Assembly: GCA_964019135.1 (NCBI GenBank)
Contig: OZ025256.1
Location: 37,358,035 to 37,422,034 of the forward strand
Reading direction: 5' to 3'
DNA: 64,000 bases
DNA from: Arenicola marina
Lineage: Eukaryota > Annelida > Polychaeta > Arenicolidae
Of this stretch, positions 1 to 64,000 are shown one piece after another. Below the pieces are notes generated by a model, which did not search any database, had not been told where the DNA came from, and saw only the letters and a program-made list of their open reading frames with translations. The stretch's first letter is position 1, and each line of letters begins with the position of its first letter. A program made the translations under genes and the position numbers.

Positions 1-2562
1 ACACGGTATGCACCCCTCAGTCGGCACGGGAGGGAGACTGGGGTGCAAGCGTCGAGTGGGATGGGGATATATTGGGGTGTAAAGCGGGGCAGGCGGGATA
101 TTTGGTTGCAAGCGCTGGGCGAGGTGGGAGGGAGATTAGAGTGCAAGCTTCGAGATGGATGGAAGGGAGATTGGGGTGGAAGCGTCGAGCGGGATGGAAG
201 GTAGATTGGGGTGGAATCGCCGAGCGGGATGGAAGGGAGATTGGGATGCAAGCGTCGAGTGGGATGGAAGGGAGATTGGGATGGAAGCGTCGAGCGGGAT
301 GGAAGGGAGATTGGGGTGGAAGCGTCGAGCGGGATGGAAGGGAGATTGGGGTGGAAGCGTCGAGCGGGATGGAAGGGAGGTTGGGATGGAAGCGCCGAGC
401 GGGATGGAAGGGAGATTGGGGTGGAAGCGCCGAGCGGGATGGAAGGGAGATTGGGGTGGAAGCGTCGAGCGGGATGGAAGGGAGATTGGGGTGGAAGCGT
501 CGAGCGGGATGGAAGGGAGATTGGGGTGGAAGCGTCGAGCGGGATGGAAGGGAGGTTGGGATGGAAGCGCCGAGCGGGATGGAAGGGAGATTGGGGTGGA
601 AGCGTCGAGCGGGATGGAAGGGAGGTTGGGATGGAAGCGCCGAGCGGGATGGAAGGGAGATTGGGGTGGAAGCGCCGAGCGGGATGGAAGGGAGATTGGG
701 GTGGAAGCGCCGAGCGGGATGGAAGGGAGATTGGGGTGCAAGCGTCGAGTGGGATGGGGATATATTGGGGTGTAAAGCGGGGCAGGCGGGATATTTGGTT
801 GCAAGCGCTGGGCGAGGCGGGAGGGAGATTAGAGTGCAAGCTTCGAGATGGATGGAAGGGAGATTGGGGTGGAAGCGCCGAGCGGGATGGAAGGGAGATT
901 GGGGTGCAAGCGTCGAGTGGGATGGGGATATATTGGGGTGTAAAGCGGGGCAGGCGGGATATTTGGTTGCAAGCGCTGGGCGAGGCGGGAGGGAGATTAG
1001 AGTGCAAGCTTCGAGATGGATGGAAGGGAGATTGGGGTGGAAGCGTCGAGCGGGATGGAAGGGAGATTGGGGTGGAATCGCCGAGCGGGATGGAAGAGAG
1101 ATTTGGATGCAAGCGTCGAGTGGGATGGAAGGGAGATTGGGATGGAAGCGTCGAGCGGGATGGAAGGGAGATTGGGGTGGAAGCGTCGAGCGGGATGGAA
1201 GGGAGATTGGGGTGGAAGCGTCGAGCGGGATGGAAGGGAGGTTGGGATGGAAGCGCCGAGCGGGATGGAAGGGAGATTGGGGTGGAAGCGCCGAGCGGGA
1301 TGGAAGGGAGATTGGGGTGGAAGCGCCGAGCGGGATGGAAGGGAGATTGGGGTGCAAGCGTCGAGTGGGATGGGGATATATTGGGGTGTAAAGCGGGGCA
1401 GGCGGGATATTTGGTTGCAAGCGCTGGGCGAGGCGGGAGGGAGATTAGAGTGCAAGCTTCGAGATGGATGGAAGGGAGATTGGGGTGGAAGCGTCGAGCG
1501 GGATGGAAGGGAGATTGGGGTGGAATCGCCGAGCGGGATGGAAGGGAGATTTGGATGCAAGCGTCGAGTGGGATGGAAGGGAGATTGGGATGGAAGCGTC
1601 GAGCGGGATGGAAGGGAGATTGGGGTGGAAGCGTCGAGCGGGATGGAAGGGAGATTGGGGTGGAAGCGTCGAGCGGGATGGAAGGGAGGTTGGGATGGAA
1701 GCGCCGAGCGGGATGGAAGGGAGATTGGGGTGGAAGCGCCGAGCGGGATGGAAGGGAGATTGGGGTGGAAGCGTCGAGCGGGATGGAAGGGAGATTGGGG
1801 TGGAAGCGTCGAGCGGGATGGAAGGGAGATTGGGGTGGAAGCGCCGAGTGCGATGGACGGGAGAATGGGGTGGAAGCGTCGAGTGGGATGGAAGGGAGAT
1901 TGGGGTGGAAGCGTCGAGCGGGATGGAAGGGAGATTGGGGTGGAAGCGCCGAGCGGGATGGAAGGGAGATTGGGGTGGAAGCGTCGAGCGGGATGGAAGG
2001 GAGATTGGGATGGAAGCGTCGAGCGGGATGGAAGGGAGATTGGGGTGGAAGCGTCGAGTGGGATGGAAGGGAGATTGGGGTGGAAGCGCCGAGCGGGATG
2101 GAAGGGAGATTGGGGTGGAAGCGCCGAGCGGGATGGAAGGGAAGATTGGGGTGGAAGCGTCGAGCGGGATGGAAGGGAGATTGGGGTGGAAGCGTTGAGT
2201 GGGATGGAAGGGAGATTGGGATGGAAGCGCCGAGCGGGATGGAAGGGAGATTGGGGTGGAAGCGTCGAGTGGGATGGAAGGGAGATTGGGATGGAAGCGC
2301 CGAGCGGGATGGAAGGGAGATTGGGATGGAAGCGCCGAGCGGGATGGAAGGGGGATTGGGGTGGAAGCGTCGAGTGGGATGGAAGGGAGATTGGGGTGGA
2401 AGCGTCGAGCGGGATGGAAGGGAGATTGGGGTGGACACGTCGAGCGGGATGGAAGGGAGATTGGGGTGGAAGCGCCGAGCGGGATGGAAGGGAGATTGGG
2501 GTGGAAGCGCCGAGCGGGATGGAAGGGAGATTAGGATGGAAGCGACCAGCGGGGCGGGGGCG
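1..2562. repeat. 35-bp G-rich minisatellite (about 70 units)
   Basis: Tandem units of 35 bp whose core reads GATTGGGGTGGAAGCG followed by YCGAGCGGGATGGAAGG. Successive units differ at a few diagnostic positions (GCGTC/GCGCC, GGTGG/GGATGG, GAGAT/GAGGT). The unit has no stop codon in several frames on either strand, and 35 is not a multiple of 3, so long pseudo-proteins with a 35-residue period appear in all frames. The array is already running at base 1. Four interruptions carry a divergent block (TATATTGGGGTG and GGCAGGCGGGATATTTGG) at about 66, 759, 927 and 1375, giving a higher-order structure. No gene is supported. Confidence 0.95.
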
Positions 2563-5017
2563 GGAGATTGGGGTTCAAGCGCCGAGAGGGGCGGAGGGTA
2601 GGAGATTGGGGTGCAAGCCCCGAGAGGGGCGGAGGGGAGGAGATTGGGGTGCAAGCGCCGAGAGGGGCGGAGGAGAGGAGATTGGGGTGCAAGCCCCGAG
2701 AGAGGCGGAGGGGAGGAGATTGGGGTGCAAGTGCCGAGAGGGGCGGAGGGGAGGAGATTGGGGTGCAAGCCCCGAGAGGGGCGGAGGGGAGGAGATTGGG
2801 GTGCAAGCCCCAAGAGGGGCGGAGGGGAGGAGATTGGGGTGCAAGTGCCGAGAGGGGCGGAGGGGAGGAGATTGGGGTGCAAGCGCCGAGAGGGGTGTAG
2901 GGGAGGAGATTGGGGTGCAAGTGCCGAGAGGGGCGGAGGGGAGGAGATTGGGGTGCAAGTGCCGAGAGGGGCGGAGGGGAGGAGATTGGGGTGCAAGCCC
3001 CGAGGGGGGCGGAGGGGAGGAGATTGGGGTGCAAGTGCCGAGAGGGGAGGAGGGGAGGAGATTGGGGTGCAAGCGCCGAGAGGGGTGTAGGGGAGGAGAT
3101 TGGGGTGCAAGCGCCGAGAAGGGCGGAGGAGAGGAGATTGGGGTGCAAGCGCCGCGAAGGGCGGAGGAAAAGAGATTGGGGTGCAAGCGCCGAGAGGGGT
3201 GTAGGGGAGGAGATTGGGGTTCAAGCGCCGAGAGGGATGTAGGGGAGGAGATTGGGGTTCAAGCGCCGAGAGGGATGTAGGGGAGGAGATTGGAGTTCAA
3301 GCGCCGAGAGGGGCGGAGGGGAGGAGATTGGGGTGCAAGCGCCGAGAAGGGCGGAGGAGAGGAGATTGGGGTGCAAGCGCCGCGAAGGGCGGAGGAAAAG
3401 AGATTGGGGTGCAAGCGCCGAGAGGGGTATAGGGGAGGAGATTGGGGTTCAAGCGCCGAGAGGGATGTAGGGGAGGAGATTGGGGTTCAAGCGCCGAGAG
3501 GGGTGTAGGGGAGGAGATTGGGGTTCAAGCGCCGAGAGGGGCGGAGGAGAGGAGATTGGGGTGCAAGCGCCGAGAGGGGTGTAGGGGAGGAGATTGGGGT
3601 TCAAGTGCCGAGAGGGATGTAGGGGAGGAGATTGGGGTTCAAGCGCCGAGAGAGGTGTAGGGGAGGAGATTGGGGTGCAAGCGCCGAGAGGGGCGGAGGG
3701 GAGGAGATTGGGGTTCAGGCGCCGAGAGGGGTGTAGGGGAGGAGATTGGGGTTCAAGCGCCGAGAGGGATGTAGGGGAGGAGATTGGGGTTCAAGCGCCG
3801 AGAGGGGTGTAGGAGAGGAGATTGGGGTTCAAGCCCCGAGAGGGGCGGAGGAGGGGAGATTGGGGTACAAGCGCCGAGAAGGGCGGAGGGAAGGAGATTG
3901 GGGTTCAAGCGCCGAGAGGGGCGGAGGGGAGGAGATTGGGGTTCAAGCGCCGAGAGGGGCGGAGGAGAGGAGATTGGTGTGCAAGCGCCGAGAGGGGCGG
4001 AGGGGAGGAGATTGGGGTTCAAGCGCCGAGAAGGGCGGAGGGGAGGAGATTGGGGTTCAAGCGCCGAGAGGGGTGTAGGGGAGGAGATTGGGGTGCAAGC
4101 GCCGAGAAGGGCGGAGGGGAGGAGATTGGGGTTCAAGCGCCGAGAGGGGTGTAGGGAAGGAGATTGGGGTTCAAGCGCCGAGAGGGATGTAGGGGAGGAG
4201 ATTGGGGTTCAAGCGCCGAGAGGGGCGGAGGGAAGGAGATTGGGGTGCAAGCGCCGAGAAGGGCGGAGGGGAGGAGATTGGGGTTCAAGCGCCGAGAGGG
4301 GTGTAGGGGAGGAGATTGGGGTGCAAGCGCCGAGAGGGGCGGAGGGGAGGAGATTGGGGTGCAAGCGCCGAGAAGGGCGGAGGGGAGGAGATTGGGGTTC
4401 AAGCGCCGAGAGGGGTGTAGGGGAGGAGATTGGGGTGCAAGCGCCGAGAAGGGCGGAGGGGAGGAGATTGGGGTTCAAGCGCCGAGAGGGGTGTAGGGGA
4501 GGAGATTGGGGTTCAAGCGCCGAGAGGGATGTAGGGGAGGAGATTAGGGTTCAAACGCCGAGAGGGGTGTAGGAGAGGAGATTGGGGTGCAAGCGCCGAG
4601 AGGGGCGGAGGGGAGGAGATTGGGGTGCAAGCGCCGAGAGGGGCGGAGGGGAGGAGATTGGGGTTCAAGCGTGGAGAGGGGTGTAGGGAAGGAGATTGGG
4701 GTTCAAGCGCGGAGAGGGGTATAGGGAAGGAGATTGGGGTGCAAGCGCGGAGAGGGGTGTAGGGAAGGAGATCGGGGTTCAAGCGCCGAGAGGGGTGTAG
4801 GGGAGGAGATTGGGGTTCAAGCGCCGAGAGGGGCGGAGGGGAGGAGATTGGGGTTCAAGCGTGGAGAGGGGTGTAGGGAAGGAGATTGGGGTTCAAGCAC
4901 GGAGAGGGGTATAGGGAAGGAGATTGGGGTGCAAGCGCGGAGAGGGGTGTAGGGAAGGAGATTGGGGTGCAAGCGCGGAGAGGGGTGTAGGGAAGGAGAT
5001 TGGGGTGCAAGCGCCGA
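2563..5017. repeat. 38-bp G-rich minisatellite (about 64 units)
   Basis: Tandem units of 38 bp with core GGAGATTGGGGTGCAAGCG followed by CCGAGAGGGGCGGAGG. It abuts the 35-bp array with no unique DNA between and shares GATTGGGGT-N2-AAGCG-YCGAG with it, so one array probably derives from the other. Variants drift along the array: GTGCAAG is replaced by GTTCAAG, GGCGGAGG by GGTGTAGG, and CGCCGAG by CGCGGAG near the right end. The array stops at about 5017, followed by about 35 bp of non-repeat DNA. Confidence 0.95.
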
Positions 5018-5050
5018 ACACTACTCCACGAAGTTCCTTACATACAATTC

Positions 5051-8000
5051 GTGTGTTTATTTTCCTATAGGGGCTCACGGGTGTTTATTGTACTATAGGG
5101 GGCCACGGGTGTTTATTGTACTATAGGGGGCCACGGGTGTTTATTGTACTATAGGGGGCCACGGGTGTTTATTGTCCTATAGGGGGCCACGGGTGTTTAT
5201 TGTACTATAGGGGGCCACGGGTGTTTATTGTACTATAGGGGCTCACGGGTGTTTATTGTACTATAGGGGGCCACGGGTGTTTATTGTACTATAGGGGGCC
5301 ACTTGTGTTTATTGTACTATAGGGGGTCACGGCTGTTTAATGTACTATAGGGGGCCACGGGTGTTTATTGTACTATAGGGGGCCACTTGTGTTTATTGTA
5401 CTATAGGGGGCCACGGGTGTTTATTGTACTATAGGGAGCCACGGGTGTTTATTGTACTATAGGGGGCCACGGGTGTTTATTGTACTATAGGGGGTCACGG
5501 GTGTTTATTGTACTATAGGGGGCCACTTGTGTTTATTGTACTATAGGGGGCCACGGGTGTTTATTGTACTATAGGGAGCCACGGGTGTTTATTGTACTAT
5601 AGGGGGCCACGGGTGTTTATTGTACTATAGGGGGTCACGGGTGTTTATTGTACTATAGGGGGCCACGGGTGTTTATTGTACTATAGGGGGCCACGGGCGT
5701 TTATTGTACTATAGGGGGCCACGGGTGTTTATTGTACTATAGGGGGCCACGGGTGTTTATTGTACTATAGGGGGTCACGGGTGTTTATTGTACTATAGGC
5801 GGCCACAGGGGTTTATTGTACTATAGGGGGCCACGGGTGTTTATTGTACTATAGGGGGCCACGGGTGTTTATTGTACTATAGGGGGCCACGGGTGTTTAT
5901 TGTACTATAGGGGGCCACGGGTGTTATTATACTATAGGGGGTCACGGGTGTTTATTGTACTATAGGGGGCCACGGGTGTTTATTGTACTATAGGGGGCCA
6001 CGGGTGTTTATTGTACTATAGGGGGCCACGGGTGTTTATTGTACTATAGGGGGTCACGGGTGTTTATTGTACTATAGGGGGCCACGGGTGTTTATTGTAC
6101 TATAGGGGGGCACGGGTGTTTATTGTACTATAGGGGGCCACGGGTGTTTATTGTACTATAGGGGGCCACGGGTGTTTATTGTACTATAAGGGGCCACGGG
6201 TGTTTATTGTACTATAGGGGCTCACGGGTGTTTATTGTACTATAGCGGGCCACGGGTGTTTATTGTACTATAGGGGGCCACGGGTGTTTATTGTAATATA
6301 GGGGGCCACGGGTGTTTATTGTACTATAGGGGGTCACGGGTGTTTATTCTACTATAGGGGCTCACGGGTGTTTATTGTACTATAGGGGGCCACGGGTGTT
6401 TATTGTACTATAGGGGGCCACGGGTGTTTATTGTACTATAGGGGGCCACGGGTGTTTATTGTACTATAGGGGGTCACGGGTGTTTATTGTACTATAGGGG
6501 GCCGCGGGTGTTTATTGTACTATAGGGGGCCACGGGTGTTTATTGTACTATAGGGGGCCACGGGTGTTTATTGTACTATAGGGGGCCACGGGTGTTTATT
6601 GTACTATAGGGGGCCACGGGTGTTTATTGTACTATAGGGGGCCACAGGTGTTTATTGTACTATAGGGGGCCACGGGTGTTTATTGTACTATAGGGACTCA
6701 CGGGTGTTTATTGTACTATAGGGGGCCACGGGTGTTTATTGTACTATAGGGGGCCACGGGTGTTTATTGTACTATAGGGGCTCACGGGTGTTTATTGTGC
6801 TATAGGGGGCCACGGGTGTTTATTGTACTATAGGGGGCCACGGGTGTTTATTGTACTATAGGGGGTCACGGGTGTTTATTGTACTATAGGGGGCCACGGG
6901 TGTTTATTGTACTATAGGGGGCCACGGGTGTTTATTGTACTATAGGGGGTCACGGGTGTTTATTGTACTATAGGGGGTCACGGGTGTTTATTGTACTATA
7001 GGGGGCCACGGGTGTTTATTGTACTATAGGGGGCCACGGGTGTTTATTGTACTATAGGGGGCCACGGGTGTTTATTGTACTATAGGGGGTCACGGGTGTT
7101 TATTGTACTATAGGGGGCCACGGGTGTTTATTGTACTATAGGGGGCCACGGGTGTTTATTGTACTATAGGGGGCCACGGGTGTTTATTGTACTATAGGGG
7201 GCCACGGGTGTTTATTGTACTATAGGGGGTCACGGGTGTTTATTGTACTATAGGGGGCCACAGGTGTTTATTGTACTATAGGGGGCCACGGGTGTTTATT
7301 GTACTATAGGGGGCCACGGGTGTTTATTGTACTATAGGGGGCCACGGGTGTTTATTGTACTATAGGGGGCCACGGGTGTTATTATACTATAGGGGGTCAC
7401 GGGTGTTTATTGTACTATAGGGGGCCACGGGTGTTTATTGTACTATAGGGGGCCACGGGTGTTTATTGTACTATAGGGGGCCACGGGTGTTTATTGTACT
7501 ATAGGGGGTCACGGGTGTTTATTGTACTATAGGGGGCCACGGGTGTTTATTGTACTATAGGGGGGCACGGGTGTTTATTGTACTATAGGGGGCCACGGGT
7601 GTTTATTGTACTATAGGGGGCCACGGGTGTTTATTGTACTATAAGGGGCCACGGGTGTTTATTGTACTATAGGGGCTCACGGGTGTTTATTGTACTATAG
7701 CGGGCCACGGGTGTTTATTGTACTATAGGGGGCCACGGGTGTTTATTGTAATATAGGGGGCCACGGGTGTTTATTGTACTATAGGGGGTCACGGGTGTTT
7801 ATTCTACTATAGGGGCTCACGGGTGTTTATTGTACTATAGGGGGCCACGGGTGTTTATTGTACTATAGGGGGCCACGGGTGTTTATTGTACTATAGGGGG
7901 CCACGGGTGTTTATTGTACTATAGGGGGTCACGGGTGTTTATTGTACTATAGGGGGCCGCGGGTGTTTATTGTACTATAGGGGGCCACGGGTGTTTATTG

Positions 8001-10955
8001 TACTATAGGGGGCCACGGGTGTTTATTGTACTATAGGGGGCCACGGGTGTTTATTGTACTATAGGGGGCCACGGGTGTTTATTGTACTATAGGGGGCCAC
8101 AGGTGTTTATTGTACTATAGGGGGCCACGGGTGTTTATTGTACTATAGGGACTCACGGGTGTTTATTGTACTATAGGGGGCCACGGGTGTTTATTGTACT
8201 ATAGGGGGCCACGGGTGTTTATTGTACTATAGGGGCTCACGGGTGTTTATTGTGCTATAGGGGGCCACGGGTGTTTATTGTACTATAGGGGGCCACGGGT
8301 GTTTATTGTACTATAGGTGGTCACGGGTGTTTATTGTACTATAGGGGGTCACGGGTGTTTATTGTACTATAGGGGGCCACGGGTGTTTATTGTACTATAG
8401 GGGGCCACGGGTGTTTATTGTACTATAGGGGGTCACGGGTGTTTATTGTACTATAGGGGGCCACGGGTGTTTATTGTACTATAGGGGGCCACGGGTGTTT
8501 ATTGTACTATAGGGGGCCACGGGTGTTTATTGTACTATAGGGGGCCACGGGTGTTTATTGTACTATAGGGGGTCACGGGTGTTTATTGTACTATAGGGGG
8601 CCACAGGTGTTTATTGTACTATAGGGGGCCACGGGTGTTTATTGTACTATAGGGGGCCACGGGTGTTTATTGTACTATAGGGGGCCACGGGTGTTTATTG
8701 TACTATAGGGGGCCACGGGTGTTATTATACTATAGGGGGTCACGGGTGTTTATTGTACTATAGGGGGCCACGGGTGTTTATTGTACTATAGGGGGCCACG
8801 GGTGTTTATTGTACTATAGGGGGCCACGGGTGTTTATTGTACTATAGGGGGTCACGGGTGTTTATTGTACTATAGGGGGCCACGGGTGTTTATTGTACTA
8901 TAGGGGGGCACGGGTGTTTATTGTACTATAGGGGGCCACGGGTGTTTATTGTACTATAGGGGGCCACGGGTGTTTATTGTACTATAAGGGGCCACGGGTG
9001 TTTATTGTACTATAGGGGCTCACGGGTGTTTATTGTACTATAGCGGGCCACGGGTGTTTATTGTACTATAGGGGGCCACGGGTGTTTATTGTAATATAGG
9101 GGGCCACGGGTGTTTATTGTACTATAGGGGGTCACGGGTGTTTATTCTACTATAGGGGCTCACGGGTGTTTATTGTACTATAGGGGGCCACGGGTGTTTA
9201 TTGTACTATAGGGGGCCACGGGTGTTTATTGTACTATAGGGGGCCACGGGTGTTTATTGTACTATAGGGGGTCACGGGTGTTTATTGTACTATAGGGGGC
9301 CGCGGGTGTTTATTGTACTATAGGGGGCCACGGGTGTTTATTGTACTATAGGGGGCCACGGGTGTTTATTGTACTATAGGGGGCCACGGGTGTTTATTGT
9401 ACTATAGGGGGCCACGGGTGTTTATTGTACTATAGGGGGCCACAGGTGTTTATTGTACTATAGGGGGCCACGGGTGTTTATTGTACTATAGGGACTCACG
9501 GGTGTTTATTGTACTATAGGGGGCCACGGGTGTTTATTGTACTATAGGGGGCCACGGGTGTTTATTGTACTATAGGGGCTCACGGGTGTTTATTGTGCTA
9601 TAGGGGGCCACGGGTGTTTATTGTACTATAGGGGGCCACGGGTGTTTATTGTACTATAGGTGGTCACGGGTGTTTATTGTACTATAGGGGGTCACGGGTG
9701 TTTATTGTACTATAGGGGGCCACGGGTGTTTATTGTACTATAGGGGGCCACGGGTGTTTATTGTACTATAGGGGGTCACGGGTGTTTATTGTACTATAGG
9801 GGGTCACGGGTGTTTATTGTACTATAGGGGGCCACGGGTGTTTATTGTGCAATAGGGGCTCACGGGTGTTTATTGTACTATAGGGGGCCACGGGTGTTTA
9901 TTGTACTATAGGGGGTCACGGGTGTTTATTGTACTATAGGGGGTCACGGGTGTTTATTGTACTATAGGGGGCCACGGGTGTTTATTGTACTATAGGGGGT
10001 CACGGGTGTTTATTGTACTATAGGGGGCCACGGGTGTTTATTGTACTATAGGGGCTCACGGGTGTTTATTGTACTATAGGGGGCCACGGGTGTTTATTTT
10101 ACTATAGGGGGTCACGGGTGTTTATTGTACTATAGGGGGCCACGGGTGTTTATTGTACTATAGGGGGCCACGGGTGTTTATTGTACTATAGGGGGCCACG
10201 GGTGTTTATTGTACTATAGGGGGCCACGGGTGTTTATTGTACTATAGGGGGCCACGGGTGTTTATTGTACTATAGGGGGCCACGGGTGTTTATTGTACTA
10301 TAGGGGGTCACGGGTGTTTATTGTACTATAGGGGGCCACGGGTGTTTATTGTACTATAGGGGGTCACGGGTGTTTATTGTACTATAGGGGGCCGCGGGTG
10401 TTTATTGTACTATAGGGGGCCACGGGTGTTTATTGTACTATAGGGGGCCACGGGTGTTTATTGTACTATAGGGGGTCACGGGTGTTTATTGTACTATAGG
10501 GGGCCACGGGTGTTTATTGTACTATAGGGGGCCACGGGTGTTTATTGTACTATAGGGGGCCACGGGTGTTTATTGTACTATAGGGGGTCACGGGTGTTTA
10601 TTGTACTATAGGGGGCCGCGGGTGTTTATTGTACTATAGGGGGCCACGGGTGTTTATTGTACTATAGGGAGTCACGGGTGTTTATTGTACTATAGGGGGT
10701 CACGGGTGTTTATTGTACTATAGGGGGCCACGGGTGTTTATTGTACTATAGGGGGCCGTGGGTGTTTATTGTACTATAGGAGGCCACGGGTGTTTATTGT
10801 ACTATAGGGGGTCACGGGTGTTTATTGTACTATAGGGGGCCACGGGTGTTTATTGTACTATAGGGGGCCACGGGTGTTTATTGTACTATAGGGGGTCACG
10901 GGTGTTTATTGTACTATAGGGGGTCACGGGTGTTTATTGTACTATAGGGGGCCAC
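5051..10955. repeat. 28-bp satellite-like array (about 210 units)
   Basis: Exact 28-bp periodicity. The unit contains CCACGGGTGTTTATTGTACT followed by ATAGGGGG, with common variants GTCACGG and CTCACGG at the start. Most units are nearly identical. Rare variants recur in order and define kilobase-scale blocks: GTAATATAG at about 6293, 7748 and 9091, and TGTGCTATAG at about 6797, 8252 and 9595. It ends near 10955 in CCACGGCCACGGCCC. There are no useful open frames. Confidence 0.97.
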
Positions 10956-11001
10956 GGCCACGGCCCTATGAGTACATACAAGTAACTGAATACAGCATAC
11001 G

Positions 11002-11346
11002 TCAAACATAAGAATTTCGGAGCTTAAATAAATTGAAAACAAAACACCCTAGATTACAAAGCGTATGTGGATTCTGAGTGGAAAACAGGGCAACAAATTT
11101 AGCTTTACTTGGGTTTCTAGATGAATTAGGAATAAACTTATTGCCCAAATCGGCATATAATGGACATATCATTATAGCATGATATTCGTCTTCAATGGAG
11201 CGCGTTCCTGATAGAATACAATATTTACAAAGTCTATTCCTTAAGTGCCTTAACGGAATCATGATGCAATAATTCGAAGCCGTATCGCCACCCACTGGTC
11301 GACGGAGGCAAGAGGGCGTTATGACAACCAGGACTAACGCTTGCAA
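11002..11346 (-). mobile_element. LINE (non-LTR retrotransposon) C-terminal fragment
   Basis: The minus-strand frame ends in a pattern typical of the C-terminus of invertebrate LINE ORF2 proteins: LCKYC, then IEDEYHAIMICPLYADL, then a stretch ending NLFKLRNSYV and a stop. In these families this is the Cys/His-containing tail after the reverse transcriptase. The same tail is recognisable in the LINE at 43070-43603 (EYHFVMICPLYS). Only this 3' piece is present; no reverse transcriptase motif was found upstream on this strand. It is probably an old 5'-truncated copy. The exact family (CR1/L2/jockey-like) cannot be fixed by eye. Confidence 0.7.
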
Positions 11347-11349
11347 GTC

Positions 11350-11707
11350 AGGCTTTGCATTAATAATTCTTCCAATTATTGATTTTGATTCAGCCGTAAA
11401 AGTATCAATAAAGCATGACGTATCTTGTGTCTTGGCGAGTCGTCGAGTCCAAATAAGTAATGTTAGGGGCCAGGCGTCAAGAAGTACGGGAGCAAATACA
11501 ATGCAATGTGCGGCAGGCGTTAGAGCAAATACATCTACCAGTCACTTCTGGTGAGGTTTGCCATTGAAGTATGTCCAACCATAGTGCTTTAAAAGTTGTG
11601 ATCACATAACAAAGATACATAAACAATGGAAGATATAGGTATACATGGTGGATATATGAAATATGTAATTAACAATCTCCCCAAAAGCCTTGGTGCGAAA
11701 AGTGAAC
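11350..11707. other. Non-repetitive DNA, no gene seen
   Basis: AT-moderate single-copy-looking sequence between the LINE tail and the composite repeat region. The 77-residue open frame over 11321-11554 on the + strand overlaps the LINE and shows no family motif. Part of this stretch could be the upstream continuation of the LINE on the minus strand, but I could not recognise conserved residues. Confidence 0.4.
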
Positions 11708-11915
11708 CATTTTACTGTTCTAACGACAACGAAGTTCACCGAACCACCATATGAGTCTTTAACGCTCAAGATTTAGTTGTTTGACCAATTTAGCAGAACA
11801 AAATTCAGCACATAAAGATAGCAGAATTTGAAAAGAAAATGGTGGATATACTACACCGTGTGCAATGTTTCATTCCGAGAGCCACCATGAGCTAAATTTG
11901 AAAGATTTCTCGAGC
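11708..11915 (+). repeat. Duplicated 208-bp flank, copy 1
   Basis: The 208 bp from CATTTTACTGTTC to TTTCTCGAGC recur at 16241-16448 at a constant offset of 4,533 bp with only a few mismatches (for example AACGCTC versus AATGCTC). It precedes a C-rich array in both places. In copy 1 the left neighbour is unique DNA; in copy 2 it is the 32-bp array. This is the expected geometry of a direct tandem duplication with its junction at 16240/16241. Confidence 0.9.
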
Positions 11916-13038
11916 TCCCTCTACCCCCGCCTCTAACCCCACCCCCACCCCTACTACCACCCTCACCACTACCACCGCCCTCAATCCTTCACCACCCCCC
12001 CCCTACCCCCACCCCCACCCCTACCACCACCCCCACCCCTACCACCACCCTCGCCACTACCACCGCCCTTAATCCTTCACCACCCTCAATCCTTCACCAC
12101 CCTCACCACCACCCCCAATCCTTCACCGCCCTCAATCCTTCACCACCCCCCCCCCTACCCTCACCCCCACCCCTACCACCACCCCCACCCCTACCACCAC
12201 CCTCACCACTACCACCACCCTCAGTCCTTCACCACACCCACCCCTACCCCCACCCCCACCTCTACCACCACCCTCACCACTACCACCACCCTCAATCCTT
12301 CACCACCCCCACACCTACTACCACCCCCACCTCTACCACCACCCTCACCACTACCACCACCCTCAATCCTTCACCACCCCCACACCTACTACCACCCCCA
12401 CCTCTACCACCACCCTCACCACTACCACCACCCTCAATCCTTCACCACCCCCACACCTACTACCACCCCCACCCCTACCACCACCCCCACCCCTACCACC
12501 ACCCTCACCACTACCACCACCCTCAGTCCTTCACCACACCCACCCCTACCCCCACCCCCACCTCTACCACCACCCTCACCACTACCACCACCCTCAATCC
12601 TTCACCACCCCCACACCTACTACCACCCCCACCTCTACCACCACCCTCACCACTACCACCACCCTCAATCCTTCACCACACCCACCCCTACCCCCACCCC
12701 CACCTCTACCACCACCCTCACCACTACCACCGCCCTCAATCCTTCACCACCCCCACACCTACTACCACCCCCACCTCTACCACCACCCTCACCACTACCA
12801 CCACCCTCAATCCTTCACCACCCCCACACCTACTACCACCCCCACCTCTACCACCACCCTCACCACTACCACCGCCCTCAATCCTTCACCACCCCCACAC
12901 CTACTACCACCCCCACCTCTACCACCACCCTCACCACTACCACCACCCTCAATCCTTCACCACCCCCACACCTACTACCACCCCCACCTCTACCACCACC
13001 CTCACCACTACCACCAACCCTAATCCTTCACCACCCTC
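11916..13038. repeat. C-rich CCACC minisatellite, block 1
   Basis: Almost pure C/A/T on this strand. It is built from alternating modules CACCCCTACCACCACC, CTCACCACTACCACCACC and CTCAATCCTTCACCACC. The modules recur in variable order, so no single period dominates. Four such blocks are found (here, 13858-14332, 14540-15659 and 16449-17919), each followed by the same spacer. Strand asymmetry is extreme (almost no G). Confidence 0.93.
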
Positions 13039-13093
13039 GGAATCAACACCGCTAGAAACTAATCCCAAGCTGCGCACAGTAACAAGTAACATT
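13039..13093 (+). repeat. Fixed spacer between C-rich and 32-bp arrays, copy 1
   Basis: The spacer starts GGAATCAACACCGCTAGAAA and runs through CAAGCTGCGCACAGTAACAAG before the 32-bp array. Further copies start at about 14333, 15660 and 17920, with only the tail of one visible at 13655 after the N gap. It is the only non-repetitive segment inside each composite unit, which makes it a good marker of unit boundaries. Confidence 0.9.
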
Positions 13094-13857
13094 GTCTTAA
13101 CCCATCATTGTCATAATTCACCACTGTCTTAACCCATTATTGTCATAATTCACCACTGTCTTAACCCATTATTGTCATAATTCATCACTGTCTTAACCCA
13201 TCATTGTCATAAATCATCACTGTCTTAACCCATCATTGTCATACATCATCACTGTCTTAACCCATTATTGTCATACATCATCACTGTCTTAACCCATCAT
13301 TGTCATAAATCATCAATGTCTTAACCCATCAGTGTCATAATTTACCACTGTCTTAACCCATTATTGTCATAATTCACCACTGTCTTAACCCATTATTGTC
13401 ATAATTCACCACTGACTTAACCCATTATTGTCATAATTCATCACTGTCGTAACCNNNNNNNNNNNNNNNNNNNNNNNNNNNNNNNNNNNNNNNNNNNNNN
13501 NNNNNNNNNNNNNNNNNNNNNNNNNNNNNNNNNNNNNNNNNNNNNNNNNNNNNNNNNNNNNNNNNNNNNNNNNNNNNNNNNNNNNNNNNNNNNNNNNNNN
13601 NNNNNNNNNNNNNNNNNNNNNNNNNNNNNNNNNNNNNNNNNNNNNNNNNNNNNNTAACAAGTAACATTGTCTTAACCCATCATTGTCATAATTCACCACT
13701 GTCTTAACCCATTATGTCATAATTCACCACTGTCTTAACCCATTATTGTCATAATTCATCACTGTCTTAACCCATCATTGTCATAAATCATCACTGTCTT
13801 AACCCATCATTGTCATAATTCATCACTGTCTTAACCCATCATTGTCATAATTCGTCC
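13094..13857. repeat. 32-bp array segment interrupted by an assembly gap
   Basis: Units contain CTTAACCCATCATTGTCATA and TTCACCACTGT. The segment is cut by a run of Ns. The sequence restarts after the gap with the end of the fixed spacer (TAACAAGTAACATTG), so at least one further composite unit, including a C-rich block, has probably been lost in the gap. Confidence 0.9.
13455..13654. other. Assembly gap (200 N)
   Basis: Exactly 200 Ns. The round number suggests a fixed-size scaffold gap whose true length is unknown. It lies inside the composite repeat, where collapse or loss of units is expected. Confidence 0.99.
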
Positions 13858-14332
13858 CCCATCCCCACCCCTACCACCGCCCTCAATCCTTCACCACCAC
13901 CACCCCTACCCCCACACTCACCACAACCACCACCACCAATCCTTCACCACCCTAACCTCTACCTCCACCTGCACCTCTACCCCCACCCCCACCCCTACCA
14001 CCACCCTCACCACTACCACCGCCCTCAATCCTTCACCACCCTCAATCCTTCACCACCCTCACCACTACCACCACCCCCACCCCTACCTCTACCACCACCT
14101 CCACCTCTACCCCCACCCCCACCCCTACCACCACCCTCGCCACTACCACCACCCTCACCACTACCACCACCCTCAGTCCTTCACCACACCCACCCCTACC
14201 CTCACCCCCACCTCTACCACCACCCTCACCACTACCACCTACCTCAATCCTTCACCACCCCCACACCTACTACCACCCCCACCTCTACCACCACCCTCAC
14301 CACTACCACAACCCTAATCCTTCACCACCCTC
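13858..14332. repeat. C-rich CCACC minisatellite, block 2
   Basis: Same CACCCCTACCACCACC and CTCAATCCTTCACCACC modules as block 1, but shorter. It is followed by spacer copy 2 (14333-14385) and a short 32-bp array (about 14386-14539). Confidence 0.9.
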
Positions 14333-14539
14333 GGAATCAACACCGCTAGAAACTAATCCCAAGCTGCGCACAGTAACAAGTAACATTGTCTTAACCCATC
14401 ATTGTCATAATTCACCACTGTCTTAACCCATTATTGTCATAATTCACCACTGTCTTAACCCATCATTGTCATAAATCATCACTGTCTTAACCCATCATTG
14501 TCATAATTCATCACTGTCTTAACCCATCATTGTCATAAT

Positions 14540-15659
14540 ACCCCCCCCCACCCCCACCCCTATCACTGCCCTCAATCCTTCACCACCACCACCTCTACCC
14601 CCACCCCCACCCCTACTACCACCCTCGCCACTACCACCTGCCTCAATCCTTCACCGCCCTCAATCCTTCACCACCCCCCCCTACCCCCACCCCCACCCCT
14701 ACCACCATCCCCACCCCTACCACCACCCTCACCACTACCACCGCCCTCAATCCTTCACTACCCCCACCTCTACCACCACCCCCACCCCTACCACCACCCC
14801 CAACCTTTCACCAGCCCCCCCCTACCCCACCCCCCCCACCCCTACCCCTACCACCGCCCTCAATCCTTCACCACCACCACCCCTACCCCCACACTCACCA
14901 CTACCACCACCACCAATCCTTCACCACCCCCACCCCTACTACCACCCCCAATCCTTCACCAGCCCCCCCTTACTCCCACCCCCACCTCTACCCCCCCCAC
15001 CTATACCACCACCCTCACCACAACCACCGCCCTCAGTCCTTCACCACCCCCACTCCTACCCCCACCCCCACCCCTACCACCACCCTCGCCACTACCACCA
15101 CCCTCAATCCTTCACCACCCTCAATCCTTCACCACCCTCACCTCTACCTCCACCTCCACCTCTACCCCCACCCCCACCCCTACCGCCACCCTCGCCACTA
15201 CCACCACCCTCAATCCTTCACCACCCTCAATCCTTCCCCACCCTCACCACTACCACCACCCCCACCCCTACCTCTACCACCACCTCCACCTCTACCCCAC
15301 CCCCACCCCTACCACCACCCTCGCCACTACCACCACCCTCACCACTACCACCACCCTCAGTCCTTCACCACACCCACCCCTACCTCCACCCCCACCTCTA
15401 CCACCACCCTCACCACTACCACCACCCTCAATCCTTCACCACCCCCACCCCTACCTCCACCCTCGCCACTACCACCACCCTCACCACTACCACCACCCTC
15501 AATCCTTCACCACCCCCACCCCTACCCCCACCCCCACCTCTACCACCACCCTCACCACTACCACCACCCTCAATCCTTCACCACCCCCACACCTACTACC
15601 ACCCCCACCTCTACCACCACCCTCACCACTACCACCACCCCTAATCCTTCACCACCCTC
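14540..15659. repeat. C-rich CCACC minisatellite, block 3
   Basis: Same module family as the other blocks, with added CACCTCTACCTCCACCTCC variants. It is followed by spacer copy 3 (15660-15712) and a 32-bp array at 15713-16240. Confidence 0.9.
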
Positions 15660-15712
15660 GGAATCAACACCGCTAGAAACTAATCCCAAGCTGCGCACAG
15701 TAACAAGTAACA

Positions 15713-16240
15713 TTGTCTTAACCCATCATTGTCATAATTCACCACTGTCTTAACCCATTATTGTCATAATTCACCACTGTCTTAACCCATTATTGTCATA
15801 ATTCATCACTGTCTTAACCCATCATTGTCATAAATCATCACTGTCTTAACCCATCATTGTCATAATTCATCACTGTCTTAACCCATCATTGTCATAATTC
15901 GTCACTGTCTTAACCCATCATTGTCATAAATCATCACTGTCTTAACCCATCATTGTCATAATTCATCACTGTCTTAACCCATCATTGTCATAATTCGTCA
16001 CTGTCTTAACCCATCATTGTCATAATTCATCACTGTCTTAAACCATCATTGTCATAAATCATCAATGTCTTAACCCATCATTTTCAGAATTCATCAGTCC
16101 TAACCCATCATTGTCATAAATCATCAATGTCTTAACCCATCATTGTCATAAATCATCATTGTCTTAACTCATTATTATCATAATTCATCAGTTTTAACCC
16201 ATCATTGTCATAAATCATCACTGTCTTAACCCATCATTGT
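15713..16240. repeat. 32-bp array segment before the 4.5-kb duplication junction
   Basis: About 16 units of the TTAACCCATCATTGTCATAA type, with scattered variants such as CATTTTCAGAATTCATCAG. The last unit runs directly into the second copy of the 208-bp flank at 16241, sharing only CATTGTCAT/TTTACTG at the join. Confidence 0.9.
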
Positions 16241-16448
16241 CATTTTACTGTTCTAACGACAACGAAGTTCACCGAACCACCATATGAGTCTTTAATGCTC
16301 AAGATTTAGTTGTTTGACCAATTTAGCAGAACAAAATTCAGCACATAAAGTTAGCAGAATTTGAAAAGAAAATGGTGGATATACTACACCGTGTGCAATG
16401 TTTCATTCCGAGAGCCACCATGAGCTAAATTTGAAAGATTTCTCGAGC
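16241..16448 (+). repeat. Duplicated 208-bp flank, copy 2
   Basis: Near-identical to 11708-11915 with no length change. It contains an ATG (16398) that opens a stop-free frame through the C-rich block to 17936. The frame is simply the repeat read in a phase without stops and is not a credible gene. Confidence 0.9.
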
Positions 16449-17919
16449 CCCCTCCTACCACCACCCTCACCACTACCACCGCCCTCAATCCTTCACCACC
16501 CCCCACTCTACCCCCACCCCCACCTCTACCACCACCCCGACCCCTACCACCACCCCCAATCTTTCACCAGCCCCACCCCTACCCCCCACCCCCACCCCTA
16601 CCACCGCCCTCACCACTACCACCGCCCTCAATCCTTCACCACCACCACCCCTACCCCCACACTCACCACTACCACCACCACCAATCCTTCACCACCCCCA
16701 CCCCTACTACCACCCCGAATCCTTCACCAGCCCCCCTTACCCCCACCCCCACCTCTACCCCCACCCCCACCTCTACCACCACCCTCACCACAACCACCAC
16801 CCTCAGTCCTTCACCACCCCCACCCCTACCCCCACCCCCACCCCTACCACCACCCTCGCCACTACCATCACCCTCAATCCTTCACCACCCTCAATCCTTC
16901 ACCACCCTCACCTCTACCTCCACCTCCACCTCTACCCCCAACCCCACCCCTACCGCCACCCTCGCCGCTACCACCACCCTCAATCCTTCACCACCCTCAA
17001 TCCTTCACCACCACCCTCACCACTACCACCACCCCCACCCCTACCTCTACCACCACCTCCACCTCTACCCCCACCCCCACCCCTACCACCACCCTCGCCA
17101 CTACCACCACCCTCACCACTACCACCACCCTCAGTCCTTCACCACCCCCACCCCTACCCCCACCCCCACCTCTACCACCACCCTCACCACTACCACCGCC
17201 CTCAATCCTTCACCACCACCACCCCTACCCCCACACTCACCACTACCACCACCACCAATCCTTCACCACCCCCACCCCTACTACCACCCCGAATCCTTCA
17301 CCAGCCCCCCTTACCCCTACCCCCACCTCTACCCCCACCCCCACCTCTACCACCACCCTCACCACAACCACCACCCTCAGTCCTTCACCACCCCCACCCC
17401 TACCCCCACCCCCACCCCTACCACCACCCTCGCCACTACCACCACCCTCAATCCTTCACCACCCTCACCTCTACCTCCACCTCCACCTCTACCCCCACCC
17501 CCACCCCTACCGCCACCCTCGCCACTACCACCACCCTCAATCCTTCACCACCCTCAATCCTTCACCACCACCCTCACCACTACCAGCACCCCCACCCCTA
17601 CCTCTACCACCACCTCCACCTATACCCCCACCCCCACCCCTACCGCCACCCTCGCCACTACCACCACCCTCACCACTACCACCACCCTCAGTCCTTCACC
17701 ACCCCCACCCCTACCCCCACCCCCACCTCTACCACCACCCTCACCACTACCACCACCCTCAATCCTTCACCACCCCCACACCTACTACCACCCCCACCTC
17801 TACCACCACCCTCACCACTACCACCACCCTCAGTCCTTCACCACCCCCACCCCTACCCCCACCCCCACCTCTACCACCACCCTCACCACTACCACCACCC
17901 CTAATCCTTCACCACCTTC
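16449..17919. repeat. C-rich CCACC minisatellite, block 4
   Basis: The longest C-rich block, with the same modules. It reads as a Pro/His/Thr/Ser-rich open frame of about 500 codons on the + strand only because the modules lack stops. It is followed by spacer copy 4 (17920-17971), after which the main 32-bp satellite starts. Confidence 0.93.
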
Positions 17920-17971
17920 GGAATCAACACCGCTAGAAACTAATCCCAAGCTGCGCACAGTAACAAGTAAC

Positions 17972-20900
17972 ATTGTCTTAACCCATCATTGTCATACATC
18001 ATCACTGTCTTAACCCATCATTGTCATCAATCATCACTGTCTTAACCCGCCATTGTCATAATTCGTCACTGTCTTAACCCATTATTGTCATAATTCACCA
18101 CTGTCTTAACCCGCCATTGTCATAATTCGTCACTGTCTTAACCCATCATTGTCATTAATCATCAATGTCTTAACCCATCATTTTCAGAATTTATCAGTCT
18201 TAACCCATCATTGTCATAATTCGTCACTGTCTTAACCCATCATTGTCATAAATCATCAATGTCTTAACCCATCATTTTCAGAATCCATCAGTCTTAACAC
18301 ATCATTGTCATAAATCATCACTGTCTTAACCCATCATTGTCATAAATCATCATTGTTATAACCCATTATTGTCATAATTCATCACTTTCTTAACCCATCA
18401 TTGTCATAATTCATCACTTTCTTAACCTATCATTGTCATCAATCATCATTGTCTTAACCCATCATTGTCATAAATCATCATTGTCTTAACCCATCATTGT
18501 CATAAATCACCACTGTCTTAACCCATCATTGTCATAATTCATCACTGTCTTAACCCATCATGGTCATAATTCATCACTGTCTTAACCCATCATTGTCATA
18601 AATCATCACTGTCTTAACCCATCATTGTCATAATTCATCACTGTCTTAACCCATCATTGTCATAATTCATCACTGTCTTAACCCATCATTGTCATAAATC
18701 ATCATTGTCTTAACCCATTATTGTCATAATTCATCAGTCTTAACTCATAATTGTCATAATTCATCACTTTCTTAACCCATCATTGTCATAAATCATCATT
18801 GTCTTAACCCATCATTGTCATAAATCATCATTGTCTTAACCCATCATTGTCATAAATCATCATTGTCTTAACCCATTATTGTCATAATTCCTCAGTCTTA
18901 ACCCATCATTGTCATAAATCATCATTGTCTTAACCCATCATTGTCATAATTCATCATTGTCTTAACCCATCATTGTCATAAATCATCATTGTCTTAACCC
19001 ATTATTGTCATAATTCGTCAGTCTTAACCCATCATTGTCATAATTCATCACTGTCTTAACCCATCATTGTCATAATTCATCACTGTCTTAACCCATCATT
19101 GTCATAATTCATCACTGTCTTAACCCATCATTGTCATAATTCATCACTGTCTTAACCCATCATTGTCATAAATCATCATTGTCTTAACCCATTATTGTCA
19201 TCATTCATCAGTCTCAACCCATCATTGTCATAATTCATCACTGTCTTAACCCATCATTGTCATAAATCATCATTGTCTTAACCCATCATTGTCATAAATC
19301 ATCATTGTCTTAACCCATCATTGTCATAATTCATCATTGTCTTAACCCATCATTGTCATAAATCATTGTCTTAACCCATTATTGTCATAATTCATCAGTC
19401 TTAACCCATCATTGTTATAATTCATCACTGTCTTAACCCATCATCGTCATAAATCATCACTGTCTTAACCCATCATTGTCATAATTCATCACTGTCTTAA
19501 CCCATCATTGTCATAATTCATCACTGTCTTAACCCATCATTGTCATAAATCATCATTGTCTTAACCCATTATTGTCATAATTCATCAGTCTTAACCCGTC
19601 ATTGTCATAATTCATCACTGTCTTAACCCATCATTGTCATAATTCATCACTGTCTTAACCCATCATTGTCATAATTCATCACTGTCTTAACCCATCATTG
19701 TCATAAATCATCATTGTCTTAACCCATTATTGTCATCATTCATCAGTCTCAACCCATCATTGTCATAATTCATCACTGTCTTAACCCATCATTGTCATAA
19801 ATCATCATTGTCTTAACCCATCATTGTCATAAATCATCATTGTCTTAACCCATCATTGTCATAATTCATCATTGTCTTAACCCATCATTGTCATAAATCA
19901 TTGTCTTAACCCATTATTGTCATAATTCATCAGTCTTAACCCATCATTGTTATGATTCATCACTGTCTTAACCCATCATCGTCATAAATCATCACTGTCT
20001 TAACCCATCATTGTCATAATTCATCACTGTCTTAACCCATCATTGTCATAATTCATCACTGTCTTAACCCATCATTGTCATAAATCATCATTGTCTTAAC
20101 CCATTATTGTCATAATTCATCAGTCTTAACCCGTCATTGTCATAATTCATCACTGTCTTAACCCATCATTGTCATAATTCATCACTGTCTTAACCCATCA
20201 TTGTCATAAATCATCACTGTCTTAACCCATCATTGTCATAATTCATCACTGTCTTAACCCATCATTGTCATAATTCATCACTGTCTTAACCCATCATTGT
20301 CATAAATCATCATTGTCTTAACCCATTATTGTCATAATTCATCAGTCTTAACTCATAATTGTCATAATTCATCACTTTCTTAACCCATCATTGTCATAAA
20401 TCATCATTGTCTTAACCCATCATTGTCATAAATCATCATTGTCTTAACCCATCATTGTCATAAATCATCATTGTCTTAACCCATTATTGTCATAATTCCT
20501 CAGTCTTAACCCATCATTGTCATAAATCATCATTGTCTTAACCCATCATTGTCATAATTCATCATTGTCTTAACCCATCATTGTCATAAATCATCATTGT
20601 CTTAACCCATTATTGTCATAATTCGTCAGTCTTAACCCATCATTGTCATAATTCATCACTGTCTTAACCCATCATTGTCATAATTCATCACTGTCTTAAC
20701 CCATCATTGTCATAATTCATCACTGTCTTAACCCATCATTGTCATAAATCATCATTGTCTTAACCCATTATTGTCATCATTCATCAGTCTCAACCCATCA
20801 TTGTCATAATTCATCACTGTCTTAACCCATCATTGTCATAAATCATCATTGTCTTAACCCATCATTGTCATAAATCATCATTGTCTTAACCCATCATTGT

Positions 20901-23900
20901 CATAATTCATCATTGTCTTAACCTACCATTGTCATAAATCATTGTCTTAACCCATTATTGTCATAATTCATCAGTCTTAACCCATCATTGTTATAATTCA
21001 TCACTGTCTTAACCCATCATCGTCATAAATCATCACTGTCTTAACCCATCATTGTCATAATTCATCACTGTCTTAACCCATCATTGTCATAATTCATCAC
21101 TGTCTTAACCCATCATTGTCATAAATCATCATTGTCTTAACCCATTATTGTCATAATTCATCAGTCTTAACCCGTCATTGTCATAATTCATCACTGTCTT
21201 AACCCATCATTGTCATAATTCATCACTGTCTTAACCCATCATTGTCATAATTCATCACTGTCTTAACCCATCATTGTCATAAATCATCATTGTCTTAACC
21301 CATTATTGTCATCATTCATCAGTCTCAACCCATCATTGTCATAATTCATCACTGTCTTAACCCATCATTGTCATAAATCATCATTGTCTTAACCCATCAT
21401 TGTCATAAATCATCATTGTCTTAACCCATCATTGTCATAATTCATCATTGTCTTAACCCATCATTGTCATAAATCATTGTCTTAACCCATTATTGTCATA
21501 ATTCATCAGTCTTAACCCATCATTGTTATAATTCATCACTGTCTTAACCCATCATCGTCATAAATCATCACTGTCTTAACCCATCATTGTCATAATTCAT
21601 CACTGTCTTAACCCATCATTGTCATAATTCATCACTGTCTTAACCCATCATTGTCATAAATCATCATTGTCTTAACCCATTATTGTCATAATTCATCAGT
21701 CTTAACCCGTCATTGTCATAATTCATCACTGTCTTAACCCATCATTGTCATAATTCATCACTGTCTTAACCCATCATTGTCATAAATCATCATTGTCTTA
21801 ACCCATCATTGTCATAATTCATCACTGTCTTAACCCATCATTGTCATAAATCATCATTGTCTTAAACCATCATTGTCATAAATCATCATTGTCTTAAACC
21901 ATCATTGTCATAAATCATCATTGTCTTAACCCATCATTGTCATAATTCATCATTGTCTTAACCCATCATTGTCATAATTCATCACTGTCTTAACCCATCA
22001 TTGTCATAATTCGTCACTGTCATAACCCATCATTGTCATAAATCATCACTGTCTTAACCCATCATTGTCATAACTCCTCACTGTCTTAACCCATCATTGT
22101 CATTAATCATCAATTTCTTAACCCATCATTTTCAGAATTTATCAGTCTTAACCCATCATTGTCATAATTCGTCACTGTCTTAACCCATCATTGTCATAAA
22201 TCATCAATGTCTTAACCCATCATTTTCAGAATCCATCAGTCTTAACCCATCATTGTCATAAATCATCACTGTCTTAACCCATCATTGTCATAAATCATCA
22301 TTGTTATAACCCATTATTGTCATAATTCATCAGTCTTAACCCATCATTGTCATAAATCATCACTGTCTTAACCCATCATTGTCATAAATCATCACTGTCT
22401 TAACCCGTCATTGTCATAATTCGTCACTGTCTTAACCCATTATTGTCATAATTCACCACTGTCTTAACCCGCCATTGTCATAATTCGTCACTGTCTTAAC
22501 CCATCATTGTCATAAATCACCACTGTCTTAACCCATCATTGTCATAATTCCTCACTGTCTTAACCCATCATTGTCATTAATCATCAATGTCTTAACCCAT
22601 CATTTTCAGAATTTATCAGTCTTAACCCATCATTGTCATAATTCGTCACTGTCTTAACCCATCATTGTCATAAATCATCAATGTCTTAACCCATCATTTT
22701 CAGAATCCATCAGTCTTAACACATCATTGTCATAAATCATCACTGTCTTAACCCATCATTGTCATAAATCATCATTGTTATAACCCATTATTGTCATAAT
22801 TCATCACTTTCTTAACCCATCATTGTCATAATTCATCACTTTCTTAACCCATCATTGTCATAAATCATCATTGTCTTAACCCATTATTGTCATAATTCAT
22901 CAGTCTTAACCCGTCATTGTCATAATTCATCACTGTCTTAACCCATCATTGTCATAATTCATCACTGTCTTAACCCATCATTGTCATAAATCATCACTGT
23001 CTTAACCCATCATTGTCATAATTCATCACTGTCTTAACCCATCATTGTCATAATTCATCACTGTCTTAACCCATCATTGTCATAAATCATCATTGTCTTA
23101 ACCCATTATTGTCATAATTCATCAGTCTTAACTCATAATTGTCATAATTCATCACTTTCTTAACCCATCATTGTCATAAATCATCATTGTCTTAACCCAT
23201 CATTGTCATAAATCATCATTGTCTTAACCCATCATTGTCATAAATCATCATTGTCTTAACCCATTATTGTCATAATTCCTCAGTCTTAACCCATCATTGT
23301 CATAAATCATCATTGTCTTAACCCATCATTGTCATAATTCATCATTGTCTTAACCCATCATTGTCATAAATCATCATTGTCTTAACCCATTATTGTCATA
23401 ATTCGTCAGTCTTAACCCATCATTGTCATAATTCATCACTGTCTTAACCCATCATTGTCATAATTCATCACTGTCTTAACCCATCATTGTCATAATTCAT
23501 CACTGTCTTAACCCATCATTGTCATAAATCATCATTGTCTTAACCCATTATTGTCATCATTCATCAGTCTCAACCCATCATTGTCATAATTCATCACTGT
23601 CTTAACCCATCATTGTCATAAATCATCATTGTCTTAACCCATCATTGTCATAAATCATCATTGTCTTAACCCATCATTGTCATAATTCATCATTGTCTTA
23701 ACCTACCATTGTCATAAATCATTGTCTTAACCCATTATTGTCATAATTCATCAGTCTTAACCCATCATTGTTATAATTCATCACTGTCTTAACCCATCAT
23801 CGTCATAAATCATCACTGTCTTAACCCATCATTGTCATAATTCATCACTGTCTTAACCCATCATTGTCATAATTCATCACTGTCTTAACCCATCATTGTC

Positions 23901-26900
23901 ATAAATCATCATTGTCTTAACCCATTATTGTCATAATTCATCAGTCTTAACCCGTCATTGTCATAATTCATCACTGTCTTAACCCATCATTGTCATAATT
24001 CATCACTGTCTTAACCCATCATTGTCATAATTCATCACTGTCTTAACCCATCATTGTCATAAATCATCATTGTCTTAACCCATTATTGTCATCATTCATC
24101 AGTCTCAACCCATCATTGTCATAATTCATCACTGTCTTAACCCATCATTGTCATAAATCATCATTGTCTTAACCCATCATTGTCATAAATCATCATTGTC
24201 TTAACCCATCATTGTCATAATTCATCATTGTCTTAACCCATCATTGTCATAAATCATTGTCTTAACCCATTATTGTCATAATTCATCAGTCTTAACCCAT
24301 CATTGTTATAATTCATCACTGTCTTAACCCATCATCGTCATAAATCATCACTGTCTTAACCCATCATTGTCATAATTCATCACTGTCTTAACCCATCATT
24401 GTCATAATTCATCACTGTCTTAACCCATCATTGTCATAAATCATCATTGTCTTAACCCATTATTGTCATAATTCATCAGTCTTAACCCGTCATTGTCATA
24501 ATTCATCACTGTCTTAACCCATCATTGTCATAATTCATCACTGTCTTAACCCATCATTGTCATAAATCATCATTGTCTTAACCCATCATTGTCATAATTC
24601 ATCACTGTCTTAACCCATCATTGTCATAAATCATCATTGTCTTAAACCATCATTGTCATAAATCATCATTGTCTTAAACCATCATTGTCATAAATCATCA
24701 TTGTCTTAACCCATCATTGTCATAATTCATCATTGTCTTAACCCATCATTGTCATAATTCATCACTGTCTTAACCCATCATTGTCATAATTCGTCACTGT
24801 CATAACCCATCATTGTCATAAATCATCACTGTCTTAACCCATCATTGTCATAACTCCTCACTGTCTTAACCCATCATTGTCATTAATCATCAATTTCTTA
24901 ACCCATCATTTTCAGAATTTATCAGTCTTAACCCATCATTGTCATAATTCGTCACTGTCTTAACCCATCATTGTCATAAATCATCAATGTCTTAACCCAT
25001 CATTTTCAGAATCCATCAGTCTTAACCCATCATTGTCATAAATCATCACTGTCTTAACCCATCATTGTCATAAATCATCATTGTTATAACCCATTATTGT
25101 CATAATTCATCAGTCTTAACCCATCATTGTCATAAATCATCACTGTCTTAACCCATCATTGTCATAAATCATCACTGTCTTAACCCGTCATTGTCATAAT
25201 TCGTCACTGTCTTAACCCATTATTGTCATAATTCACCACTGTCTTAACCCGCCATTGTCATAATTCGTCACTGTCTTAACCCATCATTGTCATAAATCAC
25301 CACTGTCTTAACCCATCATTGTCATAATTCCTCACTGTCTTAACCCATCATTGTCATTAATCATCAATGTCTTAACCCATCATTTTCAGAATTTATCAGT
25401 CTTAACCCATCATTGTCATAATTCGTCACTGTCTTAACCCATCATTGTCATAAATCATCAATGTCTTAACCCATCATTTTCAGAATCCATCAGTCTTAAC
25501 ACATCATTGTCATAAATCATCACTGTCTTAACCCATCATTGTCATAAATCATCATTGTTATAACCCATTATTGTCATAATTCATCACTTTCTTAACCCAT
25601 CATTGTCATAATTCATCACTTTCTTAACCTATCATTGTCATCAATCATCATTGTCTTAACCCATCATTGTCATAAATCATCAGTGTCTTAACCCATCATT
25701 GTCATAAATCATCACTGTCTTAACCCATCATTGTCATAATTCATCACTGTCTTAACCCATCATGGTCATAATTCATCACTGTCTTAACCCATCATTGTCA
25801 TAAATCATCACTGTCTTAACCCATCATTGTCATAATTCATCACTGTCTTAACCCATCATTGTCATAATTCATCACTGTCTTAACCCATCATTGTCATAAA
25901 TCATCATTGTCTTAACCCATTATTGTCATAATTCATCAGTCTTAACCCATCATTGTCATAATTCATCACTTTCTTAACCCATCATTGTCATAAATCATCA
26001 TTGTCTTAACCCATCATTGTCATAAATCATCATTGTCTTAACCCATCATTGTCATAATTCATCATTGTCTTAACCCATCATTGTCATAAATCATCATTGT
26101 CTTAACCCATTATGGTCATAATTCGTCAGTCTTAACCCATCATTGTCATAATTCATCACTGTCTTAACCCATCATTGTCATAACTCATCACTGTCTTAAC
26201 CCATCATTGTCATAATTCATCACTGTCTTAACTCATCATTGTCATAATTCATCACTGTCTTAACCCATCATTGTCATAAATCATCATTGTCTTAACCCAT
26301 TATTGTCATCATTCATCAGTCTTAACCCATCATTGTCATAATTCATCACTGTCTTAGCCCATCATTGTCATAAATCATCATTGTCTTAACCCATCATTGT
26401 CATAAATCATCATTGTCTTAACCCATCATTGTCATAAATCATCATTGTCTTAACCCATCATTGTCATAATTCATCATTGTCTTAACCCATCATTGTCATA
26501 AATCATCATTGTCTTAACCCATTATTGTCATAATTCATCAGTCTTAACCCATCATTGTTATAATTCATCAGTGTCTTAACCCATCATCGTCATAAATCAT
26601 CACTGTCTTAACCCATCATTGTCATAATTCATCACTGTCTTAACCCATCATTGTCATAATTCATCACTGTCTTAACCCATCATTGTCATAAATCATCATT
26701 GTCTTAACCCATTATTGTCATAATTCATCAGTCTTAACCCATCATTGTCATAATTCATCACTGTCTTAACCCATCATTGTCATAATTCATCACTGTCTTA
26801 ACCCATCATTGTCATAAATCATCATTGTCTTAACCCATCATTGTCATAATTCATCACTGTCTTAACCCATCATTGTCATAAATCATCATTGTCCTAAACC

Positions 26901-29400
26901 ATCATTGCCATAAATCATCATTGTCTTAAACCATCATTGTCATAAATCATCATTGTCTTAACCCATCATTGTCATAATTCATCATTGTCTTAACCCATCA
27001 TTGTCATAATTCATCACTGTCTTAACCCATCATTGTCATAATTCATCACTGTCATAACCCATCATTGTCATAAATCATCACTGTCTTAACCCATCATTGT
27101 CATAAATCATCATTGTCTTAACCCATTATTGTTATAATTCATCAGTCTTAACCCATCATTGTCATAATTTATCACTGTCTTAACCCATCATTGTCATAAA
27201 TCATCACTGTCTTAACCCATCATTGTCATAAATCATCATTGTCTTAACCCATTATTGTCATAATTCATCAGTCTTAACCCATCATTGTCATAATTCATCA
27301 CTGTCTTAACCCATCATTGTCATAATTCATCACTGTCTTAAGCCATCATTGTCATAAATCATCATTGTCTTAACCCATCATTGTCATAATTCATCACTGT
27401 CTTAACCCATCATTGTCATAAATCATCAATGTCTTAACCCATCATTGTCATAAATCATCAATGTCTTAACCCATCATTGTCATAAATCATCACTTTCTTA
27501 ACCCATCATTGTCATAATTCATCACTGTCTTAACCCATCATTGTCATAAATCATCACCGTCTTAACCCATCATTGTCATAAATCATCATTGTCTTAACCC
27601 ATCATTGTCATAAATCATCATTGTCTTAACCCATCATTGTCATAATTCATCACTGTCTTAGCCCATCATTGTCATAAATCATCATTGTCTTAACCCATCA
27701 TTGTCATAAATCATAATTGTCTTAACCCATCATTGTCATAAATCATCATTGTCTTAACCCATCATTGTCATAATTCATCATTGTCTTAACCCATCATTGT
27801 CATAAATCATCATTGTCTTAACCCATTATTGTCATAATTCATCAGTCTTAACCCATCATTGTTATAATTCATCAGTGTCTTAACCCATCATCGTCATAAA
27901 TCATCACTGTCTTAACCCATCATTGTCATAATTCATCACTGTCTTAACCCATCATTGTCATAATTCATCACTGTCTTAACCCATCATTGTCATAAATCAT
28001 CATTGTCTTAACCCATTATTGTCATAATTCATCAGTCTTAACCCATCATTGTCATAATTCATCACTGTCTTAACCCATCATTGTCATAATTCATCACTGT
28101 CTTAACCCATCATTGTCATAAATCATCATTGTCTTAACCCATCATTGTCATAATTCATCACTGTCTTAACCCATCATTGTCATAAATCATCATTGTCTTA
28201 AACCATCATTGCCATAAATCATCATTGTCTTAAACCATCATTGTCATAAATCATCATTGTCTTAACCCATCATTGTCATAATTCATCATTGTCTTAACCC
28301 ATCATTGTCATAATTCATCACTGTCTTAACCCATCATTGTCATAATTCATCACTGTCATAACCCATCATTGTCATAAATCATCACTGTCTTAACCCATCA
28401 TTGTCATAAATCATCATTGTCTTAACCCATTATTGTTATAATTCATCAGTCTTAACCCATCATTGTCATAATTTATCACTGTCTTAACCCATCATTGTCA
28501 TAAATCATCACTGTCTTAACCCATCATTGTCATAAATCATCATTGTCTTAACCCATTATTGTCATAATTCATCAGTCTTAACCCATCATTGTCATAATTC
28601 ATCACTGTCTTAACCCATCATTGTCATAATTCATCACTGTCTTAAGCCATCATTGTCATAAATCATCATTGTCTTAACCCATCATTGTCATAATTCATCA
28701 CTGTCTTAACCCATCATTGTCATAAATCATCAATGTCTTAACCCATCATTGTCATAAATCATCAATGTCTTAACCCATCATTGTCATAAATCATCACTTT
28801 CTTAACCCATCATTGTCATAATTCATCACTGTCTTAACCCATCATTGTCATAAATCATCACCGTCTTAACCCATCATTGTCATAAATCATCATTGTCTTA
28901 ACCCATCATTGTCATAAATCATCATTGTCTTAACCCATCATTGTCATAATTCATCACTGTCTTAACCCATCATTGTTATAAATCATCAATGTCTTAACCC
29001 ATCATTGTGATAATTCATCACTTTCTTAACCCGTCATTGTCATAAATCATCAATGTCTTGACCCATCATTTTCAGAATTCATCAGTCTTTACCCATCATT
29101 GTCATAAATCATCACTGTCTTAACCCATCATTGTCATAAATCATCATTGTCCTAACCCGTCATTGTCATAATTCATCAGTCTTAACCCATCATTGTCATA
29201 AATCATCACTGTCTTAACCCATCATTTTCAGAATTCATCAGTCTTAACCCATCATTGTCATAAATCATCACTGTCTTAACCCATCATTTTCATAAATTAT
29301 CACTGTCTTAACCCGTCATTGTCATAAAACATCACTGTCTTAACTCATCATTGTCATAAATCATCATTATCTTAACCCATCATTATCTTAACCCATCATT
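17972..29400. repeat. 32-bp satellite-like array (about 350 units)
   Basis: The unit contains TCTTAACCCATCATTGTCAT followed by AATTCATCACTG or AAATCATCATTG, mostly 32 bp; a shorter form has TCAGTCTTAACCC. The array is very AT-rich and has stops in all frames. Rare variants recur at fixed distances and reveal large tandem duplications: 2,780 bp (ACCTACCATTG at 20921 and 23701) and 1,304 bp (ATTGCCATAAA, with GCCA at 26907 and 28211). Confidence 0.97.
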
Positions 29401-29605
29401 GTTTTAACCAATCATTATCTTAACCTATCATCATTTTAACCCATCTATGTCTTAAAATCATCAATGTCTTAACTCATCAATGTCTTAACTCATCAATGTC
29501 TTAACTCATCAATGTCTTAACTCATCAATGTCTTAACGCATCAATGTCTTAACACATCAGTGTCCTAACTCATCAATGGCTTAACTCATCGTTGCCTTAA
29601 TATAT
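29401..29605. repeat. 16-bp minisatellite at the satellite edge
   Basis: Several clean copies of the 16-mer TCATCAATGTCTTAAC (with CTCATC/GCATC/ACATC variants), preceded by degenerate ATTATCTTAACC units. The 16-mer is half of the adjacent 32-bp unit, whose halves TCATCACTGTCTTAAC and CCATCATTGTCATAAT are themselves similar. Confidence 0.9.
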
Positions 29606-30074
29606 CATTGTGGGTTCCGCATATAAAAGCAGAAATTCTTTGACTGGCTTTGATGCATGCCGTAGATCCCCCCCCCCCCCCCCCCCACCCCCACCACCTG
29701 AAACAGACTCTGACCCTAGCTTTCCGCAGATGCATAATATATATGCGGCGGTCCAAGCTGCTAGTGAAACTGGCGGATTATTTGCCCAAAGACACTTTTA
29801 TTGATCAATGAGTATCGGGCGGAATCCTATCCGCCCCCCCCCCTCCCCTATTCCCCCCCCCCCACATCCCTCTCACTCGCCTCGTCCGTCACCCCCCCCC
29901 CTCCCCCCCACGAACCCTACCACACACACACCTCATCAAGTCCTACCCACCCTACTAACCCACCCGCCGTTGGTAAGCCAACACGCCATATTTACGAGTC
30001 GGTCGTAAAGCCGCAGGAGCTTCGGGGGTGTGACCACGGCGCCCTCTGCCAGTGACTCTGGGTGGTAGGAGGGT
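29606..30074. other. Non-genic stretch with poly-C tracts
   Basis: Contains several homopolymer C runs (about 29669-29686 and many between 29836 and 29920) and CCCACCC-type simple sequence. Short Pro-rich open frames here come from the C runs. No gene, RNA or promoter element is supported. Confidence 0.6.
30067..30074. repeat. Target-site duplication, left (AGGAGGGT)
   Basis: Identical to 31058-31065 on the other side of the foldback element. A flanking T could extend the match to 9 bp if the terminal T is not counted as part of the element. Confidence 0.85.
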
Positions 30075-31057
30075 ATGGCAAGCCCTTCGTTTCGTAATTT
30101 GAGAAAGCTAGCTTCTCGACAAGAAACCTGGTCTCTTGCTCGAGAAACCCGTTTCTTTGCCGAAAATCCTGGTTTCTCGACAAGAAACAAGGATTTTTGT
30201 CGGGAAACTAAGTTTTTAGCGCTAAAATGGGGGTTAGAGCCAGAATCCCGGTTTTCAAAGATATAACCCTAGTTATAGCGACAACCCCAGTTTTCACAGC
30301 GCCGATTGTATCTTAATGTCTATACCTCCATTTTGGTCACGAAACTGGCTTTCTTGCCTTCAAATCCTACTTTCTCGCCAAGAAACCAGTATTACAGGTT
30401 AAAACCACAGTTTTAAGCTCCATAACCGCAGTTTCAGCGAGAAACCTAGTTTCCTGTCGAGAAACCAGGTTTCTTCGTTGCTAAGGTCCGTATCTAGGAT
30501 TCCTGAACGTCACACTTCGCGAGCACCGCACATTCAGCCAATGAGAGCGCATGTGAGTGAGGGAATTCCCGGGGAATCCCTTACTGGGCTGGGTCCTCCA
30601 CAGACCCTGCTGCACCACGTTACCTTAGCAACGAAGAAACCTAGTTTCTCGGCAGGAATCTTGGTTTCTCGCTGAAACTACGGTTATGGAGCTTAAAACT
30701 GTGGTTTTAACCCGGAATCCTGGTTTCTTGGCGAGAAAGTAGGATTTGAAGGCAAGAAAGCCAGTTTCCTGACCATTAATGAAGGCATAGACATTAAGAT
30801 ACAATCGGCGCTGTAAAAACTGGGGTTGTCGCTAAAACTAGGGTTATAACTCTGGAAACCGGGATTCTAGCTATAACCCCCATTTTAGCGCTCAAAATTT
30901 AGTTTCCCGTCAAGAATCCTAGTTTCTTGTCGAGAAACCGGGATTTTCGGCGAAGAAACCTGGTTTCTCGAGCAAGAAACTATTTTTTTTTTTCGAGAAA
31001 CTAAGTTTCTTTTCGAGAAACTAAGTTTCTCGAATTACGATACAAAGGGCTTGCCAT
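30075..31057. mobile_element. Foldback (MITE-like) DNA element with 8-bp TSD
   Basis: Two long inverted arms, 30075-30487 and 30622-31057, flank a 134-bp centre. The termini are ATGGCAAGCCCTT and its exact reverse complement AAGGGCTTGCCAT. The element is flanked by a direct repeat AGGAGGGT (30067-30074 and 31058-31065), an 8-bp target-site duplication. The arms are filled with small palindromes built from GAAACC/GGTTTC and CGAGAAAC. It encodes no transposase, so it is non-autonomous. An 8-bp duplication fits hAT- or P-like transposition, but the superfamily cannot be assigned from the termini alone. Small open frames inside it are by-products. Confidence 0.88.
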
Positions 31058-31065
31058 AGGAGGGT
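31058..31065. repeat. Target-site duplication, right (AGGAGGGT)
   Basis: Exact partner of 30067-30074, immediately outside the GCTTGCCAT terminus. Confidence 0.85.
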
Positions 31066-32387
31066 GGCGGGTGGCGGGTGAAGACGGGAGCATGAAATCA
31101 GGGCTTGTAGGTCGTACGACAGGGCTGGCAGCGTTTGTCGCCGCTCAGACAATTAGCGCACGTGTTTTATGCTGTCCGGTTCGTGTGCCCTTGATCGGCT
31201 GTCACCGAATGTACCAGAACTAAGAGGCAGATCCCTGTAGAGACACAGACTGGCACAGGTAGGCGGCGCGGAACGCATTACGTCATCACACGGTTGGCAT
31301 TACGGACGGACGCTCTCTGGCACTTACCTTAACTATAGATGAGATGTAAACATGTTAACGTATCTATGTGCATCCAAACACTGACACAGAGCCAACTTCC
31401 AGGTCACTTCTAAGAACAAGCTGAAGTACATTAAAAACGTTGTTTTCGGCATATTTGTATGCCGACACTGACGGTCAGAAAATACGGAACAAGTAGGGGA
31501 TTACCCGGGCGTGGCGCCACTGTCTCTCGAGCTGTCGTTACGGGTGAGCGATGGTTGTACCTGCCCTACCCAACCTGTCAGGTAGCCTGGGTAAGCTCTG
31601 ACGCTGGCTCGATGAGGCACATGAGATGGACACTGATAGTAAGCCGCTAACGGCATGGGCCTGAGGTACCATCCAGGAGAACAGGGGTGCGCATAGGGTG
31701 CAGCTATCAAATTTACATTTTGTGTATCTTTCAACCAACCCCCCCCCCCACCCCCCTAGATAACCCCTCCCCCTTCCCTGCCCTGACGATGACCAAGAAG
31801 TAATTTTTTTCTCCGCGTAAGAGGGAGGCGTATCTGAAGCATTCCGCCCATCCCATCACCTCGTAGACCACTGTCACCCTGTCACCCTGGTGACACGACT
31901 TGCTGTGCTATGTAGTTGTGCTACTGTGTTCACCGTTGCATGTCCCCAGCCAGCGAGGCTGCCTTGCGACCAGGAAGTACTAGGTTCACGGCTCAGTGAC
32001 GCCCTATAGTGGACCAAAGCACCACCCTAGCAGCAGGTCTCGCGCATGTCTCGGCAGACCCACATCGCCCTTCGAGGCATCTCATAGCAGCCTGCAGCCG
32101 TCGGACCTGACACACACACACCCAGCACGGAGCGGTAACCAAGCTACACAAGAAAGGCCGAACCGAACCAGGTAACTCCACTAATAATGTCTGACTTTCC
32201 CGGCAGTCTGTGCGCGGTGACTGCTCCCCTCAGGGCAAATTCTGTCATTGTCGTGTGTGACGTTACATGTAGTTGTTTTAACACCGGTGTGGCCATTCTG
32301 TTTCCAAAACTTGTTTTGTGCGTTACCGTGATATCGTCTTTGACAACCAAGAATGTGCGATCATCGGTGGGTGGGGGGGGGATGTAA
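31066..32387. other. Intergenic DNA, no gene recognised
   Basis: Mixed-composition sequence without long open frames, splice-flanked coding blocks or RNA folds that I could recognise. Open frames of 60-77 codons on both strands overlap one another and lack family motifs. Confidence 0.5.
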
Positions 32388-32465
32388 TTAGTACATTGCT
32401 GGGTTTGAGAGCGTTTCCACGGTAGAGCCCCGCCCCTTTCTTACCTCCAAACTCCGCTCTGATAC
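32388..32465. repeat. Interspersed G-rich repeat, copy A (partial)
   Basis: ACATTGCTGGGTTTGAG, then CCACGGTAGAGCCCCGCCCC and CCAAACTCCGCTC align with parts of 47955-48060 (ATACATTGCAGG, CGCGGGAAAGCCCCTCC, ACCTGCTCGGTCGGGG) and 59150-59250 (ATATATTCCTGAG, CGCGGTAAAGCCCTCCCC, AATCCGCTCGGTCGGGG). All three are preceded by a G run. Confidence 0.6.
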
Positions 32466-32645
32466 GCGTGCACTTTGAGCAGATATAAGCATGCACTTTG
32501 AGAAGAAAAACGCATGCAAAGAAGAACAACGCATGCACTTTAAGAGGATAAGCATGCAATTTGAAAAGAAAAGACGCATGCACTTTGAGAAGAAAAACGC
32601 ATGCACTTTGAGAAGACATACCCATGCAGTTTGAGAAGATATAAG
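32466..32645. repeat. Short minisatellite, about 8 units of 23-26 bp
   Basis: Imperfect tandem copies of ACGCATGCACTTTGAGAAGA with variable A tracts between. They read as open frames on the minus strand (repeats of Lys-Cys-Met/Val-His residues). No gene is implied. Confidence 0.85.
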
Positions 32646-32813
32646 CCTACCTCCTGGGAAGATATACGGTATCTCACGCCCGTAGCGTGGCTTACGCACG
32701 AGAAGGAGGTGGAGGTGGAGGTGCGTTCGCCCAGGAAGCGGACCTTCGTGATCACAATGATTTGGTATGTCAGCATCATATACAAATATTTGTTGCCCTG
32801 TTCGTGACCGTCT

Positions 32814-32940
32814 GTCCTTTGCCGGGTATGGGGTGGTATGTCAGTGGGGGGGGGGTGGACGGATGTCCTTTGCCGGGTATGGGGTGGTATGTCAGTGGCG
32901 GACCTAAAAGAGGTGGGGGGGGGGGTGGACGGATGTCCTA
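32814..32940. repeat. Two-to-three-copy tandem repeat with G runs
   Basis: GTCCTTTGCCGGGTATGGGG followed by TGGTATGTCAGTGG occurs twice directly, with a third partial TGTCCTATTTCGATG at the right end. Each is separated by a run of G (8-10). Confidence 0.75.
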
Positions 32941-34665
32941 TTTCGATGCCAAATACCTTAGACGGTGAACCCCTTTATTTTCCCCCCTTTTTGATTTTGA
33001 GACGATGTTCGTCAGATGTTCGTCATATTTTCTCTTAGAACTGTTCATCTGCATCGAGCGGCGCACCCGCTCCAGACTGGCTCGCAGCCAGCTCGCAGTC
33101 GGCTTTTGGTGCTGAAAAGGGGGTGAGCGTTGGTACCGTCGGTCAGAGGGTGGCGAGTGGGGAGGCCTTCGCGCATGGAGGCTATATTGGACCAAAGACA
33201 AATGTCGCTAGACACTTCCAGAATGTCAACGGCAAAGAACGAGGAAGTGGGCGGCACTTTATACTTTTAAGTAGTTAAGTTTAAACTAATTTTTGCGAGC
33301 TCGAGAGGGCCTCTCGGCCGAGCGCCGGGGCGGGGGGCCTCTTGGCCGAGGGCCGGGGCGGTGGGGGGGGGGGGGCTTCTCTCCCCTCTCCACCAACCCA
33401 CGGGCTTGTAACCTTTTACTAAGCTCCGCTGAAAATCGCAAAGAGGTTGCTCTGGGCATCACCAAACAACACACCTTACCCTTTAGCCATAGCATAGAGG
33501 AAGGGCAGGTGTTATATATAGCTCTTACCAAATACTTGTTCAAACACGTCACAGTTGCCTTTTTGCCAAAGCTCGTACACCCAGTACACAATACAGTGTG
33601 ACGAAGGCATGACTGTCGCAGGAGGGCGTGAACGTGAATAGGGTATAGAGAGGTTTTGCTGAGTGAACTGAAGCCACCCGTATAAGGGGGGCGGGGCGGG
33701 TACTCCCTCTGAATCGCGACTCCCCAAGAATTGCGCAGTGTGGATGTGGCAGAAGTAAGCTTGTCCGGTTGTATAAATAGCGCTAAGGTATGTTCACGAG
33801 TGATGGCTTCTCACCACTTCCTCCTTCCCGGGTTGTTCACTATTATTAGACACAGTGACCGTGTTCATGCAGTCGTTCTGTGTCCGGGTCTTACTTCCTC
33901 TTACACTGGCAATACACCCGCTGTGCAGTAAGGGGGCATGACGAGCTATCACGCTGTGTGACGCTGGGGGTGCGCAGCTTTGGTTGAATCGTATCAGAAC
34001 CGTTTCGCCCCCCCTCCCCCACCCACCCCGCCACTCCCATTGCAAAATGTTCAGGTTAAATTTAAATTTAAGACGTTACTCCTGACACGTGTGTTTTTGA
34101 AGTTAGTCATACAGCCATCTTTCCTCTTAAAGCGATCGGCATCTTATAACTAAAGACCTTCTTGGCCAGAACAGTGTGGGAATTGTGGTTTTCTTGGGTA
34201 TTATTTCATCATAGGTTGGGCATTACTGCCGTATTTTGAGATCACAATGAAAACATTTCTTTCAGAGCTGGTACAATATCAAACAATTTATATCCAGTTT
34301 TAAGACAATGTATGATATGGATGGAAAATTGTTATATTAGCCGCTTTAAGTAAGACCTGATGTATATGGACAGTCCCGGGACAACAAGCTCCCATTAGCG
34401 TGTTAGAGTCAACACGGTCAACGACCGGTAGGAGCTGACAGTGGGGGGGGGGGGGAGAAAGGGGGGGGGGGCATATGGGGGCTACCACGTTCGTCAAAGA
34501 GGCCCGGGCAGTGGCACATCGGAAGACCCTGTCCAGAAGACCCAATTTGACTTATAGGTTACGCCTATGGGTCAGGAATTATTGGAAATATATCGGTGTG
34601 GACAGGCGCTGGGACAAACCCATAGGCTATATTAAGACCGATAGTCGGGTGGAATACTTCACAAT
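32941..34665. other. Intergenic DNA, no gene recognised
   Basis: Contains G/C homopolymer tracts (about 33362-33374 and 34442-34472) and a lone TATAAATAG at about 33772. I see no exon with a recognisable protein motif. Open frames on both strands (up to about 102 codons) overlap heavily and are not supported. Confidence 0.45.
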
Positions 34666-35397
34666 CTAAAGACCTATCATGCATGTAGACCATAAAAGTA
34701 GGAGACCAATGATAGACCCTTGTGGAATCCCTGTTTTTTTTTCAGACAGATCAGATTGAGCATTTTCGATTTGAACATATTGCTTACGATTCGTCACATA
34801 GTTGTTTTGTGTAGCAATTTTAGAGAAGTTCCGGATACCCCATAAAGAGATCATTTAGACATAAGGACATGTGATTGATGCTGTCAAACGCCTTGGACAG
34901 ATTTTAAAATGCACTAACAGGAATATTCCCTTATCCATTGATTGTAATATTCGGTCCACGAGTTCAATCACAGCTAGGTCTGTTGAATCTGTTATCGAAG
35001 CCCATATTGACTGTTACTTCGCACGAAATAGTCATAAAGCTGGTCGGCGATAACTTTCTCTAGTAGGCCTACCATAGAGAAAGCTGGATTTCCTTTTGTG
35101 AATAGTTTGCTTTGTTTACTTTGATTACCTCGTGAAATTACCCATCAATCCCAAGAATCCCAGCCTACTATTAACAAATATATAATGAAGCCATAGAATT
35201 GTTGGGGGCCAGCCACCCCCCCCCCCCTCTCCCCCTCCTTCCTGACCGCCCTTCCTGGAAAACAACCAGCTGGACAGACACTGATTTATGATTATGGTAA
35301 GGGTCTCGCTCAACCACCTTATATTGATTTCTTTTAACAATCTTACACTAATGCTGTCGTCACCCAAGCTTGATTTGTTGAAATAAAACTTATCCAT
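34666..35397 (-). mobile_element. Decayed LINE reverse transcriptase fragment
   Basis: Read on the minus strand, three blocks match the order of a LINE reverse transcriptase. First, KSSLGDDSISVRLLKE with TLTIIINQCLSSWLF (about 35260-35395). Second, LLEKVIADQLYDYF then NSQYGLR and DLAVIELVDRILQSMD (about 34930-35100). Third, NRKQYVQIE then GIPQGSIIG (about 34700-34800), the RT motif just before the catalytic FADD block. The reading frame changes several times. About 120 bp including a poly-G tract (about 35215-35230) interrupts the first and second blocks. The FADD block and endonuclease domain are absent. This is a dead CR1/L2/jockey-type fragment; the subfamily is not resolvable by eye. Confidence 0.8.
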
Positions 35398-35605
35398 AAG
35401 AGGACGTTGTTTAAAAAAAATTTAACGACATATCGTAATTCTTGTTCAGCCCTTTCACAAGAGTCCGGAGTTGATTTTTTCCCGGGCCGTAATTTAAGGT
35501 TAACGCGAAACTGACCTGGGGGTAACGGTCTGTTGTCCTTATCGCCATGGCAGCAAAAAACAACACGTCACCGAGATTAGCTCAGACGGTTTTGTTTGTC
35601 TGGCG
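35398..35605. other. Non-repetitive DNA left of the 22-bp array
   Basis: Short single-copy-looking stretch. An ATG at 35547 opens a long frame only because it runs into the stop-free array. Confidence 0.5.
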
Positions 35606-38600
35606 CACAGCTTGCCCGTCTCACGTCCACAGCTTGCCAGTCTCACGTCCACAGCTTGCCCGTCTCACGTCCACAGCTGGCCCGTCTCACGTCCACAGCT
35701 TGCCAGTCTCACGTTCACAGCTTGCCCGTCTCACGTCCACAGCTGGCCCGTCTCACGTCCACAGCTTGCCAGTCTCACGTCCACAGCTTGCCCGTCTCAC
35801 GTCCACAGCTTGCCTGTCTCACGTCCACAGCTGGCCCGTCTCACGTCCACAGCTGGCCAGTCTCACGTCCACAGCTGGCCCGCCTCACGTCCACAGCTTG
35901 CCCGTCTCACGTCCACAGCTGGCCCGCCTCACGTCCACAGCTTGCCCGCCTCACGTCCACAGCTTGCCAGTCTCACGTCCACAGCTTGCCCGTCTCACGT
36001 CCACAGCTGGCCCGTCTCACGTCCACAGCTGGCCAGTCTCACGTCCACAGCTGGCCCGCCTCACGTCCACAGCTTGCCAGTCTCACGTCCACAGCTTGCC
36101 TGTCTCACGTCCACAGCTGGCCCGTCTCACGTCCACAGCTGGCCCGCCTCACGTCCACAGCTTGCCAGTCTCACGTCCACAGCTGGCCCGCCTCACGTCC
36201 ACAGCTTGCCCGTCTCACGTCCACAGCTGGCCCGCCTCACGTCCACAGCTTGCCCGCCTCACGTCCACAGCTTGCCAGTCTCACGTCCACAGCTTGCCTG
36301 TCTCACGTCCACAGCTGGCCCGTCTCACGTCCACAGCTGGCCAGTCTCACGTCCACAGCTGGCCCGCCTCACGTCCACAGCTTGCCAGTCTCACGTCCAC
36401 AGCTTGCCCGTCTCACGTCCACAGCTTGCCTGTCTCACGTCCACAGCTGGCCCGTCTCACGTCCACAGCTTGCCAGTCTCACGTCCACAGCTGGCCCGCC
36501 TCACGTCCACAGCTTGCCCGTCTCACGTCCACAGCTTGCCCGTCTCACGTCCACAGCTTGCCCGTCTTATATCCACAGCTTGCCCGTCTCACGTCCACAG
36601 CTGGCCCGTCTCACGTCCACAGCTTGCCAGTCTCACGTCCACAGCTTGCCAGTCTCACGTCCACAGCTGGCCCGTCTCACGTCCACAGCTTGCCAGTCTC
36701 ACGTCCACAGCTTGCCAGTCTCACGTCCACAGCTTGCCAGTCTCACGTCCACAGCTTGCCAGTCTCACGTCCACAGCTTGCCTGTCTCACGTCCACAGCT
36801 GGCCCGTCTCACGTCCACAGCTTGCCAGTCTCACGTCCACAGCTTGCCAGTCTCACGTCCACAGCTTGCCCGTCTCACGTCCACAGCTGGCCCGTCTTAC
36901 GTCCACAGCTGGCCCGTCTCACGTCCACAGCTTGCCAGTCTCACGTCCACAGCTTGCCAGTCTTACGTCCACAGCTGGCCAGTCTCACGTCCACAGCTTT
37001 CCCGTCTCACGTCCACAGCTTGCCCGTCTCACATCCACAGCTTGCCCGTCTTACGTCCACAGCTTGCCCATCTCACGTCCACAGCTTGCCCGTCTCACGT
37101 CCACAGCTTGCCCGTCTCACGTCCACAGCTTGCCCGTCTCACGTCCACAGCTTGCCCGTCTCACGTCCACAGCTTGTCCGTCTCACGTCCACAGCTTGCC
37201 CATCTCACGTCCACAGCTTGCCCGTCTCACGTCCACAGCTTGCCCGTCTCACGTCCACAGCTTGCCAGTCTCACGTCCACAGCTTGCCTGTCTCACGTCC
37301 ACAGCTTGCCCATCTCACGTCCACAGCTTGCCCGTCTCACGTCCACAGCTTGCCAGTCTCACGTCCACAGCTTGCCAGTCTCACGTCCACAGCTTGCCTG
37401 TCTCACGTCCACAGCTGGCCCGTCTCACGTCCACAGCTTGCCAGTCTCACGTCCACAGCTTGCCAGTCTCACGTCCACAGCTTGCCCGTCTCACGTCCAC
37501 AGCTGGCCCGTCTTACGTCCACAGCTGGCCCGTCTCACGTCCACAGCTTGCCAGTCTCACGTCCACAGCTTGCCAGTCTTACGTCCACAGCTGGCCAGTC
37601 TCACGTCCACAGCTTTCCCGTCTCACGTCCACAGCTTGCCCGTCTCACATCCACAGCTTGCCCGTCTTACGTCCACAGCTTGCCCATCTCACGTCCACAG
37701 CTTGCCCGTCTCACGTCCACAGCTTGCCCGTCTCACGTCCACAGCTTGCCCGTCTCACGTCCACAGCTTGCCCGTCTCACGTCCACAGCTTGTCCGTCTC
37801 ACGTCCACAGCTTGCCCATCTCACGTCCACAGCTTGCCCGTCTCACGTCCACAGCTTGCCCGTCTCACGTCCACAGCTTGCCCGTCTCACGTCCACAGCT
37901 TGCCCGTCTTACGTCCACAGCTGGCCCGTCTCACGTCCACAGCTTGCCCGTCTCACGTCCACAGCTGGCCCATCTCACGGCCACAGCTTGCCCGTCTTAC
38001 GTCCACAGCTGGCCCGTCTCACGTCCACAGCTGGCCCATCTCACGGCCACAGCTGGCCCGTCTCACGTCCACAGCTTGCCCGTCTTACGTCCACAGCTTG
38101 CCCGTCTTACGTCCACAGCTTGCCCGTCTCACGTCCACAGCTTGCCCGTCTTACGTCCACAGCTGGCCCGTCTCACGTCCACAGCTGGCCCGTCTCACGT
38201 CCATAGCTGGCCCATCTCACGTCCACAGCTGGCCCATCTCACGTCCACAGCTTGCCCGTCTTACGTCCACAGCTGGCCCGTCTCACGTCCACAGCTGGCC
38301 CATCTCACGGCCACAGCTTGCCCGTCTCACGTCCACAGCTTGCCCGTCTCACGTCCACAGCTTGCCCGTCTTACGTCCACAGCTGGCCCGTCTCACGTCC
38401 ACAGCTTGCCCATCTCACGGCCACAGCTTGCCCGTCTTACGTCCACAGCTTGCCCATCTCACGTCCACAGCTGGCCCGTCTTACGTCCACAGCTGGCCCG
38501 TCTCACGTCCACAGCTTGCCCGTCTTACGTCCACAGCTTGCCCGTCTCACGTCCACAGCTTGCCCGTCTCACGTCCACAGCTTGCCCATCTCACGTCCAC

Positions 38601-38793
38601 AGCTGGCCCGTCTTACGTCCACAGCTGGCCCGTCTCACGTCCACAGCTTGCCCGTCTTACGTCCACAGCTTGCCCGTCTCACGTCCACAGCTTGCCCGTC
38701 TCACGTCCACAGCTTGCCCGTCTTACGTCCACAGCTTGCCCGTCTTACGTCCACAGCTTGCCCGTCTCACGTCCACAGCTTGCCCGTCTCACG
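35606..38793. repeat. 22-bp minisatellite (about 145 units)
   Basis: The unit is CTTGCCCGTCTCACGTCCAC plus AG, with alternatives GG for TT (making CAGCTGG), AGTC for CGTC, and CTTACGTCC for CTCACGTCC. Variant order is non-random: for example, a run around 36880-37250 closely resembles 37490-37860, an internal duplication of about 610 bp. The unit is stop-free in all three + frames, giving pseudo-proteins of 860-1,100 codons with a 22-residue period. Confidence 0.96.
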
Positions 38794-39319
38794 TTCCCTA
38801 TGCATGGTAATCGCTCACGTAATTCATTTGTTGCGATAAGAAAACAAAGGCACAACGTCCGCGTGCTTCGATATAAATCTAAATAAAAAAGAAACATAAT
38901 AAATTAATGCAATTATGGCTTTATTTTCGTATGCAATTATTTGAATATGCGCATTATTTTTTTTACACTTGGACATTTCAAGATAACTAGTGGAGAGTTT
39001 TCTAATGCATTTGTAATCTAGACCGACGCCAATGTGGGCCTATGTACAGCGCCACACACCGCGACAAGCACTAAGCATTATATGCCGTAATCCCAGGGAT
39101 AATCCATCTATACCCGTGAACGGGTTTTGGCGGTTGTCAAGACGACGACCCCCCGTGACCTTGCGTCCAATATTGAATGGTGGTAACATCAGCGCAGCGC
39201 CACCTGACGTTGACCTTTGGGTGGGGCGCCATATAATGCGCGGCGCGGACGTCATAGTGAGCCAGCCACCCACACCCCATCGACATTCAAGTGGAAGTCG
39301 ATACACAGTCAATGGACCA
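38794..39319. other. Intergenic DNA, AT-rich then GC-rich
   Basis: Starts AT-rich (ATAAATCTAAATAAAAAAG near 38875) and becomes GC-richer with CGTGACCTTGCG (about 39155) and GACGTTGACCTTTGGG (about 39208), which resemble nuclear-receptor half sites. No gene or clear promoter is identifiable. Confidence 0.4.
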
Positions 39320-39627
39320 TATCGTACCCTTGTGTACGCCATATCGTAACTCTGGGTACGCCATATCGTAACTCTGGGTAGCCCATATCGTACCTCTGGG
39401 TAGGCCATATCGTACCTCTGGGTAGGCCATATCATACCTCTGGGTACGCCATATCGTACCTCTGGGTACGCCATATCGTACCTCTGGGTACGCCATATCG
39501 TACCTCTGGGTACGTCATATCGTACCTCTGGGTAGGCCATATCGTACCTCTGGGTACGCCATATCGTACCTCTGGGTACGCCATATCGTACCTCTGGGTA
39601 GGCCATATCGTACCTCTGGGTACGAAC
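39320..39627. repeat. 22-bp minisatellite (14 units)
   Basis: Tandem TACCTCTGGGTACGCCATAT followed by CG. The GGTACGCC/GGTAGGCC choice and a few AACTC variants distinguish units. Minus-strand reading gives a repeating Tyr/Arg/Pro-rich frame; it is a by-product. Confidence 0.96.
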
Positions 39628-39791
39628 TGGCTGCAGCGCGACACGGAACCTGTGTCAGGGATTAACGACTGAATGGACATGACTTGGTTTGCATGCAGCC
39701 AGTGAGCTGGCCAGTTACTGGTTTAGCCTACACAGTGGCTATAGACGCCGCTTTGCCGCCGAGCGTCTCGCCTGATTGCCTCTATGCAAGT

Positions 39792-39808
39792 CACGTGTGA
39801 TGACGTCA
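39792..39808. promoter_or_regulatory. Perfect E-box CACGTG next to palindromic CRE TGACGTCA
   Basis: CACGTG at 39792-39797 and TGACGTCA at 39801-39808, three bases apart. These are consensus sites for bHLH-zip and CREB/ATF factors respectively. They lie about 115 bp upstream of nine tandem TTACGTCAC motifs. Function is inference only; no transcript start is visible nearby. Confidence 0.4.
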
Positions 39809-39924
39809 CAACAGCCCTTTGCCGCCGGCATACCCTTTTTTTTATCAAGCTAAAGCTGCTCATAAAGCAAAAATTGTTCACCTATATATTGATTTTCAAG
39901 ATCTTTTGGAGACGCGTCCTGTAC

Positions 39925-40268
39925 ATTACGTCACTGCCTCTGCACGACATTACATGTGCAGCATTACGTCACTGCCTCTGCACGACATTACATGTGCAGC
40001 ATTACGTCACTGCCTCTGCACGACATTACATGTGCAGCATTACGTCACTGCCTCTGCACGACATTACATGTGCAGCATTACGTCACTGCCTCTGCACGAC
40101 ATTACATGTGCAGCATTACGTCACTGCCTCTGCACGACATTACATGTGCAGCATTACGTCACTGCCTCTGCACGACATTACATGTGCAGCATTAAGTCAC
40201 TGCCTCTGCACGACATTACATGTGCAGCATTACGTCACTGCCTCTGCACGACATTACATGTGCAGCAT
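39925..40268. repeat. 38-bp minisatellite, 9 units, each with TTACGTCAC
   Basis: Nine almost identical 38-bp units containing TTACGTCACTGCCTCTGCAC and GACATTACATGTGCAGCA. One unit has TTAAGTCAC. Each unit therefore carries a CRE-like half-palindrome and an ACATGT palindrome. Near-identity of units implies recent expansion. Confidence 0.96.
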
Positions 40269-40326
40269 ATGTAATGGTGGATCCAGGGGGTGGGGGGTGG
40301 GGGTGGGCACAGAGAGCCACGAACTG

Positions 40327-40750
40327 CAACCCACATGCGACCAGGAACTGGTGGGGGTGTGCGTGCTTCGTGTAGTCCCTTATCAATAAGTCGCTTACCA
40401 TACAAAGTGATAAAAAGTAATTCCACCAGTGTTGAACTTTTCTTTCGTTGTTTTATATTGGCGGTGTGCCTTTTAAAAAGTGCGATCTGCAATAAACGAC
40501 ACATTTGTTTTAGACACGCTACGGCATTTTGGTTTACCTTCCCTCGCGAGATTCTCAAAATGACAGAGCGAGTTTGTGTAAACATCATTCTGTTTAGTGC
40601 ATTTATACAACGCGAACATTACATATGAGGCAACGAAAGAATAGTTTAACACTTGTGGAATTACTTTTCGTCCCTTTTGATGCAATTTACTGATAATGGC
40701 GAATAGCTACACGATGGCACCCCCACCAATTCCTGGTCTCATGTGGGTTG
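40327..40750. mobile_element. Foldback (MITE-like) element, older
   Basis: The outer arms are inverted copies. CAACCCACATGCGACCAGGA with ACTGGTGGGGGT and CGTGTAG at the left match, in reverse complement, ATGTGGGTTG at 40741-40750 and the sequence before it. Further in, AAAGTAATTCCACCAGTGTT pairs with AACACTTGTGGAATTACTTT, followed by a shared TTCTTTCGTTG. Similarity decays toward the centre near 40555. No target-site duplication is obvious. No coding capacity. Confidence 0.75.
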
Positions 40751-41844
40751 TGCGTCATTGCTCCGTCGCGCGTTGGATACCAGCGCGTATGAGAAGCTAC
40801 GAGAGCCATACATCAGAGTTGCAGGGATTGTAGTCCAATGCACGGTTACGATATTAGGGCCCCTGAGGGTGGTAGCTATGTCGCACGTCGATTTTAAGAA
40901 AAGGTCCATGTCGTTTGTCGCTACGAATGGATGTCGCATGGCGACTTTACGGCAACCCAATGTCGCGTTGTCGATTTTAAAAATCGCCGTGTCGAAAAAG
41001 GCCTCAATATAGGCCAAACCAGTCTGCGCTGGCCGCTGTGTGTATAATTGGTGAGTCTTGGCATTTGGCTCAGATGTTATTGGTTTAACATTTACCGGTG
41101 ATCTGGGCGTATCACCCACCTGTGGGTCACACTGAGGGGGAAAAATATGCGCAGTGATTGTGAGCGGTGAGCGAGGAGCGAGAGGGGGGTGCCGGAGGGG
41201 GGTGCCGAGGGCAGTCAAAAGAGTTGGGTGGGGTGGGGGGAGGGGGGGTACTGAGACGTCATAAAGAGGAAGTGGGGAGGGACAAAGACGGACAACACTC
41301 CTAAATGAGTCACGCGCCGTTGTTTGAGACGGCGGCGGAGTGAGTGAGCTGTGGACCAAGTGAACCGGGACGTCGTGGGGTGGGGGGGTCACGCCTCATC
41401 CCACACAACCACCTCCACCCAACCCATCCCACCCACACCCTCACGTCGGTCTGCCCCCTCCGCCCCCCCCCCCCCCCTCCTCACACACATGGTGACTCGG
41501 ACGAGTCGTGCAGGCCAGGGTTTACTGAAGCAGGCGTCATCAGCCCGCCCCATTAAGGCACCACCCCCCCGCGTCTTTCCCCGCCACCCTCTAGGCCTGA
41601 TGCGTGGCTGTCATACACACCCTCCACGTACGTAGGTCAGAACTAAACACCAACAAGTGACGTATCCCAGGGATCGATACCGCACGGCACTGCGCACGTG
41701 AGGCTGAGCTCAGATCACCCGCCATCAATACTGAGGCCAGGCGCCCTGCAGTCAGTGAGGCCCTCCACCCCCCGCCCACCTCTCTATCAGCCCTGACCAC
41801 TCGCCTCCGAGCTCAGAGCTTCAGACACTAACTGGACGCACCGG
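40751..41844. other. Non-repetitive DNA with several G/C tracts, no gene recognised
   Basis: Contains CG-rich and poly-G/poly-C stretches (about 41220-41250 and 41460-41478). Open frames up to 217 codons on the minus strand (40739-41392) are made mainly of poly-Pro from these tracts and show no family motif. Confidence 0.45.
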
Positions 41845-41970
41845 ACTATATACAGGGCCAGGAACTACACCCTCAGGAACATACCTCCTTGTTGCGAACA
41901 CCAGTCAGTGACAGCGTCGGGATATTAAATACAATCTTCGTCATTGTTTCATTCATCCAAGTATAAACAA
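41845..41970 (+). promoter_or_regulatory. Possible core promoter and 5' leader exon of the tetraspanin gene
   Basis: The first coding exon of the tetraspanin starts only five bases after a 3' splice site, so a non-coding leader exon must lie upstream. One candidate is ACTATATACAGG (TATA-like, about 41845) followed about 120 bp later by a consensus donor ACAAGTAAGTCC with the GT at 41971. There is no transcript evidence; other donors further upstream or outside this interval are equally possible. Confidence 0.22.
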
Positions 41971-42229
41971 GTAAGTCCAGTTGTATGACAACACCGTACA
42001 CACAAGATAAAAGAGTACCCAAGGATAACTATGTGTTGGTATATGTAACGGGAAGCAGCTTAACTAACCCACACCATAAGTGAATTAGGCCTATATGATA
42101 AAGCTACCTTGTCTACGGGGAAGATGCCAGCTGTCGCCGTTAATAAAGGCTATAATCCATGGACCTCTCCTTTGTGAGTGGAGCCATGAATGTTCACTGC
42201 CGACAGCTGTGGCGTCCCCGTCGACCTGC

Positions 42230-42440
42230 CATGGTCTAGGGCGCTGGCTGCAGCAATCAGGTCACCGCCTATGGTTGGTTGTATATTCAGGAGACTTTAA
42301 TCGTTTTTGGTCATATCGCGTAAATGGGAGAAGGGAAGGAGAGTGGAGCCATGTCCCCGGGGGTAACCCCCTACTCTTTACGAAGAAGGACTTGGGATCT
42401 TTAGGGCAAACCGGGGCTAGTTCTCCCCCCGGGTAAGTCA
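42230..42440 (+). repeat. Interspersed repeat, copy 1
   Basis: GGTTGGTTGTATATTCAGGA, then TTTGGTCATATCGCGTAAATG, GGAGAAGGGAAGGAGAGTGG, AGCCATGTCCCCGG and CTTTACGAAGAA align in order with 61488-61640. The two copies are in the same orientation and about 19 kb apart, with roughly 80% identity over about 140 bp. The class (SINE body, LINE untranslated region or other) is not determinable here. Confidence 0.7.
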
Positions 42441-42559
42441 GGCCACCTCGATTATCGTTTTACTTGGCTACATAATGTTCGACCAGCGACCACACAGGCA
42501 TGGCCACAGCGGGGCGCGAACAACCGATCCACGTGCCGGTAGGCTCTCAGGTGACCAGG

Positions 42560-42711
42560 GTCCGTAAGTTCGAAACGCCAGGGGCAAAATATTTCGCTCT
42601 AGACTAGGACATTAGCATGGAGCGGGGCAAAATATTTGGCCCCCGCGGCTTCGACCTTACGGCAGAGCACTGAAGGCGAGCGCTCTAACCCACTGAGCCA
42701 TCGGCGCGACC
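42560..42711 (-). repeat. tRNA-derived SINE-like head
   Basis: On the minus strand from 42711 the sequence begins GGTCGCGCCGATGGCTCAGT and continues GGGTTAGAGCGCTCGCCTTC. TGGCTCAGTGGG (42689-42700) is an RNA polymerase III A box. GGTCGAAGCC (42647-42656) resembles a B box lacking one T, at tRNA-like spacing. There is no closing acceptor arm pairing with the start. The downstream tail contains two copies of a CAAATATTTTGCCCC-like motif. This fits a tRNA-derived SINE or tRNA pseudogene rather than a working tRNA. Confidence 0.6.
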
Positions 42712-43058
42712 ATCACCGCCTTTGATGACGGAGGCATCGCGGATGGCGACCTGGGCAATGTAGAAGACTGCATTATTCATACCCCCCCCCCCCCCAACCC
42801 GCCCCCCACCTTACTTTATGAAAGTAGGGAATGTCACGGACGATTATAGTCCAGTGGCTGAACCCGCCTCCCCCCCCCCCCCCCACCCCTTCCTTCTCGC
42901 CCACGGGTGCACGGGGCCCAGTTTTACATATTATTGATGAACATTTGGCGGTTTCCATGTAAGGAAATACTACCTGCAGCCCGTCCATCAGCGCCCATCA
43001 GTGTCCATCAGCGCGGTGTATGGATATACCGACCCGTTACTATATATATGGCTGTTAT

Positions 43059-43069
43059 TATGACCAGTT
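43059..43069. repeat. LINE target-site duplication, left
   Basis: TATGACCAGTT here is repeated exactly at 43604-43614, on the far side of the LINE fragment. Confidence 0.85.
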
Positions 43070-43603
43070 CTAGTTATTATTAGGCTGAGATTAAAGGACG
43101 TGGCTCATCAAGAGTGGCTAATTGAATTAAACCAGTGCAGTAAACTTGATACGTTAGCGCAATCTAAATCTTTGCTAGAACCAGAACTGTATTTAAAGTA
43201 TATGACCAATGTGAATCACAGAAAAGCTCTAGCAAGGTTGAGATGTTTGCTCGCGATTTACAGATAGAGAGAGGAAGACGCAAGAAATTAGACAGAGAAG
43301 ACTAAGATGAATACCATTTTGTTATGATTTGCCCCTTATATTCGGTGTCTAGAAGAAAACTACTGCCACAAAATCTCATCAAATATCTCACGAGTATAAA
43401 GTCCTGACTTTATTGATGATATGTGTAACCTGAATCAAATTATGATTAAAAACTTAGCCATATTTGTATGTGAAGCCAGCGAACAAGACTCTCAGCTTTG
43501 GAAAACTCGTGACGCACGTATGTATTTGCATATATTTTTGTAAACTCTATATATGTACCATGGGCGTTGTGCCTAAAGTACTTCAATAAACTATATATAT
43601 ATA
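43070..43603 (+). mobile_element. 5'-truncated LINE 3' end
   Basis: The + strand reads as the end of a LINE ORF2: RLRLKDVAHQEWLIELNQ, then LYLKYMTNVNHRKALARLR. With frame changes it continues to DLQIERGRRKKLDRE, EYHFVMICPLYS, LLPQNLIKYLTS and KNLAIFVCEAS. This is the post-RT tail seen in CR1/L2-like families, and it matches the style of the fragment at 11002-11346. It ends with AATAAACTATATATATAT, a short simple-repeat tail. The 11-bp direct repeats on both sides show a complete insertion that was truncated at the 5' end on arrival. It lies about 60 bp upstream of the tetraspanin's first coding exon. Two or three frame breaks make it non-functional. Confidence 0.85.
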
Positions 43604-43614
43604 TATGACCAGTT
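43604..43614. repeat. LINE target-site duplication, right
   Basis: TATGACCAGTT, an exact match to 43059-43069, directly after the TA-rich tail of the LINE. Confidence 0.85.
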
Positions 43615-43668
43615 GGCAATTAGCGATGCGCACAACTTTAAAGTTTGTTTTTGTTTCTTCCAGTAACC

Positions 43669-43725
43669 ATGTGCACCGAGACGATCTGCAAGATACTCCT
43701 GTATGTCCTCAATGTCGTCTTCTTC
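43669..43725 (+). CDS. Tetraspanin coding exon 1 (residues 1-19)
   Basis: The acceptor TTTGTTTCTTCCAG ends at 43663 and leaves TAACC before the ATG, so an upstream non-coding exon is expected. It encodes MCTETICKILLYVLNVVFF, the short N-terminus and first half of TM1, with Cys2 and Cys7 as likely palmitoylation sites. The donor is GTGAGTAT at 43726. Phase 0. Confidence 0.9.
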
Positions 43726-46700
43726 GTGAGTATACTGCCTGGTGCCGTGCATGAGGGTAACTGTGAGGAACCGTGAGGGGGTGTGTGTGTGTGTCTGGGG
43801 TGGCGGGGGGGGGGGGGGGGTAACTAGTGCCATGGCTATAGCACGGGCAAATAAAAATTTGTGAATGCTCGTCCTGAACGGTTTTACTGTCACAGCTGTG
43901 TACCCCGCATGCCCAGCCCGGTAACCACCCTGCAGACATTTCACCTATTTACCCCCTCCCCCACCTATCCCCCTCCTCCCCCCGTCCTGGACATGATACA
44001 TCTGTACATAGACTATATGCCTGAGTTGACCGAGTTGATCACCCTTCACTTACTATACCATGCTCACCCCCCCCCCCTCCCCACCCTACACACACAAGGC
44101 TCATCTTGGCTAATCCAGGAAAAATAGACATTTTGAGGGGTTCCTGTAAAATAATATCCAGGCTCAAACTTTGTTTTTTGACAAATAGTGGTTATGTAGA
44201 ATTTCCCGGACATACGGAGACATATCAATTGTTTGCTTATCTATTTTAAGTCAATCCCTTGCATTGACTTGACAATTTATGAACATAGCCTAAATAAAAC
44301 GATCGAACAGCAAGAGTGTCGTTTTCAAATCTCAAAGGTACTAAATGGACAGTTGACATTTTAAATCGCGGGGGCACGCAAACCACTTGGGCGGCGGCCT
44401 GACATCTCGCGTTAGCCATCTCGCGGCAAAGGGCGTTCCGCTTAATAATACGCTGTTATTGCGAAGTGTTAGTTCCATAAACTCCTCAATTGCGATGCTA
44501 GGATAGCGGAACGTCTACTTCATACAAAGCTGCTTCAAATGTGCACAATTCAACCTAAAGAACCCTCAGAAACATCTCTTGTGACCCCGACACTGTTGAG
44601 GTCAACTGGTAAGTTTATTGCTGTGTAAGATACTTGGGTAAAACCCCAAAATCTCAGTAGCCCCCCTCAACCCTCCCCCACCCCTCCCTATGGGGACTTC
44701 GCAGAGCTTGGTTTGCAGCTACATTCAAGTAACAGACTTTAGACTGCCGGTGATTCATTTGAAAACTTGGTGAACGACGCCACGTGGGCTGGTAACAACT
44801 TCCAGCGTCATACACCACCCTCTGTACACACGAGTGAAATGCAAACATGCAAACATGCAAACATCCTCAACCGCCTTAAATCACTTGCTCCGGTTTATCA
44901 CTGAGACCAGACACCTTGAGTAGTTAATAATGCCTGACATTTAGAGTCCCAAATCAATGTGGAAAATAAAACTCGTTGATCACAAGTAGTACAGACTGTA
45001 CTACAGAGTGTGTTCACTAAGGCTGTCAGACTGTACTACAGAGTGTGTTCACTAAGGCTGTCCGACTGTATTACAGTGTGTTCACCAAGGCTGTCAGACT
45101 GTACTACAGAGTGTTCACCAAGGCTGTCCGACTGTATTACAGTGTGTTCACCAAGGCTGTCACACTGTACTACAGAGTGTGTTCACTAAGGCTGTCACAC
45201 TGTATTACAGTGTGTTCACTAAGGCTGTCAGACTGTACTACAGTGTGTTCACCAAGGCTGTCAGACTGTACTACAGAGTGTGTTCACTAAGGCTGTCACA
45301 CTGTACCACAGAGTGTGTTCACCAAGGCTGTCAGACTGTACTACAGTGTGTTCACCAAGGCTGTCAGACTGTACTACAGTGTGTTCACCAAGGCTGTCAG
45401 ACTGTACCACAGAGTGTGTTCACCAAGGCTGTCAGACTGTACTACAGTGTGTTCACCAAGGCTGTCAGACTGTACTACAGAGTGTTCACCAAGGCTGTCA
45501 GACTGTACTACAGTGTGTTCATCAAGGCTGTCAGACTGTACTACAGTGTGTTCACCAAGGCTGTCACACTGTACCACAGAGTGTGTTCACCAAGGCTGTC
45601 AGACTGTACTACAGTGTGTTCACCAAGGCTGTCAGACTGTACTACAGAGTGTTCACCAAGGCTGTCAGACTGTACTACAGTGTGTTCACCAAGGCTGTCA
45701 GACTGTACTACAGTGTGTTCACCAAGGCTGTCAGACTGTACTACAGTGTGTTCACCAAGGCTGTCAGACTGTACTACAGTGTGTTCACCAAGGCTGTCAG
45801 ACTGTACTACAGAGTGTGTTCACCAAGGCTGTCAGACTGTACTACAGTGTGTTCACCAAGGCTGTCAGACTGTACTACAGTGTGTGTTCACCAAGGCTGT
45901 CAGAATGTACTACAGAGTGTGTTCACAAAGGCTGTCAGACTGTACTACAGAGTGTGTTTACCAAGGCTGTCAGACTGTACTACAGTGTGTTCACCAAGGC
46001 TGTCAGACTGTACTACAGAGTGTTCACTAAGGCTGTCGGACTGTACTACAGAGTGTGTTCACAAAGGCTGTCAGACTGTACTACAGTGTGTTCACTAAGG
46101 CTGTCAGACTGTACTACAGTGTGTTCACTAAGGCTGTCAGACTGTAGTACAGTGTGTTCACCAAGCCTGTCAGACTGTACTACAGAGTGTGTTCACAAAG
46201 GCTGTCAGACTGTACTACAGTGTGTTCACCAAGGCTGTCAGACTGTACTACAGTGTGTTCACCAAGGCTGTCAGACTGTACTACAGTGTGTTCACCAAGG
46301 CTGTCAGACTGTACTACAGTGTGTTCACCAAGGCTGTCAGACTGTACTTCAGTGTGTTCACCAAGGCTGTCAGACTGTACTACAGTGTGTTCACCAAGGC
46401 TGTCAGACTGTACTACAGAGTGTGTTCACAAAGGCTGTCAGACTGTACTACAGTGTGTTCACCAAGGCTGTCAGACTGTACTACAGTGTGTTCACCAAGG
46501 CTGTCAGACTGTACTACAGTGTGTTCACTAAGGCTGTCAGACTGTACTACAGTGTGTTCACCAAGGCTGTCAGACTGTACTACAGAGTGTGTTCACTAAG
46601 GCTGTCAGACTGTACTACAGTGTGTTCACCAAGGCTGTCAGACTGTACTACAGTGTGTTCACCAAGGCTGTCAGACTGTACTACAGTGTGTTCACCAAGG

Positions 46701-49700
46701 CTGTCAGACTGTACTACAGAGTGTGTTCACCAAGGCTGTCAGACTGTACTACAGAGTGTTCACCAAGGCTGTCACACTGTACCACAGAGTGTGTTCACCA
46801 AGGCTGTCAGACTGTACTACAGAGTGTTCACCAAGGCTGTCACACTGTACCACAGAGTGTGTTCACCAAGGCTGTCAGACTGTACAACAGGGTGTTCACC
46901 AAGGCTGTCAGACTGTACTACAGTGTGTTCACCAAGGCTGTCAGACTGTACTACAGTGTGTTCACCAAGGCTGTCAGACTGTACTACAGTGTGTTCACCA
47001 AGGCTGTCAGACTGTACTACAGTGTGTTCACCAAGGCTGTCAGACTGTACCACAGAGTGTGTTCACCAAGGCTGTCAGACTGTACTACAGTGTGTTCACC
47101 AAGGCTGTCAGACTGTACTACAGAGTGCTCACCAAGGCTGTCAGACTGTACTACAGTGTGTTCACCAAGCCTGTCAGACTGTACTACAGTGTGTTCAGCA
47201 AGGCTGTCACACTGTACCACAGAGTGTGTTCACCAAGGCTGTCAGACTGTACTACAGTGTGTTCACCAAGGCTGTCACACTGTACTACAGAGTGTTCACC
47301 AAGGCTGTCAGACTGTACTACAGTGTGTTCACCAAGGCTGTCAGACTGTACTACAGTGTGTTCACCAAGGCTGTCAGACTGTACTACAGTGTGTTCACCA
47401 AGGCTGTCAGACTGTACTACAGTGTGTTCACCAAGGCTGTCAGACTGTACTACAGTGTGTTCACCAAGGCTGTCAGACTGTACTACAGTGTGTTCACCAA
47501 GGCTGTCAGACTGTACTACAGTGTGTTCACCAAGGCTGTCAGACTGTACTACAGAGTGTTCACCAAGGCTGTCAGACTGTACTACAGTGTGTTCACCAAG
47601 GCTGTCAGACTGTACTACAGAGTGTTCACCAAGGCTGTCAGACTGTACTACAGTGTGTTCACCAAGGCTGTCAGACTGTACTACAGTGTGTTCACCAAGG
47701 CTGTCAGACTGTACTACAGTGTGTTCACCAAGGCTGTCAGACTGTACTACAGTGTGTTCACCAAGGCTGTCAGACTGTACTACAGTGTGTTCACCAAGGC
47801 TGTCAGACTGTACTACAGTGTGTTCACCAAGGCTGTCAGACTGTACTACAGAGTGTGTTCACCAAGGCTGTCAGACTGTACTACAGAGTGTGTTCACCAA
47901 GACTGTCAGACACGTACGCATGCTGAGTGTGTGCCGAGCTTCACCCCCCGGGGGGTGGGATACTTAATACATTGCAGGTGTGGGGGGTTCCGCGGGAAAG
48001 CCCCTCCTTTTTCACCGTCATAACCTGCTCGGTCGGGGTATTATTTCACGGTATCCCGCTCTATGAATGCACGTTTGCATAACCCTCCAACCCCCCCCCC
48101 CCCCTCTCCCTCGGTCGCAAATTTTAAAATATCCGCTCAAGAGGAGTACCCTCTTCATCATAAATATCCGATCTCTCAGGCATCAAGACAACTCCGCGGA
48201 CCCCCCCCCCCCCCCCCACCAGATTTGTATAATAGTGCCCCCCGGGCTTCAACCAAAGTATATAGTTTATAGTATTCATTATGAAACTCGGTAGCTTGTT
48301 GCCCACCCTCTCTACACGGGGCTAAACATGTAACGTGAGCACACCCCCCCCCCCCCCCGCCCCCTCCCTTCTAGGAGTACGGTGACGACTGTTAATGGAG
48401 AAGAGAGATGGCAATATATATATATATATATACATATTGTTATTATCGAAATAGTCCAGATTTATCGTGTAAAACGGGTATACATATTAAAAATATTTAT
48501 ATATATGATCTGTATTTACACGGTGCTTATGCATAATTGTCGTGGTTGGAAAATCTAAGCTATGTCTACCTAAATCTACCTGCCACTTTGATAGATATGT
48601 ACAAACACCATCGTGTTTTTTTTCAGTAACTATGACCGTAACTCTGATAATATGTTATAACCATGACCATAACCATGGTGACAGGCTGCAGTAAATATAA
48701 CGGTAACCATGTTGATAGGCTGCAATAACTATGACCGTAACCATGGTGTTTGGCTTCAGTAACTATGACGGTAACCATGGGGCTAGGCTGCAGTGACTAT
48801 GACCGTAACCATGGTGTTTGGTTGCAGATCGCGGGGGGCGCCATCCTGGCGGTTGGTATCATCGCCCTGGTGAAGGAGGACCTCATCTACCAGGCCGTGG
48901 AGTTCCTGTCAGGCTCACTCGCCGATGTCATCGGCCAACTCAAGATCCTGACGACCATCGACCTTGCTGAACTCATCACAGCCAACGCCATCATCCTGGT
49001 TGTCGTCGGGGGCGTCCTCTTCGGGATCGGATTCTTCGGATGCTGCGGCGCCTGCAAGAAGAACAGCTGCATGCTGACCATTGTGAGTACATGGTAGACC
49101 GGGGTGAGGGCGGTGGGATATGGCTGACCATTGTGAGTACATGGGAGACCGGGGTGAGGGCGGTGGGATAGGGCTGACCATTGTGAGTACAAGGGAGACC
49201 GGGGTGAGGGCGGTGGGAGGGGGCTGACCATTGTGAGTACAAGGGAGACCGGGGTGAGGGCGGTGGGATAGGGCTGACCATTGTGAGTACAAGGGAGACC
49301 GGGGTGAGGGCGGTGGGAGGGGGCTGACCATTGTGAGTACATGGGAGACCGGGGTGAGGGCGGTGGGAGGGGGCTGACCATTGTGAGTACAAGGGAGACC
49401 GGGGTAAGGGCGGTGGGAGGGGGCTGACCATTGTGAGTACAAGGGAGACCGGGGTGAGGGCGGTGGGAGGGGGCTGACCATTGTGAGTACAAGGGAGACC
49501 GGGGTGAGGGCGGTGGGAGGGGGCTGACCATTGTGAGTACATGGTAGACCGGGGTGAGGGCGGTGGGATATGGCTGACCATTGTGAGTACAAGGGAGACC
49601 GGGGTGAGGGCGGTGGGAGGGGGCTGACCATTGTGAGTACATGGTAGACCGGGGTAAGGGCGGTGGGAGGGGGCTGACCATTGTGAGTACATGGGAGACC

Positions 49701-52700
49701 GGGGTGAGGGCGGTGGGATAGGGCTGACCATTGTGAGTACATGGTAGACCGGGGTGAGGGTGGTGGGATATGGCTGACCATTGTGAGTACAAGGGAGACC
49801 GGGGTGAGGGCGGTGGGAGGGGGCTGACCATTGTGAGTACATGGTAGACCGGGGTAAGGGCGGTGGGAGGGGGCTGACCATTGTGAGTACAAGGGAGACC
49901 GGGGTGAGGGCGGTGGGATAGGGCTGACCATTGTGAGTACATGGTAGACCGGGGTGAGGGTGGTGGGATATGGCTGACCATTGTGAGTACATGGGAGACC
50001 GGGGTGAGGGCGGTGGGATAGGGCTGACCATTGTGAGTACATGGGAGACCGGGGTGAGGGCGGTGGGATAGGGCTGACCATTGTGAGCACATGGGAGACC
50101 GGGGTGAGGGCGGTGGGATAGGGCTGACCATTGTGAGTACAAGGGAGACCGGGGTGAGGGCGGTGGGAGGGGGCTGACCATTGTGAGTACATGGTAGACC
50201 GGGGTAAGGGCGGTGGGAGGGGGCTGACCATTGTGAGTACATGGGAGACCGGGGTGAGGGCGGTGGGATAGGGCTGACCATTGTGAGTACATGGGAGACC
50301 AGGGTGAGGGTGGTGGGATGGGGCTGACCATTGTGAGTACATGGTAGACCGGGGTAAGGGCGGTGGGATATGGCTGACCATTGTGAGTACATGGGAGACC
50401 GGGGTGAGGGCGGTGGGAGGGGGCTGACCATTGTGAGTACATGGTAGACCGGGGTAAGGGCGGTGGGATATGGCTGACCATTGTGAGTACATGGGAGACC
50501 GGGGTGAGGGCGGTGGGAGGGGGCTGACCATTGTGAGTACATGGTAGACCGGGGTAAGGGCGGTGGGATATGGCTGACCATTGTGAGTACATGGGAGACC
50601 GGGGTGAGGGCGGTGGGATAGGGCTGACCATTGTGAGTACATGGGAGACCGGGGTGAGGGCGGTGGGATAGGGCTGACCATTGTGAGCACATGGGAGACC
50701 GGGGTGAGGGCGGTGGGATAGGGCTGACCATTGTGAGTACATGGGAGACCGGGGTGAGGGCGGTGGGATAGGGCTGACCATTGTGAGTACATGGGAGACC
50801 GAGGTGAGGGCGGTGGGATGGGGCTGACCATTGTGAGTACATGGGAGACCGGGGTGAGGGCGGTGGGATAGGGCTGACCATTGTGAGTACATGGTAGACC
50901 GGGGTGAGGGCGGTGGGATAGGGCTGACCATTGTGAGTACATGGTAGACCGAGGTGAGGGCGGTGGGAGGGGGCTGACCATTGTGAGTACATGGGAGACC
51001 GGGGTGAGGGCGGTGGGATAGGGCTGACCATTGTGAGTACATGGGAGACCGGGGTGAGGGCGGTGGGATAGGGCTGACCATTGTGAGTACATGGTAGACC
51101 GGGGTGAGGGCGGTGGGATAGGGCTGACCATTGTGAGTACATGGGAGACCGGGGTGAGGGTGGTGGGAGGGGGCTGACCATTGTGAGTACATGGGAGACC
51201 GGGGTGAGGGCGGTGGGATAGGGCTGACCATTGTGAGTACATGGGAGACCGGGGTGAGGGTGGTGGGAGGGGGCTGACCATTGTGAGTACATGGGAGACC
51301 GCTGTGAGGGTGGTGGGATGGGGCTGACCATTGTGAGTACATGGTAGACCGGGGTGCGGGCAGTGGGATAGGGCTGACCATTGTGAGTACATGGGAGACC
51401 GGGGTGAGGGTGGTGGGAGGGGGCTGACCATTGTGAGTACATGGTAGACCGGGGTGCGGGCAGTGGGATAGGGCTGACCATTGTGAGTACATGGGAGACC
51501 GAGGTGAGGGCGGTGGGGGGGGGGGGCTGACCATTGTGAGTACATGGGAGACCGGGGTGAGAGCGGTGGGATAGGGCTGACCATTGTGAGTACATGGGAG
51601 ACCGGGGTGAGGGTGGTGGGAGGGGGCTGACCATTGTGAGTACATGGGAGACCGGGGTGACGGCGGTGGGAGGGGGCTGACCATTGTGAGTACATGGGAG
51701 ACCGGGGTGAGGGCGGTGGGATAGGGCTGATCATTGTGAGTACATGGGAGACCGGGGTGAGGGCGGTGGGAGGGGGCTGACCATTGTGAGTACATGGGAG
51801 ACTGGGGTGAGGGTGGTGGGATAGGGCTGCCCATTGTGAGTACATGGTAGACCGAGGTGAGGGCGGTGGGAGGGGGCTGACCATTGTGAGTACATGGGAG
51901 ACCGGGGTGAGAGCGGTGGGATAGGGCTGACCCTTGTGAGTACATGGTAGACCGGGGTGAGAGCGGTGGGATAGGGCTGACCATTGTGAGTACATGGTAG
52001 ACCGGGGTGAGGGCGGTGGGATAGGGCTGACCATTGTGAGTACATGGGAGACCGGGGTGAGGGCGGTGGGAGGGGGCTGACCATTGTGAGTACATGGGAG
52101 ACCGGGGTGAGGGTGGTGGGATGGGGCTGACCATTGTGAGTACATGGGAGACCGGGGTGAGGGCGGTGGGATGGGGCTGACCATTGTGAGTACATGGGAG
52201 ACCGGGGTGAGGGCGGTGGGATAGGGCTGACCATTGTGAGTACATGGGAGACCGGGGTGAGGGCGGTGGGAGGGGGCTGACCATTGTGAGTACATGGGAG
52301 ACCGGGGTGAGGGCGGTGGGATGGGGCTGACCATTGTGAGTACATGGGAGACCGGGGTGAGGGCGGTGGGAGGGGGCTGACCATTGTGAGTACATGGGAG
52401 ACCGGGGTGAGGGCGGTGGGATAGGGCTGATCATTGTGAGTACATGGTAGACCGGGGTGAGGGCAGTGGGATAGGGCTGACCATTGTGAGTACATGGTAG
52501 ACCGGGGTGAGGGCAGTGGGATCGGGCTGATCATTGTGAGTACATGGTAGACCGGGGTGAGGGCTGTGGGATGGGGCTGACCATTGTGAGTACATGGTAG
52601 ACCGGGGTGAGGGCTGTGGGATGGGGCTGACCATTGTGAGTACATGGGAGACCGGGGTGAGGGCGGTGGGATAGGGCTGATCATTGTGAGTACATGGTAG

Positions 52701-55700
52701 ACCGGGGTGAGGGCAGTGGGATAGGGCTGACCATTGTGAGTACATGGGAGACCGGGGTGAGGGCTGTGGGATGGGGCTGACTCTTGTGAGTACATGGGAG
52801 GCCAGTAGGATGCGGTTGAGTTTATTTAATGTAAATGAATTCTAATCTTAACTCCGAGTGTTACCCTCTTGACCCTTTTCCTTGTAGTATTCCGTGATCG
52901 TCCTCGTGGTCACTGGCGCTCAGATAGGAGTGGCTGTCTACGCCGTGGTGGACGCCTCCAGGGTAAGTCACCCCTCAGCCTCCCCCTCCCCTCCCCATGC
53001 CGTCCCCCACCTCCCCCCTCCCCATGCCCCCCTCTCCCCATTCCGTCCCCCCTGACGCCCCACTCTGCGTGCCTCAACCCACAGGCCCAGTCTATATATA
53101 TATATAAGTCTATATACCGGCCATTGCACAACAACGTGCTATACGCGTCCCCACTCACACACGTCATAAACATTGCCTTCTTTATTGCGCAATAACACGT
53201 GCGACAACCGATGCATGCCGGGACGGGCCGCGGGATAAACATTCACAGGAAAGGTCAGAAGCAAAGGTCATGTAAACAAATGTATTGACCGCGGCGCAGT
53301 AGCCAGTATTCGCACTCATATGAGGCCATTGTATGCGGTTTAATACCATGATATATGTCCCCATGTCCCTCAAACTTGGGGGACAAATTGGTCTCCTCCA
53401 CGGTGTCTAAATTTCAAAATGGGCCTTGATGTTGTGTTTTAGTTGGAGGCTCTGATTCAAAACGGCCTGACGATAGCGTTGGACAAGTCCTACAAATACG
53501 GTAAGGCACCTCATCGTTATCGCAAAGGGGGAATGTCATTAAAGAGGGTTTAGATAAACGCGCTTGTTGTGAACGCAGCAATGTAATTATTTTGAAAAGG
53601 CTGTGTTTTCTGCTGCTTTGTTAAACTTCTTTTTTAATACTAGATGGACCATTGATTGATGTATGCTGGAAATCGACAAAGGGGTATGTCTGTAGGTTTG
53701 GAGACAACAAGCCTTGGCTCCAAACTTACCTTAGCAGTGTTCGCGAGATGCCTTATTTGTATGTTGTGCTTTCATTCCGTCCTCAGGTATTCGCTTTAAT
53801 AGCAGTGGAATCGTGCAACCCACGCTTGGAGAGGACATTGCCTGGGATTACCTTCAGCTTGAGGTGGGTTCAGCGAATATTTAAGAGTATAGCTAAAGAA
53901 CTGCTGTAGATCGGTTATTATGTATGCCAAGTCAAGATGATAACATGTACAATGCTGTAAAATAATTAAAATGAGGATTGAAATTACTGTAGGTTTACCT
54001 CAATGTTTGGGTGACATTCACGGATGGGTCACATTCATGGTTGGGTCACATTCATGGTTGGGTCACATTCATGGTTGGGTCACATTCATGGTTGGGTCAC
54101 ATTCATGGTTGGGTCACATTCATGGTTGGGTCACATTCATGGTTGGGTCACATTCATGGTTGGGTCACATTCATGGTTGGGTCACATTCATGGTTGGGTC
54201 ACATTCATGGTTGGGTCACATTCATGGTTGGGTCACATTCATGGTTGGGTCACATTCATGGTTGGGTCACATTCATGGTTGGGTGGCATTCAAAGTTGGG
54301 TGGCATTCACAATTTGAGTGACATTCATGGATGGGTGACAGTTATTGATGGGCGACATTTATTGATGGGTGACATTTATGAATGGGTGACATTTATGAAT
54401 GGGTGATATTCCGTTTGAGTAAAATACGCGGATGGGTGACATTCGTGGTTGAGTGACATTCGTGGATGGGTGACGTTCATGGCGGCCTGCCTCCTTACAG
54501 CTCCAGTGCTGCGCCGTCAACAACTACACGGACTATTCCTCGAGCGCCCGCAACTGGAACTCGACGTACAACCTGAACGGGTCCTCTGTGAACGCCATGG
54601 TGCCGCCCTCCTGCTGCAAGGTCGACAACGTGGACGCCATCCCCGACAACATCCCCGGACTCCAGTTCACAAACCTCACCCTTTGCTTGACCTCCGGCGC
54701 GTCGGACTACACCAATCAGGCGGTAAGGACACATCCGGGCAACCTAGCGCACTCCCGGGGGGGGGTGGGGGGGTACTACATTACTACAGTGGTGGGGTGT
54801 GCCGCCAATGCCATAGAGAGCATGTGGAGAGCGAGAGAAAAGTGCACGATTTTGTGGTCATTAAGAGAGAATTTTTGAGTTAAAAAATAGACACTGACAG
54901 AAATTTGTGCTTAAAAAGGCAAAAGGCATCTAAAATAGACACCGATATTCATGACAAAGTGTCTGGAGATTAATTCTTTGACCCTTTTCAGTAAAGAACA
55001 GCAATTTTGAAACAAAAGTCAGTCTCAGATGGGCACATCGAGACAAAGATTGTAGATTTCTGCTTCTCGGGATTGATAGAAAAAAGGCGAAAAAAGGGAT
55101 CATTTGGGAGGCGCATATGTATATACCTAACTCTATGCCCCCCCCCCCCACCCACCCCCGGAAGCGCGCTAAGTACCCTCGCAATGGACGTTCAACCGGA
55201 AAGAAACATATTATGTGACGTCACGCCTGTAGCCAGACGACGCCGTGCGAACGCTGCCGTCACTATATCTTGAGGAGCTGTATGAATGCAAAGCCTATCG
55301 CTGTCCACTCAAAGCCGTACCTTCTAAGTGCCTACGTCATGCCCGTGGCTCTGCCATGTGTGTATTGCCTGATGACGACTGCTGCAGGTAGCTGACGTTT
55401 GTGTTTGTTGCAGGGTTGTTATGCAAGCCTCAGAAAGATTTTCACGGACAATCAGACACTGATCATCGCTATCTTCTGCCTCATCGTCGTTGTGGAGGTG
55501 AGTGCAGGTCTCGACATGAAACACCTTCATGCCTACCAAGCCAATATTAAAAGGAAAAGAAGTTACGTTAAAGGGCATCCTCCTTGCCATCAAGTATTAA
55601 AGCCTGTGGTACTGGCGTCAGCCTTAAGTTTTGACAAGTATGTTGTTCTGAGAGAGATTTCAAAACCCCAGTAGCTGTGGCCCATGAACTTTAAACTGCG

Positions 55701-55943
55701 TACTGCCGGCGTGAAGAGGCTAGACAAATGTGGCAATTCGTCATACATATATTTCTTACATTAGTTTAAATAACATAGACTGGTAACAAATTGTCGGAAG
55801 CACGCTAATAATCGCTGCATAGATTAGTGAAGCGATGCTCTGGCGACTACAGTATGACAGGACTCTGACTCGGGTGCTGTTCTTGCCTCCAGATCATCGC
55901 TGTGGCTGCCGCCTGCATCCTAAAGGCCAAGGGGGAGAAGTAA
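43669..55943 (+). CDS. Tetraspanin family membrane protein (8 coding exons, 292 aa)
   Basis: Spliced exons: 43669-43725, 48828-49082, 52888-52962, 53443-53500, 53787-53863, 54501-54722, 55414-55497, 55893-55943. All introns are GT-AG; all are phase 0 except intron 4 (phase 1). The 292-residue product has the tetraspanin plan. TM1 is about 9-34, with polar Asn15. A small loop precedes TM2 (about 71-91), followed by GCCGACKK at 90-97. TM3 is about 104-125, with Gln116 in the usual polar position. The large extracellular loop is about 126-262. TM4 is about 264-286, with Glu276. The loop has six cysteines (177, 178, 212, 213, 236, 250). The usual CCG is CCA (177-179), preceded by WDYLQLELQ, with PPSCC at 209-213 and GC at 249-250. 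There are six N-glycosylation sequons (153, 182, 194, 200, 232, 261). The C-terminal tail is short (KAKGEK), with no YXXphi sorting motif. Tetraspanins organise membrane microdomains with integrins and other partners; the specific subfamily and partners are unknown. The start follows a splice acceptor by five bases and gives a normal short cytoplasmic N-terminus. Confidence 0.93.
44991..47911. repeat. 33/35-bp minisatellite inside intron 1 (about 86 units)
   Basis: Units contain TGTGTTCACCAAGGCTGTCA followed by GACTGTACTACAG. A two-base AG insertion (CAGAGTGTG) makes 35-bp variants, and a TACCACAG subtype recurs in patterns. Because 33 is divisible by 3 the array gives open frames of several hundred codons with an 11-residue period (MFTKAVRLYYS). 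It lies wholly inside an intron, so coding use is unlikely. Several units end in CTACAG or CCACAG, a weak acceptor-like sequence without a pyrimidine tract. Confidence 0.96.
47955..48255. repeat. Interspersed G-rich repeat, copy B
   Basis: Shares ordered segments with 59140-59550: CGCGGGAAAGCCCCTCC, CTGCTCGGTCGGGG, AAAATATCCGCTCAAGAGGAG, AAATATCCGATCTCTCAGGC, ATCAAGACAAC and GTATAATAGTG. The spacing differs by insertions that are mostly C runs. It sits inside the tetraspanin's intron 1. Confidence 0.7.
48624..48827 (+). repeat. 34-bp minisatellite ending in the exon 2 splice acceptor
   Basis: Units of TAACTATGACCGTAACCATG followed by GTGTTTGGCTTCAG. The terminal (C)AG/(C)AA falls at 48626, 48691, 48725 (AA instead of AG), 48759, 48793 and 48827: four successive 34-bp steps after one 65-bp step. 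The last AG is the actual acceptor of tetraspanin exon 2. About six units, diverged by 10-20%. Confidence 0.9.
48828..49082 (+). CDS. Tetraspanin coding exon 2 (residues 20-104)
   Basis: The 255-bp exon encodes the rest of TM1, the small extracellular loop, TM2 and the GCCGACKKN motif, and ends NSCMLTI. It is phase 0 at both ends. Its last 10 bases (GCTGACCATT) and its donor GTGAGTAC are the seed of the 50-bp array that follows. An upstream ATG at 48750 in the same frame lies in the 34-bp array and is not a plausible start. Confidence 0.95.
49073..52796. repeat. 50-bp minisatellite containing the exon 2 donor (about 75 units)
   Basis: Perfect 50-bp spacing of GCTGACCATTGTGAGTAC, followed in each unit by ATGGGAGACCGGGGTGAGGG and CGGTGGGAT. 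The first occurrence is the real end of exon 2 (49073-49082) plus its donor. The rest fill nearly all of intron 2. Unit variants: CATGG/CAAGG, GGAGACC/GGTAGACC, GTGAGGG/GTAAGGG, GATAGGG/GAGGGGG. A few units have GTGAGCAC or lose the ACCATT context. The minus strand is stop-free in three frames, giving false proteins of 900-1,150 codons. Confidence 0.97.
52888..52962 (+). CDS. Tetraspanin coding exon 3 (residues 105-129)
   Basis: The acceptor TTTTCCTTGTAG precedes 75 bp encoding YSVIVLVVTGAQIGVAVYAV and VDASR, that is, TM3. The donor is GTAAGTCA. Phase 0 on both sides. Confidence 0.93.
52963..53442 (+). other. Tetraspanin intron 3 (480 bp)
   Basis: Starts with a C-rich simple stretch (CCTCCCCATGCC repeated several times, about 52980-53050), then contains TATATATATATA near 53094. 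The rest is unremarkable. Confidence 0.8.
53443..53500 (+). CDS. Tetraspanin coding exon 4 (residues 130-148 plus 1 nt)
   Basis: The 58-bp exon encodes LEALIQNGLTIALDKSYKY plus the first base of Gly149: the start of the large extracellular loop (helix A region). The donor is GTAAGGCA. It leaves phase 1, matched by exon 5. Confidence 0.88.
53787..53863 (+). CDS. Tetraspanin coding exon 5 (residues 149-174)
   Basis: The acceptor CATTCCGTCCTCAG is followed by 77 bp that restore the frame (G)IRFNSSG and end AWDYLQLE. The WDYLQ segment is the conserved helix B just before the CC motif of exon 6. The donor is GTGGGTTC. Confidence 0.9.
54009..54482. repeat. 17-bp minisatellite in intron 5 (about 16 clean units, then degenerate)
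   Basis: Clean tandem GGGTCACATTCATGGTT from about 54026 to 54285. Diverged relatives follow (GGGTGACATTTATGAAT, GAGTGACATTCGTGG) and continue to about 54482. Only about 18 bp separate the last unit from the exon 6 acceptor at 54500, so the array occupies the region where the branch point would be. Confidence 0.93.
54501..54722 (+). CDS. Tetraspanin coding exon 6 (residues 175-248)
   Basis: The 222-bp exon encodes most of the large loop's variable region: LQCCAVNNYTDY, PPSCCK and the fifth cysteine in NLTLCLTS. It contains four of the six glycosylation sequons. The donor is GTAAGGAC. Phase 0 on both sides. Confidence 0.94.
54723..55413 (+). other. Tetraspanin intron 6 (691 bp)
   Basis: Contains poly-G (about 54758-54772) and poly-C (about 55138-55150) tracts but no recognisable repeat family or exon. 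Confidence 0.8.
55414..55497 (+). CDS. Tetraspanin coding exon 7 (residues 249-276)
   Basis: The acceptor GTGTTTGTTGCAG precedes 84 bp encoding GCYASLRKIFTDNQT, then IIAIFCLIVVVE: the last loop cysteine and the first part of TM4, with its conserved glutamate as the final codon. The donor is GTGAGTGC. Confidence 0.94.
55893..55943 (+). CDS. Tetraspanin coding exon 8 (residues 277-292, stop)
   Basis: The acceptor CTGTTCTTGCCTCCAG is followed by IIAVAAACILKAKGEK and TAA: the end of TM4 and a six-residue, lysine-rich cytoplasmic tail. Confidence 0.93.
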   Translation: MIAVAAACILKAKGEK

Positions 55944-57400
55944 AGACCGACCGGGACACCTTGTGGGATCCCTGCACACGTGACCCAGCACATATCATCG
56001 TCACAACAGGACGGGGATTCCATAGTGACGTCATCGTATCACACCTTGATACCCCGTAAGATGCCTTGGGGGATGGCCTATGGTGACGTCATCACATCAC
56101 CCAGTGAGAAGAGTTTCCCATGGTGACATCATCACTTACACCTCTCGTCCGTCCACCAGAGACATATTCCTATCGCAGAGACTTACTAAGAAAAGAAAAC
56201 GACCATTTCATCTCCCTAACTCTCGAATGTAGAGTACATCTATCTTGACTAGCCAAAGCTTTGTTTACATTTCTATATACATATATATCTATATTGCGTC
56301 ATTGATACCGTGTTACTAACTGACCTCGGTTTCGGGTGTCTTCTGAAGTTTAATACTCCTTTATTACATACTCGTGGTTCACAGACCGTGCGACCATCCA
56401 AACACTCACGAGTGTTTGGTTGTTTGACTCCATCTTTGTACCTTAAGGTTCAATACTCTTCGGGTGGAATATATACTCAGCGAACAAGATACGCTATCTC
56501 ATATCTTAACTCAGAAATGCGATTACTCACGATATATAGATCAAAATTACCAGTATTGCCTCCTCATTATTACTTCCTCAGCATTAACTCAAGAGTTGTC
56601 AACATATCGTGTCTCTACTGTCAATGTTACCTTTTGGCTTTGATGGAAGCATCGTGTCTGCAGCGATGTCCCAGTGTAATGTGTATAGAGTCCATCGCTG
56701 TGTGTGGTACACGATGACATAACAGGGGTGTGGTGACTAATTAATACGTGTGGCGACATGCGATCATCAGTGCAGCTCAACTGTGATACGTTCAAATACA
56801 ATGATGAGTAAGGATTTATTTTGTTCTGTAAAGGCATTCACGGTCATATTTTATATGAAAATGATGGAAACTTACGGATTAATTTCCAAACAGTGCAGTT
56901 GAGGTAATATATAAAGGCCGCCGCTGCTTAAGGCCCGAGTTAAATGCATATTCCGAAGAAGGTTGTCTAAGCGCTGCTTCCACCTAATGGTTCACTATTG
57001 TTAAATCGTTTTATGTAATCTCCATTGATTTGATCGAATTTGGTGATCAGTGAGTGACAAAAGGTAATATTGGAGCCTTTATCAGCTGGAATTATCAACG
57101 AGACATGAATAAGAATTACTGTATTTTGTATACCAAGATTTTCGCCGGGCGATTTCTCCAGTTGGTGTTTTGTTTAATATCTTGTTCATAACCTTTATAT
57201 GGTTGTATATATTGGAGAATCATATCACAAATAACAATATATTTTTTACTAATTCACGTTGATTGTTGGTGAGTGTTGTTTATTGTTTACAGCTTGTTAT
57301 CGTCCAAGTGGTTTCTTATCACATAGACAACAGGTGCAATTTTATACTGGCAGTTAAACTCAATATTGTATGTGTAATAAAGCAGACTATTGATCGGCCG
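55944..57400 (+). other. Probable 3' untranslated region of the tetraspanin
   Basis: No further coding sequence is seen after the stop. Near its start are three spaced relatives of GGTGACGTCATCAC (about 56024, 56081 and 56128), a decayed repeat of about 50 bp. The most complete poly(A) signal is AATAAA at 57376-57381, with a GT-rich stretch (CATGTGGTTTGTGTTTG) about 45 bp downstream. The end is therefore placed near 57400, but an earlier end cannot be excluded. The 135-codon frame at 56310-56717 has no family motif. Confidence 0.5.
57376..57381 (+). terminator. Candidate poly(A) signal AATAAA
   Basis: Canonical hexamer about 1.4 kb after the tetraspanin stop, followed by a GT-rich element. 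Assignment to this gene is inference from position. Confidence 0.45.
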
Positions 57401-57639
57401 ATCTAACTTGATTCTCATCTCGGTCATGTGGTTTGTGTTTGAACTGAGCCTGAGCCTCTAGGTTGTCATGGCGCCGGGGCAATGAATGCTTGTTCACCAT
57501 GGCAACGATAATAAACAAACCACACCGCCGCACAACGCAGTTTTCTTTTATGCCTGGTTTGCGTTTGATGCTGGTAGCAACGGCATACAAGTTACCTCCG
57601 AATGTAGCTGAATTAAACCTCCAGGCACCGCCACAAGGT

Positions 57640-57832
57640 GCAGGGAGGGGTGAGAGACTTGGAGAGGAGGGGTGAGGGAGTTGGAGAGGGAGGGTGAGGA
57701 ACTTGGAGAGGGAGGGCTGGGGGACTTGCAGAGGGAGGGGTGAGGGACTTGCAGAGGGTGGGGTGAGGGACTTGGAGAGGGCGGGGTGAGGGACTTGGAG
57801 AGGGAGGGGTGAGGGACTGGATAGGGAGGGGT
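57640..57832. repeat. 23-bp G-rich minisatellite (about 8 units)
   Basis: Tandem GGTGAGGGACTTGGAGAGGG followed by AGG or CGG, with variants TTGCAGAGGG and GAACTTGG. Minus-strand frames read as Pro/Ser/Leu-rich repeats and are by-products. Confidence 0.93.
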
Positions 57833-58382
57833 GATTTCGTACACAGTTTTGACATCGATAAATTTGAGCAATATTAAGAATTTGAATTGCTAGACCGATC
57901 AATATAGGTAAAAGCTCGAGATGGTGGCATTTTCGTGTATTGTGTCATCAAACTCGTTTGCAGAAACTTCCTGGATAAATTGTCTGACTAGGTGATTGTT
58001 AACTTAAAAGTAGATGTGTTAACATATCTTACAAGACAAAGAGAGGCAGCGATCGACAATTTAGGATGACGTAGTGCACAATGTCACATTTTCTCACAGG
58101 AGATGCCCCATTTTGGCCAAAGAAAGGTTGCGTAACAGCATGCCATATTATTTGTAATACACAATATGATATATGCGTACATTCTCATTCCTAATCTAAA
58201 TACATCGTTTCCATTCAACACATTTCAAAACAAATGTTTTTCATCTAAGTTCCTCAACTCATACATATTATAACGCCTTAACGGGCCTATTGCAACATCA
58301 TGTCTACACCCATATCGGTGACTAGCCCTGACGCATGGCCCTCACGACCTCAACCCTAACGGGGTGTAAGAGCCATGCCATA
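57833..58382. other. Intergenic DNA, no gene recognised
   Basis: AT-rich, single-copy-looking sequence with no open frame or structural motif that I can support. Confidence 0.5.
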
Positions 58383-58733
58383 CCACAGGTGCCTCAATCG
58401 TGGGTCGGTAGGGCGGGAGGGGGGGCGGCCGGCTCTACACATATGTCATATAAAGAGAGAAGGTAGGCAAGCCATTTTGCAGCCAGAAAACTCAGCCCGA
58501 ACAACATCGGTCGATTTCGTCAACAAAATGCCCCGACTGCGCGGTTTCCTCGCTTCACTCAATGCCTCAACACTTTACTCGCGAAAATATCACGTAATCC
58601 CATTCAAACACACCTTCAAATCGCTGCATCAAGACATTTTTCCGCCATCTTTACGCGATTTTCACTGATGCCTCTCACCATGGCCGTTGACTGCCGCAGC
58701 GCATTTCTTAGAGCCTTCTGATTGGTTGTAACC
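58383..58733 (+). repeat. Inverted-repeat arm, left copy (carries a 97-codon frame)
   Basis: About 350 bp matching 59682-60045 in reverse complement with high identity, from CCACAGGTGCCTCAATCGTG to GATTGGTTGTAAC. The arm holds an open frame (start 58375) with segments NRGSVGREGG, CHIKREGRQAILQPENSART and KYHVIPFKHTFKSLHQDIFP that is conserved in the other arm despite indels in a poly-G run. I do not recognise the protein. In the opposite sense the arm has CCAAT boxes. It could be a DNA-element terminus or a duplicated gene edge. Confidence 0.75.
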
Positions 58734-59681
58734 TCTCGTGTGCCGTTTTCTCGCAAGCTCCTTCGTCCATATGCAAATTACATTGCAGGCTGTTCCATCA
58801 CTGGTACTCCCGCCTTAAGTATTCGTATCGATTAACATGTAGTAATAGTTTTCGCAGGGGGTGATACGGCGTTAGAATAAGTAGCGCTGATCGAGTCGTG
58901 CCTTTGGCATTAAAGTTTATAGGGGTCTGCACGGGTAAATGGCGACACACGACACAGAGATATTTGAAAATTCAACATTCGACATTGAGGATCGTACAGT
59001 TTTTTATTTCTTTGATCCAGCCGCCCATGAGCTCACTGACTTTCATTGTCATTGCTATGACATAAATTTACAAATGCACTGAAAATGGTTCGTGAACTAG
59101 GCCACACGACCCCTCCCCCCCCCCCACTTGCCCTCCCGGTGGGGGGGGGGGGTACTGAATATATTCCTGAGTTTAGGGGGGGTCCGCGGTAAAGCCCTCC
59201 CCCCTTTTTTTCACTGCCAAAATCCGCTCGGTCGGGGCGTTTTATTATCGCCAAATTCCGCCAATTTGAAAATCTGCTCGAAAGGGGAACGTCCCCCCTT
59301 TTTTGAGGACCAATGCCGTTTTTTCAATGCAAAATGTAGGCCATCTGAGCCGTGACTCCCCCCCCTCCCCCCTTTTGTTTTGGCGTGGACCCGCCCCCCG
59401 GTAAGAAGTATTCAGTGGAGCCCCCGCCCCCCACTTCCCCGGTCATCAAAAACTTCATAGTCCCTCGGCCCAGAGCCACAAATATCCGCTCTCTCAGGCA
59501 TCAAGACAACCGCGGAAATTGCCCCCCATCAGTTTTGTGTAATAGTGTATCTCCCCCTCCTCGGCTCCCCCCCCCCCCCCGCCCCTCCTCACTTCGTCTC
59601 TGTGTACTTTATAGGCATGTATTTAAAAAAAAAACGCCTGATGATTTCTGACCAATCAGAAGGCTGATAGCCACAGAGCAG
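58734..59681. other. Spacer between inverted arms, with interspersed repeat copy C
   Basis: Includes copy C of the G-rich interspersed repeat (about 59140-59550: CGCGGTAAAGCCCTCCCC, AATCCGCTCGGTCGGGG, AAATATCCGCTCTCTCAGGC, ATCAAGACAACCGCGG), with long G and C homopolymers at about 59114-59124, 59140-59153 and 59568-59580. No gene is supported. Confidence 0.6.
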
Positions 59682-60045
59682 TTACAACCAATGAGAACGC
59701 TCCAAAATACTCGCTGCGCTGCTGACAAACCTCAACGGCCATGGTGAGCGGCATCAGTGAAAATCGCGTAAAGTTGGCGGGAAAATGTCTTGATGCAGCG
59801 ATTTGAAGGTGTGTCTGAATGGGATTACGTGATATTTTCGCGAGTAAAGTGTTGAGGCATTGAGTGAAGCGAGGAAACCGCGCAGTCGGGGCATTTTGTT
59901 GACGAAATCGACCGATGTTGTTCGGGCTGAGTTTTCTGGCTGCAAAATGGCTTGCCTACCTTCTCTCTTTATATGACATATGTGTGAAGCCGGCCGCCCC
60001 CCCCCCCCCTCCCGCCCTACCGACCCACGATTGAGGCACCTGTGG
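59682..60045 (-). repeat. Inverted-repeat arm, right copy (carries a 108-codon frame)
   Basis: Reverse-complement partner of 58383-58733. The minus-strand frame 59754-60080 repeats the same residues (CHIKREGRQAILQPENSART, KYHVIPFRHTFKSLHQDIFP) with a few substitutions (K/R, S/T, L/S). The arm ends at CCTGTGG (60045), directly against the next foldback element. Confidence 0.75.
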
Positions 60046-60046
60046 C

Positions 60047-60655
60047 CATACACACGGTCAAAAAAGTAGCATTGCATCACCCAGCTCGCTTCGATGAATG
60101 ATTGTCGATTATGACGACGAACCTATCTCTCCTAATCGCCTCGACCCTCTTCTATAGACATTACTTGGACCATAGGATGCATTCATTTTAAAGTTTGCTC
60201 TCTACTTCTTGCACATCAATGATATTTTCGTCGGTCGTTAACGGTTTCCCTCCGTGCCGCTTCAATTTTTTCTAGGCGGTTGCCGCGGCTCGTTTGTTGA
60301 CATCAGGTAATACACCCGACAGCTTCCGTATGGCGGCGCCACTAATTCTCGTTGTGTGTCTATAGTCGTGCGTGGGTTTTTGACGCAACTAGCGGCGCCG
60401 CCATGCGGATGATGTCTGTTTTATTGCCTGGTCAAATTTGAAGCGTCAGAGAGGAAATCCGTTAACAACCGATGAAAATATCATGCATGTGCAAGTAATA
60501 GAGAGCAAACTTTAAGATGAATGCATCCTAGGGTCCAAGTAATGTGTAAAGAAGAGGGTCGCGGCGACTTAGAGAGGTAGGCTCGTTGTCATAATCGACA
60601 ATCATTCATTGAAGTGAGCTTGGTTATGCATTACTACTTTTTAACCATGTGTATT
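60047..60655. mobile_element. Foldback (MITE-like) element
   Basis: The left arm (about 60047-60335) pairs with the right arm (about 60395-60655) at roughly 80% identity. Paired landmarks include ATACACACGGTCAAAAAAGTAG with CTACTTTTTAACCATGTGTAT, GAATGATTGTCGATTATGAC with GTCATAATCGACAATCATTC, and ATGGCGGCGCCACTA with TAGCGGCGCCGCCAT. The centre is about 45 bp. It has no coding capacity. The outer ends are not sharp enough to define a target-site duplication. Confidence 0.8.
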
Positions 60656-60656
60656 G

Positions 60657-60698
60657 CTTGACCCTTCTGCCTATCAGCTTGTTGTCAGAAGGGTCAAG
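60657..60698. other. Perfect 13-bp hairpin
   Basis: CTTGACCCTTCTG (60657-60669) and CAGAAGGGTCAAG (60686-60698) are exact reverse complements around a 16-base loop, immediately right of the foldback element. It could be the remnant of terminal inverted repeats of another element, or a structural tip. There is no T run after it, so it is not a simple terminator. Confidence 0.6.
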
Positions 60699-60939
60699 TT
60701 CACTGGGCTAATCGGCGACCACGTTGTATTTCCCCCTTTCAAGTATTTCCTGTTGGCCGCCATGTTAAATGCAAATTTTTTGTCGAAAATGGCCAAAAGC
60801 CGTTTAATCCGGTAACACGTGTTTAAAACAACATCTTTAGGGAAAACCAGTTCACAGAGGGTGAAGTTGTGGCTACATACCTGTGTGCACCTTGACCTAC
60901 TATATTCCGCGACCCATATCCATATACACCACCTACAGT
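60699..60939. other. Intergenic DNA, no gene recognised
   Basis: Short mixed sequence between the hairpin and the C-rich block. The open frame starting at 60819 is extended only by the C-rich repeat. Confidence 0.5.
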
Positions 60940-61372
60940 ACAGCCACCATCATCGACCCCCACCCACCCGCCACGCCACCACCCTACCCCATCAGCCACC
61001 TTCTAACCACCCCGCCACCCCAACACGCCACCACCCACAACCCACGACGCCACAACCCACGACGCCACTAGGTCATCACCCTCAACCCCCCCACCCACCC
61101 CCACCCCACCCAGCACCCTCAACCGCACAACCCACCACCGACCACCAACCACGCGTCAACCCGACACCCCACAACCCGCCATCCCACCACCCCACCACGC
61201 CGCCACGCCGCCACCCCACCACCCACCAACCCAACACCCACCACCCCACTACCCACCACCTCACAACCCGCTACCCCACCACGCCACCACCCACCACCCG
61301 CCACCCCACCACCTACCACCTCACAACCCGCTACCCCACCACGCCACCACCCACCACCCGCCACGCCACGCC
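60940..61372. repeat. C-rich CCACC/CCACGCC low-complexity array
   Basis: CACCACGCCACCACCCACCA and CCCGCTACCCCACCACGCCA modules repeat irregularly, with one cleanly duplicated segment of about 62 bp near 61255-61370. It resembles the 12-18 kb C-rich blocks in composition but not in module sequence. Open frames (Pro/Thr/His-rich +; Trp/Gly/Val-rich -) are by-products. Confidence 0.88.
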
Positions 61373-61487
61373 ACAGTTTTTGCACAATTTATGCCGTAGA
61401 CCACGGCATAACCTTCTTTGTGGCACTCAACGCACGTCATTACGTCATAACGCCCCCTGGAGGGTTGAGAGGCGCTTCCCGTGGGAC

Positions 61488-61640
61488 AGATTGGTTGTAG
61501 GCTGTATGTTCAGGAAGATTTAACCAAGTCTGGTCATATCGCGTCGATGGGAGAAGGAAGGGAAGAGCGGAGCCATGTCTCCGGAGGTAACCCGCTGCTC
61601 TTTGCGAAGAATGACATGTGATCTTTATCGATATGATATG
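61488..61640 (+). repeat. Interspersed repeat, copy 2
   Basis: GATTGGTTGTAGGCTGTATG, GGTCATATCGCGTCGATGGG, AGAAGGAAGGGAAGAGCGGA, GCCATGTCTCCGGAGG and CTCTTTGCGAAGAATGACAT correspond in order to 42274-42400. Flanked on both sides by short GGCGCCCCC/CGCCCCCTGG sequence. Confidence 0.7.
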
Positions 61641-61777
61641 GGACGGGAGGCGCCCTCTGGTGGGGTGGGAGGCGCCCCCCCTGGGCCCGGGTAACGCCAG
61701 GTGAAAAACTCGGGACATAAGTCTCTTCCTTCGCTGCCCGCTACAACCAGCGTTCACTCCGACATCAAACGCCCAGG

Positions 61778-64000
61778 CCCGTCCGTGCTCACTGCACTCC
61801 GCGTCTGTGCTCACTGCACTCCCCGTCCGTGCTCACTGCACTCCGCGTCCGTGCTAACTGCACTCTACGTCCGTGCTCACTGCACTCCCCGTCCGTGCTC
61901 ACTGCACTCCGCGTCCGTGATCACTGCACTCCACGTCCGTGCTCACTGCACTCCCCGTCATCAAGCACCCAGGCCCGTCCGTGCTCACTGCACTCCCCGT
62001 CCGTGCTCACTTCACTCCCCGTCCGTGCTCACTGCACTCCCCGTCCGTGCTCACTGCACTCCTCGTCCGTGCTCACTGCACTCCCCGTCCGTGCTCACAG
62101 CACTCTCCGTCATAAAGCACCCAGGCCCGTCCGTGCTCACTGCACTCCCCGTCCGAGCTCACTGCACTCCCCGTCATAAAGCACCTAGACCCGTCCGTGC
62201 TCACTGCAATCCCCGTTCGTGCTCACAGCACTCCCCGTCATAAAGCACCCGGCCCCGTCCGTGCTCACTGCATTCCCCGTCATAAAGCACCCAGGCCCGT
62301 CCGTGCTCACTGCACTCCCCGTCCGTGCTCACTGCATTCCCCGTCATAAAGCACCCAGGCCCGTCCGTGCTCACTGCACTCCCCGTCCGTGCTCACAGCA
62401 CTCCCCGTCATAAAGCACCCAGGCCCGTCCGTGCTCACTGCATTCCCCGTCATAAAGCACCCAAGCCCGTCCGTTCTCACTGCAGTCCCCGTTGGTGCTC
62501 ACTGCTCTCCCCGTCATCAAGCACCCAGGCCCGTCCGTGCTCAATGCACTCCCCGTCCGTGCTCACAGCACCCAGGCCCGTCTGTGCTCACTGCACTCCC
62601 CGTCCGTGCTCACTGCACTCCCCGCCATCAATCTCCCAGGCCCGTCGTGCCCACTGCACTCCCCGTCCGTGCTCACTGCACTCCCCGTCCGTGCTCACTG
62701 CATTCCCCCCCGTGCCCACTGCACTCCCCGTCCGTTCTCACTGCACTCCCCGTCCGTGCTCACTGCACTCCCCGTCCGTGCTCACAGCACTTCCCGTCAT
62801 AAAGCACCCAGGCCCGTCCGTGCTCACTGCACTCCCCGTCATAAAGCACCCAGGCACGTCCGTGCTCACTGCACTCCCCGTCCGTGCTCACTGCACTCCC
62901 CGTCATCAAGCACCCAGGCCCGTCCGTGCTCACTGCACTCCCCGTCATAAAGCACCCAGGCACGTCCGTGCTCACTGCACTCCCCGTCCGTGCTCACTGC
63001 ACTCCCCGTCATCAAGCACCCAGGCCCGTCCGTGCTCACTGCACTCCCCGTCCGTGCTCACTGCACTCCCCGTCATCAAGCACCCAGGCCCGTCCGTGCA
63101 CACTGCACTCCCCGTCATCAAGCATTCAGGCCCGTCCCTGCTCACTGCACTCCCCGTCCGTGCTCACTGCACTCCACGTCCGTGCTCACTGCACTCCCCG
63201 TCATCAAGCACCCAGGCCCGTCCTTGCTCACTGCACACACCGTCATAAAGCACACAGGCCCGTCCGTGCTCACTTCACTCCCCGTCATAAAGCACCCAGG
63301 CCCGTCCGTGCTCACTGCACTCCCCGTCCGTACTCACTGCACTCCGCGTTCGAGCTCACTGCACTCCCCGTCATCAAGCACCCAGGCCCGTCCGCGCTCA
63401 CTGCACTCCCCGTCATCAAGCACCCAGGCCCGTCCGTGCTCACTGCACTCCGAGTCCGTGCTCACTGCACTCCCCGTCCATGCTCACTGCACTCCCCGTC
63501 ATAAAGCACCCAGGCCCGTCCGTGCACACTGCACTCCCCGTCATAAAGCACCCAGGTCCTTCCGTGTTCACTGCACTCCCCGTCATAAAAACCCAGGCCC
63601 GTCCGTGCTAACTGCACTCCCCGTCATAAAGCACCTAGGCCCGTCCGTGCTCACTGCACTCCCCGTCCGTGCTCACTGCACTCCCCGTCATCAAGCACCC
63701 AGGCCCGTCCGTGCTCACTGCCCCCCCCCGTCATAAAGCACCCAGGCCCGTCCGTGCTCACTGCACTCCCCGTCATCAATCACCCAGGCCCGTCCGTGCT
63801 CACTGCACTCCCCGTCATAAAGCACCCAGGCCCGTCCGTGCTCACTGCACTCCACGTCCGTGCTCACTGCACTCCACGTCCGTGCTCACTGCACTCCCCG
63901 TCATAAAGCATCCAGGCCCGTCCGTGCTCACTGCACTCCCCGTCCGTGCTCGCTGCACTCCCCGCCATAAAGCACCCAGGCCCGTCCGTGCTCACTGCAC
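61778..64000. repeat. Compound 22/42-bp minisatellite, continues past the window
   Basis: Two modules alternate: a 22-bp CGTCCGTGCTCACTGCACTC + CC and a 20-bp GTCATAAAGCACCCAGGCCC (or ATCAAGCACCC). Runs of the first module alone and runs of the 42-bp dimer are interspersed. The array starts at AACGCCCAGGCCCGTCC and runs off the right end. It is stop-poor on the + strand, giving false frames up to about 307 codons. Confidence 0.96.

What the first reader, a model, noticed from the sequence alone, without database searches (positions are those of the whole stretch)
49073..52796. A 3.7-kb, 75-copy minisatellite was seeded on a 5' splice junction: every unit carries the exon 2 donor
The 50-bp unit begins with GCTGACCATT, the last 10 bases of tetraspanin exon 2, followed by the donor GTGAGTAC. 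The spacing from the true junction (49082/49083) to the first intronic copy is exactly one period, so the array includes the exon end rather than merely lying near it. Nearly all copies keep ACCATT|GTGAGTAC intact over about 75 units, so intron 2 offers dozens of near-identical donors to the spliceosome. I recall amphioxus intronic minisatellites overlapping exon-intron boundaries being described at another locus; a case of this size in a tetraspanin may be new.
Basis: seen in the sequence. Interest (0 to 1): 0.88.

Follow-up and report, generated by a model that had tools for sequence, protein, structure and literature searches.

The report
Minisatellite that copies a splice donor
In a tetraspanin gene, probably from a lancelet, one exon's end and its splice donor have been tandemly copied about 75 times into the next intron, and a smaller array carrying splice-acceptor copies sits on the exon's other side; this is a large example of a kind of repeat already described in lancelets.

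Summary
A 50-bp array (49073-52800) has 75 anchored copies; 73 of 74 spacings are exactly 50 bp. Copy 1 contains the last 10 coding bases of a tetraspanin exon plus its donor. GT is intact in 75 of 75 copies, GTGAGT in 73, the full 18-mer in 66. An eight-exon model gives one open 292-aa tetraspanin; no transcript was available.

The donor array also holds 70 secondary GT sites scoring at least as high as the true donor.

This matches the published lancelet 'mirages' (PMC3087553, PMC3902484; passages read). It is a new, large, two-sided member of that kind; the species is inferred. Donor conservation is not proof of selection: of six other arrays measured, two have similarly invariant sub-windows. 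Most likely it is a neutral array, tolerated because splicing uses the exon-proximal donor, the only one that keeps the reading frame, and because in-register turnover usually regenerates the same junction (65 of 74 rejoinings).

The parts
49073..52800 (+). 50-bp minisatellite, 75 anchored copies, each with the copied exon end (10 bp) and 5' splice site
49073..49082 (+). last 10 bases of the coding exon, which are also positions 1-10 of copy 1
49083..49090 (+). donor GTGAGTAC of the true junction (intron 2 of the model, phase 0)
48828..49082 (+). tetraspanin coding exon 2, touched on both sides by splice-site-bearing arrays
48624..48827 (+). 34-bp array, 6.1 copies by TRF (the first degenerate, 23 of 34 matches to the last), ending exactly on the acceptor AG
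48627..48827 (+). acceptor-like units: TAAC starting at -22 in 5 of 6 listed copy ends; of the five upstream ends four have CAG (48626, 48691, 48759, 48793) and one CAA (48725)
48616..48626 (+). T8-CAG that bounds the acceptor-side array upstream
49083..52887 (+). intron 2, 3805 bp, of which 3718 bp is array and 87 bp is a unique 3' tail
49092..49097 (+). TGG TAG in copy 1: in-frame stop at codon 5 for any exon extended past the true donor
43669..43725 (+). coding exon 1
52888..52962 (+). coding exon 3
53443..53500 (+). coding exon 4
53787..53863 (+). coding exon 5
54501..54722 (+). coding exon 6
55414..55497 (+). coding exon 7
55893..55943 (+). coding exon 8 with stop

Best explanation
It is a junction-spanning minisatellite of the lancelet 'mirage' kind. 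A stretch covering the last 10 bp of an ordinary tetraspanin exon and the first 40 bp of its intron was tandemly duplicated (shown by register; direction supported by homology). It then grew by in-register duplication and deletion, partly in two-unit steps (weakly supported), to 75 copies, so that a short intron became 3.8 kb (inferred). The spliceosome pairs the exon's acceptor with the exon-proximal donor and the intronic copies are decoys (inferred, no RNA data). Only that donor preserves the frame: any exon extended past it meets TAG at codon 5 (shown). The array persists because an in-register loss next to the exon rejoins the exon to another copy, which in 65 of 74 cases restores the same four codons and donor (shown by computation; its evolutionary role is inferred). 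No function is needed.
For: Register and counts. Open 292-aa tetraspanin, PF00335 E 6.6e-43. Ungapped alignments to CD53 and TSPAN7 across the junction. Copy 1 is letter-identical to copy 10 over 50 bp, so the exon-proximal unit takes part in turnover. 31 distinct units among 74; unit similarity at lags 2 and 4 was reached by 0 of 300 shuffles. Rejoining outcomes and stop codon. Published lancelet cases are said not to disturb regular splicing (PMC3087553 and PMC3902484, passages). Two of the four larger intronic arrays touch a junction exactly; random placement gave two or more in 0.039% of 200,000 trials (post hoc, donor array trimmed to its intronic part, a 26-bp run at 44839-44864 left out).
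Against: No RNA evidence: use of the first donor is inferred. The true donor is weak: score 2.81, against 4.18-7.47 for five of the other six donors (the exon 1 donor is lower, 0.54), and 70 of 254 other GTs in the array score at least as high; simple donor strength does not explain why the first copy should win. The lag signal weakens when the array is halved (lag 2: 82 and 35 of 2000 shuffles reach it; lag 4: 28 and 890). The acceptor-side array contains no exon bases, so it is not a strict boundary duplication. A purely intronic array would be just as harmless, so self-restoration explains persistence, not origin. The species could not be established.
Confidence: 0.72

Rival explanations
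1. The array regulates splicing. Repeated donors and G-runs bind U1 and hnRNP H/F-type factors (roles recalled), and copy number sets the rate of mis-splicing into transcripts with an early stop, which are then degraded.
For: 75 copied donors (one of them the real one) plus 70 further GTs in the array scoring at least as high, all 70 also pairing better with the recalled U1 end. 58 of 74 units carry a G-quadruplex-type motif on the sense strand. Wrong choices tested on both flanks yield stops: extended exons stop at codon 5, and the four decoy acceptors tested are followed by TAA or TGA.
Against: Only sequence properties; each follows from one ancestral unit, so 75 copies are not 75 independent observations. 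Junction conservation is not distinctive against other arrays. Published mirages reportedly do not disturb mRNA.
Confidence: 0.1
2. The extra donors are kept intact by selection.
For: Non-consensus cells are 8 of 1332 in the 18 junction columns against 142 of 2368 in the other 32; by this count the junction window is the lowest of 50 circular windows, tied with its two neighbours. Altered 18-mers are in 2 of the first 50 and 7 of the last 25 copies (Fisher p 0.005; cut chosen after seeing the data, copies not independent).
Against: Variable columns, 4 of 18 against 16 of 32, give p 0.07; counted by distinct alternative letters the junction window (4) is not the lowest (windows starting at 9 and 10 have 3). 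Seven other arrays were measured; one had no defined ratio, and the other six had minima of 0.104, 0.025, 0.259, 0.494, 0.146 and 0.506 against 0.100 here. In copies 1-74 the three variable exonic columns (5, 6, 8) all change the amino acid and columns 4, 7 and 10 do not vary, the opposite of coding selection on the copies.
Confidence: 0.07
3. The array, or its length, is an assembly artefact.
For: No reads were available; the draft assembly of one lancelet mirage (BflGb6 haplotype 1) was judged aberrant by its describers (PMC3087553 supplementary legend).
Against: 31 distinct units among 74, a degenerate last unit and non-random order are not what simple duplication of a read would give. The exact copy number could still be wrong.
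Confidence: 0.05
4. The exon end was captured from a pre-existing intronic array.
For: The junction lies inside the array, so register alone does not give the direction.
Against: The exon continues ungapped tetraspanin alignments through the junction, and the phase-0 frame is intact.
Confidence: 0.04

Closest known systems
Lancelet 'mirages' in Adh3 and globin genes BflGb6 and BflGb9 (PMC3087553, passages seen; the original Adh paper, Canestro 2002, is not held)
   Same: [quoted passage not shown] many but not all units carry AG or GT splice signals; either exon boundary can be affected; concerted turnover of units.
   Different: BflGb6 has 6 and 3 units of 150-160 bp in two haplotypes, BflGb9 a duplicate of 157 bp; Adh3 units are given as 10-72 bp. 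Here there are 75 units of 50 bp plus an acceptor-side array at the same exon. In BflGb6 the boundary copies were excluded from homogenization; here copy 1 is identical to copy 10.
Lancelet PGBD5 60-bp and 108-bp tandem repeats at splice sites (PMC3902484, passages seen)
   Same: Repeats abut or include splice sites in a lancelet gene; said not to interfere with accurate splicing.
   Different: 2 or 7 and 3 or 6 imperfect copies depending on the assembly, at two different exons.
Internal tandem repeats at exon-intron boundaries in human duplicated genes (PMC2812944, passages seen)
   Same: Minisatellite expansion at boundaries that can affect splice-site use.
   Different: On average 30-bp units repeated 4 times, reported as able to form novel introns; here an existing intron is inflated.
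Intronic VNTR of ABCA7 (PMC5954066, search listing only)
   Same: Intronic VNTR that affects splicing, per its title.
   Different: I did not read whether its units carry splice sites.

Membership tests
Lancelet mirage (donor-side array) | Tandem repeat unit spans an exon-intron boundary | tested here: met
   10 exonic + 40 intronic bases per unit, in register with the modelled junction
Lancelet mirage (donor-side array) | Units carry splice signals | tested here: met
   GT in 75 of 75, GTGAGT in 73 of 75
Lancelet mirage (acceptor-side array) | Tandem repeat unit spans an exon-intron boundary | tested here: not met
   The array ends on the last intron base 48827; the exon bases after it (ATCGCGG) do not resemble the unit start (TAACTAT). 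It abuts but does not span
Lancelet mirage (acceptor-side array) | Units carry splice signals | tested here: met
   Of the five upstream ends listed, four have CAG and one CAA
Lancelet mirage | Occurs in a cephalochordate genome | not testable with these tools
   No genome is held for this window; lancelet is inferred from minisatellite density and the literature match
Lancelet mirage | Regular mRNA is made despite the copies | not testable with these tools
   No transcript data
Lancelet mirage | Length instability between haplotypes or tissues | not testable with these tools
   One sequence only; block turnover is inferred from unit order
Tetraspanin gene | Tetraspanin domain across the spliced product | tested here: met
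   PF00335 E 6.6e-43, residues 8-286

The most novel reading that the evidence does not exclude
The exon is a copy-number-tuned splicing switch: acceptor copies upstream and about 145 donor-like sites downstream compete for the spliceosome, every wrong choice tested yields an early stop, and array length, which may vary between individuals and somatic cells, sets how much functional tetraspanin is made.
Probability: 0.07. Interest if true: 0.82.

Novelty: new member of a known kind. Interest (0 to 1): 0.52.

Why it matters
It is a natural test of how a spliceosome picks one donor among dozens of identical ones spaced 50 bp apart, where donor strength and local sequence are nearly constant and only position differs. 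It also shows how a short intron could be inflated to nearly 4 kb from its own splice site, and it adds a large, two-sided case to the proposed route from boundary duplications to new introns.

Tried and rejected
Selection on the copied donors looked strong at first, but other arrays in the window show similar unevenness, so it was dropped as evidence of function. Coding use of the array: 50 is not a multiple of 3 and a stop comes at codon 5. Pseudo-exons inside the array: 22 of 296 AG sites have a pyrimidine fraction of 0.5 or more, maximum 0.53, but the exon's real acceptor is also only 0.53, so this measure does not exclude them. Array 54003-54482 stops 18 bp short of its exon and was not counted as junction-touching; the 33-bp array 44992-47911 lies 916 bp from the nearest junction. 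Relatives: one exact 22-mer scan of viral contigs found nothing; none of the genome collections offered here is of eukaryotes, so the orthologous intron was not compared. ARAGORN (bacterial settings) found no tRNA gene and Rfam at gathering scores no family. Open frames of 75 residues or more in three array-poor stretches (29700-35600, 38800-43600, 55950-61700) were listed and only glanced at; they were not searched against any family library. The first gene model had two wrong exon ends and a broken frame; one search replaced it. One search lists 43659 as an acceptor; that coordinate was wrong (the CAG before the ATG is 43661-43663) and the row is not used. Donor scores use splice-site frequencies and a U1 5' end that I recalled, not a trained lancelet model. 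Other papers opened: lancelet huntingtin and VCBP papers, passages only; no passage shown describes a junction-spanning array, though VCBP reports intronic exon copies, some with splice sites. A vertebrate tetraspanin paper (passages) did not settle whether this intron position is conserved. That no larger or two-sided mirage is in print rests only on the listings, in a library that lacks most subscription papers.
Full report
What is there. The window holds a complete-looking tetraspanin coding region on the + strand: eight coding exons from 43669 to 55943 that join into one open frame of 292 residues, matching Pfam Tetraspanin at E 6.6e-43 over residues 8-286, with CD53, TSPAN7, CD9 and CD81 among the seven solved relatives listed. 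All seven introns of this model are GT-AG. No transcript was available, so the exon ends rest on the open frame and on homology.

The donor-side array. From 49073 to 52800 a 50-bp unit is repeated. Anchoring on its first 18 bases gives 75 copies; 73 of 74 spacings are 50 bp and one is 53. Positions 1-10 of copy 1 are the last ten bases of the second coding exon and positions 11-18 are the donor GTGAGTAC. GT is kept in 75 of 75 copies, GTGAGT in 73 and the whole 18-mer in 66. The 14-mer across the junction occurs 66 times in the window, all in the array, against a mean of 0.00 in 100 shuffles. Intron 2 is 3805 bp long, of which 3718 bp is array and 87 bp a unique tail.

The acceptor-side array. 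Its last unit ends exactly on the acceptor AG at 48827. Going upstream, the copy ends at 48793, 48759 and 48691 and the T8-CAG at 48626 have CAG, while 48725 has CAA. Five of six listed ends have TAAC starting at -22, a plausible branch site (the role is inferred). Unlike the donor side, this array contains no exon bases: it abuts the junction rather than spanning it. Two of the gene's four larger intronic arrays thus touch a junction exactly. Placing these four at random in their introns gave two or more such contacts in 0.039% of 200,000 trials and one or more in 3.7%. The test was designed after seeing the arrays, with the donor array trimmed to its intronic part and a 26-bp run at 44839-44864 left out.

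Direction of origin. The exon end encodes residues that continue ungapped alignments to CD53 and TSPAN7 through the junction, and the frame is intact. The exon is therefore the likely source of the repeated ten bases, and the array a later growth.

Turnover. There are 31 distinct units among 74 full copies (the 3-bp insertion of copy 49 set aside). Copy 1, which contains the real junction, is identical over 50 bp to copy 10. Of lags 1 to 12, unit similarity at lags 2 and 4 was reached by 0 of 300 shuffles and at lag 7 by 9; lags 1 and 3 were ordinary (171 and 110). In the two halves taken apart the signal is weaker (lag 2: 82 and 35 of 2000 shuffles reach it; lag 4: 28 and 890). This suggests growth partly in 100-bp steps. 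Copies with an altered 18-mer are 2 of the first 50 and 7 of the last 25; the split was chosen after looking, and copies share ancestry.

Is the donor conserved by selection? At first sight yes: 8 of 1332 cells differ from consensus in the 18 junction columns against 142 of 2368 in the other 32. Three checks weaken this. Seven other arrays of the window were measured the same way; one has no defined ratio, and the other six have minima of 0.104, 0.025, 0.259, 0.494, 0.146 and 0.506 for the most invariant sub-window of the same relative size, against 0.100 here, so two are about as low or lower. The number of variable columns gives p 0.07, and by distinct alternative letters the junction window is not the lowest. 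What remains is that the minimum by cells falls on the junction, about 3 in 50 by chance counting ties. I do not claim selection.

Splicing consequences. 71 of the 75 donors score identically. The array also holds 254 other GTs, of which 70, mostly GGG|GTGAGG, score at least as high as the true donor with a simple recalled matrix; all 70 also pair better with the recalled U1 end. The true donor scores below five of the gene's other six donors. Any exon extended past the true donor reads VSTW and then stops. The four decoy acceptors tested upstream are followed at once by TAA or TGA in the frame set by exon 1. These stops come from single ancestral units and are not independent evidence of design. 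58 of 74 units carry a G-quadruplex-type motif on the sense strand. If a deletion in register joined the exon to any later copy, 65 of 74 outcomes would leave the four codons and the six donor bases unchanged. This is a simple reason why such an array can persist on a coding junction; it does not explain why it started there.

What is known. Tandem repeats spanning exon-intron boundaries were named 'mirages' in lancelets. Passages of PMC3087553 describe them in globin genes (BflGb6 with 6 and 3 units of 150-160 bp in two haplotypes, BflGb9 with a 157-bp duplicate), cite Adh3 and other loci, note that either exon boundary can be affected, suggest that regular splicing is not disturbed, and propose that they lead to new introns. 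Passages of PMC3902484 describe 60-bp and 108-bp repeats at splice sites of lancelet PGBD5 and cite troponin C. The original Adh paper is not held. Passages of PMC2812944 describe human internal repeats at exon-intron boundaries that can form novel introns. I found no 75-copy or two-sided case in the listings, but most subscription papers are not in that library.

Verdict. The donor-side array meets the definition of a mirage on the two points I could test; that the organism is a lancelet, that mRNA is regular and that the array varies in length could not be tested. The acceptor-side array fails the spanning criterion and is best called a junction-abutting array with acceptor copies. The most likely reading is a neutral minisatellite that regenerates its own junction and whose interior donors are decoys. 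The bolder reading, a copy-number-tuned splicing switch, is not excluded. How one donor is chosen among dozens of identical ones is directly testable with long RNA reads.

Noticed in passing
window 48616-48827: The acceptor-side array is bracketed by CAG at both ends, the upstream one after eight T, which gives it a higher pyrimidine fraction than the true acceptor (0.76 against 0.53). It may be the original acceptor of the intron.
   Followed up: partly
window 30074-31058: Nested foldback of about 1 kb with inverted arms of 182, 154 and 63 nt, possibly a foldback transposable element.
   Followed up: no
window 58383-60045: Long inverted repeats, 276 nt at 97% and 46 nt at 98% complementarity, framing about 1 kb; MITE-like or foldback element.
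   Followed up: no
window 60061-60642: Another inverted repeat, 217-nt arms at 85% complementarity.
   Followed up: no
window 125-29611: Almost 30 kb made up mostly of minisatellites, including about 368 copies of a 32-bp unit and 211 copies of a 28-bp unit.
   Followed up: no
window 44992-47911: 33-bp array of about 87 copies in intron 1 of the same gene, with CAG in the consensus unit; it does not touch a junction.
   Followed up: partly
window 54003-54482: 17-bp array that stops 18 bp before coding exon 6, near a junction but not on it.
   Followed up: partly
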